The notes under the pieces: generated by a model
What the model saw: the letters and a program-made list of their open reading frames with translations, nothing else
Database searches by the model: none
Told to the model about the DNA's origin: nothing
Source of the DNA: Corallium rubrum
Lineage: Eukaryota; Cnidaria; Anthozoa; Scleralcyonacea; Coralliidae
Direction: 5' to 3'
Length of the DNA stretch: 64,000 nucleotides
NCBI GenBank assembly: GCA_964035015.1
Contig: OZ036002.1
Location: 742,501-806,500, forward strand
Position numbers and translations under genes: made by a program
Shown here: positions 1 to 64,000 of the stretch, in pieces
Numbering within the stretch: the first letter of the stretch is position 1
How the letters are laid out: each line of letters begins with the position of its first letter

Positions 1-532
1 TTAAAACAACGTATTGAGTTTGAGAGGTGAAAGTGCTTCAGTTCGGATTAGGCCAGGGTGAACTGAATAAACGATCTATAGTAAAAACACTACAACCAAC
101 GTGAAATCAGTCAGGCCTGAGTTCAGGCTGGCCTCATGTAAACACCCCCTATCGATCGTCCAAATTATCCATCTGATCCGTCAGACTAGTTCCTAGTCCT
201 CTTTTCTCTCGAACTTATTTTGGTGACGTCACAGAATAGGGATCGAGCGAGAGGCACGATCGGAAATCGCATAGAAAATCGGCCACTTTCATGGGGCAGT
301 TCGCAGTCCACGTGCATGCTGGCTCAAGTGAGTTCTGAGGACATTGAAACTGATAAATTTGAGAAGGGTAATGGGTTCGTACATCGCGAAAATTCTACGA
401 GTTGTCAACAAACTGTATTCTATGGCAAGCCCAACCTTCGTGCTGAGCTCAGCGATGATTTTGAGCGGAGATATTTGACTTTGAGCTCGGGTGTCGTCGC
501 TCCTGTCGGCCGTGTATTGATGACGTTTACAC
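1..532. repeat. Non-coding flank with end of a dispersed repeat
   Basis: No gene is visible. Bases about 20-160 belong to a dispersed repeat. The stretch around 23-50 reappears in reverse complement near 32645-32675, and the motif ATGTAAACACCCCCTA near 136-152 recurs near 32849-32866. Such GGGGGTGTTTACAT ends look like the terminus of a MITE family, but no target duplication could be assigned. The rest is unremarkable unique sequence running up to the long-TIR element that begins at 533. Confidence 0.4.
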
Positions 533-1182
533 CAATCTCGTACCCAGACCCGCGCGTTCCCATACTCACACGAGGCTCTGGTAACAGCCATTTCAGGGCC
601 AGTTCTGATTGGCTAATCCAATGCGCATGCTTGACTAGAAATCGTTGCCTGATCTTGCCCAGGTTTAAAAATGTCACTTCAGCCGAAATATGCCACAATG
701 AACAAAATACTCTCAACTTGATAGTTATTTGATGCAGGGTTGTGATATTTTAGCCTCCAATGCCCGATAGCCTTTCATGTTGACGACTTTTGAACGGTTC
801 CAAGGGGAAAAGCGGCGAGTATCAAATGGCATGGCACATTACGCGCGGCATCTTGTCACTTGTGGAACAAAACGGCTAGTAAGTTCAGAACTACTCATCA
901 TTAAAATATATTGTGTACGTATGTTATCACATGTTGAATAAGCTTTCATTTGATGTATAGATATACTTGTTAAAATGTCCAAAATGTGCGAACCGCTGTT
1001 CGAAATAATATTACAAATAAACAGGAAATTGACTTCTCACAAGTTTTATTAATACAGTATTTTAGATTTTTTTAAATATTTAACGCGCAACAGTTGAGAT
1101 ATATACCAAAGAGAAGCTATTGAAAAATGCTATTTGGGGTAGAAATTTCAAGTTTTTAGCTAAACGGAAAATATTTTTAAAA

Positions 1183-1408
1183 TGTTGGAGATTGGCAGAG
1201 TCTGTAATATATTTAAACGGAAGTTACGTAATAGAACACGATCTGACGTGACGAGCTGCTGGGGGTAACCTTGAGACGAGAATAAAAAAAAACAGTGTTG
1301 TAAGAGAGTGTGTGCGGGTTAACGTGATAAACAATAGTGAAGTGAAATAAATGTACAAAATATTCAAGTGAAGTGTCGTATTGAAACAAGGGGAGGCTAT
1401 TTACGACA
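1183..1408 (+). repeat. 5' LTR of BEL/Pao element
   Basis: This 226-bp repeat starts TGTTGGAGATTGGC and ends TTTACGACA. It differs from the 3' copy by about six changes, including small indels near GACGTGACGAG and in an A-run. The pair defines the element boundaries. Confidence 0.92.
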
Positions 1409-1411
1409 TAG

Positions 1412-1429
1412 TGGCACCTCCAACGGGAT
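1412..1429 (+). other. Primer binding site
   Basis: TGGCACCTCCAACGGGAT lies three bases after the 5' LTR. It starts with TGG, the complement of a tRNA CCA tail, as expected for minus-strand priming. The tRNA species was not identified. Confidence 0.7.
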
Positions 1430-1965
1430 AGTGAGTGATAGAGCCTAATAACAGCGAAGACTAACTGAGAATATCGTGAGAAACAACATGGAGAAACAAC
1501 TTACAGAACTGGCGAGTAAAGTGAAAGCACTGCGATTCAGGTTAAGCAAAACCGACGAAACAATGAATAAAGATGATCGTGAAGGCTGTGAGCGACAGAA
1601 AAACTCGATTATGAACATTTCTAAAGTAGTTATCGAGTTAAAAGAAAGCGTTGAAGAGAAGAAATTTTCGAAAGGGGAAAGCGAAGAACAGGTCGCTGAG
1701 TGGGGTAAAGATTTCGAACATGAACTGACGAGAACCGACGATTGCATAAGAAAATTAACACAAAAGATCAAAGAAATCGACTTACGTGAAGAAGAAGCAA
1801 AAACTATGATGGCACACAGAAAGAATCTGCAGTTCGAGCAAGAGTTATTGGAGCAAAAGGCTACATTTGAGAAAAGGGTGCAAGACGAACAAGGTCAAGC
1901 GAGTCAAAACAACATGTCAACATCTTCATCGACCGCCAAATTACCTAAGCTTCCGATAACCAAGT

Positions 1966-3286
1966 CAGGGGCGGATTTAGGGGTAGTCAAATGAGTCACG
2001 CGACTAAGGTAAAATGAAAAATTAGTCCAGTTATAATTTTTCATACAGCGGTCAGTGCAGAATATTAGTAATTGCGTAATTAATATTAAATAATAGTCCA
2101 GTTATCGAGTTTCATGCAGTGGCTGAGCCTTCTGTAAAAAAGTCAAAATAGCGGTTATCTGTGTGAATTTTGCGTTATTTGGAACAGATTCTAGCCATTT
2201 GATTGGTCAAGAGGCATTTTGCCTTATCTTCGCGGGGGTCTGCCTTATTTACGCAATATATAAGCTTTCTGATTGGGCGATTAAAGAAATATCTCCACTC
2301 TGATTGGCTCAAATTTTTTGCCTCATCGATTGCCTTATCCATTGCTTGATTTGCTTCATCTGACTCATGACTCATTCGCGTTGTTTGGCATTCTTCAGTA
2401 ATACACAGTCTTTCTGTCGAAGGTTCTATCGAGAATATTTATCAATTTCAACACGAGACGAGAATGTCTATGTTTGAAATTGTTCAGGCAGTGTTTAAAG
2501 CTAACGACCTGACAGCCTTAGCGCAAGTGAACGGTGATCTGATGAAGCGAATCGACGCTTTGCCGAAGAGTTCTGTTGAAGGGCTGTTGAGTGCTATCAG
2601 CAACACGAGCTTCTGCCTCAGTAGAAATTTTGGTGCCGAATCTTTCATCCCGAAGTATGTTCGAGAAAGGAAAAACAAGTCTTGTACAGCCATAAGGTGA
2701 ATATATTCTATTTTAACTAAATTTGACTCTTATTATAATAGTTTTGGACTTGTATTAACCGAACAATTATCTGTGCGCCACGACCGTTTGGCATGATCGT
2801 TTATGAAATTAGCATATTAAGCATATTACCGCGGTCAAAAGTTTATTAATATTAAATATTTCACTTATATACCCAGCCGAATCAATATATACTGTAGTGT
2901 AGGCATTTTGTTTATGCTTTTTGTCGCCTGATATTAGTGTAAGATTTTGATTTGGATATCTATTATCCATATAATGTATATGGACTGTGTCAGTATGTTG
3001 TTGACTTGTTAGACCACATGGCTTGGTGTAATACGATCTCTAGTTCAGATGGGATAAATTGTGATTTGTGATGTAGACATCATTTGATGAAATTCATATT
3101 TTAATCAACAGCCTTTGGCTTTCCAGGACAAAAAGTATTTTATCCGTTTACTTTTTAGACATCTAGTGTGGGTATTAATAACTAATCATACCCCCCGGAA
3201 AAATTTCCGTACCCCCCCCCCCCCCCGCCGAATGTTCACAAACGAAAATTTTGACTAACGTACGAAAAATCCTGGATCCGCCCCTG
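1966..3286. mobile_element. Non-autonomous hAT-type transposon inside gag
   Basis: This 1,321-bp element is flanked by a perfect 8-bp target duplication AACCAAGT (1958-1965 and 3287-3294). Its TIRs are CAGGGGCGGATTTAGG and CCTGGATCCGCCCCTG, typical of hAT elements. No transposase is recognisable. A short open frame at 2464-2700 and promoter-like sequence before it occupy the middle. A C-rich homopolymer lies near 3213-3227. Confidence 0.9.
2464..2700 (+). CDS. Unrecognised 78-aa frame inside hAT element (possible captured exon)
   Basis: The frame starts ATGTCTATG and encodes 78 residues. The protein is soluble-looking with a mixed helical N-terminus (MSMFEIVQAVFKAND) and a basic tail. I do not recognise a family. 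The stop overlaps GTGAAT, which could equally be a splice donor (AAG|GTGAAT), so this may be a 5' exon of a captured host gene or the first exon of a degenerate transposase. The 300 bp upstream contains repeated TGATTGGCT/ATTGGTC-like (CCAAT-box-like) motifs and a TATATAAGC-like box, as in an animal promoter. It could also be a chance frame. Confidence 0.3.
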   Translation: MSMFEIVQAVFKANDLTALAQVNGDLMKRIDALPKSSVEGLLSAISNTSFCLSRNFGAESFIPKYVRERKNKSCTAIR

Positions 3287-3854
3287 AACCAAGTTTAACG
3301 GTAAAGTTGAATCGTGGCTGCCTTTTTGGGGCAAGTTTACCTCACAGATCGACTCCACAAATCTACCAACGCTTGCGAAATTTTCCTACTTGAAAGAACT
3401 TGCAGAAACAGTTCAAGCAGATATAGATGGACTTCCATTTCCCAACGAAGGCCTTACTGATTCGACAGCGAAGAAAATTCTCGAAGCAGAATACGGTCAA
3501 ACCTCTGATGTGGTCAATACTTATGTACAGAATATCATGAGCTTACCTGTGATTGCTGGAGGGGATCCGAAGAAAGTGAGCGAATTCTACAAGCAACTTC
3601 GTTATAATGTGCAAAGTCTTGAGACACTTGGCAAACTCGCCGATGTGAAAGGCAACGTTAGGTCTACTTCGGACAAGCTAAAAGGCATTAAAGCCGATCT
3701 GGTTCGAGGCAACGAAGGTTGGCAGGATTGGAGCTTCAACGATCTGCTCGAACAACTCAAGAATTGACGAGATATCCATCCAATCGAAGAAAACAATTCG
3801 AGAAAAGCGCGAAAATCGCCACCATCGAAGAAGCGTTTATTTCACGCGCGGGAT

Positions 3855-4420
3855 CAGTGTTGCCAAGTCAAGTTTCGTAAAAATCCCAGTAAAGGTTTGA
3901 AAATATCCCAAGATTCCCTATTTTTTACCAAAAAATCCCAGGGTTCACAGCTTCATTTACTGACTAGTTCCCAGGTCTCTATTGCCGTTTGAGTATGCAG
4001 CTACTACTGTGAGCACCAATTTTTTCCCGTTGGCATCGACATCGTGTTTCACATATATGCAACAAAATTTTGAGATTTTTTGACCACCCCGGACCTGGGA
4101 CCTGCGACAAAATACAAAATTTTGACATTTTTGAGCAATCTGAGCCCACTGTATCAGTGATACTTCATTTGGAGAGAGTACTTCATCTTGTCTAAATCAA
4201 ACGAATACATTATGATCACTGAGTATTATCTAATGATCAACTAAATTTAAAAAATAATAATTAACATTGAAATCAGCTTTTTAAAATCGAAACTGTTTGC
4301 TCTGGAAAAATCCCAAGAAAAATCCCAAGTTGAATCCCTGAGAAAAAAATCCCAAAAAAATCCCAAATCCTTCAAAAAATCCCAAGATCTTGGGATAAAA
4401 TCCCAAGGTTGGCAACACTG
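3855..4420. mobile_element. hAT-type MITE inside gag
   Basis: This 566-bp element has TIRs CAGTGTTGCCAAG and TTGGCAACACTG and a perfect 8-bp target duplication CGCGGGAT (3847-3854 and 4421-4428). Subterminal regions carry many AAATCCCA repeats in inverted array. It is non-coding. Confidence 0.92.
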
Positions 4421-4718
4421 CGCGGGATTCGGGACACGAGAACTCATCGCGGGCTTGCGTGTACTGCGAGGAAAACGCGCACAAGAGCGTGGACTGCACG
4501 AAAATCGTTTCTGCAGATAACAGGAAGCAAATTTTGGCAAAGAAAGGATTATGCTTCAACAGCACGGGCACACAGCATCGAGCAGCAGATTGTAGGAGTA
4601 AATCTGGGCGCAAGAAATGCAGCAGAAAGCACCATACTTCTATTTGTAGTGAATCTCCTCCTGAAGGGCGATTGTTAACAGCACATCATAGCAACAACGA
4701 TGTTGTAGTATACCAGTC

Positions 4719-5922
4719 GTGATAGCGGGTGTTGAGGGTGTCAAGTGTCGGGCCTTACTTGACACCGGGGCGGGCAGTTCATATGCTGCAGCAGCACTCC
4801 TGGACGAGCTGACCAAGCGCGAAAGTAGAAGAGAAACAAGGACAGTCGAAATGATGCTGGGAACGACTACAAGGAAAATGGAGATACAAACCATCAACAT
4901 CAAGGGGACTTCAGGACAATTTTCAATGTCTGTGGAAGTGACAAAGGTTGAGAAGGGAGAACTTGTATCTCTAGATAACCCAAGATATCCTGAGCTAATT
5001 GGGAGTAATCCACATCTCGAGGGAGTTGTGATGAGGATACTGACACCAAAGAACGCCTCCTATAGCACACCTTATTTTGGGTGCAAGCGAGTACGCCAAG
5101 CTGAAGACAAACACTCCACCTAAAATTGGAACACCCGGGCAGCCGGTTGCTGAACTAACCCGCTTTGGGTGGACAATCATGTCACCAGGGAAAGAGTGCC
5201 TTAACGTGACCAACATGCTACTGACACAAACTTCACATGTCGAGTATGAAGAGCTATGCCGTATGGATGTCCTGAGATTAGAAGACAGACCAACCAATGA
5301 TCAAAGTGGAGTTTATGAGGAGTTTAAGGAGCAGCTTGTGCGGAATGAAGAGGGGTGGTATGAAATAGGACTACCTTGGCGTGGTAACCACCCACCCTTG
5401 CCCAGCAACAAGAATGGTAGCCTTCGCAGACTACAAAGTTTAACCCGGAAACTGGAACGCCAACAGCTAACAACCAAGTATAAAGAAATAATTGAAGACC
5501 AGAGAGATGCAGGTATAATCGAGACCGCTGACCAACCTGCATTTGGAACCGAATTCTACATCCCACACAAACCGGTGGTGCGTCCCAATGCAGAGTCAAC
5601 TAAAGTTCGAGTAGTTTTCGACGTCTCAGCTCAAGCATATGATGGAGCCCCATCCCTGAATGAATGTTTAAATACAGGGCCCCCACTGCAAAACAAATTA
5701 TGGAATGTCTTGGTTAGGGGTCGCTTCTACCCTGTGGCTCTGAGTGGTGATCTCCAAAAGGCCTTTTTACAAGTGCGAATAAAGGCTGATGACCGTGATG
5801 CATTACGCTTTCATTGGAAAGAAAGCGGACAGTCGGAACTAGAGACCTTACGATACACTAGGGCTCTCTTTGGTTTAACAGCATCCCCGTTCTCCTTGGT
5901 GGAGTCATCGAGACTCGTCTAG
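4719..5922 (+). pseudogene. pol: BEL/Pao pol: aspartic protease and 5' reverse transcriptase
   Basis: The protease segment carries the catalytic LLDTGAGSS loop near 4757-4783. A disturbed stretch around 5030-5077 needs two frame changes before the conserved LGASEYAK region. From 5077 the RT frame is open for about 280 codons. It has the BEL/Pao order of motifs: FYIPHKPV, VVFDVSA, SLNECLNTGP, then the SGDLQKAFLQ block holding the first catalytic Asp, and LFGLTASPF. One missing base near 5890 then throws the frame into a stop at 5920-5922. The YVDD box lies just beyond in another frame. This is the catalytic polymerase of the retrotransposon, inactive here. Confidence 0.85.
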
Positions 5923-5953
5923 CTACCTGGGAAGAGTGTGAACCAGAGACGGT

Positions 5954-7130
5954 TGCTTAGCTTAAACGTGAAATGTATGTGGACGATCTTATTTCGGGGT
6001 CAGCAACGGTGAAGGAAGCATTCGAGCTCAAAGAGAATGTATCAAAGATATTCCAAGATGCAAGTTTCCAGCTTCACAAGTGGCCCTCTAATGCTCCGGA
6101 GCTCGAATCAGACCAAGGTGTGGTGGAGGAACCTACTTACGCCAGGCAACACTTGAAGCAACACGGGGAAGAATCCAGCCTTCTTGGATTGGAATGGCAC
6201 AAAGAGCGTGACACGTTAAGCATCGTCGTTTCAAAAGACGAAGCAGTGGCAATAAAGCGCGGTGTTTTATCCAAATTGGCAAAGATATATGATCCATTGG
6301 GTGTCGTCTCTCCAGCAACGTTTCGGGGGAAACTTCTCTATCGAGCTGTTTGCGACGCAAAGAAGAACTGGGACGAGCCAATTCCAGACCCACTCCGTAG
6401 ACAGTGGACAAAGTGGGAAAGCGAGTTTCCTAACAAGGTGGAATTTCCAAGATCGTTGACCACTCATCGGGAACCAATCGACAGCATAGATCTACATTCC
6501 TTTGGCGACCCTAGTGGTAGTGGTGTTTCTGCATGTGTGTATGCGGTGGTTCGCCAACCCTCCGGTATCAACCAAGGGCTGGTAGCAGCAAGATCTCGCT
6601 TGGCTAAACCAGAGCTGACAATCCCAAGACTGGAGTTGGTCGCTGCCCATATGACCGTTAATCTTGTCGAAAATGTCAGAGAAGCGTTGACTGGATTTCC
6701 GTTGAAGAGCATTACGTGCTGGTCGGACAGTTCTGTGGTTTTATACTGGCTACAAGGAACTGAAACCTACAAACAATTCGTTGCGAATAGAGTGAAGAAA
6801 ATCCAAAGTCACAAAGGGATGAAATGGCGACATGTAACAACAGCTGAAAACCCTGCTGATATTGGTAGTCGTGGAGATCAGTTTAGCCGAGATGAGCTGT
6901 GGTGGAAAGGTCCCGGATGGCTTCAGAATGCAGACCAGTGGCCACCAAATATTGTAACCAAGTCATCTGACGAGAGTAGAGTCGAAGCTAAACCTGTGCA
7001 AGATATGGTAAATATCGCTGTAAATCAACCTAACGAGATTGACAAGCTGCTGGAGAAATTCAACTTGCAAAAAGCTATTCGAATATGTTCGTGGATTTAC
7101 AGATTTGTGAACAATGCACTACCAAACTGA
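5954..7130 (+). pseudogene. pol: BEL/Pao pol: RT palm (YVDD) and RNase H
   Basis: An in-frame stop precedes the segment at about 5957-5959. It then reads MYVDDLISGS, the RT catalytic box, from 5973, followed by the thumb/connection and the BEL/Pao-specific block ending in KIYDPLGVVSPATF. The RNase H region is marked by the DPS near 6510, the TIPRLELVAA motif and SDSSVVLYWLQ. The last part (WRHVTTAENPADIGSRG) is the usual BEL/Pao RNase H tail. A single in-frame TGA at 7128-7130 separates it from the integrase, which continues in the same frame. The reading is otherwise long and undamaged. Confidence 0.87.
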
Positions 7131-8558
7131 AGGTCCGAGTGCATCACAGGACCGTTGACCACGAAAGAAACGGATCGTCAAAGAGCATTTTGGATCCGGC
7201 TGGCCCAAGAAAGTCGTGGAGTCGAAGATGATTATGTACAACTGAATCTACAGCCGAATGAAGCTGGCATTCTGGAATGCCATGGCCGTATACAAGGCGA
7301 GAAACCAATATACGTCCCTGACAGTCATATCCTAGCTCAGAAAATCGTGGAAGAAGCCCATGCGCTTACCTTACATGGTGGTATTGGTTTGACAATGACT
7401 CAAGTGCGCAAGAAATATTGGATACCCCGGTTGAGGCGACTGGTCAGAAAGGTTAGGAAGAGTTGCGATGGATGCAAGAGATTCACAGTATCAGCATGTG
7501 CAACACCAAAGACAGGTGTTTTGCCTACCACGCGCACCCAAGGGATCAATCCGTACCAGGTGATTGGAGTAGATTATGCTGGTCCTATACGGTACAACAA
7601 AGGAAAGGGTCGAGAGGGGAAGTCGTATGTGTTACTATATGCTTGCAGTCTAACAAGAGGCATTTATATAGACCTCTTGCCCAGTTTGGAACTTAAAGAG
7701 TTCATTGTGAGCCTGAAGCGATTCATTGCACGTCGAGGCCGACCGGGGAGAGTTTATTCAGATAATGGAGGAACGTTCATCGGCGCGGCGAAATGGATGA
7801 GAGCTGTTTCGAAAGATGAGAAGATTCAGAACTTCTTATCTGTACACCAGATAACCTGGCAGTTCAACCTGAGCCGCGCCCCTTGGTGGGGCGGCCAATT
7901 TGAACGAATGATTGGTCTAGTTAAAGTTGCCTTGAATAAGACCATTGGAAATGGGTTTCTAAATTGGAAGGAGCTCGAAGAAGTGCTTTTGGACGTTGAG
8001 ATCGCGTTGAACAACCGACCTTTGGGATATGTGGAGGACGATGTTCAACTCCCCATTCTAACACCGAATAGTATGCTATTCCTGAACAGCAACATCATGC
8101 CAGAACTTCAACCTCATCGAATCGAAGACAACGATCTAAGAAGAAGGGCGAAGCACCTATTAAAATGCAAGGAAGCCATGTGGAAACGCTGGAGCCAAGA
8201 ATACTTACGCAGTTTGAGAGAAAAGCATCGAAACCTAGCTGGGTCGAAAGGAACAGTGCCTGCTGTTGGAGACGTGGTAGTCCTTAGAACCGATGAAAGG
8301 AATCGTGGGAAATGGCCGCTCGGGGTCATTGAAGAGCTGATTGCGGGAAAGGATGGTGTAGTCAGGGGAGCGAAAGTCCGTACTGGCAAGTCACAGTTGG
8401 AACGAGCAGTTCAGCACTTATTTCCGTTGGAACTATCGTGTGATCGCAAGAAGAAACCAATCAAGCTTAATCCGGAAGCAGAAACCTTTCGACCAAAGAG
8501 ACAGGCAGCAATTGCTGCAAGTCAGAGAATTCGGGAGATTGTAGAAGACGAGGACTGA
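7131..8558 (+). pseudogene. pol: BEL/Pao integrase domain with C-terminal DUF5641-like region
   Basis: This is the downstream part of the same polyprotein frame after the TGA at 7128-7130. It contains an H2C2 integrase zinc-binding motif (HALTLHGG followed by CDGCKRF) and an RNase H-fold integrase core. The catalytic acidic residues lie in GVDYAGPI, YSDNGGTF and GGQFERMIG (DDE). The C-terminal region VGDVVVLRTDERNRGKWP is the beta-rich domain characteristic of BEL/Pao integrases. It would insert the cDNA into host DNA. About 467 codons are open, so this domain is the best preserved part of the element. Confidence 0.88.
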
Positions 8559-8689
8559 GACAGTTTATGTTGAACAAACATATAGGCTATATAGCTGAAC
8601 TTTCAAAACATTTTAGTTGAGATTGTTTAAGTTAAGTAACAAGCCAATCTCCAGAAGTAGGACAAATGCATCTTCTCCGAAGTTGTATT

Positions 8690-8698
8690 GGGGGAGGG
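8690..8698 (+). other. Polypurine tract
   Basis: GGGGGAGGG abuts the 3' LTR directly and serves as the plus-strand primer in LTR retrotransposons. Confidence 0.7.
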
Positions 8699-8924
8699 TG
8701 TTGGAGATTGGCAGAGTCTGTAATATATTTAAACGGAAGTTACGTAATAGAACACGATCTGACGTGCGAGCTGCTGGGGGTAACCTTGAGATGAGAATAA
8801 AAAAAGAACGATGTTGTAAGAGAGTGTGTGCGGGCTAACGTGATAAACAATAGTGAAGTGAAATAAATGTACAAAATATTCAAGTGAAGTGTCGTATTGA
8901 AACAAGGGGAGGCTATTTACGACA
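8699..8924 (+). repeat. 3' LTR of BEL/Pao element
   Basis: This is the 226-bp partner of 1183-1408, with the same TG...CA ends, followed by AAAA matching the 5' flank. Confidence 0.92.
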
Positions 8925-9581
8925 AAAATAGGAAAACGTCCGTCATTTGATTATTAAATCAATAATATTATTGTTGACTTCGAATGCACCTTATAATGAA
9001 GCTTTTGAAACGTTTGCGGCTTTCTAGCCAAAGCAAACCAAAGCAAGAGAATTTGAAGGACTTCACATTGGAATTTATAGCTTTTATTTTAACCCTAGCG
9101 ATATCCCAGGCAGTGACGAGTAGAATCGCCTAGCGTTGGCCAGAGTAATAAAATACTATTAAAGCCTCAGCGTTCACAGTAGGTTTTAGTATTAAATCCT
9201 TTAATCCGAGCGATCTCTCAGTGAGGAGTAGAATCGCCTGGCGTTATATAGCCAGAGTAATTATAAAATAGTAAAATACAGAGTAAGAGATTTTAGCGTT
9301 CAGAGGGTTTATAAAGATACCTTAGAAGTTAGAAGTCAACAATATTACTGATTTATATAATATTTTTTTAATAACACATTCACGCAATGAATTAAACGAC
9401 GGACGTTTTTCCATTTTTAAAGTATTTTCCGTTTAGCTAAAAACTTGAAATTTCTCACCCCAAATAGCATTTTTCAATAGCTTCTCTTTGGTATATATCT
9501 CAACTGTTGCGCGTTAAACATTTAATAAAAAATCTAAAATTCTGTTTAATAACATTTTGTGAGAAGTCAATTTCCTGTTTA

Positions 9582-10802
9582 TTACTCGGGCTACCGCAGG
9601 TAGCCGAGCCTAGGTTTCGCGATTGTTGTTAGTGTTTTTGTTTTTTGGGGTCGCGATATTGCCCCAAGAGGCTTTGCGAAACTGCAGGCATGACGTCACA
9701 GCTCAAATGCTGATGTTTCATCCTGGCGGATTTTCATGCAGGAGTAGCGAGTTTTTTCTTCTGACGCCTTTGGTTGTGTTGTTCGAAGTGAATTTGTGTT
9801 TTAATGATAAATATGTTCGCAATGCTTTTATACCATAGTAGATGTGGGTTGGTCCGCGATCTCGATAACCGTAGGCTGAAAATGTGTAGTACTCGATCAA
9901 AGTTTACGAAAATTCTCGATCAATGTGATTCTCCGACAATTTACATGTATTATTAATTAAATGGTACTGAAAAATGTTGCTCAGTGCTGTAAATCAAAGA
10001 ACAAACTGAAAGAAAGTTGATAAAGTCAACTTGCAAGTGAAAGGTAAACATGCTGTGTTTTACATCTTCATCGAAGTTGTCATTTAGCTGAACTGACTTG
10101 TGTTTGACAGTCTGTGAATGCTGTATGTAAGCTTAAATGTATTGTCAGAGGTAACTATTAATGTTTGTGGTTTGCTTTATTTACTTGTATTGTTTATTAT
10201 TGTACTGGTGTCTTGCACTAAAAGTCGATGTTATTAAACAGTTTATACATTACTTTCATCAAGTGTGTATTATTGTTTGGATACACCAATATGGCCCGAA
10301 CATTCCAATGTTTTGGTACACCATTATGGCCACCATTTCATTGTTTCGGTACACCAGTATGGCCACCAATTCATTGTTTTGGTACACCAGTATGGCCACC
10401 ATTTCATTGTTTTGGTACACCAGAATGGCTGATTGGTCACTATTTAATTGTTTTTGTACACCAGTATGGCCACCATTTCAATGTTTTGGTACACCAGTAT
10501 GGCCACCATTTCATTGTTTCGGTACACCAGTATGGCCACCAATTCATTGTTTTGGTTCACAGAATGGCTAGCTGATTGGCCACTGTTTCATTGTTTTGGT
10601 ACACCAGAATGGCTGATTGGCCACTATTTCATTGTTTTGGTACACCAGTATGGCCACCATTTCAATGTTTTGGTACACCAGTATGGCCACCATTTCCGAT
10701 TGTTTTGGTTTATCAGTACAGCCACTATTTCATTGTTTTGGTACATCAGTGTGGCCCAGTGCCCACTATTAAGTAGCCCGAGTTAACGCCTAGCGGGTGT
10801 CT
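9582..10802. mobile_element. Insertion with hairpin end and internal minisatellite (Helentron-like or unclassified)
   Basis: Comparison with the other arm of the surrounding inverted repeat shows that about 1.2 kb is extra here. The left edge has a strong hairpin (CTCGGGCTACC, loop, GGTAGCCGAG at about 9585-9608). ACTCGGGCTAC near the left end is repeated inverted as GTAGCCCGAGT near the right end, about 18 bp short of the edge. A 33-bp minisatellite fills the middle. Short subterminal inverted repeats plus a tandem core are typical of non-autonomous Helentron relatives. However, TGTTTA is present at both edges (9576-9581 and 10803-10808) and would instead suggest a 6-bp target duplication. 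Class is therefore open. Confidence 0.55.
10265..10765 (+). repeat. 33-bp minisatellite (TTTTGGTACACCAGTATGGCC unit)
   Basis: About 14 imperfect tandem units contain TTGGTACACCAGTATGG followed by CCACCATTTCATTG. Some units carry the variant AATGGCTGATTGGCCA. The same unit, as single or double copies, occurs in MITEs at about 11880-11935 and 59019-59062. Long open frames across it on the + strand are repeat artefacts. Confidence 0.85.
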
Positions 10803-11257
10803 TGTTTACAATATTAGTTCGAACAGCGGTTCGCACATTTTGGACATTTTAACAAGTTTTACAAAACGGAAAAACTTGAACTATACATCAAATGAAAGCT
10901 TATTCAACATGTGATAACATACGTACACGATATGTTTTAATGATGAGTAGTTCTGAACTTACTGGCCGTTTTGTTCCACAACTGACAAGATGCCGCGCGT
11001 AATGTCACATGCTATTTGATACTCGCCGCTTTCCCCCTCAGAACCGCTCAAAAGTGGTCAACATGAAAGCCTATCGGCATTGGAGGCTAAAATATCATAA
11101 CCCTGCATCAAATAACTACCAAGTTGAGAGTATTTTGTTCATTGTGGCATATATAAACCTGGGCAAGATCAAGCAACGATTTCTAGTCAAGCATGCGCAT
11201 TGGATTAGCCAGAGCCTCGTGTGAGTATGGGAACGCGCGGGTCTGGGTACGAGATTG

Positions 11258-11869
11258 CGTTCACATGCAAGACATTTGTTTTACGCATACGTAGCTAATC
11301 CAAGGTTGACCTGGATTAGGATCCAGTCGACAGCCGCAATTTCCAATCGTGACTAGCGGAAAATGTTCATCTTTATCCTATCATGTATCCTGCTGGAACT
11401 CGGATTCTCTAATCTTTATGAACGAGGCCACTTAAACAAACTTCTTCTTGAGAGCAGACAACAAACGAGTAGGTTTCTTTGTTTTACATTACGTTAAAAG
11501 GTTGTTACATACGAGGCTTTATAAAGTCGGCGTTCTTTATAATGTTCGGCGTAGGAAGTGATTGTGTTGAAACACATTATACAAATCGAAATATGCTATT
11601 TTAACATTTCGGCAGTAGACCAACCTTGCTATATGATGTTATAAAGAATTGTGCAGACGGACGTGAGTGTTATCTGCCTTGGTGCCAAACGGCCGTTTGG
11701 TGCCTGTATAATTTGGGGCCAGTTTTGGGGTCAGATTTGGGGCCAAGCAAAACATTTTATACCAGGCCTTTCACAATTTCGGTCTGCCGCTCGACGTTAA
11801 AAAGAGAGGCCTGGGAACCAGGCTTGCTGATCCGTATACTGACCTAATAATACACAATAGATCGTTTTC
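11258..11869. other. Gap without recognised gene
   Basis: Nothing coding is visible. Around 11685-11750 there is a GC-richer stretch with a short palindrome (CCAAACGGCCGTTTGG) and GGGGCCA repeats. A GCCTGGGAACCAGGC palindrome lies near 11809-11824. Confidence 0.4.
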
Positions 11870-12021
11870 ACCTGACGTCACGGCGGCCATATTGGTGTAC
11901 CGAAACAATGAAATAGCGGCCATATTGGTGTACCATTAGTGTACAGCGCTATTCTTATTCAAATATTTCGTATTGTTTTACCACCCCCATGGGTCCACCG
12001 ATTACGTGAGTGAAAACGATC
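11870..12021. mobile_element. Short MITE containing minisatellite unit
   Basis: The termini GATCGTTTTCAC and GTGAAAACGATC form an inverted pair. Internally it has two copies of GGCCATATTGGTGTACC and the sequence CAAATATTTCGTATTGTTTT. A close relative lies at about 58935-59100 in opposite orientation. No clear target duplication is seen. Confidence 0.6.
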
Positions 12022-12443
12022 CATTGCCTGATTGGCGCCATCAATAAGCGACCCGCATCCAATCGACATTTTGCGAGCTTCATTTTCTGATGTGACTTTG
12101 GTCAGCAATGGTCGATCGTTTGAGATCAGTGAGTCATACAGAATATATATGTGGGTCATCACCTACCTATACTAAGAAGGCTTCTGATTGGTTTAGATAA
12201 CCTACCCCGACACCAAACCCTAATCAGTAAGGAACATGGGAACGAGTTGATAATTGACAATGTGATTGGTTACTTATAGCAAATCAGAAAACTCGTTCAT
12301 ATTAGGTAGGTCTTTGCTGGAATTTGTTGACAACAATCTCGTTCCCAGAGCCTTCGCTGCGCAGAAACCAAGGTTCTGGGGTAATCATCACCGGCAACAA
12401 CTGGTTTGAGTCACCATAGAGTCACGGTGAACTCTATATATAC
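12022..12443. other. Gap with foldback-end remnants
   Basis: No gene is seen. CTACCTATACTAAGAAGG (about 12164) and ATATTAGGTAGG (about 12299) are loosely inverted. AATCTCGTTCCCAGAGCC near 12336 is an isolated Mutator-like terminus. Confidence 0.35.
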
Positions 12444-12788
12444 CAGGGACGTAGTCAGGATTTTGAAAGGGGGGGAGAAGAAATGAAAATAAATTTTTAG
12501 GGGGTTCAGGGGCATGCTCCCCCGGGAAATTTTGAAATCGAGAGTCGCTGAAATGCCATTTCGTGGCTTTTGGAGGAAGATTTTACAGACTCTAAAGGTT
12601 AAAAAACGTCATATAAAATACTCAAAATACGCAAACGTCACATAGATACTCAAAATGCTTACACTCAGTAGATTGAGTACATTGTTTACATAATTCACAT
12701 TGCATCAGTTTTGTAGTTGCATATCTGTTGTTTTATATCTAAAGGGGGTAGCCGCGGCTCTCCTAGCTCCCCCCTGGCTACGTCCCTA
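12444..12788. mobile_element. hAT-type MITE
   Basis: This 345-bp element has termini CAGGGACGTAGTCAGGA and CTGGCTACGTCCCTA and an 8-bp duplication ATATATAC (12436-12443 and 12789-12796). It contains the G-rich tract and GCATGCTCCCCCGG motif seen in other elements here (19721-20214, 38601-39265). Confidence 0.88.
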
Positions 12789-12796
12789 ATATATAC

Positions 12797-13824
12797 CTCG
12801 AGGGCTGACTGCCAATAAAAAAGTGAGCCAAAACATGGCGGCAATGGGGAATTTTTGGACGTCAGTTCTAGTCCCTACGCGGTCATCTTGGATAGTCTTT
12901 TTTCTCGCGGCCCAACCACAGGCGGCCCAAACGTACACCCTCTTGCACACGAGCAGTGTTGTCATTTGCTTTGCGGGGAGGGACCGCGTATGCATGTTGT
13001 TCTTATTTTGTTTCTGCTTTGTATTTGTTGATGCTTGTGACTTTCCGAGTCGAGTTTGAACTATAAATTTCGGCGAGTTCCACTCACGGTCAATTAACCG
13101 CATTCTACCTGATGACTTTCATAGGGAATATTGCGACGACGACAATGTAAAGTTCAATATCTAGCAGAAACCACGAATCATTTATTAGTAAGTAGTACTG
13201 AATACTTAAAGTATGTTTTTCGACATCCAAAACCTTATAAAACTAGTTCTAAAAGGATTTCGTTGCATAGTTTGAACCAAACTCGACTACGGGTTTCGCC
13301 GTTCCACATAAAGACGTTAAAATGCTCCGAATAATGTTGTATGTAGAGCGGGAACGGAGTTAAGTTACTCTTGGGACTAAAAATTATTCATCTTCTTTGT
13401 TGTGTGAGGAAAATACTCGTTCGCGTTGTATTTGCATGCTTAAGCTCTCTAATCATTTCGGACGGCCTTCACTTGAAGCTCCGTTAAATCCACAAAAACC
13501 GCTCCATCTCGCCAAAATTGCTATCAGTATTATACATTTGTTAAGAACTTGGCTTTCGGTTCGTTGCTCCTTTGACCCAAACGTTCATCTTCGCAGCTCA
13601 ATAATAACTACTTATTGACCGATCGTGAGGTCTGTACTAGTGAAATATCGGCCCGATGTTTTTTTAGTACGGACCAAGACGAGCGCAGCGAGTTGAGGTC
13701 TGTGCAAAAAACAGAGGTCCGATATTTCACTAGTACAGACCGAACAAGCGAGGTCATATATGGCCATAAATGTTGTGAACGTCCTGTGAAAACTCGGCCG
13801 ATCTTTCTTGCGAACTAAACGAAT
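12797..13824. other. Gap with one large hairpin (13629-13741)
   Basis: No gene is convincing. At 13629-13741 the arms GGTCTGTACTAGTGAAATAT and their inverse flank a G+C richer loop, giving a hairpin of about 110 bp. The remainder is low-complexity unique DNA. Confidence 0.45.
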
Positions 13825-14205
13825 ATGGCAGACATTTCCCCATTTTTAAAGTACTTTCCATTGAGCTAAAATCCTGAACTTTCTACCCCAAATAGTATTT
13901 TTCAATTGCTTTTGTTTGACATATTGCTCAAGATCGTACGTTAATTAAGTAGTTGAATAAAAAATCATCGGAAATTCTAATACTTGTGAGAAGTAATGTT
14001 ATATTATTACGAACAATGTTACGGACGTTTTGGACGTTTTAAAAACTATCACAAAACGTAGAAACTCGAACTATATAATGAAAGCTTATAAAATGTCTAA
14101 CAACATACCTGCACGATATATTTCAACAATGAGTAGTTCTGAAATTATAATCCATCTTGTTGCAAAAACTGACATGACTGCATGACCGCTCTGAGCGGGC
14201 GGATA
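13825..14205. repeat. Solitary arm of long-TIR family
   Basis: This segment resembles the arms of 533-11257 and 24170-25334 (for example TTTTTAAAGTACTTTCC, AAATAGTATTTTTCAATTGC and CAACAATGAGTAGTTCTGAA). Only one orientation is present, so it is a truncated or half element. Confidence 0.65.
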
Positions 14206-14329
14206 CGGGAAATATCCGACCGCTTATGAACCAATCAAATTACAGGATTTCCGTATTCGGACCTCTCAGCGCTGCTGCCATATAATAAACGTTCATACAA
14301 ACCATAGTCAATCGAGATGTGGTGTGGAA

Positions 14330-14545
14330 ACTCGGCAAACTTCAAAGCGCCTGTAATGAGCTGTGATTTTATGTTGAACCGTACCTTACACCGTGCACAT
14401 CCTTTGTTTTAGGTTTATTAGTATTTAAATAGCACGGTTGAGTGATTGAACTGAAACGTTGCTATTGGACAATTCGTTCATTATACTAAAATACAATGGG
14501 GTCAGTGACCGTGCACAAAAATGCATAAAGGCGAACAAAAAGATA
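14330..14545. repeat. Dispersed repeat with inverted copy at 32872-33055
   Basis: The block containing TTTAGGTTTATTAGTATTTAA and ACTGAAACGTTGCTATT is found in reverse complement at 32872-33055 with small differences. It is non-coding. Confidence 0.65.
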
Positions 14546-15082
14546 GACCAAAGACTTTAGCTGAGTTCCCAGACCATATCTCGATTGGCTGTGTACAAAC
14601 TGAGGTGACACCTGCCGTTCGTATAGTATAACGCGTACGGCGAGAATTTTTGTGAAGCCAAAGCCGATTTGTATATATAAACGTTTCAGTCGAGCTGCAA
14701 AGAAGATGAAAGAGCAATGAATGGAAAGCCAAGTTCTTGACGAATGTATACTGGTGGCTGGATTTTCACGAGATCGAGCGGTTTGTGTATTTTACGGAGC
14801 TTTAAATGAGGCTCGTTTGAAATATTCTCTATGAAAGTTACCAGCCTTTCCTTAATTTTAGTATAAATTAAAGAGGTTATAATTGACCGTGAGTGGAACT
14901 CGTCGAAACATAGTTGAAACTTGACTTGGATGTCAGAAAGACGCAAGCGTCAACAAATGGAAATTAAGCAGAAACAAGTTAAAAACATTCTTTTCGAATT
15001 TATATTGGTCTTGAGGCTGAACGTTTGGGCCGCTGTGGTTTGGCCGCGAGAAAAAAGGACTAAGACTAAGAGAAAATAGGGG

Positions 15083-15084
<2 letters not shown>
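14546..15084. other. Gap without recognised gene
   Basis: Nothing beyond short chance frames is visible between the dispersed repeat and the GA tract. Confidence 0.35.
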
Positions 15085-15172
<88 letters not shown>

Positions 15173-15400
15173 GAGAGAAAGAGAGAAAGAGAGAAAGAGA
15201 GAAAGAGAGAAAGAGAGAAAGAGAGAAAGAGAGAAAGAGAGAAAGAGAGAAAGAGAGAAAGAGAGAAAGAGAGAAAGAGAGAAAGAGAGAAAGAGAGAAA
15301 GAGAGAAAGAGAGAAAGAGAGAAAGAGAGAAAGAGAGAAAGAGAGAAAGAGAGAAAGAGAGAAAGAGAGAAAGAGAGAAAGAGAGAAAGAGAGAGAAAGA
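15085..15400 (+). repeat. (GA)n then (GAGAGAAA)n microsatellite
   Basis: About 75 bp of pure GA grade into about 240 bp of an 8-bp unit GAGAGAAA. The serine/leucine/phenylalanine-rich frame on the minus strand is an artefact. Confidence 0.97.
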
Positions 15401-15607
15401 AACAATATTTTACGAATGAGCGTAGCGATTGTGTAAAATATTCTTTTCACCACGAGAAGATAAAATTCATATCTTCAAGCCACCGTGTAATTTTCTTTTT
15501 ATTATATAGATTCAAAGCAAAATGCCGTAAGTGACGTCATCGATATCTTCACTAGTGAGGATATGGAAAATATGTCACTGGATATTTTCGAGTAAAACAC
15601 TCGCATC

Positions 15608-15612
<5 letters not shown>

Positions 15613-15671
<59 letters not shown>
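15613..15671. repeat. (TA)n microsatellite
   Basis: An uninterrupted TA dinucleotide tract. Confidence 0.95.
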
Positions 15672-15674
<3 letters not shown>

Positions 15675-15951
15675 ATGTTTACAACACGAGCGGCCGTGTT
15701 GTATTGAATATACAATCACGAGCCGAATAAACAACTTGTGAAATGAATAAATAGTAAAAATCCCTTTGGGATATTGAGATGCTAATTAGTTACAAGCACT
15801 AGTGGTTGTATCAGAAGAGTATACATCCACTAGTGGTTGTAACTAATTAGCATCATTGGTTTTAGTTTGTATGGGGTTTACAGGGGTATACATGTGACGT
15901 AATTTCTGAAATTGGATTGGCTGCAAAGCTCATGAATTAGTAATGAATTTC

Positions 15952-15955
<4 letters not shown>
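15672..15955. repeat. Palindromic dispersed repeat, inverted copy at 33372-33710
   Basis: This block includes GTTGTATTGAATATACAATC, the quasi-palindrome ATGCTAATTAGTTACAA...TTGTAACTAATTAGCAT and AATTTCTGAAATTGGATTGG. The reverse-complement copy at 33372-33710 retains an extra hairpin segment missing here. Confidence 0.75.

Positions 15956-16020
<65 letters not shown>
15956..16020. repeat. (TA)n microsatellite
   Basis: A TA tract directly following the palindromic repeat; TA-rich targets next to this repeat may reflect its insertion preference. Confidence 0.95.
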
Positions 16021-16023
<3 letters not shown>

Positions 16024-16669
16024 CACTGGTTCGAGTGACGGCTGAGAGGGTGTGACATGTTTGATAATTACACAATCAATTCCATTCGGAAACCCCCAGC
16101 ACGGCAAACAAAAGTGTTCTTTTTTATACGCATGCTCTCAGCAAATTGTAATATAATTCTAAATTTCTAATTAAATTCGTGTTCGTTACATAACTCACAA
16201 GCAGAGTCCGAAGGAAGCACGTAACGTTAAAACGTAAAGTGGAACTTTCAAGCTAATATCTCCGATAGAAGATCACAAATAGCAGTGGGTAAGATATATT
16301 TAGCTAATACAGAAGTGATTTTCAAGAGTTGGCCTACAGGTGCGAGCAATGCGGAAAAACAATCATGGCTTTTCTGGCTAACCGGCAGGCTATAGTTCGA
16401 ATCGCGAAATAGGTTTCACGACAGGGTACAATATAGAATACCAGGCCAATCCAACGCTCATGGGTTGTGGCTACCTGGCGACGTTACTACGTAGTGATTG
16501 CGAAGTGGCAACGTATAGCTACTGAATTAACTTTGTTGTATATATTTAAGAACAATCAGGTTGATTGTGGTCCGATGTTGTGACCTGTCAAAAGCTCATA
16601 AATTTTATAGATGCTGAGGAAATATGATTTTACATACTGCAAAGCTCCTTGTTCTTAGATCACATATAG
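16021..16669. other. Gap; possible tRNA-like B box only
   Basis: No gene is seen. TAGTTCGAATCGCG at about 16391 resembles a RNA polymerase III B box, but no matching A box or tRNA fold was found. Confidence 0.3.
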
Positions 16670-16990
16670 AGTCAGGGGCTATGTCTCCATTGCATGTGTG
16701 CACTGTAATTTCAAGAGTCGTTTTGATCCCAAGGAGTCACTTCAGCTCTTTTAATCTGGGGGTGGTTTCGACTATTTCAAGGCGTCATTTTTACTCCAAG
16801 AGTTGTTTTGACCCTAACGTGGAGTCAAAACGATTCTTTGCCGGAGCCTCTGCACTCTCTCTTAGAATCATAGGACTCCTGGTGGGATCGTCTGACTCTT
16901 TCTGGAGTCATTTTGTTGGAGTGAACAAGGAGTCGCGTTACTCCTCGATAGAGTCGATTCACCAAAAGAGTCGTGTTACTCTTTGGTGAA
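16670..16990. repeat. Degenerate array of GAGTC...GACTC palindromic units
   Basis: Units of about 18-22 bp are built around GAGTC-N(5-8)-GACTC or ACTCC, e.g. AGGAGTCGCGTTACTCC and GAGTCATTTTGTTGGAGT. The unit is internally palindromic, so the array can form serial small hairpins. A second array lies at 18030-18345. Confidence 0.65.
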
Positions 16991-18029
16991 GTGAAGAGCA
17001 ATTAACGATGCTTTTGTTTATCATAGCACGCATAAATCAAATCATTCGGGTAACAGGCACACTGCAAATCGCGGTGTACCGATAAAGTCAAAAATGTCAT
17101 ATAGACAGTATATATAGTCTGTATAGATTAATGCATGCAGTTTGGGTTAAGTGATGTATACCGAAAGCATATATCACTTGAAACTTATTAGTCCGTCGAT
17201 CATGTTTTAAAGACATCGGGTAAATTAGAATTGCAGTGGAGAATAAACAAATACGAACTAATCGAAAGGAAACCAAATTTTGTGATTAACATCCGTATTC
17301 CATTTTAAATTGAAATACTCTGGACAATGCTCCACTTTTAGAAATTTTATTTCAAGGAAGCGTTTACAATTCTTTCGAATCAGGCGGATCAATCCCAGCA
17401 AATCAAGCGACGCTTATGTGACGCTTGAGTGAGGCTCAACCAATCAGAAAACGCGAATTTTGATCCACTTAATTTATTCATCAAACTATCCGATCATATT
17501 CATAATAAACATAGTCACGCTGTCGACAACATTTAAACTTTTATGTTGACGGATTCAACAGGCTTCCGAAAGAAATTACTCGGAAATTACTCGAAAGAAA
17601 TTACTCGGATCAATAGCACTAACAAAGTATGGTTTTTTGATGAAGGAATACTAGCAACGACAACAAAATTTTCCCTCATGCAAAACGCCGCTGGCGTTGC
17701 ATATTCGCCGCTCGACACCGTATTCTAATGGCAAACTTAATCGTTTAAATTCTATATATTTGTTCTAACTATATAATTATACTTTGATCTTGACTTGTTT
17801 TGGTCTTCCAACTTTACATTTTGTTGGTGTGTAAAGTAATTCATTCACAGATTTAATGCTTTCAGGTTTCCCGGCCGAGTGGATTTTCCTAAGCCTATTT
17901 TATAGTATACTGTGAAGTGCTGGACGAATATAGCCTAGCGGAATTGCCTCTGGGATTCAACTTTTGATAAATAACCACGTGGGACTGAATAACTGTTGAA
18001 ATATTAAACGCAAAGTTACAGTAGAAATG
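16991..18029. other. Gap without recognised gene
   Basis: Nothing coding is apparent. GGAAATTACTCGAAAGAAATTACTCGG near 17581 is a short direct duplication. Confidence 0.35.
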
Positions 18030-18345
18030 ACCCCATATAAGAGTAATAACGACCCCAAAATGAGAGTAGAATTTACCGAAAATAAGGGTCGAAATGACTC
18101 CTTCAAAAGAGTAGAAATGAGTCTAAAATAAGTAGAATTGACGCTGCGCAAGAGTTAAAATAACTCTCCTAAAGAGTTTTTAAACTACCCTTGAAAAGGT
18201 AAAAATGACTCTTCAAAGGAGTACAAATGACTCTTCGGAAGAGTAGGCTTTGAAGGATCGAGTCAAAACGACTCCTTCGAAGGTATCGTCCTGGGGTCAC
18301 AAAAACGACTCCTTTGAAGGGGTCGAAACGACTCTTTTGAATTTA
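18030..18345. repeat. Second degenerate GAGTC palindromic array
   Basis: Serial units such as AAAATGACTCTTCAAAGGAG and GAGTCAAAACGACTCC are spaced about 18-22 bp. It is similar in design to 16670-16990. It is followed by one copy (about 18366-18430) of the repeat unit that forms the array at 60490-60985, in opposite orientation. Confidence 0.65.
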
Positions 18346-18859
18346 CAATGTGTGTATGAAGGGGAGCGGAGGTCAGGTTATCGTAATTTTCCATACCACA
18401 AACGTCCCCGATTTGTGATTAGGGTTAGGTAACCCAAGAATATTCCGGTATAAAGCTACTAGTGGATCTTGTTACTTGTCAGCCACGATAAACCAAATTT
18501 TTGACTGAAGAGACGCAGAAAATCGCATTAATTTTGTCATTCTACAACACATTTTACAACTATATAGACATGCCCATTTCACAAGTCATTCCGCCTTTTA
18601 AGCCTGGTCTATAAGCTTAAGCGTAACAAGTCTAACAACTATAAGCTTGCGCTTATGTCACCACTGTTCGTACGTCACCCTTGTGCGTACGATCTCTACG
18701 TTTACACTTATGTCATAGTGAAAACCACATTCACCGACGATTGATGTATTAGGAAGTTTGAGTCCGCGATTGGTTTCTGTGCTTGGGCATAATGCAAGTA
18801 ATCTAATTCTTAGAACGGCAGCGCTATATGTGGACATGCTACGAACGTATTTTCACATA

Positions 18860-19150
18860 TGATCTAAATTCTAAAGCCTTGTCCACAGGCACCGTTTTCG
18901 TCAACCTCGTACCCAGGGTCTTATCTCCGCTGCTCCGCTTGAAAACGCATCTATTTTTCTCTGTTTTTTAAAAAAATCCGCGTCCACACGAGAACAGGAA
19001 AACATCGTTTTCAAAAAGTTCTACTCAGTTAAAAACCGTTTTCGAAAAGTTCCGTATATTTTGATGACCGTTTCATCTTTTAGGTGTGGACGGAAGGTCA
19101 ATCCGTAAAAAAAATTGCGGTTTCAAAAAAATCCGGATACGTGTCAACGG
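18860..19150. repeat. MITE-like sequence with GTCCACA/GTGTCAACGG ends
   Basis: The left end CCTTGTCCACAGGCACCG and right end GGATACGTGTCAACGGCC, with central TCCGCGTCCACACGAGAAC, match the style of the foldbacks at 26980-27250. Boundaries are not certain. Confidence 0.4.
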
Positions 19151-19264
19151 CCATCAACATATTTTCACATTATCTAATTGGGGCAGTGCATATATGGACA
19201 TGGTACCAACGCATTTTCACATTTCTAAACTAGTCTTTGTATGATATAGATCTAAAAACTGACG

Positions 19265-19439
19265 ATGGGCATGGCAACAGATCAACAGCGCTTGGACCAG
19301 TTGAAAGAAAAGCATTGTTTTCGCGAGCCTGATCGCGGTGATTTGGACGATCCTAGTATTGAGTGGAGGAGCGGAAAGCCTAACTATGCCAAGGCTAATC
19401 TTAGCTTTCTTTGGGGGAAAACTCACAACCACCAAGCAG
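19265..19439 (+). CDS. Exon 1 of SnoaL-like pathogen-related protein gene
   Basis: This is the first coding exon of a host gene. The ATG at 19265 (a second in-frame ATG at 19271 is also possible) opens 58 codons plus one base. It ends at CAG|GTAAAG, a strong splice donor, leaving phase 1. The deduced N-terminus is hydrophilic and ends in a KPNYAKANLSFLWG segment, corresponding to the N-terminal PPNYD-type region of plant and animal pathogen-related proteins. It joins in phase to 27760-27963 and 34197-34558, giving 246 residues in all, close to the family's usual 230-250. SnoaL/NTF2-like proteins form a small alpha+beta barrel; the biochemical role of this subgroup is not established. The exon-intron model is an inference from splice sites and continuity of homology. 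Confidence 0.8.
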
Positions 19440-19720
19440 GTAAAGTGGGATAACATTAAGTTCGGACAGGGACATCGCAAACATGTTCTAGACTCAGAAT
19501 TACCAATAGTGAATTTCTTATAATGGTTGCATTTAATTCATACTGATTACTAATGCAGGACTTCCGCCTGTATTATAAAAGCTCCTTACATTCAATAAGT
19601 GCAACTCAACACTTAATGACTCTCAACTCCCCCCCACCGAGTATGAGACGACACTTACTCTCCAACCATTGGTGAGTAGAGACTCATGTGTGAGTGAACT
19701 CTTAGACATGCAGGCGTTTG

Positions 19721-20214
19721 CATAGGCGTAGAGTTTTGTTTTCGTCTAGGGTGGCTGAAGTGCTGAACAAGGTCCTTTCTAAGAATTTTCTTGTGGGGGG
19801 CGTTTATAAAAAGGGACTCTTCTAGGGGTCTCCGGGGGCATGCCCCCCCGGAAATTTTAGAAATTTAGATTTTGAAATGCCATTTCCTGCTTTCTGAGTG
19901 GTGATTTTTAAGAACACTGAAGGTCATGAAATGTCATAAAAACTAGTTAAAATACAACACATTTCAACAATTTTTCGATGTTGTGTTCACTGGGTTGACT
20001 TATCACTGTATATGGGTGCTTTAGGCTGACAGGAATGAGGCTGTAACAATTACTTTAGCCTAACGAGTAACCTATAATTTGTGAATGGTGATTGATGAGT
20101 CAGTTGCTGCAAAATTTCTGGGGGGGGGGTGGGGTGGGTGCTCAGCCCCCCATTGAGATTTCTTCGGGGGCTAAAGTCCCTCAGCCCCCCCCCCCCCCAT
20201 ACTCTACGCCTATG
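19721..20214. mobile_element. hAT-type MITE in intron 1
   Basis: Termini are CATAGGCGTAGAGT and ACTCTACGCCTATG. The flanking 8-mers GGCGTTTG (19713-19720) and GGCGTTGG (20215-20222) match at 7 of 8. The 494-bp body has G-rich and C-rich homopolymers and GGGGGCATGCCCCCC. Confidence 0.82.
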
Positions 20215-20403
20215 GGCGTTGGTCTTGTCTCAACCCTATATGCATGCGATTGAAAAGCATATAATAAGGCCAAAAAAAGTCTTCTGTTTCTGGTCCAGAC
20301 ACATGTCCAAAATCGACGCGATGACGCGGAGTTTTTCTCTTTTTTTCCATTTTTTTGTTAAAAGGCAACTTTATTGAACAGACATGGTGAGTGTTCTATG
20401 TAA

Positions 20404-20701
20404 TACCCTGCGAGCAGAGCCTTCTTTTCCTTATTTCTTCGCCGAGACAGGAAGAAAAGTAGGCTCTGCTGTATTCGTGACTGGTTTCCATTGCGCATGC
20501 ATGTCAGTTGCTTGGTTGGTTACAATCTCGAACCCAATCCCAATCAGAGCAGAAAACAAAACGAGAACCGGTTAAACGGGTCTTAAACGGGTTACTTCGT
20601 CCTAAATGTTGGATGAAGCCAAACACGAATACAGCAGAGCCTACTTTTCTTCCTCTCTCTCAGCGAAGTAATAAGGAAAAGAAGGCTCTGCTCGCAGGGT
20701 A
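20404..20701. mobile_element. Foldback MITE with 9-bp target duplication
   Basis: This 298-bp element has TIRs of roughly 95 bp starting TACCCTGCGAGCAGAGCC. It is flanked by a perfect 9-bp duplication TCTATGTAA (20395-20403 and 20702-20710), as in Mutator-like elements. Each arm is itself a quasi-palindrome (GCAGAGCC...GGCTCTGC), so the element is a palindrome of palindromes. Confidence 0.92.
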
Positions 20702-20756
20702 TCTATGTAAGTGTCACGTTGTAAACAGCTGAACATGTAGCATCGTACATGTTTTT

Positions 20757-20828
20757 ATTTATTTATTTATTTATTTAGTTAGTTAGTTATTTATTTAGTT
20801 ATTTATTTATTTATTTATTTGTTTATTT
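20757..20828. repeat. (TTTA)n microsatellite
   Basis: An imperfect TTTA tract with TTAG variants. Confidence 0.9.
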
Positions 20829-21346
20829 ATGTATAAATACTTACGTCAAAATATTAACATGCAAATTCAATAACACATTAACACACGAACGCATGGTTGA
20901 AATATATAGCCTTCAATCAGTGCCCGCAAAGATATCAGCGCTTTTGATAGGAAACATTAGTTGAATTCTCTTTAATAGACCGATCAAATATCCGCTAATG
21001 TGATGCGCGCACTGACCGGAAACAAAATTCTGTTTTGGCCTAACCAGTCATTCAATAGAGGTGTGGTGGTCAGTGTGTGAGGAGCGCGACCCCCATACAA
21101 TACAATATTTATTTATTGTCGATAAACGTGGAGAGTGGTTGCCCATTCTCCCGAGCCAGAGGTTCGTGTTGCAAACACTCACCATTAAAATAAATATAAA
21201 TAAATTACAAGTAATTACAAGTAATAAATAGGTATAACAATAACAGTTATAAACTAGGTTAACGTTTAACAATAATAGTTATAAAGAGCAGTATAGATAA
21301 TTATGAAGGTCTATTTACAATAATATACAATTATTGGATGAGGTTG

Positions 21347-21452
21347 AGCATGATATCAAGAATTATCAAGGCCGAGGTTTGTGTTATTTGCCGAAGCCGA
21401 AGGCTGAGGCGGATAACACAAACAGAGGCCTTGATAATTCTTGATATCATGC
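21347..21452. repeat. Perfectly armed hairpin, ATGATATCAAGAATTATC
   Basis: The arms GCATGATATCAAGAATTATC (21347) and its inverse (ending about 21452) flank an inner GTGTTATTTGCC...GGATAACAC stem. Another copy of the arm occurs at 21785 (AGATATCAAGAATTATC), so this may be one end of a foldback of about 440 bp inserted in the non-LTR element. A related hairpin is at 26330-26415. Confidence 0.7.
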
Positions 21453-21880
21453 GATAACCGATTTCAATAATTGTTTTATTATACAATTATAAATGTAGAA
21501 GCCTTTAGAAAGTTTTTTTACAAAGTTAGGTAAAAATAGTAAATATTCATACCGTCTTCAGTTCGAGGTTCGCTAACTTTTTTTGCTTTCAAATACAATT
21601 TTCTCTTTCAAACACTGCTTTAAACTCTAACAGCTGTATGTGTAGTTCGCTTGTTTTTTTCTTGGTGGTTTTAGCGTCAACAAAACGTGCCAAATCCGCC
21701 GGATTAATCCGCTTCTGATCTTCACTCCTAACGACGGCCGCCATATTTGTTTTGTTCAAACCACTGGCCAGCGCGTCATAGGCAAGATATCAAGAATTAT
21801 CTGTAGGTTGTTAGCCAATCACAATCGAGATTGTATCAGTATTGTATAATAATAATAGTAATTCAATTACACAGTATGGT

Positions 21881-23690
21881 TTATAAACACCTGTTGCATT
21901 GGCAGCCGGAAAAACTCATTCCCTTAATTTGGGAACGAAATTCAGACATAGAAGCAGAAGATTTAGCAGCAGTTGGTAGTTGGTTCCAGATATGTGATAT
22001 AATATAAATAAACGAGTTATGCATATATAGATTATTATAAGTAGGTTGATTAACATTGAGACCGGAACTACGTAGGTTGTAAGGTGTAAGTCGAGGGGTA
22101 AAAAGATCAGAAATATAATTTGGACCTTGCATCTTGAAACATTTAAAGAATAATATAAGTGATTGTTCAAATCTTCTCTGCTCTAGCGAGACCATATTAG
22201 CGATAGATAGACAGGTGTCGTATTTTATAGTGGATCCTAAATTTAATAGAGTTCTTAGTGCATAGAAGTTAACATTTTCTAACTTAGTGTTTAATTAGTG
22301 CTTTAGATATTCCTAGGAGGATTGGTGAACAGTATTCCAAGTGTGGTAGTATATAGCTTTGGTGCAGTGTAATCATCTTTGTAGACGGAACAAGACGCTT
22401 GATCCTGCGCAAAACTATATAGCAGCAATCTTCGAGTATGCTTTGGTGACATGGGACTTGTGCGAAAGCGTCTTATCCAGGGTTACACCAAGTATCTTGA
22501 GTGTTGGCTCAATCTCAATTTTCTTTGCGCCAATGGAAAATCATAATCAAAGTCATAGCCTGGGTCTTGGAAGCGTTAACTTGCAAGAAGTTCTCATTGA
22601 ACCAGTCGCTCAATATTTTTATGTCCTGGTTAACGGTAAATTGGAGAGATGTGGGGCACGCGTTAGCCGTATACTGAGTAGTATCGTCCGCATAAAGTCG
22701 TAATGAAGAGATATTGACTGAGTCATTAACGTCGTTAATAAATATGTTGAAGAGCAATGGACCTAACCGAGACTGCCTTGAGGTACTGCCTCCTCCGCAG
22801 GCCCTCGTTGCATCATGGACAGGCCACACACGCCGAATTTAGGCCCTGCAAGATCCTGTAAAAAAATTTGGCAAAACTTGGCACGGAATACATTTGCATA
22901 ATTAACTACCATTGTTAATAGCCATGGCTATATCCGAAGATTTTGAAGGACATTGAAGACTTATGACATACGAATCCTAGCTTTAAAATGAAGGAATTGT
23001 TGAAAAAAACAATTACGGTTGAACTTTGTCAACTTTCGGCCAGAATAATCAACGAAAATGCACTTTAGTCTACTCTACCCGGAGACTCTTGGGTTTATAC
23101 TTTTTCTGTTTCCACAACAACTTACGCTACACTATAGCCTACAATTTAACAAAAATTAAATCTCATTAACTCTTGGTCAGTTGACGGTCTTCGATAGCTA
23201 AATAAACCAAAAAACAATAAGAAAAACCTGTACTTTCCTGACCGTCGAATTTGCTTTTGTTTGGCAGATATTTTCCCTTCAATTCCCTTTTGTCGCTAAA
23301 AATATTATTGGCAGAAGGTTGGTAATTCTAAAACATATTGTTTTCTCCATTGTCGTGATCTGTAAGAAAGTTTAGACCGAATTTCCTGGTGGGTCACAGT
23401 GTTAAAAGAACTTGGATGTACGTTTGTCGAACAGCAGCTGGAAAAAATTTGCAGGACCTCTCAAAACCATCGCCTCTAGGGCCTAGTCTCGCTGTGCATG
23501 ATGGGATCAGTCCCCATTTTGTTTACATGATCTGGCACGCCCTCTCAAAAGTGTGACTTGTTCATGATGCAACGAGGGCCTGCGGAGGAGGCAGCTTGAG
23601 GTGCAGCACAGCGAACTGGTAGCCAGTCTGAGTAGACTCCATTACATTTGACCCGTTGATGTCTATGTGATAGATACGACTGAATCAGAC
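21881..23690 (-). pseudogene. Non-LTR retrotransposon reverse transcriptase fragment
   Basis: Read on the minus strand, the sequence gives the end of an RT domain. A segment at about 23600-23690 reads like the RVKCNGVYSDWLPVRC block. It is followed, after the MITE at 22786-23594, by SRLGPLLFNIFINDVND and LYADDTTQY (the catalytic YADD-like box) at about 22515-22785. A downstream ILGVTLD block lies near 22480, and a C-terminal YNLRSSG...WNQLP region at 21881-22195. Layout is that of CR1/jockey-like LINEs; the clade is not fixed. Several frameshifts and stops are present. AT-rich tail-like sequence extends to about 21050. Confidence 0.8.
22786..23594. mobile_element. Mutator-like MITE splitting the LINE RT
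   Basis: TIRs start CTGCCTCCTCCGCAGGCCCT and extend about 32 bp. Flanking 9-mers CTTGAGGTA (22777-22785) and CTTGAGGTG (23595-23603) match at 8 of 9. The element is 809 bp and non-coding. The RT coding sequence resumes on the far side. Confidence 0.87.
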
Positions 23691-24160
23691 TAACAGCAGA
23701 ATTCCGTGCACTTTAATCATGAACCTCTGGTTCGGATGATTGGGCAACCACATCCTGTTTTTAACGACGTTAAATAAATCATTACTCATTACTCATTACG
23801 ATTCGTTGTTTCTGCTATAGATACTGAGTTTAGATTGCAATCGTCGTCATAGCTTGTTTAAGTCCCCTACTGTGATATTATAGGACGGAGACGTCCAAAA
23901 ATGATATTTGACAGTGACCGATGACGTCACTACGAGAAAGCGCGCAAAAATTACAAAATAAGGAAATCTTCAATAAAGTCCATTTTACAAGATTAATCGC
24001 ACGAGCCTCTTTACTGAGACTTTTCGTGCATCTTAGTATGACTATTTTGAATGTATAATAAAAAAGAAGGCCCTCAGAGACTGCATATACTTCCGCAAGC
24101 GAGTTTATTAAAGATGTTTCAAAAGAAAACAACCATCCCGCTAGCCAGGCTAGCTTACGA
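23691..24160. other. Gap; short repeat fragment only
   Basis: About 23695-23800 (GATTGGGCAACCACATCC and GAACCTCTGG) resembles, in the same orientation, the tail-like sequence at about 21133-21170 of the LINE fragment. No gene is visible. A palindromic GACGTC-containing stretch is at 23885-23930. Confidence 0.35.
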
Positions 24161-24169
24161 GACCTACAC

Positions 24170-25334
24170 CATTCTCGTTCCCAGATCCCCTACTTTTCTT
24201 AGCGCGGCCGCACGAAAATTCTTAGGGCTCTGGAGACACAGACTTGGGTCATAACGTGATTGGCTAATAGGCCCTTTCCTATTCATGGAAGAAGATGGCT
24301 AATAACTTCCGAACTACGCATTGTTGAAACACATCGTGTAGGTATGTTGTTAGAAATTTTATAAGCTTTCGTTTCATGAGTATACTTCAAGATTTTGCGT
24401 TCTGGGTAACTTTCTATAGATGTCCAAAATATTTGCACCATTGGCATTGCTCGTCAAATAATAATGGGAAATGGACTTCTCACTGACAAGTGCTACAGAA
24501 TTTCTGATTACATATTGTTTTTTGAAATACTGAACTCACAACTTTGAGCTATCAAACAGAAGATACTATAAAATGTTACCTGTATTTGTAGCAGAAATTT
24601 CAAGTTTCTAACTGAAAAAGAAGTGTTTTAAAAATAGGAAAACGTTTTCCATTTGCTCTGGCCTATGGTGGTTTGTTAGCTTTGAGCCTTTGTTTTACGG
24701 CCGGCCAAACTTGTTTGCATTAGTGCAGTTTTTGTGTTTTACATTATTCGTAACTTCCAAAATACTTTAGGTATATGAACAGAATGAACTTCTGAAACAT
24801 TTTAAACCAAAGATGTTCAAAAGTTATAGATAGTACAAAACACTAAAACTGCACAAAGGCAAAACAACAAACTTAACAAATTTATACGTCAAGGTAAGAC
24901 GTTTACCCATTTTTAAAATATTTTCCTTTTATTTAGAAACTTGAAAGTCCTACCACAAATAGCATTTTACATTATCTTTTGTTTGATATAGCTCAAGGTT
25001 ATATGTTAAGTATTTTAATTTTTTAATTTTATTTTTTGGACATTTTAAAACGTTACACAAAACGCAGAAACTTGAACAGTATAGCAAATGAAACCTTATG
25101 AAATTTTAACAACATACCTACACGATGTATTTCAACAATGTCTAGTTCTGAAGTTATTGCCCATCTTCTTCCATGCAAAAATATGCCGGGATTGATTACC
25201 AGGATAATTTTGAAACCTGCCTCTAGAGTCCCGGATGTCCTAAAATCTAGGACATCCGGAATCCACGTCTCCAGAGCCCTAAGAATTTTCGTGCGGCCGC
25301 GCTAAGAAAAGTAGGGGATCTGGGAACGAGAATG
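24170..25334. mobile_element. Long-TIR Mutator-like element, perfect 9-bp TSD
   Basis: This 1,165-bp element starts CATTCTCGTTCCCAGATC and ends with the inverse. It is flanked by a perfect 9-bp duplication GACCTACAC (24161-24169 and 25335-25343). The first 70 bp of each arm are nearly identical (including GCGGCCGCACGAAAATTC). Longer, more diverged arms (24290-24640 and 24893-25175) match those of 533-11257 and 13825-14205. No open frame of note is present. Confidence 0.93.
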
Positions 25335-25390
25335 GACCTACACATGTATGAATAACTAAATTTATGCTTGATTGCCTTCGTAAGGATAAT

Positions 25391-25719
25391 GAACAATCTC
25401 GTTCCCAGGGGCTTCTTTGAAATTAGGAGGGCGGGAAAAGACCCGGCCTGGCACCGGCTGGTGAACTCTGCATTTTCATTGGTTGATTGCTTTTCTTAAA
25501 CGTAACATTCCTCAGGAAACGTAAATATTCATAGTTTTGTGCCAGCTATAATCGGAACCAATGAGACCGCCCGTTACAATGAACTTCTCTCATGGGACCA
25601 CCATTACTCTGACCACCATTATGATTTTGCATACAAAATTAAATTGCTAATTTATTCAACCCAGTATTCCTTTTTCCCTCCCTCCCAATTTAAAAAAAGG
25701 GCCTGGGAACGAGGTTGTA
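25391..25719. mobile_element. Short-TIR MITE, CAATCTCGTTCCCAGG ends
   Basis: The ends CAATCTCGTTCCCAGG and CCTGGGAACGAGGTTG are inverted relative to each other, about 330 bp apart. No target duplication was recognised, so boundaries are approximate. Confidence 0.55.
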
Positions 25720-25861
25720 GTCATGTTATTTTTATTAATTTCTCATACAAATTTCAATATAAATTTCAACCAAAATTGAAAGAGTTAGCCTTTGGTCTAT
25801 GATCAATCTTTCCACAAACTTTCATAAAAATCTGTTTAGTATTTTATGACATATCGTGGTG

Positions 25862-26037
25862 ACAAACAAACAAACAAACAAACAAACAAACAAACAAACA
25901 AACAAACAAACAAACAAACAAACAAACAAACAAACAAACAAACAAACAAACAAACAAACAAACAAACAAACAAACAAACAAACAAACAAACAAACAAACA
26001 AACAAACAAACAAACAAACAAACAAACAAACAAGCAA

Positions 26038-26069
<32 letters not shown>

Positions 26070-26275
26070 ACAAACAAACAAACAAACAAACAAACAAACA
26101 AACAAACAAACAAACAAACAAACAAACAAACAAACAAACAAACAAACAAACAAACAAACAAACAAACAAACAAACAAACAAACAAACAAACAAACAAACA
26201 AACAAACAAACAAACAAACAAACAAACAAACAAACAAACAAACAAACAAACAAACAAACAAACAAACAAACAAAA
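25862..26275 (+). repeat. (CAAA)n microsatellite with internal CAAG block
   Basis: About 410 bp of CAAA repeats are interrupted at about 26032-26068 by CAAG units. Because the 4-bp unit has no stop in several frames it yields long artefactual frames on both strands. Confidence 0.97.
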
Positions 26276-26329
26276 GGACAAACAGGGGTGAAAACATAAC
26301 CTCCTATTGAATTCGGTTTACGCATGATG

Positions 26330-26420
26330 TCAAGAATTATCCAGACCTCGGTCAATGTTATACGCCTCAACCTTCGGCTTGAGCAGAAAACATTGCCCTC
26401 GGTCTGGATATGATGATTAT
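26330..26420. repeat. Hairpin related to 21347-21452
   Basis: The arms TCCAGACCTCGGTCAATGTT and AACATTGCCCTCGGTCTGGA flank a loop with CCTTCGGCTT. A dispersed foldback family. Confidence 0.6.
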
Positions 26421-26827
26421 ATAGCAGCCTGCGAGCGGGCTCTTGCAAGAATGAAGAAAGGGGTGAGGGCTTGCACGGACTCCATACAAGTGTCATTTGA
26501 GATAAAGTCAATTAACCCATAAATATATGTCAGACGTGTGTGTTCGTTCGTGTGTAACTGAAAAAAGTAAATCAAATAGCATTTCTTTCTTGTCGACTAC
26601 GAGAAACTGATCGATAGGAAAAGTTCCATTGTGAGTGCATTATTGAATATTTTGTCATTGCTATTCGTCATATGGTTTACATACTGGTATTTTTTGCGAT
26701 TTTCTCTTCCTTCTTGCAAGATTTTCTGAATCTATTGCTAAGTGCACTGTTTCTTCGTTTCGAATTTCATTCCAAAATCCGATCTTTTGCCTTTTGAAAC
26801 TGCAGTACACAACATCCACCTTTATGT
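26421..26827. other. Gap without recognised gene
   Basis: Nothing coding was recognised. Confidence 0.3.
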
Positions 26828-26975
26828 AATATATCAACAACTAGTTTGAGTGTTTCATCAGGGGATCCAAACACGAGAAAACACGATGAAAGCACGAGAC
26901 CGAAGGCCGAGTGGTTTTATTGTTTTCGAGCGTTTGGATTCCCCTGATGAAATACGATAAACGAGTTGTTGATAT
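26828..26975. repeat. Foldback, ATATCAACAACTAGTTTGAG arms
   Basis: The left arm contains CATCAGGGGATCCAAACACG, mirrored as CGTTTGGATTCCCCTGATG on the right, ending GAGTTGTTGATAT. The loop has ACCGAAGGCCGAGT. Confidence 0.75.
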
Positions 26976-26979
26976 GGCA

Positions 26980-27123
26980 TCTCAGGCTATGTGCACACGG
27001 TAACGTTTCCGAGTGTTTTCGTATTGTTTACTGTTCTCAAGGGAATCGAGAACAATCTGCTCATTACTTGAAACAATACGAAAACGCTCGGAAACGTTAC
27101 CGTGTGCACATAGTCTCAGGCCA
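26980..27123. repeat. Foldback MITE, CTATGTGCACACGGTAACG arms
   Basis: Arms of about 48 bp (CTATGTGCACACGGTAACG...) are inverted around AGGGAATCGAGAACAATC. The 7-mer TCTCAGG occurs on both sides and may be a target duplication. Confidence 0.8.
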
Positions 27124-27254
27124 CGTCCACACGTATACGTTTTCCTAGCGTTTTCATATTGTTTCAGGTAATGAGACTATTGTTTTCTGCTCCTCTGAGG
27201 ACCGAGAACAATATAAGAACGCTATGAAAACGCATACGTGTGGACGTGGTCTGA
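27122..27254. repeat. Adjacent foldback, CCACGTCCACACGTATACG arms
   Basis: The arms CCACGTCCACACGTATACG and CATACGTGTGGACGTGG lie immediately after the previous foldback. It shares inner sequence motifs with it (GAACAATAT, CGTTTTCATATTG), so the two are related. Confidence 0.78.
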
Positions 27255-27759
27255 ATCGAGCTATTTCAATTGGAAAAACAATTAAAATAAACCCTCATGA
27301 GATTTTATTCTTGAATGTGTATAAAATTTATTCATACAGCAATTTATCATATTCATACAGCAGTTTATTTTGCATAGATAATTAAGATCTTAAGAATTAG
27401 ATGAATACCAGTTTTCATATAATATCTTGGGCTTTACTGGAGTATCCAACTTCAATCAGGTGATTCAATGAACTATTGTAATTGGCTGATTATCTCATGA
27501 ATTATTAATGAGTTTGAGAACACACTTTAAGACCTTTAAGATTTGCATTTTTGATTGACGTTATAAGACAAACTGACCAATGATAATTTTGCATTACGAT
27601 TTCGGACGTAGATATCTAAAATTCTATAGTATCCGTGCAGGCTCTCTCTTTCTCTTGTCTGCATTCCCCTCCCTCTATCAGTCCACAAGAAAGATTCGCT
27701 TGCAGGCCATGATTATACATCTTGCAAAGTCAAATCATTCGACTGTGGTACAATTTCAG

Positions 27760-27963
27760 GTTCTTTGGAAGAGGTTGTGGAGAATCTTGTGAAAACGTGG
27801 GAGATGGAAGCTTCGCATAAGAAGAATATGTCCCAGTGGACTACGATAGACCGTGAAAATTACTGCATGCAGGTCAACGGTGGAGTGACTCTTGATGGGA
27901 CCGAAGTATTTGAGATTGGAAATTACAACGCGCTGATGAAAGAATGCCCAGCTTACCAAAAAT
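27760..27963 (+). CDS. Exon 2 of SnoaL-like pathogen-related protein gene
   Basis: The acceptor TTTCAG precedes base 27760, and the exon ends AAAT|GTGAGT, a consensus donor. Length is 204 bp (phase 1 in, phase 1 out). The reading SLEEVVENLVKTWEMEASHK matches the conserved SLEE-x-V-x-N-x-x-K-x-WEME-x-x-HK stretch of pathogen-related proteins, the first helix of the SnoaL fold. It is followed by a beta-rich stretch with a GNYNALM motif, equivalent to the G-x-YNALL of the family. The exon is more G+C-rich than the surrounding repeats. Intron 1 is about 8.3 kb and intron 2 about 6.2 kb, both filled with mobile elements. Regulation cannot be judged from the sequence. Confidence 0.85.
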
Positions 27964-28093
27964 GTGAGTTGTACACTTTTTCTTAGAAAGGTTGCTAACC
28001 GGGAACGGGATCAAGACAGGTGTTCCTTCCCCTTCTTATGTGTAAGAACGCTGAGCACATTTGAGCGCACGGTATCAAAATATACGGTTATAA

Positions 28094-28643
28094 AGCCCCG
28101 GTTAAACAAGGATGAGAGTTGATGAGAGTTGACCATGAGAGTTGACGAGAGTTGTAGATCGATAAGTCGAGAAATTTCGTCCGATTACTCCATTTCTTTT
28201 TTCGATTTTTTTTTGTTGCTTCCAGTACACTGTTTCTTTTTCTTCGCTTTTTGTCGCTTGTCAAATTGTTGACTGTCCGTATCGCTACTCGAACTCTCAC
28301 TTGCAGAGGATATGTAATAAGGGCAATAATTTGGGCATTGTTTGCTTCTGTTTTTTCCAGAGTTTCAGAAATACATTCAGGATCGTTCTGTTCCTTCGCC
28401 ATTTTTTTTAGCCTGTTTTTACAAAGTGCAAACCGCTAGCCGCTAAACTCTCATCGACTCTCATATGCCAACTCTCATGACCGGTCAAACGAGCAAAAAC
28501 TCTCATCAACTCTCATTAAAATTCGAACCAGCTCAAAGTTGATGAGAGTTGATAAGAGTCGATGAGAGTTGGTGGTCAAACGCGACCGTGAGTTGCAACT
28601 CTTATCGACTCTCATCAACTCTCATCCTCGTTTGACCGGGGCT
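28094..28643. mobile_element. MITE with TAA target duplication and GAGAGTTGAT arrays
   Basis: Termini are AGCCCCGGTTAAACAAGG and CCTCGTTTGACCGGGGCT, flanked by TAA on both sides (28091-28093 and 28644-28646). This is compatible with the 3-bp duplications of PIF/Harbinger elements. Each end carries several tandem copies of ATGAGAGTTG or its inverse, an unusual repeated subterminal motif. It lies in intron 2, just after exon 2. Confidence 0.8.
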
Positions 28644-28665
28644 TAAGCACTGTACTGACTGTACG

Positions 28666-28826
28666 TATTAGCCATTTCGGAATTGCGCTAGAGACCTGGG
28701 GATAGCGAGTTTGACAATGCATCATGGGGCTGTATGAACAAAGAACCCGTCCCCCAAAACAGTTTCATGATGCATTGTCAACCGCGCTATCCCTAGGTCT
28801 CTATCGCAATTCCGAAATGGCCAATA
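28666..28826. repeat. Foldback MITE, GCCATTTCGGAATTGCG arms
   Basis: About 60-bp arms (GCCATTTCGGAATTGCG... to GACAATGCATCATG) are inverted around a short loop. No target duplication could be fixed. Confidence 0.78.
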
Positions 28827-29551
28827 CTGTATACTTAACTATAAACTGCAGGTCCTCAAAGAATGACCGAACAAAGATGATGGAAATATGGCTCCTTTGT
28901 CATATGTTGGTAACCGACGCCCTTATTCTGTACAATGCATTGCGCTCAGCTGCGCCCGCAGACCAATCAATCCAGTTATAAGTTTATTTATGAGAAAAAG
29001 GTCAGCGGTTACTACCATGAGGTCACTCGCTGTCAGTCAGGGGGGTAGTGGTTACTTATAGGTCCATGTCCTAGACACACGAATTCCTGGGTTACGATTG
29101 GCGGTTGTGTTGGGTCAGGCTTTCATGAAGTACCTGGGTTATTTTGCACATAAAGAGATATCTTTTTGCACTCTTTTCCCTTCAAGTGAAATAATTTTGA
29201 CAACGAAACAGAAGGAAGTAATAGAGAGCTCTAGTGCTTTACACTTCGTAGAGGCATGCACGATCATTTGTTTTTCTTCGTACAGCACAACAAAACAAAA
29301 CACAGAAGTCGTTAATATACTGACAACTATGCTGATATATGCTTGAGTGATCCTGAAAAAGATCATGAAAATTAAGATTTTAGGTTGTGTCCAGATCATC
29401 GCGCATGCTCAAATAAGATGTAATACACAATTTCGGGCTTTCCGGGCAGACAGACAATTTTACTCGTCATTGGGAGGCATCTAGGGTTGAAAGCGCTCAT
29501 ATATGGCGGGTTCTTCAGTTTTCCTCCCTCCGTAAAATCAACAGCTACATC

Positions 29552-29749
29552 TTAGCTGTGATCCATGGTTTCGGAACTGTGCTGATGGCGGTTGCCTGGA
29601 GCGCCTTTGATATGCCTCAACACGGCCGCGTTGATCTGCGTCCTTCGTAATTCAGCTGCTGGCTGCGAGTAAGGACAATTAGCCCCCAGTCCTTTATCCT
29701 TTAGGAATGTCAACGCTTGTCTCGAAAAAGGTTCACAACTGGCGGTCAC
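29552..29749 (-). CDS. Doubtful 65-aa frame, coding-like composition
   Basis: The minus-strand frame reads with fairly protein-like composition (for example QALTFLKDKGLGANCPYS). It is G+C richer than its surroundings. I recognise no family, and no splice sites or neighbours support it. It could be an exon fragment, a retrocopy remnant or chance. Confidence 0.18.
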   Translation of the reverse strand: MTASCEPFSRQALTFLKDKGLGANCPYSQPAAELRRTQINAAVLRHIKGAPGNRHQHSSETMDHS

Positions 29750-29869
29750 GCTTTATTATACACCAAAACAGAGCTCTTTGGGTTACTTGAATACATGATG
29801 ACTGAGGCGCACAAGTTTAACCTTTTCAACCACTGATCTCCAAATCGGCTGCTTTGAGAACATTTCTGA

Positions 29870-29957
29870 ATGAATGAATGAATGAATGAATGAATGAATG
29901 AATGAATGAATGAATGAATGAATGAATGAATGAATGAATGAATGAATGAATGAATGA
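29870..29957 (+). repeat. (GAAT)n microsatellite
   Basis: About 22 perfect units. Confidence 0.97.
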
Positions 29958-30279
29958 CTTTATTTAAGTGTCAATGTATTTAGCTATATTACAGCTAATT
30001 GGGGACACGCTGTTGGTATCAAACAAAGAACACTGTACACAATTTAGAAGCTTAGTTTGGTATTATTTATTTAGTAGTTTTTTACTCTGCCCAGTAATCG
30101 ATAAACTTGCCTGTATCACATAAAACTCGCGAAAACAACGAAATCAGTCATTAACTTCATTATCAAACTATTTATATACCTCTGAAGTATGTATAGTTGA
30201 GCAATCCCGGCGAAAAACCTTCGAAGCACAGGAGAGATCAACTACAACTCTACTAACATAAGTTCAAAGCTCGACAACG

Positions 30280-30322
30280 GGGTGATTCTCAAGTGGTTAC
30301 CCATCCTAGTACTAACCCCGTC
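30280..30322 (-). repeat. 5S rRNA-derived fragment (SINE3-like)
   Basis: The minus strand reads GGTTAGTACTAGGATGGGTA followed by ACCACTTGAGAAT. This closely follows the internal promoter C-box region of eukaryotic 5S rRNA (GGTTAGTACTTGGATGGGTG). Only about 43 bp match, so it is not a functional 5S gene; a 5S-derived SINE remnant is likely. Confidence 0.6.
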
Positions 30323-30596
30323 TAACCAGCACACGCCATCCGTACTTCCCTGCTCATAAACAGGGGCCACGGAGCGTTTTTGAAAGTGAAAATGGCATTT
30401 CCCGCATTCTGGCAGCACTTTTGACCACATGAAATCTGAAAAGTTTTAAAACATATTTATAATGGCACACAGTTCATATCACTTTTAACAAAGATTTTGT
30501 CCAAATTAGACTTTGGATTTCTTTAAGGTTTGCACGGTCATTTCGGTAAAGCGCTCTCAATTCGTCAGAATTTATGCCACAAAACAGTGGCTTAGC

Positions 30597-30720
30597 CAGG
30601 AATTGTAACTTGGGTGTCCAAAGTGTAAATTTGGTACAATGTATGCTCATGGCGAAGAACGAACCTCTAGCTCTCTGTCAGCAGTGATGTCTGGAGGCAT
30701 GCTCCTTTAGAAAACGTTTA
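30597..30720. repeat. Truncated hAT-type end
   Basis: CAGTGGCTTAGCCAGGAATT is a typical hAT MITE terminus, followed by the family motif GGAGGCATGCTCCTTTAG. The partner end is missing. Confidence 0.45.
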
Positions 30721-30767
30721 ATTTCATAAGCCTCAAAAACGCATATTTACCATTCCAAAGAGATATT

Positions 30768-30984
30768 AGGACCGTTTATACGAGAGCTTATAAGACGCGG
30801 CTTGCACAGGACGCGTCTTACATAAGACGCAAAACACTCGTATAAAAGGTACAAAGTCAAAGATTTATGTTCGCGTCTTACAGAAGCCATGGCTTGCTCC
30901 AAACGCCGTATAAATGGGTCAGTTCGCGTCTTATGTAAGGCGTGTCTCATGTAAGTTGCATCTTATCGGCATAAACGGCCGTAA
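30768..30984. repeat. MITE-like element, GACCGTTTATACGAGAGC end
   Basis: The left end GGACCGTTTATACGAGAGC and right end GGCATAAACGGCC are loosely inverted. The body holds repeated TTATGTAAGACGCG-type words. Confidence 0.5.
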
Positions 30985-31059
30985 TTAAGGACCTTACAAA
31001 GTACAGTACGACGGCAACTTCAACGACGACGCCTTTTAAACAAAAGAATTCTAATATAA

Positions 31060-31540
31060 ATAAGTTTTGTGGAAACACCACGTAAAATAGTTCTTTGGTA
31101 AGCTTTCGGCCTGTTGACTCAGGCCTTCATCAGAGCAATGACAACAAACTGTTGGCTCACGTCATTTATAAATTAAGCAACTGATCAATTAAATCACGTA
31201 AGAATGCAATGGTGTATCACGTTAATTTTATTAATTAGATAAAAACAAAATCAAGAATGTTCTCCGAATAGGGCACGCCACGTGCTATTTAATGGCTATC
31301 CCTCCTGAGAAAGAGTGTGATGTTTTGCGATCTTAATGGATTCTCTTGTTCTTCGCGTGAAGTATTGCTTGTCGCTGGCTAAGAGTGATGACTCTTCCCA
31401 CTTAACACGATGGTCTTACTTCCAAGCGTGTTTGGCAACAGCAGACGTTTCTTGTTGCGCTTTAATGCAACATGTCTTGTGTTCCTTCAGGCGAGTTGAG
31501 AGATTCCTTCCCGTTTCCCCGATGGTGTTTAAAAAAAAAG
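31060..31540 (-). pseudogene. Penelope-like element 3' remnant with GIY-YIG domain end
   Basis: On the minus strand, TIGETGRNLSTRLKEHK (about 31480-31535) is the characteristic second half of the GIY-YIG endonuclease module of Penelope-like retroelements. It is followed by AVAKHAW, the VKWEES block and TRRTRESIKIAKH, interrupted by stops. Downstream (31085-31130) the 3' untranslated part has the usual CTGATGAAGGCCTGAG and GGCCGAAAGCTT words. Only the 3' end is present and it is dead. Confidence 0.75.
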
Positions 31541-31856
31541 CATGTAAATTAAAATTGGGCGAGGCGTTGTTGCGTTGATGTATTTCTAGTTATAAAATTT
31601 ATGTTGCTTTTTAACCGCCGTCGTCGTCCTAGCATCGTAAGGTCTCTAATGTCTAAATAGTCAAACGGTGAGGCAAGAATCAGTATTTGGAAAGCACTAA
31701 ACGACTGGACAGCTGGCTGGCTAAGACCATGCACAAAAATAAAATAGATATGGTTAGAAAGCTATTAATTTGTAAAATATAATACAATGTTGTCTTTGAT
31801 TTTGCGCTAAACACAAACCAATGATAGTTGTGAATATTTTAATTAAATATAAAACG

Positions 31857-32199
31857 AGAGGGCTACACTCGGGGAGACTCGAGTAAAAAGCGTTTTATTT
31901 TGTTCAAAATCTTTTTTTGCAGTTTAACTCGGAGATAAATTTGCAGCAAAACAGTGTCAGCGTTTTTTGATAGGTCGAGTTTTGGCTGACTTTATTGACG
32001 ACCAGACTTGAAAATGTTGTTTTTCTACGAATATTCGGACAAAATAAGTCATAAAATGAGAAAAAAAAGAACAGGCAAGAAATAAAAAAACCGCTGACAC
32101 CGTTTTGCTGGAAATTTATCTCGGAATGGAACTGCAAAAACATTTTTTGAAGAAAATGAAACGCTTTGTTCTTAAGGTGGCCCGGGTGAAGCCCTCTGG
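31857..32199. mobile_element. Foldback MITE with inverted flanks
   Basis: Termini AGAGGGCTACACTCGGG and CCCGGGTGAAGCCCTCT are inverted, and inner arms (31888-31975 and 32090-32170) also pair. Beyond the element the flanks at 31730-31815 and 32225-32310 are inverted copies too (CAAAAATAAAATAGATAT and ATATCTATTTTATTTTTG), indicating an older outer foldback. Confidence 0.65.
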
Positions 32200-32639
32200 T
32201 TTTACTTGAAAAATTTGCAACTATATTATTGGCTTGTGTTCATCGCAAAATCAAATACAACATTGTATATTCTACAAATTAATAGCTTCAGAACGATATC
32301 TATTTTATTTTTGTGGCGTAAATTCTGACGAATTGAGAGCGCTTTACCGAGATGACCCTGCAAACCTGGGACTATCGGTCCACAAGTAATTTTCCCCTCT
32401 AACAGGGCAAATTTATAATTTCCCCTCATATTACATTTTACACAACAAAGAAATGCAATATTATAAGATGACATGGTATTATTACTACCGCCCTCGTGAC
32501 ATTCACACCCCCCGGCTTTCGGGGACATTTAATCACTAATTTCCCTCATGCGTATGTCATGCTATCGATTACTTATAATAAACTTAAACAGTTGGATTGT
32601 AAGGTCGAACCTGTTGACGGTCGCCTGCTAGCTCCTGCT

Positions 32640-32870
32640 AGACCGAACTGAAGCACTTTTACCTCTCAAACTGAACACGTTTGTTCGAAGTAAGATTGAT
32701 GTCAAATCCACATAAAATAATGATTTTCCAGCGGTCACGAGCTGTAGGGCAATTGAAACAAATCTTGATCGAATTCGAAGCAACAGCGAAACCTAGCCTC
32801 CTATATATATAGTTTCAAGGCAGGCCGGTCCAAGTGCAGGTCGACCTAATGTAAACACCCCCTAGTTTGT
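32640..32870. repeat. Inverted copy of the repeat at window start
   Basis: It shares AACTGAAGCACTTTTACCTC and the end motif ATGTAAACACCCCCTAG with about 20-155. Confidence 0.55.
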
Positions 32871-32871
32871 T

Positions 32872-33055
32872 CGCCTTTATGTATTTTTGTGCACCGTTAC
32901 TGAACCAATTGTATTTTAGTATAATGAACGAATTATCAAATAACAACGTTTCAGTTCAATCACTCAACCGTTGCTATTTAAGTAATAAACCTAAAACAAA
33001 GGATGTGCAGAGCTCATTATAGGCGCTTTGAAGTTTGCCGAGTCAGTCCAGACCA
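32872..33055. repeat. Inverted copy of 14330-14545
   Basis: Reverse complement of the earlier block with scattered differences. Confidence 0.65.
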
Positions 33056-33371
33056 TATCTCTACTGACTATGATTTGTTTAATTTTTGGTTCAGTTGAAC
33101 AACCAACAGGAAGTGCAATTATTAGTCAAACACCAATCAAATTTAAAGTAATTCCTATCTTGAACTTCATTGATTTTTGTTTTTTGGACGACCAATAGGA
33201 AGTGTGATTATTAGCGCCAAACATAATCAAATTTAAAGCAGGAAGTTGTTCAACGAACTTCATCAAATGAACTGGCCAGGTTGAGGAACTCAATTGCAAC
33301 ATTTAAGATCAATGACTGCCCAACTAGGCTATTCAAGTTTAAATTACAAATGTAGGATTACCAGAAGTAAT

Positions 33372-33710
33372 TTTCATTGTGAAATTCATTACTAATTCAT
33401 GAGTTTTGCAGCCAATCCAATTTCAGAAATTACGTCACATGTATACCCCTGTAAACCCCATACAAACTAACACCAATGATGCTAATTAGTTACAACCACT
33501 ACTAGTGGATGTATACTCTTCTGATACAACCACTAGTGCTTGTACTAATTAGCATCTCAATATCCCAAAGGGATTTTTACTATTCATTCATTTCACAAGT
33601 TGTTTACAACACTCGCGTCCTTGTTGTATTGAATATACAATCACTCGCCTTCGGCTCGTGATTGTATATTCAATACAACACGGCCGCTCGTGTTGTAAAC
33701 ATTACATGTA
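33372..33710. repeat. Inverted copy of 15672-15955 with extra hairpin
   Basis: It holds the same palindromic core plus GAATATACAATCACTCGCC...TGATTGTATATTC, a hairpin lost from the other copy. Confidence 0.75.
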
Positions 33711-33904
33711 TTTGTTTTTGTGACTAAGCTAAATTACTCATTTACTAGAAATAAGTTAATGCAACAAACTGGCCTCTCGTTCGTTTTTACATTAATTTTT
33801 GAAAATACCCTCCATGATTAAAATAAGCACTCGATCCGTTTTTGTATAAACGAACCAATGTTTTAAATGTTCTTCACTGTCCTTTTTGCCGGTTTTGTGG
33901 TGCC

Positions 33905-34168
33905 GCGCGGATGAGGTCGTGATGATCGCGATGATCATGACGATAATGATCACCATTATATATGATGATTATTATAATAATGACGGTGATGCATGGTGGT
34001 ACTGCTGATGGTGGAGGCGATCATGATGATGACGATGATGTAACGATGTTGGTGTGATAATGATATGATGGTGGTGGTGATCATGATCATCATGATAATA
34101 ATCATGATGTTGACGATGGCAATAACCATGATGATGATGATGATGATCACGGTGATGATCATAATGAT
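33905..34168 (+). repeat. ATG/ATC-rich trinucleotide repeat
   Basis: Degenerate GATGAT/AATGATG repeats end about 30 bp before the exon 3 acceptor; they may affect the polypyrimidine tract context. Confidence 0.8.
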
Positions 34169-34196
34169 TACGTTATAACGAACTTTCTACTTTTAG

Positions 34197-34558
34197 ACGG
34201 CTTAGAGGACGATTTCGAGAAATCACACGATTTGTTCCGCGGAGCATTTGTCGACGGATTTCCTTGGGAAGTACTCAAAGTGCTAAGTGGTCCACCTCAC
34301 GTGGTCTTCACGTGGAGACACTGGGCCAAGTTCACGGGGACGTATCATGGGAGACAGGGCAATGGTGAACTCGTGGAGATGTACGGCGTTCTTCGCGTTA
34401 CCGTCAACGATGATTTAAAGATTGGCAAGATCGAGGCATTCTACGACCCACAATCATTCCTCGAAACAATGGATGGAAAGAATGATCCCAAAGATTTGCG
34501 CGGTGGACAGGCTTTGCTTGGTGACGTCAGCACCACTGCGATTGAAAAAAATATCTAA
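34197..34558 (+). CDS. Exon 3 (last coding) of SnoaL-like pathogen-related protein gene
   Basis: The acceptor is TACTTTTAG before base 34197, and the exon runs 362 bp to a TAA stop at 34556-34558. The reading FEKSHDLFRGAFVDGFPWEV, then SGPPHVVFTWRHWAKFTG, GELVEMYGVLRVTV and a final IEAFYDPQSFL, follows the conserved second half of pathogen-related proteins. That family has SSHD-x-FR, GF-WEVL-x-VYSGPP, FRHW, GE-x-VE-x-YG and YYDP at these places. This is the beta-sheet core of the SnoaL/NTF2-like fold, usually a ligand-binding pocket; the ligand is unknown. The exon is intact. A TA microsatellite follows 33 bp after the stop, so the 3' UTR may be repeat-derived. Confidence 0.88.
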
Positions 34559-34589
34559 AGCGACTACGACTATGTTCCACCTAACTTTA

Positions 34590-34694
<105 letters not shown>

Positions 34695-34796
34695 CAACAA
34701 ACCCAGCCTTAATTCTTCCAGTCGACAACCGTTTATTATAAATCATCACAAGTAGACTTTAAAAAATCCTTTATTTTAACGTTTCGGGACCCCTTT

Positions 34797-34799
<3 letters not shown>

Positions 34800-34844
<45 letters not shown>
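34800..34844. repeat. (TA)n microsatellite
   Basis: Second TA tract, followed by AATAATAAAC, which includes a possible AATAAA polyadenylation signal. Confidence 0.93.
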
Positions 34845-34847
<3 letters not shown>

Positions 34848-34910
34848 ATAAACTAGTCAACACTCGAAATAAATTTCATATTTCCACGTATCCATATATT
34901 ATTCTCTCCC

Positions 34911-34928
34911 TCTCTCCCTCTCTCTCCC

Positions 34929-35020
<92 letters not shown>

Positions 35021-35113
35021 CCTCCCTCTCTCCCTCTCTCCCTCCCTCTCTCTCTCCCCGTCTCCCTCTCTCCCTCCCTCCCTCTCTCCCTCTCTCTAGA
35101 TCTCTCTCTCTCT
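34911..35113. repeat. (CT)n / CTCC-rich microsatellite
   Basis: Compound polypyrimidine tract of CT and CCCT units. Confidence 0.97.
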
Positions 35114-35428
35114 ATATATATATCACGTGACAAAATATTCTAATATTTTGAAATTTATTTTAATACGCCAGTTGAAAACATTGAGTTCATGCATGTGAAC
35201 TGTGAAAAGCAAAAAATTATTTTACTCTTACTGAGTCTTTGGTCCTTCCAGCGTGCTGAACTCGCCGGAAAATCTTCCAAATGTATCAAAAATGTAGTCA
35301 AAATGCCGCCAAAATGTAGTCTTTGCCAGGGTGTTCTTTCGCCTTACTACCACAGTTTTTCCGAACGTTTTGGGGACAAAGTTCTGTAGGAAAGGTTGTG
35401 TGATATAGAAATCTTTGACTGCCCTGAC

Positions 35429-35505
35429 CGTGACTTAATCGCTTAGTGGTCAAAGTGCCAATGCATTGATTCGGAGACCTTGGGATCAATTCCCGGTTGG
35501 GACTG
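35429..35505 (+). repeat. tRNA-like sequence (tRNA-derived SINE or pseudogene)
   Basis: CGCTTAGTGGTCAAAGTG resembles a polymerase III A box and TGGGATCAATTCCCGG a B box, at tRNA-like spacing of about 40 bp. The T-arm stem GGGA/TCCC pairs. The acceptor stem is not convincing, so a SINE head or tRNA pseudogene is more likely than a working tRNA. Confidence 0.5.
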
Positions 35506-35689
35506 CCAGATTTTTCATTGGTAATGTATAGTTGATTAATAATTCATATTTAAGAAATAGAAAATAACCGCCTGTTCTTATATAGCTTGCAGATAGATAC
35601 CTAAAGGTGAGTTCAGGGGGAAATTCAGGTTAAGGTTTTTGTTGGTTTTAGTTGACTAAAAAGCCGGTTTGGGGATATTTTAAATCGAG

Positions 35690-36405
35690 TCTAAAGTCCA
35701 GTTTAAAGTCCAGTCTAAAGTCTACTCCAGTTTAAAGTTTAGTCCAAAGTCTAGTCCATAGTCCAGTCCAAAGTTCAATGCAAAGTCTAATCCAAAGTTT
35801 AGTCTTAAGTGTAGTCCAAAGTCAAGTCCAAAGTCCAGCCCAAAATCTAGTCCAAAGTCCAGTCCAGTCCAAAGTCTAGTCCAAAGTCCAGTACTTAAAG
35901 TCCAGTCCAAAGTCTAGGTCTTAAAGACTAGTCCAAAGTCCAATTCTTAAAGTCTAGTTCAAAGTCCAGTCTAAAGTCTAGTCCAAAGTCCAGTCTAAAG
36001 TCTAGTCCAAAGTCCAGTTCTTAAAGTCCAGTCCAAAGTCTAGTTCTTAAAGTCTAGTCCAAAGTCCAGTTCTTAAAGTCTAGTTCAAAGTCCAGTCTAA
36101 AGTCTAGTTCAAATTTAAAGTCCAGTCTAAAGTCTAGTCCAAAGTCCAGTCTAAAGTCTAGTCCAAAGTCCAGTCTAAAGTCTAGTCCAAAGTCCAGTTC
36201 TTAAAGACTAGTCCAAAGTCTAGTTCTTAAAGTCTAGTCCAAAGTCCAGTTCTTAAAGTCTAGTCCAAAGTCCAGTTCTTAAAGTCTAGTCCAAAGTCCA
36301 GTCTAAAGTCTAGTCCAAAGTCTAGTTTAAAATCAAGTCCAAAGTTCAGTCTAAAGCCTAGTCCAAAGTTCAGTCCAAAGTATAGTCCAAAGACCAAAGT
36401 CTAGT
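35690..36405 (+). repeat. Minisatellite of AGTCCAAAGTCTAGT-type units
   Basis: About 700 bp of higher-order repeats are made of 12-13-bp words (AGTCCAAAGTCC, AGTCTAAAGTCT, AGTTCTTAAAGTCT). There is no coding potential. Confidence 0.95.
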
Positions 36406-36747
36406 CTGGTGTTTACGATATGTTATTATGTACATACGTTTTCTTCTGAAAAAAAAAAATCTAGCAACTTAGAAAAAGTATAAATATGAATGCGAGCATA
36501 TAGGCGAGTTTTGTTGCGCGCGCATCATTAAAAAAACAACGTGGTATGCTCCACTCAAACAAACATACTTTTAAAACCCCAGCAAGTATAGATACAGTTT
36601 CTGGATGTTTAGCACTGTTATTCTGCTGCTGTTGTTGGCTCGCTTTCAAGTCTGTTTGCCATTGCTTACTTTGTGGGGAGCCCGCCAATTTCTTTGCAAA
36701 ATGATGCGCGCGCAATACGGCCCTGAAATTCGCCTATATTCAATACA

Positions 36748-37379
36748 GTCTCTCGTTCCGTATGATGATATATAACATACAACCCAACACGCGTGTATGA
36801 TGCATTTCATCATACATGTGCATGTTTTTTTAATAAAGAGGTATTAATGAACCCTTCCCCACCCGAACCCCCTAACCCTAATCTCAAAAATGTGAATTTC
36901 CCGGGGGAACCCTAACCCTAACTTGAAAAGTGTCGGGGGGGGGGGGTGTTAAGCCGGCTCCTCCCCGTCCAACCCCCCTAATAGTGTTGGTAATTTATGG
37001 TCAACAGTTCTTGACAAAGATTGTGGGATGCGCAGTGAGTTTTAATCCGTTAATTGGCGCATCTTAGAAACATGCACATGTATGATGAAATGCATCATAC
37101 ACGCGTGTTGGGTTGTATGTTATATATCACAGAATAAAGACTATACAGAAGGGCCACTCGGGTCGGAACCTTTGAAGTTTTTGTCCCCGCGCATGTCGCA
37201 TTACGCATGTTGCTTAGCCAGTAAACTGCATGTTCTGGCCAATAAGCACGCTGAACTGGCTGTCCTAGCCAGTAAACTGCATATTTTTGCATAAAAATAC
37301 GAGGACACGTTGTACCGCTAAGTGGCCCTTCTGTATAGTCTTTATTCTGTGTTATATATCATCATACGGAACGAGAGAC
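36748..37379. mobile_element. Long-TIR element with nested MITE in right arm
   Basis: The left arm (GTCTCTCGTTCCGTATGATG... to ATGTGCATG, about 36748-36828) is repeated inverted at about 37070-37128, plus 37361-37379 after the nested insert. The middle holds a G-run and AACCCTAACCCTAA words. Its own target duplication was not found. Confidence 0.75.
37129..37350. mobile_element. MITE with 10-bp target duplication, nested in a TIR
   Basis: Termini ACAGAATAAAGACTATACAG and inverse extend about 35 bp. The flanks are GTTATATATC (37119-37128 and 37351-37360). The intact left arm of the host element carries a single GATATATAAC at 36767-36776, which is the unoccupied site and proves the duplication. 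Likely Mutator-like by duplication length. Confidence 0.93.
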
Positions 37380-38164
37380 CATGTTGCTATATTGCCGCTG
37401 CCCAAAAATGTGTGACCATGCATTTTCAGATTCAAAATGGCGGCATTTATAGGTCCTGCTAATGGTAGCGACCACTGATCACTGACCTATATATGTAACT
37501 GGATTGCGTGCTCATTACCTTTGAGTTAGGAAAAGTGTCCCCATTTTCACTTTCAAAATGGCGGCATTTATGGGTCCTTTTGCTAATGGTGATGGTCGCT
37601 GACCGCTCAGAGCTCAGAGTTTTTCTGAGTATTACTAACTAACACAGCTTGTACAGCAAACAACTAATAATTATTATCTCTAGATCATGTTGGATATGTT
37701 CGGTATTTCGCTTTTTTTAAGAAAACTAAGCTATTTGGTCGGATACACTGTACGTATGTTGTGGCCAGATGAATTATCTTTCTTCCAGTATATTTGATAG
37801 CTTCTACAGTACTGGTTTATTTCTCAAAAAAACATTCAGAAAAGGCATAATACATACGGAAAAAATTTCAAAATAGCGGCCGTTACTATGATATTTGGAC
37901 ATGTTCGGTATTTCGCTTTTCAGGGAAACTAAGCTATTTAGTCGGATAAACTGTACGTATGTTGTAGCAAGATGAATTATCTTTCTGCCACTGTATTTGT
38001 ATAACTATAGTATAACTTCTACAGTGGATTATTTCTTGAGAAAACGTTCGGAGTAGACGGACTATGCAAACTTTGTCGAATTTTTGCCAAGTCAGCATTA
38101 TATCGTCCTGGTCTCGCCTTTGTGTAAACAAAATATTTCGGTGGTTTTTCATGTATACTTAATA
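37380..38164. repeat. Non-coding; repeated CAAAATGGCGGCATTTAT blocks
   Basis: Blocks at about 37430-37500 and 37555-37610 are tandem relatives, and an inverted copy occurs at 39370-39425 just before the Polinton. Another direct pair (TGTTCGGTATTTCGCTTTT at 37698 and 37903) lies inside. No gene is visible. Confidence 0.5.
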
Positions 38165-38440
38165 TTTATGTTTGTTGCTGATCGGCCGGGTTCTGAACTA
38201 CAATATTAATAATCCTAGACAATTACTGTTGTAGCTTTCAAGCAGTCTGAATTAAAAACGTGTTGGCAGGCTGTACAGCACGAACACTTGGCAATAAAAT
38301 AAACAAGACTGTTAATACACATGGTCATGGAAATCTACAACTATTTCGTTTTATGAAGTCGCCAGCTCTATAAAGAACCGCTGAAGATCACGGGAAAATC
38401 GTAAAGAAGCGAGGCGTACCGAGTTCTTCTTAGGGGCTGT
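38165..38440 (+). repeat. Segment duplicated at 58735-59170
   Basis: The words GTTTGTTGCTGATCGG, CAATAAAATAAACAA, GTTTTATGAAGTCGCCAGCT and GAGAAAATCGTGAAGAAGCG occur in the same order and orientation in both places. This copy reads GGGAAAATCGTAAAGAAGCG. Identity is perhaps 70-80%. Function is unknown; it could be an old duplicated promoter/UTR or a repeat family. Confidence 0.6.
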
Positions 38441-38600
38441 TTACATGAGAGGCGATATTCCTATTTGGTCGGACAAATAATCCAGCAGGTCTCTTGAGTC
38501 GTTCCACAAGAAATTAACAATGACCAACCTGCATGCATTAACTCTTTCCTGACCGAATTTACTGGTGTTTACTCTTTAGTATTTTATTCTGGCTAACGCC

Positions 38601-39265
38601 CAGTGGCGCAACTCCTACTGGGAAGGGTGGTTAAACCCCACGGCCCCGAGCAAAAGGAATTAATTAGGAGCCCCGAGCATTTTGTGACGAGATCCGTAGG
38701 TTCCATAGAACCCCCCTTTCTGATGGCTATAACTGCCCTCAAAATGCAGGAAATAGCGTTTCAGAGCTTTAGAAAATCAAAAATTTCTTGGGGTAGCATT
38801 TCCCCCGGACCCTTCTACTGGTTTGTCGCACCTTCCGGGCCCGCCTGAGTCTTACACTGAAAATCTTCCCTTGGGGGGTGGGGGAATGCTTTGACATCCA
38901 TAGGGGGTATTTACCCCCAAAAAAAATTTGGCAAAAAGTGCGCTTATTAGACTTTTTACCCAATCCGCGGAGATTGGGTAAAATGTCTGCGCGCAGGCTA
39001 TGCGGAATGCAATGAATGCAGTTATGAATCTATTCAAATAATCTGCCCACTTTAACAGATTTTGAATCGGAGTGTGAGTGATTAGATTTTGCTCAAAAGT
39101 GCCCTCAAAGTGCAGGAAATGCCATTTCAGAGACCCGAGATTCAAACATTTTTCGGGGGGGGGGGGGCATGCCCCCGAACCCCCCTAGAAAAGCGGTCAC
39201 TAAATCGGAAAGGGCCCCCGAAGTAATCAATCCCACGGGCCCCCAGATGCCTAGTTGCACCACTG
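38601..39265. mobile_element. hAT-type MITE
   Basis: Termini are CAGTGGCGCAACTCCTA and CTAGTTGCACCACTG. The flanks CTAACGCC and CTAATAAC match only partly, so the target duplication is doubtful. It includes GGGGGCATGCCCCCGAACCC and G/C homopolymers like the other hAT-type MITEs here. Confidence 0.65.
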
Positions 39266-39502
39266 CTAATAACGCCAGACGATTTTATTCACCTCTGGGG
39301 AAGCCCTCGCAACCATATGTGTACTGTTACATAAATATTCTTTTTTCCTACGATAAGTACATGTCAGTGGTCGCTACCATTAGCAGTAGGACAAAAATGC
39401 CGCCATTTTGAAAGTGAAAATGGGGACATATTTTTGGCCAGCACCCGCAGTCCAGTTATATATATACGTCAGTGCCACTGATATATTTATCGCAACTTTG
39501 TT

Positions 39503-40345
39503 AGTAGTATAGGATATGGGGGTACCAGGCCAGTTTATTTTGGGTGCTACGACAGGGATATCTCTCCTCCCCGAGGCGTGGACGAGATTTTTGTCCACTC
39601 CCAGGGATGTTTTTTGTTGACCGCATGCACCACTTTTTTCCATACCCCGGTACCATCACTTTTTCCATACCCCGGTACCACCACTTTTATTCTGAGTCGT
39701 CAACACCATCGCTGAGTACCTTGGAAGTTGTTAGCCCTGCCGTTGGCCCCAGCCGTTGGCCTCAGTGGTTGGCCCTACTTGCCCCATCAGCGCGACCACT
39801 GGAACCACGGCATAGAACCACGGCTTGGCTATACGGGTGGTTATAGTTAATGGACCATCTGTTTTTACCCCCAACTCGCCGGACCAGTCGGTTGCCGCCA
39901 GGAATCCAAAACCCAGGAATACAAATGGCCCAACCTATATGAAATTATTTTTCCATGCAACATAAAGTTTACATTAGGTACGGTGGAAAAGACCACAGCG
40001 ACCAAGTCGTTTGGCGATGGTCCCGAGCTTATGCTAAGAAGGACGCCCCCTTACTTCTTGGAGTCACCAAGGTCAGGTCATCCGTATGGTCATGTTACCT
40101 AGCACCACACAACAGCCCCGAACAGAGGCGACCTGGAGTCCAGGCGGCCACACCGAGCCGAAGGCGAGGTGTTGGGCCGCAATCATACCAGGAGTCACCA
40201 GTGTAAAGTCTATTGTGAGTCAGATAAAACCTTCCAACAAATGGACCAGTTTATTTTGCCCCCAACTCGCCAGACCAGTCGGTTGCCACCGATCTTCCAA
40301 AATATAAGTCTTCACAGAATCCAAGTCAGATCCTATTAAGTAGTC
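39503..40345 (+). repeat. Polinton left terminal inverted repeat (843 bp)
   Basis: It matches 57733-58575 in reverse complement with about five substitutions. It contains short tandem pairs (CCATACCCCGGTACCA; CCGTTGGC words) and no convincing gene. The 83-codon frame at 39955-40206 exists in both TIRs, but most of the TIR differences change its residues, which argues against coding. Confidence 0.96.
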
Positions 40346-40500
40346 AGTGACGTGTACACATTTGTGAGGTAGTCAGTGAAGTGTACATATTTTGTGTTGA
40401 GGTCAGTGAGGTGTGTGTATTTTGTGTTGGAGTCAGTGAAGTGTGCATATTTTGTGTCCGCTTCACTGACTCCAACACAAATGTGAAAAATTTTGTGAAG
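40346..40500. repeat. Subterminal tandem repeats inside Polinton
   Basis: About four units contain GTCAGTGAAGTGTACATATT-like words spaced about 37-39 bp, ending with an inverted copy (CTTCACTGACTCCAACAC). They lie between the left TIR and the polymerase stop. They may be protein-binding or replication sites, which is speculation. Confidence 0.7.
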
Positions 40501-40575
40501 TGTGATTTCAGCTGCTGTCAGACCGAATTTGCATATTTTCTGCAGGTGGCAATTTCTGTTTACTTTTACCGGTTA

Positions 40576-43500
40576 TCAGTCAATAAAGGCAAACCCTATC
40601 CTGTAAAACCACTCGTCCAGGGGTCTGATGAAATTATGTCCATAGGCATAGCTACTGACACCGTCATTGAGTATGTACCTTTTATCGTCAAAGCAGCTGA
40701 GAGATATTTTGTTGACTTCGTAGGATCCCAGCTGATGGTAGACACTTCTTATAGTTTTCATTTTGTGTTTTAACTGCTTTTGCCCCAGTAGCGTGTCTTT
40801 ATAGTCGTTATGTTTTATGTCCTTACTTATAACAACCTTCTTAATTCCCTTGGCCTTCTTATCTCCTTTATCATTGTCTTTTATGTAGGAGTACATTTTA
40901 CTCTTCAGTCCTATGAACTCAGTGATGGGTATTCCAGCTGCCTCATCCTTCATCTTACCTATAACTTTTTTGTTTTCTACGAAGTGATATTCAGAGTCCA
41001 CTGGGTAGTCGCTATTGTCAAACTTATCACAGTCAGAGTGGAAGTCCTTATAGACATCCCCAGCATAGATCTCGTATAGTAGACTATCAGTGTCAGTAAA
41101 AAGTAGCTTAGCCTTAGAACTATATAGATTTCCTATATATCTATAGTGAAAGTCATACATCAAGGTCTTAGACATGTCAAGTATACACATCCCAACGAAG
41201 GCAGGTCTGTTAAGTGTTAAGCATTCTTTAATCTTATGCACGGCAACTAGGTTCTCATTAAATATTTTACTACTTACGAATGTTGGCTTGGAAGTCAGTT
41301 TAAGTAGTTTATATGGACTAGTCACAAGCCTAACGTCAACCCTTTTCCTTAGGTTTTCCATAGTCTTACCGAAGATGCTGTTATTCATAAGTTTGAAGAA
41401 GTCTTTCTCAAACGCGTTCCTAGCATGGGCCCTCTTCTGGGTGTTGTAGTCAATATACTGCTTTAACCACGGGGACTGATCAAATTCCAACGCCCTATGT
41501 ATTTTCTTAAGCTTCATCCCTAGCTCAAGGTATAGCCGCAGGTTCCTGTAATGTAGGGCGTACTTACTTTTATCCATCAGGTTTGGGATTAGTTTATGTA
41601 CTGTTCCTATGTGGATGTTATACTTATCTTTTATGTTTCGGCAATAGTCTGACAACATATCCGATTTTACTTTGAGCTTTTCTGGGGCTAGAGGAAAGTC
41701 ATTATGTTTCTCATGCAGCTCGTCCGGGTACTTTAGATCAACCTCAAGTATCAGACCCCGGTCAGACTTGTCACCGTACTTACTCAGGTCCACTGTGTCA
41801 GCGTCAAGCCACTTAAACCCACCAGTCGGTAGGTACTGACTCATGGCCCATCCGTAAAGGTTGTTAGCATCCAGGTACATAAGATACTTGCTAGGCATCT
41901 TCTCATCATATTTTTTCATATACTTATTATTGGCCATCCCATACCTGTTAGCGATATATGACGTGCCGCCCCTCATACCCTTTTCAATAAACTGGAACAT
42001 ATTTATGTCAGTCATCAGTTCAATTTCCACGCCAGTCATTTTTAGCATCGCATCCCAGGACAATCCGGGACTGGAGAAGTAGTGACATGGGTCCAGCTTA
42101 TAGTACTGCAGACAGGTCTTCCTAAAGTTTTCAAAAACATCAGCCAGCAGCAGCACATCTGACTTCATATACAGGTCATGGTATTCTCCCATATTCCCAG
42201 GCCTGAAAGTTCTCCAGACCTTATGGGCATGTGCGTAGTCATTCTCAGAAATATGCTCGTCATTCAAGACGCTATAGAACTCGTCCTTGGTTGGTAAGCA
42301 GGTGTCCTCAAACTTTTCAAAGCTGCTCATATAGTCGTATGGATAAACTCCCTTGCGGGTCATCAGATCAAATTTCTTACCCTTAAACTCATCAGACGTT
42401 ATCACGAAAGCGTCCCTAAGTAAGTTGTCAACAAGTCGTCCTAGAGCACTGGACATGAACTGGAGGCTGTCTATAAACACTAGATGTCGGCCTAGCATGA
42501 ATGACATATACTTCTCCATGTTATTAGGTATCACATTTATATCCATTCCGAATTTACCTATCTCCTGCATTATGAAGTGGCTGTCATAACCCCTTAGATT
42601 ATGAAAGATTACTGGTATTTTATCAGTAATTCTGTAAATCATATTACATTTGCTATGGGCTGATCCCCTGTAGTTCCCGGTGATGTGGCAGTGATCTCTT
42701 ACCCTCGCGTCTGAGTCCACATAACTTTTATTACATATGTGACACTCTACTGATTTTTCATATTCATCCATCTCATCCTTAGTCATGGTCATATCTTTAT
42801 TGAAGAATTTCCCCTTGACACTCTGGCAGTAGGTCACCTCCTTCAGCATCTTTTTCATAAACTTATAGACAGCGTTCTTACCTCTGTAGACCTTGACCGG
42901 TTTGCTAAAGCTGTCATCAACACAGCATACCACCTTATATGAGAATCCACAGTCTACATGCCTCTGATACTCTTGTGTGTAGGACTTACTATCATCTTTG
43001 CTAGGTGTATTATTATGCATCACCAGGGCTTCAAAGTCAGCATATATAACGAAAGGTACTTCAAGCTGCTTACGGTGGTTGATGAATGTGAGTTTGTTCT
43101 CACTCTCCTCAGGCATCTTTATGGCCTGTTTACCATTCACCACAATACAGTTCTCACTATGGGCTGACAGTATAGCATCTGAGCTGAAGCACTGTAGGCA
43201 ATGCATGCAGAAATGCTTCCTCTCCTTATGCTTGATCTTTAGATACATGAACTTATTAAAGTCCTTAATCAACACATAATGCCTATCAATCAGCAGTAGG
43301 TTCATGCAGCTCTCATGCTTTTCCTTTGACACATATATAGGATAAGTCTGCCCACCCTCATACCCAAACACATTTATGCGTATGTTATTTTGCGTTTCTA
43401 TCTTACTGTACTGTCTTGTTTCTACTGGGAATCTCACACCAGTGTATTCCAGGGTAGGTAGTAAGGCTTTATCAGTTTTCTTGATTCTTTCCGGATGTGT

Positions 43501-44160
43501 ATTCTGTGGGTTCAGGTATCTGATATGGCACCATCTGAAACATTCGTTGTCACTGTTCTTTATGTTTATCAACCGCTTTGCAGGGTTCCTCAACTCTTTA
43601 GGGAGTTCCGCATAACTACTGTCTTGTAACGGGGTGTAGGCTACTACATTAAGATAATGACTCATGATGCTGTCTATGACCCAGCCACTACCTTCAGAGG
43701 TCCATGACTCGTATAGGTTCAGCATGTTCTTCCCTCCCACTGCTGCTAGAGACTCCAGGTGACTTCTATCTATAGCGACAGCGGCTTTACTTCCAAAGTA
43801 GACATCCTTAAAAAGGAAATCACCATTATTTTGTTCCTTCTTCAGTTTTATCTTCAACATTTCCGCAAACTTTATACCGCCAATATCCTCCATCTCAATT
43901 TCGAGCACTCTGCATACTAGACTTCTTGTCTGATCTATTTCAGACTCAGGATCACCTCTGTCCAGAATACTAATTTCCATACCTCTAGTGTAGCCCTTAA
44001 GAGCCCTCCTAGCCTCAACAACTCCTAGCTCATTATGCAGATCCTGTCTACGTCTCGCTAACGTATCATCAAATGCTGATATCTCTTCAAGTGGGTTTAT
44101 TTTCTTAACCGTTCTTGACATACTAACATCCGGAGTTATTTCTTTAAGTGTCCCCGACAT
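40576..44160 (-). CDS. pPolB: Protein-primed family B DNA polymerase
   Basis: This 1,194-residue enzyme copies the element's DNA using a protein primer bound at the TIR ends. Exonuclease motifs are YADFEA (372-377), FHNLRGYDSHF (519-529) and the YMKSDVLLLADV block (664-675). Polymerase motifs are DANNLYG (A, 764-770), KLMNNSIFG (B, 923-931) and FTDTDS (C, 1021-1026). KSKMYSY near 1086 is the KxY motif. An HNH/endonuclease VII-type Cys-His cluster (CHICN to CNM, 473-507) sits between Exo I and Exo II, as in Polinton polymerases, and a Cys/His finger lies at 318-338. Length is normal for the family and the frame is intact. It is the distal gene of the minus block, with TATAGT directly before the ATG. 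Confidence 0.96.
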   Translation of the reverse strand: MSGTLKEITPDVSMSRTVKKINPLEEISAFDDTLARRRQDLHNELGVVEARRALKGYTRGMEISILDRGDPESEIDQTRSLVCRVLEIEMEDIGGIKFAEMLKIKLKKEQNNGDFLFKDVYFGSKAAVAIDRSHLESLAAVGGKNMLNLYESWTSEGSGWVIDSIMSHYLNVVAYTPLQDSSYAELPKELRNPAKRLINIKNSDNECFRWCHIRYLNPQNTHPERIKKTDKALLPTLEYTGVRFPVETRQYSKIETQNNIRINVFGYEGGQTYPIYVSKEKHESCMNLLLIDRHYVLIKDFNKFMYLKIKHKERKHFCMHCLQCFSSDAILSAHSENCIVVNGKQAIKMPEESENKLTFINHRKQLEVPFVIYADFEALVMHNNTPSKDDSKSYTQEYQRHVDCGFSYKVVCCVDDSFSKPVKVYRGKNAVYKFMKKMLKEVTYCQSVKGKFFNKDMTMTKDEMDEYEKSVECHICNKSYVDSDARVRDHCHITGNYRGSAHSKCNMIYRITDKIPVIFHNLRGYDSHFIMQEIGKFGMDINVIPNNMEKYMSFMLGRHLVFIDSLQFMSSALGRLVDNLLRDAFVITSDEFKGKKFDLMTRKGVYPYDYMSSFEKFEDTCLPTKDEFYSVLNDEHISENDYAHAHKVWRTFRPGNMGEYHDLYMKSDVLLLADVFENFRKTCLQYYKLDPCHYFSSPGLSWDAMLKMTGVEIELMTDINMFQFIEKGMRGGTSYIANRYGMANNKYMKKYDEKMPSKYLMYLDANNLYGWAMSQYLPTGGFKWLDADTVDLSKYGDKSDRGLILEVDLKYPDELHEKHNDFPLAPEKLKVKSDMLSDYCRNIKDKYNIHIGTVHKLIPNLMDKSKYALHYRNLRLYLELGMKLKKIHRALEFDQSPWLKQYIDYNTQKRAHARNAFEKDFFKLMNNSIFGKTMENLRKRVDVRLVTSPYKLLKLTSKPTFVSSKIFNENLVAVHKIKECLTLNRPAFVGMCILDMSKTLMYDFHYRYIGNLYSSKAKLLFTDTDSLLYEIYAGDVYKDFHSDCDKFDNSDYPVDSEYHFVENKKVIGKMKDEAAGIPITEFIGLKSKMYSYIKDNDKGDKKAKGIKKVVISKDIKHNDYKDTLLGQKQLKHKMKTIRSVYHQLGSYEVNKISLSCFDDKRYILNDGVSSYAYGHNFIRPLDEWFYRIGFAFID

Positions 44161-44221
44161 ACTATATCTGTATATTTTTTATTAAATAATTTAAACGCAC
44201 TATATCTTCTATAGTAATTAT
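44161..44221. promoter_or_regulatory. Divergent promoter between polymerase and small + ORF
   Basis: This 61-bp AT-rich spacer contains TTTAAACGCAC (44190-44200), shared with 45179-45189, and TATAGT words next to both start codons. Confidence 0.5.
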
Positions 44222-44392
44222 ATGGAAGATGTAGTATTTGCTAGAATCTTAAGGATCCGTAAGCAAGTAGAAAAACTAGTAGATGAAGTTTTTAACTTAA
44301 TTGAGTTGGAGAGGGAGTTGGTGGGTAGGTATATTAACCTTCTGAAGCATAGGAGATCCTGTGGAAGTGCCTGCAGTGACTACCAAGAGTGA
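44222..44392 (+). CDS. Small 56-aa protein, MED-type ORF 1
   Basis: An ATG preceded by TATAGTAATT opens 56 codons. The product is a charged, helix-rich peptide starting MEDVVFARI with many Leu/Lys/Glu residues and a Cys pair near the end (RSCGSACS). I do not recognise a family. It runs divergently from the polymerase, and its 3' end overlaps the 3' end of the BRO/VRR-NUC gene by 59 bp. A second ORF with the same MED start, size class and relation to the next nuclease gene lies at 45339-45542. This suggests a duplicated small-protein/nuclease pair. It may also be a chance frame; the positional parallel is the main support. Confidence 0.45.
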   Translation: MEDVVFARILRIRKQVEKLVDEVFNLIELERELVGRYINLLKHRRSCGSACSDYQE

Positions 44393-45149
44393 CCTTATTA
44401 AGGAACTTTCTTCTGCAGTACCTACACCTAACTCTGGCCCCTGCCATGTAATCATCAATACACCTATGTATCTCATCATAGTCACATGAGACTATGGTCC
44501 TATATCCATTATCGCTCAGGGTATCTATGAATGACCTCTGCCTGTCTGAACAGACTCCCGTACCGTTAGGGGTCTTAAGCTCAATAGCTAGACCGGAGTA
44601 TGTCTTGTGTAGGTTACCTATAATTATATCAGGCTGACCACCCTTATATCCCTTTTTCCAGCTGGTTATTCTTTTTAACTTAGTGTCCTGATTCTCTCCT
44701 AGGCCTGGTATGACCACAGCGTTAGGATGGTACTCTCTTATATACCTGATTACCTGGTAATGTAGGTCAGTCTCATTCATCAGTGACAGCTGTTTACCAA
44801 TAAGCCTAGGTGCTATGTACTGTCCAGTTTTCCTTATGGATGGTAGAACATCTCTGAACACCCAGTTCCTAAACCTCCTAGCTATAGGTAATTTTGATGA
44901 GAACACCAGACTATATACTCCAGGCTCATTTATCATGTGTATTTCTCTCCTCTGACCTGACGCCCCGTTTTGGGGCCTCAGGTATTGTGTTACCTTTTTC
45001 TTACAATCGACATCAACATGATCCTGGATTGCCTTACGAGGCCTCTTGTACCCAAGTGCTTCCGCGACATCTTTTCCCCGGAACCATATCTCATCACCAT
45101 CCTTTTGCGTTCTGATTATTTTATCGTCGAAACTGAATGACTTGATCAT
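44334..45149 (-). CDS. BRO-N / VRR-NUC nuclease / zinc finger fusion
   Basis: This 271-residue protein has three parts. Residues about 18-110 form a BRO-N domain (IWFRGKDVAEALGY, then EPGVYSLVFSSKLPIARRF and WVFRDVLPSIRKTG), a DNA-binding module common in insect viruses, large DNA viruses and phages. Residues about 128-235 form a VRR-NUC PD-(D/E)XK nuclease with GGQPDIII (Asp174), LAIELKTP (Glu190, Lys192), Gln204 and a TIVSCDYDE ending; all catalytic positions are present. Residues 242-263 form a C2H2-like finger (CRYC...HCRHFH). Such nucleases resolve or cut branched DNA; a role in element replication or in competition with other DNA is an inference. TATAGT precedes the ATG. Confidence 0.9.
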   Translation of the reverse strand: MIKSFSFDDKIIRTQKDGDEIWFRGKDVAEALGYKRPRKAIQDHVDVDCKKKVTQYLRPQNGASGQRREIHMINEPGVYSLVFSSKLPIARRFRNWVFRDVLPSIRKTGQYIAPRLIGKQLSLMNETDLHYQVIRYIREYHPNAVVIPGLGENQDTKLKRITSWKKGYKGGQPDIIIGNLHKTYSGLAIELKTPNGTGVCSDRQRSFIDTLSDNGYRTIVSCDYDEIHRCIDDYMAGARVRCRYCRRKFLNKVTLGSHCRHFHRISYASEG

Positions 45150-45338
45150 ACTATAGGTATATATATTTATAAAACTTATTTAAACGCACCTGGCGCCTTG
45201 TTTTAGGGGTGACGGTAGCAGCAACCAGTCAAAACGGTGGGTTGGTCAGAAGTGATGCTAGAGGGAAATACGGTGAAACGGGGCGTCAGGTGTGTTTAAA
45301 TGGGCTCACCATCAGAGTTTATTTTCTACATTTACTAT
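45150..45338. promoter_or_regulatory. Symmetric divergent promoter region
   Basis: The arms TTTAAACGCACCTGGCGCC (45179-45197) and GGGGCGTCAGGTGTGTTTAA (about 45279-45298) form an imperfect inverted pair about 110 bp across. It lies between the minus-strand nuclease gene and the plus-strand small ORF. The shared TTTAAACGCAC word also lies before the polymerase. Confidence 0.55.
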
Positions 45339-45542
45339 ATGGAGGACATAGAGCATGATATAGGAAATCTGGTTGATAAAATATGTGAGTCGGAGGGGAA
45401 GGTACCTGACAGAGAAATAGATAGAATGATGAGAGAGTTAATAGATCTTAATAGTCTTTACACAAGGCTAGGACGTAAAAAATCTAAACATAAAAAAACC
45501 CAGGTTTACTCACCCAGGTACCAACCCTATATAGGAAAGTAG
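45339..45542 (+). CDS. Small 67-aa protein, MED-type ORF 2
   Basis: The ATG at 45339 is preferred over 45300 because it follows TTTACTATAT and gives the same MED start as the ORF at 44222. The product is acidic and helical at first (MEDIEHDIGNLVDKI), then strongly basic (RLGRKKSKHKK), a pattern compatible with nucleic-acid or protein binding. It is unrecognised. It is convergent with the degenerate VRR-NUC gene, whose extended frame ends 6 bp away at 45548. A longer form from 45300 (80 codons) is possible. Confidence 0.5.
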   Translation: MEDIEHDIGNLVDKICESEGKVPDREIDRMMRELIDLNSLYTRLGRKKSKHKKTQVYSPRYQPYIGK

Positions 45543-45547
45543 GCTGG

Positions 45548-46329
45548 TTATGGACCGCCCTCACCTTTGAAACCAGGCAGGTAGTTATTGCGCTCATAAT
45601 CCCTCATCATATAATTATCAATAGTGTAGATGAGACCGCTTACGTGATCATCCGCTATAGTCAGATACGACCTGCCGGCCATCTTTCCCACGCAATATAA
45701 CTGTTTATTGCTCAGCCCGTTAAGTCTTATATAGCATCCGCCTCTATGGTATCTGCCGCCGCTATGAAAAATCCATATAGCTAGTCCGTTATGTAAAACA
45801 TCTGGGGAAATTATAGTTAGGTCAGGCTTATCATCAGCACCAAGTCTGGTATTAACACAGCACTTGGGTATTCATCCCTAACGTAATCAGTCAAATATCT
45901 AAGAATTTCGCAGTCTCTGGTAGTTAGTGGTTTCCTACCTGGTCGTGGGCCGCTACTTCTTATACTTCCCACTAACTCCAACTGTCGACTATCCACCCTG
46001 TCTGGTCTAAGACACATAGCTATGTACATCATAAACTCCAGCCGAAGATCATCCCAGTCGTCCGACACTATAGTCTTGTACGAGACACGCTCAAGTCTCC
46101 TACGGAACCATATCTCAGTTTTTGTCAGCTTCGGTTTTGCCCATAAGGCTAATCCCGTATATCTACGCCTATTCTCAAGTATCAGAATGTCAGGCTGCCC
46201 AGACCTATACCCTTTTCTACGGTTCTCAATGGTGTCTTCAGGCCTTACTACGAATAAGACCATTGGATGATACTTCTCAATATAACTGACCAACTCACGT
46301 ATAGATTCGTTACTATGATAATTGACCAT
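45548..46329 (-). pseudogene. Degenerate tandem VRR-NUC-like gene with frameshift
   Basis: The open frame 45817-46329 encodes 170 residues: a VRR-NUC-like domain without BRO-N (GYRSGQPDILI and GLALWAKPK), then the start of a second similar unit (YVRDEYPSAVLIPDL). The catalytic Glu of the ExK motif is replaced by Trp (residue 63), while PD and Lys are kept. Near 45832 a single-base frame change would connect to a further frame of about 90 codons ending at 45548. That frame contains KPDLTII and GLAIW, again with Trp at the Glu position. So this looks like two nuclease-like units in one chain, both missing the same catalytic residue. The frameshift may be a true lesion, programmed, or an assembly error. 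Confidence 0.65.
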
Positions 46330-46354
46330 ATACTATACGTATAAAATTATTTCT

Positions 46355-46867
46355 TTAAGTGCCCTTCCACTTCAGGAACATAGGACATCTGCAATCAATG
46401 TCCCAACCCAGCTCCCTATATACAGATCCGAACAACCTATCATCAAACATGTTCTTACTATATCCATCACACATGTCACTGACTTCTATGAGTAGCGTTA
46501 GTCCTCTGCGACTGGCCAACCTTATTATATAGTAGTTATACCTACTTACATTTTTTCCTATCAGGTTAAGTCTCATCAGAACTGACACGACCTTTATGAA
46601 ATCAGCTGTTAACATTCTTTCATCAGAACTATTAACAACCCCTGCTATCCTTCTAGCAAACCACTTACTTCTCTTATGAACAGTCTTCCTCTTGCTCCAT
46701 GACATTAGATCCAACTCTGGTACAGGCACTGTGAAAGGCCCTTGTAGGCCACATGACGTACAGGTTGGGAAACCATGACAGTTTATACGTTGACCGCCAC
46801 AGCCGCATGTGTACATCTCATCAATTTTCCTGAATCTCCGCTCCACATAGTCCTCCCTCTTACCCAT
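46355..46867 (-). CDS. Zinc-ribbon protein, possible late transcription factor relative
   Basis: This 170-residue protein begins with a basic stretch and a Cys/His cluster (CGCGG...CTSCG; Cys21, Cys23, Cys36, Cys39) typical of a zinc ribbon. The rest is helical, with SKRKTVHKRSKWFARRIAG and NYYIIRLASRRGL. The layout of an N-terminal ribbon plus a helical domain with KR-x(3)-HK...NYY...RL faintly recalls VLTF3-like late transcription factors of large DNA viruses. That resemblance is by eye and weak. It would fit a regulator placed between the replication and virion gene groups. The start codon is followed by GKRE and preceded by CTATAAT. Confidence 0.55.
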   Translation of the reverse strand: MGKREDYVERRFRKIDEMYTCGCGGQRINCHGFPTCTSCGLQGPFTVPVPELDLMSWSKRKTVHKRSKWFARRIAGVVNSSDERMLTADFIKVVSVLMRLNLIGKNVSRYNYYIIRLASRRGLTLLIEVSDMCDGYSKNMFDDRLFGSVYRELGWDIDCRCPMFLKWKGT

Positions 46868-46889
46868 ATTATAGCATAGGAATATATCT

Positions 46890-47315
46890 TTAAATAAACC
46901 CTACCCTATGTGCTATGAAACCTACAGAGACTCCTGCTATAGCAACAAACATTGCCTGGTACTTCTGCATCTCCTTAGAAGGTTTATAAAAGTCTCCAAG
47001 TTTAGGTTCATCCCTGAAGGTCACACCATTTGAGGTGTATGTTCTCAGCTTATCCAAGGCCCTGTTAGTGGCATTTATATCAGCGTTGGCATCACTTAAC
47101 TCTGCTCTAAGTTGAGCCAACCTATCTTTATGTCTTATCTCATTTTCATAGAATGCTTCCTTAGCTGCTGCCAACTTCTCCATGCTTAGGTTATGTCTTT
47201 TAATCTCCGCCTCATATCCAGTGTGGTTAAGCTTATTAAATAAGAACCCAGCCCCAGCAAAACTTAGTGCTGCGAATGTTGTCTGAATAGCTCCACCTGC
47301 TAATGCACCTGCCAT
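46890..47315 (-). CDS. Two-TM coiled-coil protein of Polinton
   Basis: The product has 141 residues with an Ala/Gly-rich hydrophobic N-terminus (residues 2-25), a long charged coiled coil (about 35-100) and a hydrophobic C-terminus (122-141). Function is unknown. Membrane-anchored coiled-coil proteins of this size are common in the virion gene block of Polintons. It lies 8 bp from the next gene and is likely co-transcribed. Confidence 0.7.
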   Translation of the reverse strand: MAGALAGGAIQTTFAALSFAGAGFLFNKLNHTGYEAEIKRHNLSMEKLAAAKEAFYENEIRHKDRLAQLRAELSDANADINATNRALDKLRTYTSNGVTFRDEPKLGDFYKPSKEMQKYQAMFVAIAGVSVGFIAHRVGFI

Positions 47316-47323
47316 AATGTCAC

Positions 47324-47557
47324 CTAGGTATTCTTGAAGGGGTCCTCAGGTATGTACTTCTTCTGCTGCAGGTATTTGACAGTTAGTGTTGATGCTGTGA
47401 TACCAACTGCTAGCTTTACATATGACTTCATACTCTCAGCCGATGTTAGCGGCTCCCTCAGCAACTTCTTACTTGCCATGCTAAACAGTAAAACTCCCAC
47501 CGTAACTAAAACAGCGTCGAATCCTTCATTCATAAGTTCCTTCCTCTGAGCCGACAT
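47324..47557 (-). CDS. Small 77-aa membrane protein of Polinton
   Basis: Two hydrophobic segments (about 14-32 and 46-62) are separated by a charged loop (KKLLREPLT). The C-terminus reads YLQQKKYIPEDPF, a tail of a type I associate with small Polinton membrane proteins. Start MSAQRKELMNEG. Function is unknown; it may be part of an internal virion membrane or host membrane targeting. Confidence 0.68.
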   Translation of the reverse strand: MSAQRKELMNEGFDAVLVTVGVLLFSMASKKLLREPLTSAESMKSYVKLAVGITASTLTVKYLQQKKYIPEDPFKNT

Positions 47558-47575
47558 ACTACTAGTGATATTTAG

Positions 47576-47917
47576 TTACAATGTCTCCAGCTTGCTCATG
47601 GTCTTTGCAACTGGCTCAGCTGTGTCAGCCACAACAGCAGCAGCTACCTCCCTCCTATCACTTTTCCATGTGAAGTATAATGACACACCCGCCACAAGAA
47701 GTCCTGCTAGTCCTAACATATATCCATTAGAAGGTAATGACCATGAGGAATCTGGCTCCTCCATCTTTATCCTTTCCTTCATCTTCTTTTCCTTTGCTGC
47801 TTTGGAGATTGCTGCCAACCTCTTACCCGCCTCAACACGTTTCGGATCTTTAGTCTTAACATCAGTAGTGATCTTGGGGTCTTTACTGTCAGACATCTCA
47901 GGTTTGCTGTCAGTCAT
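47576..47917 (-). CDS. Single-TM basic protein of Polinton
   Basis: The product has 113 residues: an acidic/lysine-rich N-terminal third, a strongly basic helix (KRVEAGKRLAAISKAAKEKK), one TM segment (about 67-84) and a short polar tail. The VEAGKRLA-type basic helix next to a TM recurs in Polinton accessory proteins, to my recollection. Likely membrane-associated and possibly DNA-facing; no enzymatic motif. Confidence 0.65.
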   Translation of the reverse strand: MTDSKPEMSDSKDPKITTDVKTKDPKRVEAGKRLAAISKAAKEKKMKERIKMEEPDSSWSLPSNGYMLGLAGLLVAGVSLYFTWKSDRREVAAAVVADTAEPVAKTMSKLETL

Positions 47918-47940
47918 CCTATAGATTACCTCAGGTTTAC

Positions 47941-48906
47941 TTACCGTCTTGCTGTCAGATACACTGCAGATACCGCTAAGATAACTGTGAGATACTTACC
48001 AGTAAATACTAGGACATCTCCACCAGCCTCCTCAATATCTGACCATGGTATACTTACCTTGGCTGGGTTAAGCTTCTCCCACTTTCTCCTCTTCTTCCCC
48101 GCATGTATCACATCTGAGCCCCCTCTTGTTAGTCCAACTGCTAGCCCTGTGACTATTGCCGCTATGCTAAGACCAATACCAATTATCACGCCAGCCTTTT
48201 TCACAGTACTTCTAAACATCTTTCTCTGCCACTCATCATAGTAATCCCTTATACCACTCCTTATCACTTCACTACCCCCATTTGTGATAACCCCACCAAT
48301 TGACTTGAATTCGCCCCCAAGGAACTTCCCAGAGTAGCCATTAATAAGATCTGCAACGTTCACCACCCTTTTAATCTCGAGGATACCATTGTCCAGCAGG
48401 TAGTCTACGAACCTGGGATCACTACATTCAGACTCAAGGTCCAGAATGTTAGTAAAGAAATCCTTCGTTTCTATGTACTCATAACCTCTCCTGATCTGCC
48501 TCAACCTATCCTCACCAACAAGTATTCTGGAACGACCGTCAGTGTAATATACCGGCTGATCAACAGTTCCACCTATAAGTAGTCCATGCGGTTCTGTAGT
48601 ATTACGACTTCTTTCAATCCTATCTCTAAGCTCATCAAACTCTGTCGTGTAATCACCAGCTTCCTCAGTTTGCCTAACAGTTCCACCAAAATCTGTTTCC
48701 TCAGTTTGAGGTGTGTTGTCATCAACCCTATTATTACCTAACTCATCCATTCCAATATACTCATGGGCTGTGTTAGTATCACGACCAGTTATTAGGTCCG
48801 ACCTGTTAGTATCATATTCCTCTTCCTCATATGGATTGTACTGAGCCTCTACAGTGGGAATAATTTCATTACCGTATCTACTTTTCTCATATCTGAAGCC
48901 CTCCAT
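47941..48906 (-). CDS. 321-aa membrane protein with acidic N-terminal domain
   Basis: Residues 1-100 are acidic and disordered-looking (EEEEYDTNRSD; GGTVRQTEEAG). A globular middle runs about 105-230. TM segments are at 238-259 (GVIIGIGLSIAAIVTGLAVGL) and 300-318, separated by a basic loop KKRRKWEK. It overlaps the upstream gene by 20 bp, implying translational or promoter compaction. Unrecognised beyond being a Polinton virion-block membrane protein. Confidence 0.65.
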   Translation of the reverse strand: MEGFRYEKSRYGNEIIPTVEAQYNPYEEEEYDTNRSDLITGRDTNTAHEYIGMDELGNNRVDDNTPQTEETDFGGTVRQTEEAGDYTTEFDELRDRIERSRNTTEPHGLLIGGTVDQPVYYTDGRSRILVGEDRLRQIRRGYEYIETKDFFTNILDLESECSDPRFVDYLLDNGILEIKRVVNVADLINGYSGKFLGGEFKSIGGVITNGGSEVIRSGIRDYYDEWQRKMFRSTVKKAGVIIGIGLSIAAIVTGLAVGLTRGGSDVIHAGKKRRKWEKLNPAKVSIPWSDIEEAGGDVLVFTGKYLTVILAVSAVYLTARR

Positions 48907-49423
48907 AATACTCTGATGATTTCATATACGCATGACCTCTATAGACCCTACTATACCTATCCTTTATTTTCCTCTCCAGCGGCATAGTGCTGTCATTTAT
49001 TATATTGTCTACCATGGTCAGATTGCTAAACATTGTGGATCTGTCAAACTCGATACCTCTGAGATATCCTTTGATGGTGTTTAGTGACTTTGTATAGCTC
49101 TTGTATGCAACCTCACACTGACTTACTTTCTCCGCTATTCTCTTATTCTTGATATACCCATGCATAAGAAGTCCGACAGCACTTATAGATAATGTAGCGA
49201 ATCCACCTAATGCGCTAAACGCCCCGCCAGCAACAGTCAGGAATATAGCAAACATGTTCATGGTAAGATTGATCCTAGAGAGTCTCTTAAATTGCCACTG
49301 GTAGCAGGTAGCCATCATGTGGTAATGCTCGTAAAGCGACTTTAACATCTCAACCTCCCCCTGGCTCAGCTTGTCAGATATATGGTTGAATCTTATTATA
49401 CTCTTCTCTCTGTTAAGTGTCAT
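48887..49423 (-). CDS. Two-TM helical protein with SLATT-like topology
   Basis: The product has 178 residues: an amphipathic N-terminal helix (20-50, containing EHYHMMATCYQWQFKRLSR), a TM hairpin (about 54-69 and 72-88), then two or more long helices (90-123, CEVAYKSYTKSLNTIKGYLRG). This order recalls the SLATT domain, a two-TM helical module found beside bacterial NTP-sensing immunity enzymes and in some eukaryotic mobile elements. The match is by topology only. If correct it would be a membrane pore or effector; otherwise it is another structural membrane protein. Confidence 0.5.
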   Translation of the reverse strand: MTLNREKSIIRFNHISDKLSQGEVEMLKSLYEHYHMMATCYQWQFKRLSRINLTMNMFAIFLTVAGGAFSALGGFATLSISAVGLLMHGYIKNKRIAEKVSQCEVAYKSYTKSLNTIKGYLRGIEFDRSTMFSNLTMVDNIINDSTMPLERKIKDRYSRVYRGHAYMKSSEYYGGLQI

Positions 49424-49437
49424 GAGCTAACCCCGAT

Positions 49438-50043
49438 TCAGACTGGCTCGTAGAATGCTACAGTTAGGCAACTCTCATTACCACTAGTCAGTCCAGTTAT
49501 TGTTGGGTAGATGTAGCCGACAGATGGTTTATTACTGGCCTGCTGTGCTGAGATAGTGTCTTTCACATAAAAGTCGTGATTCACGGGTATAAACCAGTGA
49601 CCGCTATAATGCCTGTCTGCGTTTCCTAGGGTAAGTGTACCAAGTAGCTCAGAACCTTGCGTTGCCTTATATGTAACATAGTAAAGTCTGTATGCGACCT
49701 GTACGACATTGTCAGGAACCACACCATCTGTGTCAAACGAGTGGCATAGTATTCTTATCATAGTGTCCTTACTTACTGGAACCATTGGGTAGGTGTTACC
49801 GCCGAGTGCTTCCGGCGTTCCACCAATTGCTGGATAGTACCAGGCCATTGTGACGTTAAGTCTGTAATTTTCCTTCTTAGCGAATTTGTCTGCGGCGTAC
49901 TTCTTACTTATCAGATGGTTGTCATCAGTGGCTGGTTCTCCCTGTGTTATCCTAAAATTTTTCATGTCAATGTTCCCTGTTGCATGACCACCTAATGTGC
50001 TGCTGCTTCTGGTGTCACTTCCAAAACCTAAATTCAAACTCAT
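49438..50043 (-). CDS. Fibre-like protein with phage tail-fibre motif
   Basis: This 201-residue protein has no TM. Residues 23-50 read like the repeat that joins shaft segments in phage tail fibres (an asparagine/isoleucine stretch, G/A-DP-type turn, then D/S-x-KKYxxxK): MKNFRITQGEPATDDNHL followed by ISKKYA. Residues 60-201 are beta-rich with many aromatic, Gly and Thr residues and no Cys pairs, as in a receptor-binding head. A trimeric spike or fibre on the penton would be the natural reading. It is transcribed divergently from the probable penton gene at 50073, with only 29 bp between the start codons. Confidence 0.6.
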   Translation of the reverse strand: MSLNLGFGSDTRSSSTLGGHATGNIDMKNFRITQGEPATDDNHLISKKYAADKFAKKENYRLNVTMAWYYPAIGGTPEALGGNTYPMVPVSKDTMIRILCHSFDTDGVVPDNVVQVAYRLYYVTYKATQGSELLGTLTLGNADRHYSGHWFIPVNHDFYVKDTISAQQASNKPSVGYIYPTITGLTSGNESCLTVAFYEPV

Positions 50044-50072
50044 ACATTAGGGTATATAATCATACCATAATT
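50044..50072. promoter_or_regulatory. 29-bp divergent intergenic between virion gene blocks
   Basis: ACATTAGGGTATATAATCATACC separates two start codons on opposite strands. TATATAAT is TATA-like for the + block and TAATGTATG is the start context on the minus strand. Both blocks must be controlled from this spacer or from within the neighbouring coding regions. Confidence 0.45.
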
Positions 50073-50738
50073 ATGAGGAAGCTAACTGTGACCATAGAAG
50101 GATCACATAAGGTTATTAGACTTGAGGAGCCTATAATGACAGGGAAAAATCCTCGTATTATGCTGAAGAAGGCTTACATAATGTGGGAGTACTTTAATGT
50201 GACCAGCAGCAAGGGTAACTACTATGTTCACAATAAGAGGGTGAACAAATTCCTTGGGGATGGTTATTATACATTCCAGGATTTTAAGAAGATACTTGAG
50301 AGGAACAGTGGGGTTACATTAACACTTAGTAAACCAGAGGCTAAGTGTACGATGGTGACCGACAGTAGCACGACGTTAGTACTGCACAACAACTTAGCAT
50401 CTTTACTAGGATTCAGCACCCGTATATTCTTACCAGGTAGTAGCACAAAGAGTGGGCTGATAAATGTGAATAATGGGTTGAAGTACCTGGTGGTGATGTG
50501 TAATGTAATATCTACATCAATGAATCTGTATAATGGGAGGAAGAGTAATACCCTAGTAAGTCTTCCAGTCACTAGTGAGCAGCCGCTGTTCGGTTCGACA
50601 CAGTCATTTGTTGACATTGAGACAGAGCTGGAAATTGGTAAAGGTGTTATAAATGAGTTGGAATTCCATGTGACAGATCAGAGTGGAAACCCGCTGAATG
50701 GTTTTGGGAGCATATTGCTGGAGCTGTACATCTCGTAG
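50073..50738 (+). CDS. mCP: Probable minor capsid (penton) protein
   Basis: The ATG at 50073 (MRKLTVTIEG) is chosen because the longer upstream frame would overlap the divergent gene. The product has 221 residues, beta-strand-rich with few charged clusters. A middle DSSTTLVLHNNLASLLGF segment and an ending VTDQSGNPLNGFGSILLELY are typical of single jelly-roll capsid proteins from Polintons and relatives. Penton proteins of this group are usually about 200-400 residues. Position at the head of the + virion block supports a capsid role. Alternative: another structural beta protein. Confidence 0.5.
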   Translation: MRKLTVTIEGSHKVIRLEEPIMTGKNPRIMLKKAYIMWEYFNVTSSKGNYYVHNKRVNKFLGDGYYTFQDFKKILERNSGVTLTLSKPEAKCTMVTDSSTTLVLHNNLASLLGFSTRIFLPGSSTKSGLINVNNGLKYLVVMCNVISTSMNLYNGRKSNTLVSLPVTSEQPLFGSTQSFVDIETELEIGKGVINELEFHVTDQSGNPLNGFGSILLELYIS

Positions 50739-50743
50739 AGTAT

Positions 50744-52225
50744 ATGGACAATGACATAGAATTGGAACAGGGGCTGAGAGATATATACTATAACCCAGCA
50801 ACTGGTTACCAGTCAGCTGAGAGACTTTACCAGAAATCATTAGGGACTTTAAGCAAGCACAACGACTACGACTACGGCAACGTGTTTGAACAATAGAATT
50901 TCATGTCATATACAAAGAGCTTTTGCAAATGACGGTCCCAAGAGTAATTTTCATGCCGTCGCGACTCTGTTGACAACGTAGAAAAATCATTTTTACGTTG
51001 TAAAGACAACGCGGAACCTGAGTCACTACAGAAGCCTTGGAAAGGCTTAACCTTACTCTCGCGAATAACAGATTGAACAAGTGTTTTTCTTCAAGAGTTT
51101 AAGAACAAAACGAGCCTGTGCGATTACGTATCTTGAAATTTGGATGTATAAAAACACCGCCATTTAATACCACTCTAAAACTTTCCACCGTAGCCGTAGT
51201 CCGTTGTCTGAAGCTTAAAGTCCCTATTGGCTGATGGACTACCGGGTGTGAGTAGGAAGAAGGTCACTGAGTGGTTGAGATCGCAGGACACTTTTACACG
51301 GTATAGGAAAATAGTTAGAAAGCATAAGTTCAGACAGACTAGGGTTTACTACCTAGGTGAGCAGCTACAGATGGATCTTGTTGATATGGGTAAGTATGGG
51401 AATAAGAACGGGGGATACCGTTGGATACTGACAGCTGTTGAAATTCTAAGTAGATATGCCTTTGCAATCCCTGTGTATAGGAAAGACACCGGAAACATGA
51501 CCAAGGCGGTAACGTTGTTGCTTAATAAATTTAAGAAGCGTTTTGGAGCGGATCCAGAACTGGTGCAGTTTGATGATGGTAGGGAATTTTACAATGTTGG
51601 GGTGAGGTCCTTACTGGAGGGAGCTGGTGCTAAGTACTTTAGCACTCTATCAGATAAGAAGGCTGCTGTTGTGGAACGGTTCAACAGAACCCTAAAGACG
51701 GCTATGTGGAAGTACTTTTACAGTAAGGGAACATATAAGTGGACTGATGTTCTAGACTCGCTGGTTAGTAATTACAATAACAGTAAGCATAGAACTATAC
51801 TGATGAAGCCGGCTAATGTGAATAAAAGTAATGAGGCTGAAGTGTGGAACACCTTATTTGGCCACACCTTTGGAGAATACCCTCTAGCTAAATTTAAAGT
51901 TGGTGATACTGTCAGGATAAGTAAGTACAAAAGCATATTCACTAAGGGCTATGAGGCTAACTTCACAGAGGAACTATTCAAGGTGACTAAGGTGATTAGG
52001 GGTGATCCGAATGTTTATGAAATAGAGGACTTAGAGGGTGAGCCAGTAATTGGGAAGTTTTATGAGGAGGAGCTAAGTGCTGTTGTTAAGAAGGATCATG
52101 TTTACAGGGTGGAGAAAGTACTGAAAAGGAAAAGGAAAAAGAAAATGGCCCTGGTGAAGTGGCTCGGGTATGATAGCAAGCATAATAGCTGGATACCTGA
52201 TAGTGATATCCATAATATTGGTTAG
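50744..52225 (+). pseudogene. INT: Integrase (RVE type with chromodomain), interrupted by MITE
   Basis: The N-terminal part starts at ATG 50744 and runs 32 codons before the MITE at 50842-51225; a readthrough frame ends at TAG 50894-50896. The remaining about 332 codons (from 51227) are open to 52225 and in the same register as the N-terminal part once the insert and one TSD copy are discounted. The core has Asp in LQMDLVDM, Asp in VQFDDGREF and Glu in VVERFNRTLK (DDE), as in retroviral and Polinton integrases. The C-terminus has an SH3-like part (FKVGDTVRIS) and a chromodomain (YRVEKVLKRKRKKK, then VKWLGYDSKHNSWIP). An internal start could still give a protein lacking the N-terminal zinc-binding segment. 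Confidence 0.93.
50842..51225. mobile_element. 384-bp MITE inserted in Polinton integrase
   Basis: Termini AGGGACTTTAAGC and GCTTAAAGTCCCT are followed by subterminal inverted words (ACTACGACTACGGC and GTAGCCGTAGT). ATT lies on both sides (50839-50841, 51226-51228), a 3-bp target duplication. Its removal with one ATT restores the integrase frame, which fixes the boundaries. A central hairpin ACAACGTAGAAAAATC...TTTTTACGTTGT is present. Superfamily is not determined. Confidence 0.9.
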
Positions 52226-52232
52226 TGTATAG

Positions 52233-53699
52233 ATGGCTGAAGGTGGTGACGTATTTGACGACTTTGAAATGAAAAACAGATACCCTGGATATGATGAAAT
52301 GGATGATGACCAGTTGGAGTTAGAATACTCTAACCTGTTAAGTCAGGGTGATAATGGTTCAGGCAAATCTGAGAGGATCACATATGTTAGAGATCTTATA
52401 GCCAGAAGAGGATTAGAGTATGATGATTCATTCTTAGACTTAGATGATGGTAAAACGGTTACTATTAAAAACGCTAATGGCTCCACCATAGAAGTACCAG
52501 GTGTTGAATTCATCCTTAACCCACAGGATGATCAGAGCAATTTCACCCGTATTAATGATGAGGTATATAGTGTACTTGACGAGACACTTGGTGACGATGA
52601 AAGCATACTCAACGAAAGTAAGTACGATGAGGTTATGGAAAGACTTAAAAACGTTAAGTCGAAGAATAAAGCTAATATTGGCAATCAACTTGAAAGGGTT
52701 GTAGCTGTGACGAAAATAGTTCAAGTTAAAAACAAAGTCAACCTAAACCCAAAAAACCGGATAGCACAGGAGATACTGGACAGATCAATTATTATTCAAC
52801 GAAAAGACGGAGAAGATACATTATGGTTTAAACCTAAATTAAAAAGCGGAAGGTTATCAGGCAGAGCAGTACAGATTATGAAACGTGGTAAAACAAAAGT
52901 CCCACAGTACTCGACAGCTATTGGGTCGGAAAATGCTGTTGGCCAGTATAAAAAGCTAATTAGCGATTACAGAAAAGACATAGGGTATAGGAAAGTCCAT
53001 TTTGTAGAAACTGAACCAGAGGACTACCCAGTGGTTGATATACAAGCCAACTCTAATAACTACGTAGATATACCTGGACTGACTACTAGAGAAAATTGTG
53101 AAATGAGAGGTGTACTGAACCCATCATCCGCCATGGACCCAAACTCAAGGGTAGGTGATCAGGGAGCCTTACAGCTCCAGGCGAACTACTTTGATGAAGC
53201 AGCAGCTGAAACGGAGGAACAGATGACTTCAGAAAATGAAGATAACAGAGAACTGGCAGAAAGAATAGAAGGACTAAGAAAGGCTCAAGATCTTGTGTTA
53301 GAGCAGAGACAACTGGAAGAGACAAGGGAGCAGCAGGAGGAATACATATCCAGGCTAGAGAGATTCAAAGAGTGGATGAAGGAGAACTGGCTTGGTGCCA
53401 CATCACTTGCTGTTGGCCTGGCTAGCATTCTGACGACTGTGATCATAGGGTTGCGTCACAATATTAAAAGGGGTTCTAACGCTGTCGGGTCATTCGGACG
53501 GTCGGTCTATAACGCCTTTAGGAATCTGACAAAGAAACTCGGCCCAGTGTTAGGTCCTATTATCATGGCGGTTGGTAACCTTATAGTTGCTCTGCTAAAG
53601 TATGGTGCCATGGGGTTGGCTTGGTTGGCTAGCAATCTGTGGGTGTTGGTTATAGCGATTGTGTGGATGGTTTATGACAGGTATGGTAAAAGTAAATAA
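52233..53699 (+). CDS. 488-aa coiled-coil multi-TM Polinton protein
   Basis: An acidic N-terminal region (EMDDDQLELEYSNLL; DDSFLDLDDGKTV) is followed by a basic central domain and a long coiled coil (about residues 335-375, rich in Glu/Gln/Arg). Several hydrophobic segments at about 388-410 and 437-482 form a membrane anchor. It starts 7 bp after the integrase stop with TTAGTGTATAG before the ATG. I do not recognise a known domain. A proline/glycine-rich TM end and an elongated soluble part suggest a virion membrane or vertex protein. The frame is intact. Confidence 0.7.
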   Translation: MAEGGDVFDDFEMKNRYPGYDEMDDDQLELEYSNLLSQGDNGSGKSERITYVRDLIARRGLEYDDSFLDLDDGKTVTIKNANGSTIEVPGVEFILNPQDDQSNFTRINDEVYSVLDETLGDDESILNESKYDEVMERLKNVKSKNKANIGNQLERVVAVTKIVQVKNKVNLNPKNRIAQEILDRSIIIQRKDGEDTLWFKPKLKSGRLSGRAVQIMKRGKTKVPQYSTAIGSENAVGQYKKLISDYRKDIGYRKVHFVETEPEDYPVVDIQANSNNYVDIPGLTTRENCEMRGVLNPSSAMDPNSRVGDQGALQLQANYFDEAAAETEEQMTSENEDNRELAERIEGLRKAQDLVLEQRQLEETREQQEEYISRLERFKEWMKENWLGATSLAVGLASILTTVIIGLRHNIKRGSNAVGSFGRSVYNAFRNLTKKLGPVLGPIIMAVGNLIVALLKYGAMGLAWLASNLWVLVIAIVWMVYDRYGKSK

Positions 53700-53714
53700 G
53701 ATATAACTTAGTCT

Positions 53715-54950
53715 ATGTTGCAGGAAGATAGAATCAATCCGAGCTACAAACTAAAGAGACCAGACAGTAGTAAGAAAGGAACTAGGAGAGTAGTCGATGT
53801 GACATTCAACCCAACACATATATCCTCTGGTCAGGACCTGTATGTAAAGCTATCGACATTACCGGTTAATCATGTGTTAATCCCTGGGAGTAGAATGCTT
53901 ACTTTCAGCCTTAAGAATGGTAATAAGGAGTCATACCATCAGAACAATCTAAAGTCCACTCTTTTTAAACAAATCACCCATATGTTCAATGGAGAAAAAT
54001 ACAGAGATCTGAATGAGGCTCATGTTCTCAGGTGCTATGAGGACCTTTGGTCTAAGTCAAAGCGGGTTGGAAAAATTGATCAGGGTCTTGGTGGGAGTGT
54101 GAATCTTGCTAAGCTAAGGAGTCAGGATGCAAGTGGTGATAACAGTGTTGCTGGTGATGTTCTCATGAATAGCATCTACGGTGACAGGTTCACAGTTCCT
54201 ATCGATGATGACTGGCTTACTGAAAATGGGGCTGTCTACCCCCACGCGCTTCAGAATACACACGAGACTATACTGAAAATTAACAGTCCGGGTAATGTGT
54301 TACTACCCGGTGGTAGTGGTAAGGCTGTGCCAGGTAGCTTTAAACTGGATAACCTAAAGTTGAGGTATGAGACAGTTGAGAATGAGATTCTGGCTAGTGA
54401 GACCGAGGGAATCTATAGCAGAGGGAAATCTTCCTACTACAGTCACGCCACCCTGGTTAAAACCTTCCCAGTTTCTGCTGCTACTACAAAAATCCATGAA
54501 AATGTGAACCTACCAAGGAAGTCTCTAAGAAACATCGTAATGATCTTCAAAAGAACCACTGATGGAAGTGAGTCGTTCTACTACCCAGCTATTGAGAGTG
54601 TCAAAATAAGTTTCCAGGGTCAACCAAATTTCCTGTACACACAGTCGATGAAGAAGTACGATTTCTTTAATGAGGCTAGCCGGGTGTTCTTCCCATGTGA
54701 TGACAAGTCTGACAGAAATGTTAGTGAAGCGAATTTCTACAACGATAAGTTCGCCTTGGTCTGTGACTTTTCAACAACGGCGCTAAAGAGGGTACAGGGC
54801 CAGGGTGTAAAGCTGACTGACACACAAAACGGAATACTTATCGAGGTTGATAAAAGTGCTGGGACCACTGCCTGTACCTGCTACCTGTACGTTCTGTCTG
54901 ATGGGCTAATAAACCTGGCTAATGGACAGCTTCAGTCTATTCAGTATTAG
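53715..54950 (+). CDS. MCP: Probable major capsid protein (double jelly-roll)
   Basis: This 411-residue protein is beta-rich with no TM or enzymatic motif. Segments such as MLTFSLKNGN, MFNGEKYRDLNEAHVLRCYE, AIESVKISFQGQPNFLY and a C-terminal YLYVLSDGLINLANGQ resemble the strand-loop pattern of Polinton and adintovirus capsid proteins, including the closing LY-x-x-L-x-DG strand. It sits immediately before the packaging ATPase (3-bp gap), the usual neighbour of the MCP. It is somewhat shorter than many Polinton MCPs. It would form the trimeric capsomers of an icosahedral shell. Assignment is by size, context and pattern. Confidence 0.7.
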   Translation: MLQEDRINPSYKLKRPDSSKKGTRRVVDVTFNPTHISSGQDLYVKLSTLPVNHVLIPGSRMLTFSLKNGNKESYHQNNLKSTLFKQITHMFNGEKYRDLNEAHVLRCYEDLWSKSKRVGKIDQGLGGSVNLAKLRSQDASGDNSVAGDVLMNSIYGDRFTVPIDDDWLTENGAVYPHALQNTHETILKINSPGNVLLPGGSGKAVPGSFKLDNLKLRYETVENEILASETEGIYSRGKSSYYSHATLVKTFPVSAATTKIHENVNLPRKSLRNIVMIFKRTTDGSESFYYPAIESVKISFQGQPNFLYTQSMKKYDFFNEASRVFFPCDDKSDRNVSEANFYNDKFALVCDFSTTALKRVQGQGVKLTDTQNGILIEVDKSAGTTACTCYLYVLSDGLINLANGQLQSIQY

Positions 54951-54953
54951 TGT

Positions 54954-55550
54954 ATGGATCAGCCGGAGACTATTCTGATAGTTGGGCCATCTGGATGTGG
55001 TAAAACTTACACATTGCTTAACGAAATACTTTCTGTGGAGTATGGGAAGTATTTTGACTTCATCATAATACTCTGTCCCACACTGTGGATAAATATGACA
55101 TACCTAGACTGGAGATATCTTAATAGCGACCCTGATGTCATAGGACTTAGCATAAGTCCAGATAGACTAGACCCTGTTATTGAGGCAGTAGTAAAAATTT
55201 ACTCTGGATCTAAGACTGCTGTAATAGTTGATGACATGAGTAACACAGGTGATCAACATCTTAACGACGGCATGCTGGCTTTTTTATCATATAGTGGTAG
55301 GCATCATAATATCACATTGTTCATTCTCACTCAGAAGCTGAATAGTGTCGCGACTGGTATAAGGGACAATACCACTAGACTGTTATTTTTCAGCACACAT
55401 AACAGGAGAAGTATGAAGGTGTTGAGGGATGAGTTCTTCGGACATATAGCAGACGCTGAAATGGAGAAGTCTATCATTGCGCATCTTGCCACTGGTAAAT
55501 ACCTTGACATTAAACTCAGTGCGCAGCCACCGACCTATGAAGTTAAATGA
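54954..55550 (+). CDS. ATP: Packaging ATPase (FtsK/HerA, A32-like)
   Basis: This 198-residue P-loop ATPase has Walker A GPSGCGKT (11-18), Walker B AVIVDDM (89-95) and a downstream LFILTQ strand (sensor-like) near 126. Arg residues in DNTTRLLFF may serve as the arginine finger. Size and motifs are those of the A32-like genome-packaging ATPases of Polintons and related DNA viruses, which drive DNA into the capsid. The ATG overlaps the TAGTGTATG context. The frame is intact. Confidence 0.93.
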   Translation: MDQPETILIVGPSGCGKTYTLLNEILSVEYGKYFDFIIILCPTLWINMTYLDWRYLNSDPDVIGLSISPDRLDPVIEAVVKIYSGSKTAVIVDDMSNTGDQHLNDGMLAFLSYSGRHHNITLFILTQKLNSVATGIRDNTTRLLFFSTHNRRSMKVLRDEFFGHIADAEMEKSIIAHLATGKYLDIKLSAQPPTYEVK

Positions 55551-55565
55551 AACATAACCTAATGT

Positions 55566-56117
55566 ATGCCAAAGAGGGAAGGTAAGCGCAGTAAAAATGA
55601 GCCAGTTGTTATTGAAGATGAGGCTATTGAAAAACTAGTTGATGAGCTACAGGTTGCGGAAGAGAGTATTGCTAAAACTGTGAGCACTGAGGAACCTAGC
55701 ATAGACACCAGGCGCGAGGAACTTATAACTGCATCTGATGATGGGTACATTACCCAGAAGTCCGGACATATAAGAAAATGTAGTGAAAAGACATTAGACA
55801 AAATTTACAAGGCTTATGAAGCTAAAAGGAAGAAGGACGCAGACGGGTTCCTAACAGATTTACTAATAAGTCAGTTCTCAACAATGCTTGGTGGTCTTGA
55901 CGCAATTGAGGATCCTGTTGCGCTGACAGATAAACTTAAGAATAATGGTATACTGAGAAAAGATGTTGAGAGTATTATATCAGTAGTTAGCCCATACATA
56001 CCCCTTATAGGGTTACTCGGAGGTGTCGCCATAACTGGTAAGCACATATACCAGCATAAGACCAAACTGGTGGAGAATAGTATACAACCTATGGTATATG
56101 AACAAGACCCTAAGTAG
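55566..56117 (+). CDS. 183-aa single-TM coiled-coil protein
   Basis: It has a highly charged N-terminus (MPKREGKRSKNEP), coiled-coil segments (about 18-40 and 66-92), one TM segment (about 140-158, YIPLIGLLGGVAI) and a short tail. It overlaps the next gene by 20 bp in another frame. Unrecognised; likely a virion-associated membrane protein. Confidence 0.68.
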   Translation: MPKREGKRSKNEPVVIEDEAIEKLVDELQVAEESIAKTVSTEEPSIDTRREELITASDDGYITQKSGHIRKCSEKTLDKIYKAYEAKRKKDADGFLTDLLISQFSTMLGGLDAIEDPVALTDKLKNNGILRKDVESIISVVSPYIPLIGLLGGVAITGKHIYQHKTKLVENSIQPMVYEQDPK

Positions 56118-57558
56118 ATTCTTCGCTAAGTACCCATATGCTGACAAAAGCAAGTTTATAACTGAATCAGTTTTTGGTAAGACAGAACCTGGCGTGTTCT
56201 TCGGACCCGTCGGCGTCGATGCTACGTACATCTACACCGAGGACCGGGAATTCAAGAGCAATGAGAACTACACCAAGTACCTCACAATAGATAAGCCACC
56301 ACCAAAGTTCCCAAAAATATGGTTAGGTGGTGGTACCGTGCAGAAGGTTCAGGGAAAAAGACACTGGGAGAAGGACATTGAGGGAAAACACGACTTCTCA
56401 AAGTTTACATACCTGTCTGAGAACGTTATAGACTACAGCCTTAACAATTTCAGGGTTTATGTTAATGACCACGACTTCTTCATGTCTAAGTTACCTGTCC
56501 TAAGTCCCGGTAATAGGACTGATATAGCAGTATGGTGGAATAACGGCGAACCTTACTACCAGCTAATCTTTGCCGTCTACCTAAGTACGTACTGCTGTGG
56601 TGTCGGGGTTGAGCATCTAAAGTTCTCCGATGATGTTTATCCAGTGATTACATCTATTATGCGCTTCCATGTGTACTTCACTACCCGACGTATACTAAGG
56701 CGTCTTATAAAGGAGAAGAAAAGTGACCTAATGAGGGAATTTGGTGCTGGTAAGGATGTAATCGACAACATGTCAAATATACCTAGAGAGAAAAAGTTCC
56801 TTATTAACCCACATTCTGGTCAGCATCATGACCGCGCATTTAAGGAGTGGATGTGGAGACTTAACCCTGATTATAAAACACACTACAGAAGGTTCATACC
56901 ACTTAAGACAGATGGTTTTACCAGGATAGGGCTCCAATATCTAAACGAGTCTATCGAGGCTTATGTCTATGCAGTGCTAGGCTCACAAGCTAAAACAAGG
57001 GTAAGTATCGTTAAGAAGGGTGCCGGAAGTCTGGAGTCACAACAGGAATTCAGAGTCCTCGTAAACGACGCCGTCGTTAACTACTCTGTTAGCACTTGGA
57101 TTCTGAATATGAACAGATCAATATCAGATACTAACGTAACCCAGAACTTGGCCATAAGTCCTGACACATGGTTAGTGCCAGGGTCACTCACAATACTGAA
57201 GACAAAAATTATCGGATATAACAACTTACTCAAACACGCGTCTGATGCTATGAAATTTGGTATTAACTCTAAAGTAAACTACCAGCAGCAGGTTGTCCAT
57301 AGGCAACCAAAGAAGGTACACCAGGAATATGTACCACATCTGGAAACATTAGATGAGGAACCAGACAAGAAGGAAAATTCTCCAAACATAGGTTTCCATA
57401 AATCTACGGAACCACAAGCAAAGGAAAATTCTCCACATATAGGTTTCCATACATCTACGGAACCACAAGCACCTGTCACACAGAAAAACAATGAGCTGGG
57501 GATTATCTTGGTTTCAACAGCTGTGGCTGGGTATCTGTTTAGTAAAAACGTCCTGTAG
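56098..57558 (+). CDS. 486-aa tail-anchored Polinton structural protein
   Basis: The last gene of the + block. The main domain (about 1-400) is rich in aromatic and basic residues, with no motif I can assign; regions such as MSKLPVLSPGNRTDI and SVSTWILNMNRSIS are beta-like. A Pro/Gln/Lys-rich linker follows, with a 17-residue direct duplication of the type KENSPxIGFHxSTEPQA (about 423-455). A single C-terminal TM (466-482) ends the protein, giving a tail anchor. Polintons usually carry one or two such large conserved proteins of unknown role. It ends 174 bp before the right TIR. Confidence 0.7.
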   Translation: MNKTLSRFFAKYPYADKSKFITESVFGKTEPGVFFGPVGVDATYIYTEDREFKSNENYTKYLTIDKPPPKFPKIWLGGGTVQKVQGKRHWEKDIEGKHDFSKFTYLSENVIDYSLNNFRVYVNDHDFFMSKLPVLSPGNRTDIAVWWNNGEPYYQLIFAVYLSTYCCGVGVEHLKFSDDVYPVITSIMRFHVYFTTRRILRRLIKEKKSDLMREFGAGKDVIDNMSNIPREKKFLINPHSGQHHDRAFKEWMWRLNPDYKTHYRRFIPLKTDGFTRIGLQYLNESIEAYVYAVLGSQAKTRVSIVKKGAGSLESQQEFRVLVNDAVVNYSVSTWILNMNRSISDTNVTQNLAISPDTWLVPGSLTILKTKIIGYNNLLKHASDAMKFGINSKVNYQQQVVHRQPKKVHQEYVPHLETLDEEPDKKENSPNIGFHKSTEPQAKENSPHIGFHTSTEPQAPVTQKNNELGIILVSTAVAGYLFSKNVL

Positions 57559-57732
57559 TGTGAACATGGGGCGTGCGTTTTCTGAGTAAAAAGGTGGTGC
57601 TAGTGCCTAAACCAGCTGAAATCGGCAATTTCTCTTGATGCTAGTATAGGACGGAAATTTACGACTTTAAAAACGCCGGCACTTGACATATTTCTCTCCA
57701 TACAGTCAAAAGGAGGTTTCTTTAAGTCTGCG
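57559..57732. other. Short non-coding spacer before right TIR
   Basis: AT-rich spacer with no gene; includes ACGACTTTAAAAACGCC, possibly a 3' processing region. Confidence 0.4.
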
Positions 57733-58575
57733 GACTACTTAATAGGATCTGACTTGGATTCTGTGAAGACTTATATTTTGGAAGATCGGTGGCAACCGAC
57801 TGGTCTGGCGAGTTGGGGGCAAAATAAACTGGTCCATTTGTTGGAAGGTTTTATCTGACTCACAATAGACTTTACACTGGTGACTCCTGGTATGATTGCG
57901 GCCCAACACCTCGCCTTCGGCTCGGTGTGGCCGCCTGGACTCCAGGTTGCCGCTGTTCGGGGCTGTTGTGTGGTGCTAGGTAACATGACCATACGGATGA
58001 CTTGACCTTGGTGACTCCAAGAAGTAAGGGGGCGTCCTTCTTATCATAAGCTCGGGACCATCGCCAAACGACTTGGTCGCTGTTGTCTTTTCCACCGTAC
58101 CTAATGTAAACTTTATGTTGCATGGAAAAATAATTTCATATAGGTTGGGCCATTTGTATTCCTGGGTTTTGGATTCCTGGCGGCAACCGACTGGTCCGGC
58201 GAGTTGGGGGTAAAAACAGATGGTCCATTAACTATAACCACCCGTATAGCCAAGCCGTGGTTCTATGCCGTGGTTCCAGTGGTCGCGCTGATGGGGCAAG
58301 TAGGGCCAACCACTGAGGCCAACGGCTGGGGCCAACGGCAGGGCTAACAACTTCCAAGGTACTCAGCGATGGTGTTGACGACTCAGAATAAAAGTGGTGG
58401 TACCGGGGTATGGAAAAAGTGATGGTACCGGGGTATGGAAAAAAGTGGTGCATGCGGTCAACAAAAAACATCCCTGGGAGTGGACAAAAATCTCGTCCAC
58501 GCCTCGGGGAGGAGAGATATCCCTGTCGTAGCACCCAAAATAAACTGGCCTGGTACCCCCATATCCTATACTACT
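57733..58575 (-). repeat. Polinton right terminal inverted repeat (843 bp)
   Basis: Reverse complement of 39503-40345. Its outer end is ACTACT, so read inward from the right it begins AGTAGTATAGG. TTTGTT follows at 58576-58581. Confidence 0.96.
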
Positions 58576-58734
58576 TTTGTTAATATTGTTTTCGATATTT
58601 ATGTAAATCAAAGGCGATTTTTGTCACTTTACATGCATGGTTGGTCATTGTTAATTGTGGAACCAAGACTGCAAAGGCGTACTGAATTATTTGTCTGACT
58701 AAGTAATTTCGAGTTTGTATAGACAAAATATCAG

Positions 58735-59170
58735 TTTACGTTTGTTGCTGAGCGGTCCGGGACATCGTCGTGATAAGAGGCTTATTGTAGTAACTACAAC
58801 ATAATTACTAGACAATTATTGCTGTAGACTTGTAGCTCTGAATTGAAGACGTCCCGGGTGTACGGCACGAATAATTAGCAATAAAATAAACAATATATGG
58901 AAGTTCTACAAACATTTTGTTTTATGAAGTCGCCAGCTCTATAGAGCTGGTGGCCCATTGGGGTGGTGAAACAATACGAAATATTTGAATAAGAAAGAGC
59001 TAATTCCCATACCGTACCAATATGGCCGCCATTTCATTGTTTCGGTACACCAATATGGCCGCCGTGACGTAAGACGAAAACGCTCTATAGACTATAAAGA
59101 AGGGCAAGCGATGAACTGAACACGAGAAAATCGTGAAGAAGCGAGGCTAGCCCAGTTCTCCTTAGAGTGT
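58735..59170 (+). repeat. Segment duplicated from/with 38165-38440, with MITE insert
   Basis: It shares ordered words with 38165-38440. Between about 58935 and 59105 it is interrupted by a relative of the MITE at 11870-12021, containing TTGTTTCGGTACACCAATAT and GCTCTATAG edges. Confidence 0.6.
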
Positions 59171-59176
59171 CTTTAA

Positions 59177-59357
59177 GCCTGGTTTTCATATGTCGCCGAT
59201 CGTCGGCGATTTGTGATTTAGATGCATGTTAAGTAACAGAATAAAAGCACTGCTTTTCTGCATTGTTCTTTATTACTTAACATGCTGCTGCATTTCCCGT
59301 TTTAACATGCATCTAAATCACAAATCGCCGACGATCGGCGACATATGAAAACCAGGC
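59177..59357. mobile_element. Foldback MITE with TTAA target site
   Basis: This 181-bp element with near-perfect arms (GCCTGGTTTTCATATGTCGC...) is flanked by TTAA on both sides (59173-59176, 59358-59361), as for piggyBac or Kolobok-type elements. Confidence 0.92.
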
Positions 59358-59714
59358 TTAATCAATTAACCTTTTCCAAGTGTCGTTATAACTCGATAAA
59401 GTCATCATTTTAGAAGACGAATTAAGGCTTCAGACTGACGGAATTTGACGGTCTTCCAATGTCCCAGTCTGGACCGTCTGGTAGTTTGTCGTCCGGTTTT
59501 CTTGTTTAATTGTTTTAACGACGGAAAAATGGACATTGATTATATACAGGTCAGTGATTGCCACAAATTTACAGAAAAATTCCGATTCTATTTCCGAGTG
59601 AAGTTCGGAAGCTGCCCGATCGTCTCTGAGCCCGCGTTCAATTTCTGGTCTATCATTTGTGATTTGTGGCTTCCGGAGTTAGTTTTATTTCTAAAGTACT
59701 CTCCGCTAGCTAGG

Positions 59715-59852
59715 ATGGCGCAGAATAGCATGAGCTCGGAGCAAATGCAAAAATTCTTGGATGAAAACCAGTACACAGTGAATGGAATTCTACGTTACGA
59801 AAAGGTATTCGGCAAAGGCTTCGTCAGCACAGGCGGTCTCAAGACGACGGAG
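59715..59852 (+). CDS. Phosphoethanolamine N-methyltransferase, first coding exon
   Basis: 46 codons from ATG 59715 end at GAG|GTAAGT, a consensus donor in phase 0. The sequence FLDENQYTVNGILRYEKVFG followed by KGFVSTGG is the highly conserved start of the SAM-dependent methyltransferase domain in phosphoethanolamine methyltransferases of nematodes, plants and Plasmodium, just before the SAM-binding motif I. The enzyme methylates phosphoethanolamine towards phosphocholine for membrane lipid synthesis. The SAM-binding exons are not in the window, so the first intron exceeds 4 kb. The frame extends upstream without a stop to about 59445, but the ATG gives the expected N-terminus. The Polinton ends 1.1 kb upstream and may lie in the promoter region. 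Confidence 0.82.
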
Positions 59853-59944
59853 GTAAGTTTATATATTTGTCTTTGGAATAACTATAGAATACCCCGCCAC
59901 AAAAAACTGTTATTCTTGCTTGCCTAACACCAACCTTCGACTCT

Positions 59945-60068
59945 AAACGAATTGCGTACGTGGCTACTTGGCTATCTGGCTACTTGGCTATACGTGGCCA
60001 CTTGGCAACTTGGCTACCTGGACTTGGCTACGTGAGTACTTGGGTACTTGGCTACATGGCTATAATAC
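59945..60068 (+). repeat. TGGCTACTTGGCTA short tandem repeat
   Basis: Degenerate repeats of 8-15 bp built on TTGGCTAC, in intron 1 of the methyltransferase gene. Confidence 0.8.
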
Positions 60069-60489
60069 AATGGAATGGATAGCATAAATGCAACCTATAG
60101 GTCTGATATTTTTACTGCAGTAAAAATAATTTCCTTCTTCCTCGCCTTATTGTTTTACTTGAAATAACAACAAACTAGTAATAATTATAGCTGGAATTTA
60201 TTATACCCTCACAAATAATCGTCCAATCAAATGTCTACATTAGTGTCACATGCCAGCCCAATATTTTACGATGTAGGACAACTACATATTGAGCAGCAAC
60301 CTTTGGACAGGTGCACAAGGTATATTTACTTGTCAATTGCACGATTATTTGTTCGATATAATAAAACACCTATTGGATTCATCTTTGCCTGATATGGAAA
60401 ATATTTAAGTCTCAAATTTTAATATTAGGCTCAACCTTTGGTCTCGCCCAATATTGAATGTTTGACTTAAATATTTTGCCATATTTGTG

Positions 60490-60985
60490 GTATAGAAAAT
60501 TACAATAACCTGACCCCTGCACAATGGAACCAAAAACCTTGACCCTCACACAATGTGGAACCAAAAACCCTAACCCTACAATCACATAATGCAAATGTTT
60601 GTGGTATGGAATGATAACCTGACCCCCACACAATGGAACCAAAAACCCTAACCCTAATCACAAGACGGGAACATTTATGCGATGGAAAATTACGATAACC
60701 TGACCCCCCACACAATGGAACCAAAAACCCTAACCCTAATCACAAGATGGGAACGTTTGTGCGATGGAAAATTATGATAACCTGACCCCCCACACAATGC
60801 AGCCAAAACCCCTAACCCTAATCATATAATGGCAATGTTTGTGCTATGGAAAATTATGATAACCTGACCCCCACACAATGTGATAACCTGACCCTCACAC
60901 AATGTGTTAAACTGACCCCCACACAATGTGATAACCTGACCCCCACACAATGGAACCAAAAATCCTTATCACAAAACGGGGATGT
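60490..60985 (+). repeat. Tandem repeat with CACACAATGGAACCAAAAA and AACCCTAACCCTAA words
   Basis: About five to six units of about 85 bp contain GATAACCTGACCCCCACACA, GGAACCAAAAACCCTAACCC and CACAAGACGGGAACATTTAT. Shorter partial units follow at the 3' end. One inverted copy is at 18366-18430. The CCCTAA core resembles a telomere-type repeat by chance or origin. Confidence 0.85.
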
Positions 60986-61500
60986 TTATCATGTTTATGA
61001 CATTTTCTAAAACTAAAAAGGAAATAAATTAAACCTCCCCACATCCATATCATTAGCTAAATTAGTGTGTAGCCAGGTAGCCAGTAGCCACATCCAATCA
61101 CAGCTTTCTAGTGCAATTCTTGTCAGAGTTCTGAAAGTGAATATCTGTAAGCTTAAGCTTTTTAGAGGAACAGAAAAAGAAATAATGGTTGAATTGGGCA
61201 ATGAGCTACAGTACATGTACAAGTGTATTTCTGGGGCATATGCGTTTTCCTGAGTGCTTGCAAAGCGACAAAGACTTTGAGGGATTTAATACAGAAATAC
61301 CCACATTATTTGAATGGATCTAGATCAGTGGTCTATACAGTAGGGCCTGTCCACATAAGGTCTAGGATAGACTGTACTATGTCCCTTTTAAGAGCTGATG
61401 GGGAGGGGATGATGAGAGTGGAAGATGAGCGTTGAAGCCGCAAGCCAACCTGAGTGTGGGTGTGGGAGGGAGAAGGGCCCTAATGGTAATGGCTTGCCAC
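60986..61500. other. Intron sequence without recognised gene
   Basis: Short chance frames only. Confidence 0.35.
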
Positions 61501-61599
61501 TTCATTGCTCACGTACTGCTCTCGTCGTCCCCTACCTCCGGCAGCCCCTAAAAGGGATGTAGTACAGTCTAGGCCAGGAGATCCCTCCCACTCAAGTCC

Positions 61600-61940
61600 C
61601 ACTTTACCACCTGGCTTCCTCACATGTCCTGGGTTTTCCCTCATGAGCGTCGAAAAACCTCTGGCACCCAGGGTAATGAAATCATGATGAAATCAATCAA
61701 TGAGTTTGACATCTTAAATAAATACCATCACTGTACATGTGATAACATATTGATTCACTCATGGCAAAGGTGTAACAAGTTTCAAATTCCAAATCAAAAC
61801 AGTAAATTGCGGCTTGGTGTTCAAGAGGCTTTCCACGCTCGCCTCTCAAGTTGGCCCCTCACACTTTACCACCTGGCTTCCTCGCATGGCCCAGGTTGTC
61901 CCTCATAAGTGTTGAAAAACCTCTGACACCCATGGTGTGT
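61600..61940 (+). repeat. Duplicated 100-bp block with TTTACCACCTGGCTTCCTC
   Basis: A block at about 61598-61678 and another at about 61864-61934 share CTTTACCACCTGGCTTCCTC and GTTGAAAAACCTCTGACACCC-like words. A dispersed repeat of unknown class. Confidence 0.6.
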
Positions 61941-62409
61941 AGGCCTCAGAGTACTGCAAAAGTACCTGGCCTGTACCTATACAGATGGCCGGGCCTAGTG
62001 TGAATTCTGGATTTTACCTAGGCCTAACCCAGTGATGTTTTACACTGCACTATTTTTGCTTTGAGTTGATGAGTGTACTTGTTTTCTTAACCAAGTTAGC
62101 CAACCAGCTAGCCTGAGCCAGGCTTTTAGTAGTCTTCTCACAGACCCATTAACTTTCATAAATGGAGCCATGTCCATTTAATTTTACGACCAGTGGCCAC
62201 ACCCATTTGTCTTTAGTGATTGTTCCCCCACTTACTGTACATAATATCACTGGCCTGACCTGAGACTGGATTTATTGCCACTGACAGTAATAAGAGCTGA
62301 GCATATGTTACAGTGTATATCCATTGCACCAATGGGGCAAGTTCCTTATGAGCTTGGTGTACATGTAGTTTAAATGTTTGGATTACGGTACTACGCAGGT
62401 AAAAAATCT

Positions 62410-62770
62410 CACAGCTTGTTTAAACAGGATGTGTTTGCAACAGGCTGGTGGCAAGGCTGTTAACAGCTGGTAACTTGTAACAATGCTGTTCATTCAACAA
62501 GCTAGTGCTACAACCTTGTTAGTATCAAACTGTTAACTTTTTGAGCAGCCAGACTGTAGAGCAGTAACAGGTTGTTGTAGGAACAACTTGTCACCAGTCT
62601 ATCATTGGAGTAATCAACCTTACAAGTTACAAGATATGTCAACAATCAGTGTTACAGACATGTGTAACAAACTTGGACAACCAACTGTGCAAACACATCA
62701 CAGTGTCAACCTGTTGAACAGCCTTGTAACAACTTGCCTGGAGGCATGTAACTGTAACAGCTGGGGCTAT
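62410..62770 (+). repeat. Region rich in GTAACAA/CAACTTG/CAAGTTG words
   Basis: Short inverted and direct words (ACAACTTG, CAAGTTAC, TGTTGAAC, CTTGTAAC) recur many times, giving small hairpins. The 109-codon frame across it lacks protein-like character. Confidence 0.5.
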
Positions 62771-63540
62771 GCACCAAATCAAGGTTTAGCTCCAAAAAAA
62801 AGTGACCCTATTATTGAAGGTCAAAATGGCCAATTTATTATGGCAAAGAAAACTTGCCCTAGGACTTTTGAACAGTTTTTAATACAGTGGCAGTTGGGGG
62901 CCATGTGGAGTGGATGATGGATATAATATAATATATTTTTCAAAGTTTTTGGAGAGGACAGTAAGTTGCACTGCCATGACTCTACTCTCAACCCCTTGCA
63001 AAATTCAAAATCATGGTGGATTTATAAGGGCAAAAATAGAATTTCAATTGGACCCCTAGCTGTCATGTGACAGAGCCTGCATTCTAGGTCTATTATTTCT
63101 ACAGGGTAGGTTATTAATTCTATGGTATGTTAGTTCATCTCTTGTTTAACCCATTGCTGCCTCCGAGGATGTCTGAGACTTCTTTTTTTTTGAGTAAAAT
63201 CATCTGGGGGGGGGGGGATTGCCCCCTAACGGTCTCCAAGATCTTCCTTGTGAAATATTTAAATCTGTGGAGAAATTTGTAGGGGGTACAGTTCTTTTAA
63301 GGCCAAGTGATTAGATTAGTAATGTGTTAATATATCTAGCAGGCACATGTACATGCATGCTATAAATTACAATACTAAATAAAATGCCTCCAACTTGTTT
63401 TAACATTTACATATTGTTTATAAATACTGTACATGTAGTTGTACCTCTAAAGATATTCTGACTTGGTAACAACACAATTATGTAATTTATGCCTTTCAGA
63501 TTATTCGTAAATACAGTACATGTACTTGCCTCAAAATGCA

Positions 63541-63625
63541 TGAAATAGTGTTTCAGAGACCCTAGAAATTCACAATTTTCTGGGAGGAGCATGCCCCTGG
63601 ACCCCCCCCCCCCTAGCAGCTTGAC
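63541..63625 (+). repeat. hAT-family internal fragment (GCATGCCCCTGGACCCCC)
   Basis: TTTCAGAGACCCTAGAAATT followed by GAGCATGCCCCTGGACCCCC matches the interior of the MITE at 38601-39265 (about 39122-39188). No ends were found. Confidence 0.5.
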
Positions 63626-63891
63626 CTCCCATACCCTGAAGGCAGTACCAAAATCATCTGGTGTTAGACAGAGTAAAAGAATAAACCTGATAACCTGATC
63701 CTTTTTTTAGCTACCTCAGGCAGGAATGCGTTAAAAAGTAAACCCACATATAAGAGAGATAACTTGTGAGATAGGGATAACTTCGTTTGAGTGATAGATG
63801 TACATCTACAGTAACCCTAGGGCCATGCAGAGTTACATGTATGTACATGTATATCCATGCACAATTCATGCGAACATTCCCAGGTTGGAGA

Positions 63892-64000
63892 TCTTGTCAA
63901 GATCTTAACAAGATCTTACCAAGATCTTACATAAGATCTTGTTTAATATCTTCCCAAGATCATGCAAGAACTTCCCAAGATCTTTGCAAGAACTTGCCAT
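63892..64000 (+). repeat. CAAGATCTTA tandem repeat at window end
   Basis: About eight units of 13-14 bp based on CAAGATCTTACC; the unit is palindromic at AAGATCTT. It continues beyond the window. Confidence 0.85.

What the first reader, a model, noticed from the sequence alone, without database searches (positions are those of the whole stretch)
44334..45149. BRO-N / VRR-NUC / zinc-finger fusion encoded by a Polinton
A viral-type BRO-N DNA-binding domain is fused to a PD-(D/E)XK VRR-NUC nuclease with all catalytic residues, plus a C-terminal finger. BRO-N proteins are typical of large DNA viruses and phages; I know of no standard Polinton gene with this architecture. It could be a resolvase, or a weapon against competing DNA viruses or other elements.
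Basis: partly seen in the sequence, partly recalled or inferred. Interest (0 to 1): 0.82.

Follow-up and report, generated by a model that had tools for sequence, protein, structure and literature searches.

The report
Polinton nuclease with a dead twin
A virus-like jumping element in a large eukaryotic genome carries a DNA-cutting enzyme fused to DNA-binding domains, kept intact in many copies, and beside it a fast-changing look-alike that has lost its cutting residue, which suggests a controlled or contested DNA-cutting step in the life of these elements.

Summary
The minus-strand ORF 44334-45149 encodes 271 residues: Bro-N (Pfam E=5e-27), VRR-NUC (E=9e-7) with E126, PD174, E190xK192 and Q204, and a C2H2 finger. 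It lies in a complete Polinton (19,073 bp; TIRs 838/843 identical; 6-bp target duplication). It is not a one-off: the window's own 474-Mb assembly holds at least 142 such genes. The 89 full-length, stop-free ones all keep the five catalytic residues (median dN/dS 0.22). The gene sits about 180 bp upstream of PolB in 37 of 39 PolB copies scored, and a box, GTGCGTTTAAA, recurs near both genes. A BRO-N-VRR-NUC fusion was published in December 2025 for a dinoflagellate polinton-like virus, so the bare fusion is not new. The new part is next door: ORF 45817-46329 and its counterparts are dead VRR-NUC paralogs, usually two domains in tandem, with tryptophan in place of the catalytic glutamate in 20 of 20 elements compared. 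They are hypervariable, and 85 of 89 intact fusion genes have one upstream. Best reading: a dimeric branched-DNA nuclease of the replication module with a dead, rapidly evolving partner. Function is inferred, not shown.

The parts
44334..45149 (-). Bro-N / VRR-NUC / C2H2 protein, 271 aa
   Evidence: one of at least 142 such genes in the own assembly
44841..45116 (-). Bro-N domain, residues 12-103
44442..44786 (-). VRR-NUC nuclease domain, residues 122-236 (E126, PD173-174, E190xK192, Q204)
44361..44435 (-). C2H2 finger, residues 239-263
   Evidence: C242, C245, H258, H263 conserved, mostly absent in the 90 further relatives; Pfam weak
45817..46329 (-). dead VRR-NUC paralog (catalytic E replaced by W), 170 aa here; 16 of 20 compared counterparts are 236-307 aa, so this copy is shortened
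   Evidence: BLASTP to P0001 E=5e-12; hhalign of 11 such proteins to the fusion family, probability 98.3, E=2e-14
40576..44160 (-). [quoted passage not shown]
   Evidence: homologs incl. Corynactis coral adintovirus PolB; Endonuclease_7-like zinc site 460-508
44190..44200 (-). GTGCGTTTAAA box upstream of PolB
45179..45189 (-). GTGCGTTTAAA box upstream of the fusion gene
44222..44392 (+). small ORF, 56 aa, divergent from PolB (coding status unproven)
45339..45542 (+). small ORF, 67 aa, divergent from the fusion gene (coding status unproven)
51227..52225 (+). rve integrase with chromodomain
54954..55550 (+). A32-type packaging ATPase
   Evidence: Pox_A32 E=1.3e-8
39503..40345 (+). left terminal inverted repeat, preceded by target duplication TTTGTT (39497-39502)
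57733..58575 (-). right terminal inverted repeat, followed by target duplication TTTGTT (58576-58581)

Best explanation
The protein is a homodimeric, structure-selective DNA endonuclease of the Holliday-junction type. The Bro-N domain and the finger anchor it to DNA and the VRR-NUC domain cuts branched replication or recombination intermediates of the element. It is made together with PolB from a shared promoter type, and it is tuned by the neighbouring tandem dead VRR-NUC protein, which can occupy the same branched DNA or the dimer surface without cutting. Shown here: domains, intact and constrained active site, a fixed place next to PolB in this lineage, a shared upstream box, existence and hypervariability of the dead paralog. 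Inferred: dimerisation, substrate, expression timing, and any contact between the two proteins.
Against: No biochemistry. The loop 149-165, which includes that short helix, is modelled at low confidence (pLDDT about 50) and pTM is 0.51, so domain arrangement and dimerisation are untested. Other VRR-Nuc proteins cut splayed arms or flaps, not junctions (passages of PMC9635880 and PMC4103454). Bro-N evolves faster (dN/dS 0.295; residues 46-75 most variable), more than a plain housekeeping resolvase needs. In the window alone the box count is not unusual (3 matches; 18 of 100 shuffles reach that). 23 of 150 scored ATPase copies have no fusion gene within 25 kb.
Confidence: 0.48

Rival explanations
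1. Inter-element conflict module: the fusion protein cuts competing Polintons or other DNA viruses in the same nucleus, and the hypervariable dead twin protects its own element (immunity or decoy), like a toxin with its antidote or like the phage nuclease Odn that cuts a satellite's origin.
For: The dead twin is the most variable of the five genes compared (pairwise identity down to 0.20; dS 1.23 and dN/dS 0.53, against PolB 0.354/0.086 and ATPase 0.226/0.061), yet its W is kept and it accompanies 85 of 89 intact fusion genes. The fusion gene has higher dS than PolB in 181 of 190 pairs. Elements recombine heavily (PolB 5' against 3' dS r=0.05), so I infer that they meet. A DNA-binding/nuclease chimera used as a weapon exists: Odn (passages of PMC8263062).
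Against: Twin and fusion alleles are only weakly correlated (r=0.21; twin against nuclease 0.11; 19 elements), not the tight pairing expected of toxin and antidote. The one relative with readable context, L015, has the fusion gene and PolB but no separate twin in the 6.6 kb held. No PADLOC match of weight (best E=0.02).
Confidence: 0.22
2. Site-specific endonuclease for the element's own movement: Bro-N and finger direct a cut at a DNA site, for integration, excision or homing into other elements.
For: Bro-N is the faster part of the protein and the finger adds a possible second DNA-binding unit. Haro et al. propose a role in integration or excision.
Against: The element has an rve integrase and a 6-bp duplication of the target, which already explain integration. 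The gene has a fixed place beside PolB in the copies scored, not scattered positions as homing would give. The VRR-NUC proteins in the papers seen recognise structure, not sequence.
Confidence: 0.13
3. Mainly a transcription regulator of the Bro/antirepressor kind; the nuclease is secondary.
For: The best PHROG matches of the N-terminal half are antirepressors, and several database names say 'prophage antirepressor-like'.
Against: The nuclease has low dN/dS (0.155) and invariant catalytic residues; 30 of 90 further relatives keep the nuclease without Bro-N.
Confidence: 0.07

Closest known systems
BRO-N-VRR-NUC fusion of OmPLV, a polinton-like virus in the dinoflagellate Oxyrrhis marina (Haro et al. 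2025, PMC12721341)
   Same: Bro-N fused to VRR-NUC in a Preplasmiviricota element with TIRs and pPolB
   Different: In OmPLV the rve integrase and target duplications were not detected and the gene is head-to-head with the ATPase (section 14). Here there is an rve integrase, a TTTGTT duplication, a place directly upstream of PolB, a C2H2 finger and a dead twin.
Stand-alone VRR-NUC resolvases of bacteria and phages (psNUC, stNUC, saNUC; passages of PMC4103454; PDB chains 4qbl, 4qbn, 4qbo)
   Same: Fold and E-PD-ExK-Q active site
   Different: Those are single-domain; here Bro-N and a finger are added. Junction cutting not tested here.
FAN1 VRR-NUC
   Same: Same nuclease superfamily
Phage Bro-N/KilAC antirepressors (e.g. 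Lactobacillus phage Ldl1)
   Same: Bro-N domain
   Different: C-terminal ANT/KilAC domain instead of a nuclease
Odn of phage ICP1 (passages of PMC8263062)
   Same: Works-like candidate: DNA-binding domain plus nuclease in a conflict between mobile elements
   Different: RepA_N-like domain plus GIY-YIG-type nuclease; no homology claimed
T6SS VRR-Nuc effector with immunity protein (TseV3-TsiV3, passages of PMC9635880)
   Same: Works-like candidate: a VRR-Nuc enzyme with a cognate inhibitor
   Different: Secreted bacterial effector; the passages read do not say that the inhibitor is itself a VRR-Nuc paralog

Membership tests
VRR-NUC nuclease | PF08774 profile above cut-off | tested here: met
   29.5 bits against 23.8
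VRR-NUC nuclease | E-PD-ExK-Q active site | tested here: met
   E126, D174, E190, K192, Q204 in 89/89 (P173 in 84); in 121 database sequences 121, except E126 119 and P173 118
VRR-NUC nuclease | VRR-NUC fold | tested here: met
VRR-NUC Holliday junction resolvase | homodimer that cuts four-way junctions | not testable with these tools
Bro-N protein | PF02498 profile above cut-off | tested here: met
   94.7 bits against 25.6
C2H2 finger | two C and two H at finger spacing, conserved in close relatives | tested here: met
   Pfam below cut-off in this protein, zf-C2H2 at E<=0.01 in 55 of 123 members scanned
Polinton/Maverick | TIRs and 6-bp target duplication | tested here: met
   838/843; TTTGTT
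Polinton/Maverick | pPolB, rve integrase, A32/FtsK-type ATPase | tested here: met
Polinton/Maverick | capsid proteins and protease | tested here: inconclusive
   ORFs 52233-54950 and 55566-57558 stand where such genes are expected (recalled), but no informative Pfam or NCBIfam match was found
VRR-NUC nuclease (the neighbour ORF 45817-46329) | homology to VRR-NUC | tested here: met
   BLASTP to the fusion's nuclease E=5e-12; hhalign 98.3%; but no Pfam VRR_NUC match up to E=1
VRR-NUC nuclease (the neighbour ORF 45817-46329) | catalytic glutamate present | tested here: not met
   W in the first domain of 20 of 20 elements and in 18 of 19 second domains that reach the place, the other (G) being the last residue of a shortened ORF
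Toxin-immunity pair | allele-matched co-variation of the two genes | tested here: inconclusive
   r=0.21, 8 of 1999 permutations as high, 19 elements

The most novel reading that the evidence does not exclude
Polintons of this lineage carry a previously unrecognised two-gene module: an active Bro-N/VRR-NUC/C2H2 endonuclease beside PolB and a tandem, catalytically dead VRR-NUC twin (glutamate fixed as tryptophan) that is more diverged between elements than any of the four other genes compared. The twin acts as antidote, decoy or single-chain pseudo-dimer in conflict between co-resident virus-like elements.
Probability: 0.27. Interest if true: 0.82.

Novelty: new variant of a known kind. Interest (0 to 1): 0.63.

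Why it matters
[quoted passage not shown] The paired dead nuclease, not recognised by Pfam, is a lead to how virus-like elements sharing a nucleus police branched DNA or one another. Both proteins are small and can be assayed with ordinary oligonucleotide substrates.

Tried and rejected
Singular capture by one Polinton: rejected. Misassembled or decaying gene: rejected. Local 16-nt inverted repeat (44955/45276) as a regulatory element: dropped, 3 of 20 shuffles have at least one. Low PolB-fusion dS correlation (r=0.17) as a sign of special allele swapping: dropped, because PolB 5' and 3' halves correlate no better (r=0.05). Bro-N and nuclease travelling as one unit: true across the wider family (r=0.535, 0 of 999 permutations, 44 sequences kept of 170 fused) but not within this genome (r=-0.01, 19 elements), where recombination is heavy.

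Relatives elsewhere. IMG/VR: three scans. The single-sequence scan and the PolB scan confirmed no relative; the alignment scan gave 14 loci that match only nuclease residues 125-256, with no Bro-N match in any of the 14; I opened 3 of the 14. Prokaryotic genomes: one relative, L015, which I read as a mis-binned piece of another Polinton. Phage records: two rows (one phage, two accessions) are counted as covering 80% of the query; the one examined is a Bro-N/KilAC protein; with the nuclease-finger part alone, 93 records match and 0 cover 80%. Plasmids: the two rows counted as covering 80% are annotated 'phage antirepressor' and were not examined further. The twin has no phage match. BFVD: among the 50 rows shown the best TMq is 0.39, so no full-length match there. 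Lone-sequence structure of the dead twin failed (pLDDT 42) and was not used; its PDB sequence search (one counterpart) found nothing.

The Endonuclease VII match inside PolB: taken as an ordinary zinc site of such polymerases, since most of the 120 listed relatives carry the same match; not pursued. Host species: not identified.

Full report

The element. TIRs of 843 bp differ at 5 places, begin with AG and are flanked by TTTGTT on both sides; the element is 19,073 bp. It has an rve/chromodomain integrase and an A32-type ATPase. The 1194-residue ORF is a Polinton-type PolB: 7994 of 7995 scored candidates match (more candidates existed), and the only named one of the 120 listed is PolB of 'Corynactis coral adintovirus', 69%. 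Capsid genes were not identified. By TIR identity it is a complete and probably recent insertion.

The family. 3173 of 3733 candidates match at E<=1e-3; of the 120 listed, 115 have Bro-N, the five active-site residues and the finger, 2 lack E126 and 3 lack the finger; D174, E190, K192 are in all 120. A search with the nuclease-finger part alone gave 101 proteins; of the 90 not already listed, 53 have Bro-N, 7 part of it and 30 none; all have D-ExK, but only 17 show the four finger residues at the aligned places. On 123 of these 211 sequences Pfam finds Bro-N in 118, VRR_NUC in 80 and zf-C2H2 in 55 at E<=0.01. Named sources include the coral Paramuricea clavata. The one relative with readable context, L015, is a 6.6-kb contig filed under a bacterial MAG; it carries a Polinton-type PolB and, about 2.1 kb further on the same strand, the fusion gene; both are split into more than one frame there. 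Twin proteins match L015 at E<0.01 only within the fusion gene's nuclease, so no separate twin is in the stretch held, which ends about 230 bases after that gene.

Own genome. The window's assembly (474 Mb, 312 contigs) has 149 matches (399 first-look candidates, 142 scored, so a lower bound), which merge to 142 genes including this one; 89 are full-length without stop, 18 full-length with a stop, 35 partial or fragmented. PolB: 39 of 1434 first-look candidates were scored, and 37 of these 39 have the fusion gene directly upstream on the same strand, median gap 180 bp; the scored set is the close lineage (identity 90-100%), so this says nothing about other Polintons. ATPase: 127 of 150 scored copies (of 684 candidates) have a fusion gene within 25 kb, 122 of them divergent; chance would give about 1.6%. 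Among the 89 copies E126, D174, E190, K192 and Q204 are each 89/89, P173 84/89, C242 88/89, C245, H258 and H263 89/89. Median pairwise dN/dS is 0.220 (3624 of 3916 pairs, those with dS 0.1-1.0): Bro-N 0.295, linker 0.130, nuclease 0.155, finger 0.190. The set was chosen for open frames, not for residues.

Shared upstream box. The 70 nt upstream of PolB and of the fusion gene share 30 of 40 aligned nt; the best of 91 gene pairs in each of 300 shuffle sets never reached this (largest 26), and the next best real pair has 24. The box GTGCGTTTAAA occurs exactly at both genes in the window, although its count in the whole window is not unusual (3 matches with at most 1 mismatch, 18 of 100 shuffles as many). 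Across the 89 copies it lies (at most 1 mismatch) in the 120 nt upstream of the fusion gene in 63 and in the 300 nt after it, where PolB begins, in 75; both in 53; 0 in one mononucleotide shuffle of each.

The dead twin. The next ORF of 100 residues or more upstream on that strand, 45817-46329, has no Pfam VRR_NUC match up to E=1, nor have four counterparts, but it aligns to the fusion's nuclease at E=5e-12, 32% over 105 residues; a profile of 11 such proteins against the fusion family gives 98.3%, E=2e-14 in hhalign. The catalytic glutamate is a tryptophan. I compared 20 elements, taken from the 39 with scored PolB because PolB and fusion gene are both open in them. In 20 of 20 an ORF at this place matches the nuclease; in 16 it is 236-307 residues long (2 of these run off the fetched stretch); in 15 one ORF gives two nuclease-like matches, the window's among them with only a fragment as the second; in 4, the window's included, the ORF is shorter or split. 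Longer open copies exist. Tryptophan stands at the glutamate place in the first domain in 20 of 20 and in 18 of 19 second domains that reach it, the exception (G) being the last residue of a shortened ORF; the raw count was 38 of 43 pattern matches, of which I judged four by eye to lie elsewhere in the proteins. Genome-wide there are 150 scored places, some of which are the fusion genes themselves; 85 of the 89 intact fusion genes have a twin place upstream within 3.5 kb.

Diversity peak. Median pairwise dS is 0.226 (ATPase), 0.354 (PolB), 0.586 (fusion), each over the same 19 elements, 1.23 (twin, 18 elements) and 0.255 (the next ORF, 46355-46867, 20 elements); dN/dS is 0.061, 0.086, 0.219, 0.534 and 0.138. 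Fusion dS exceeds PolB dS in 181 of 190 pairs and is highest in residues 1-60 (0.82, against 0.50-0.64 in the other blocks). Median protein identities are 0.97, 0.94, 0.79, 0.38 and 0.93 (19 elements). Recombination is heavy (PolB halves r=0.05), so I read the peak as a mark of this place and not of whole-element divergence. Twin dS is near saturation and its alignment gappy, so that value is rough. Alleles of twin and fusion correlate weakly (r=0.21, 8 of 1999 permutations; twin-nuclease 0.11, 289 of 1999), which speaks against a strict toxin-antidote pairing.

Mechanism. Stand-alone VRR-Nuc proteins are dimers that cut four-way junctions, FAN1 cuts flaps as a monomer (passages of PMC4103454), and a VRR-Nuc effector cuts splayed arms (passages of PMC9635880). 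The present nuclease resembles the first group by fold and by the lack of FAN1's two-helix insertion in the model; the stretch between strands 1 and 2 is 26 residues in all 211 aligned proteins. With its place and upstream box beside PolB I read it as a branched-DNA nuclease of the replication module. The tandem dead twin looks like a single-chain mimic of the dimer and could compete for junctions or for the dimer surface; this is inference. Conflict between elements is the main rival and the boldest reading.

Known or new. Haro et al. 2025 (PMC12721341; abstract, passages, section 14 and the first part of the references read) describe the fusion in a dinoflagellate polinton-like virus and call it not previously described. 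It was the only paper with Polinton and VRR-NUC. Of the two papers with Bro-N and VRR-NUC the other, PMC4152171 on a bacterium, I saw in the listing only. Other searches showed no further description in the listings; I looked at passages of PMC11464507, PMC10120064, PMC12220804 and PMC8715426, and those passages do not describe it. The library holds open-licence papers only, and three relevant papers were not held. I saw no mention of a dead VRR-NUC twin, but I made no search for that alone. Hence: new variant of a known kind.

Noticed in passing
window 45817-46329: Hypervariable, catalytically dead VRR-NUC paralog next to the fusion gene; not found by Pfam. Treated above as part of the finding.
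   Followed up: yes
window 40361-40485: Three 30-nt direct repeats and a 21-nt perfect hairpin just inside the left TIR, not reported inside the right one; iteron-like, possible origin or binding site.
   Followed up: no
window 44222-44392 and 45339-45542: Two small ORFs (56 and 67 aa), each divergent from PolB or the fusion gene, both starting MED.
   Followed up: partly
window 46355-46867: Conserved ORF (0.93 median identity among 19 elements) with a weak match to poxvirus late transcription factor VLTF3 (E=0.053, below cut-off).
   Followed up: no
window 5077-8558: BEL/Pao-type retroelement pieces (Peptidase_A17, DUF5641, integrase zinc domain).
   Followed up: no
L015: 6.6-kb contig filed under a bacterial MAG (Candidatus Gastranaerophilales) that carries Polinton-type PolB and the fusion gene; probably mis-binned.
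   Followed up: partly
own genome, PolB of 19 elements: PolB 5' and 3' halves have uncorrelated dS between elements (r=0.05), a sign of heavy recombination among co-resident Polintons.
   Followed up: partly
window 40576-44160, residues 460-508: Endonuclease VII-like zinc site inside PolB, carried by most of the 120 listed PolB relatives.
   Followed up: no
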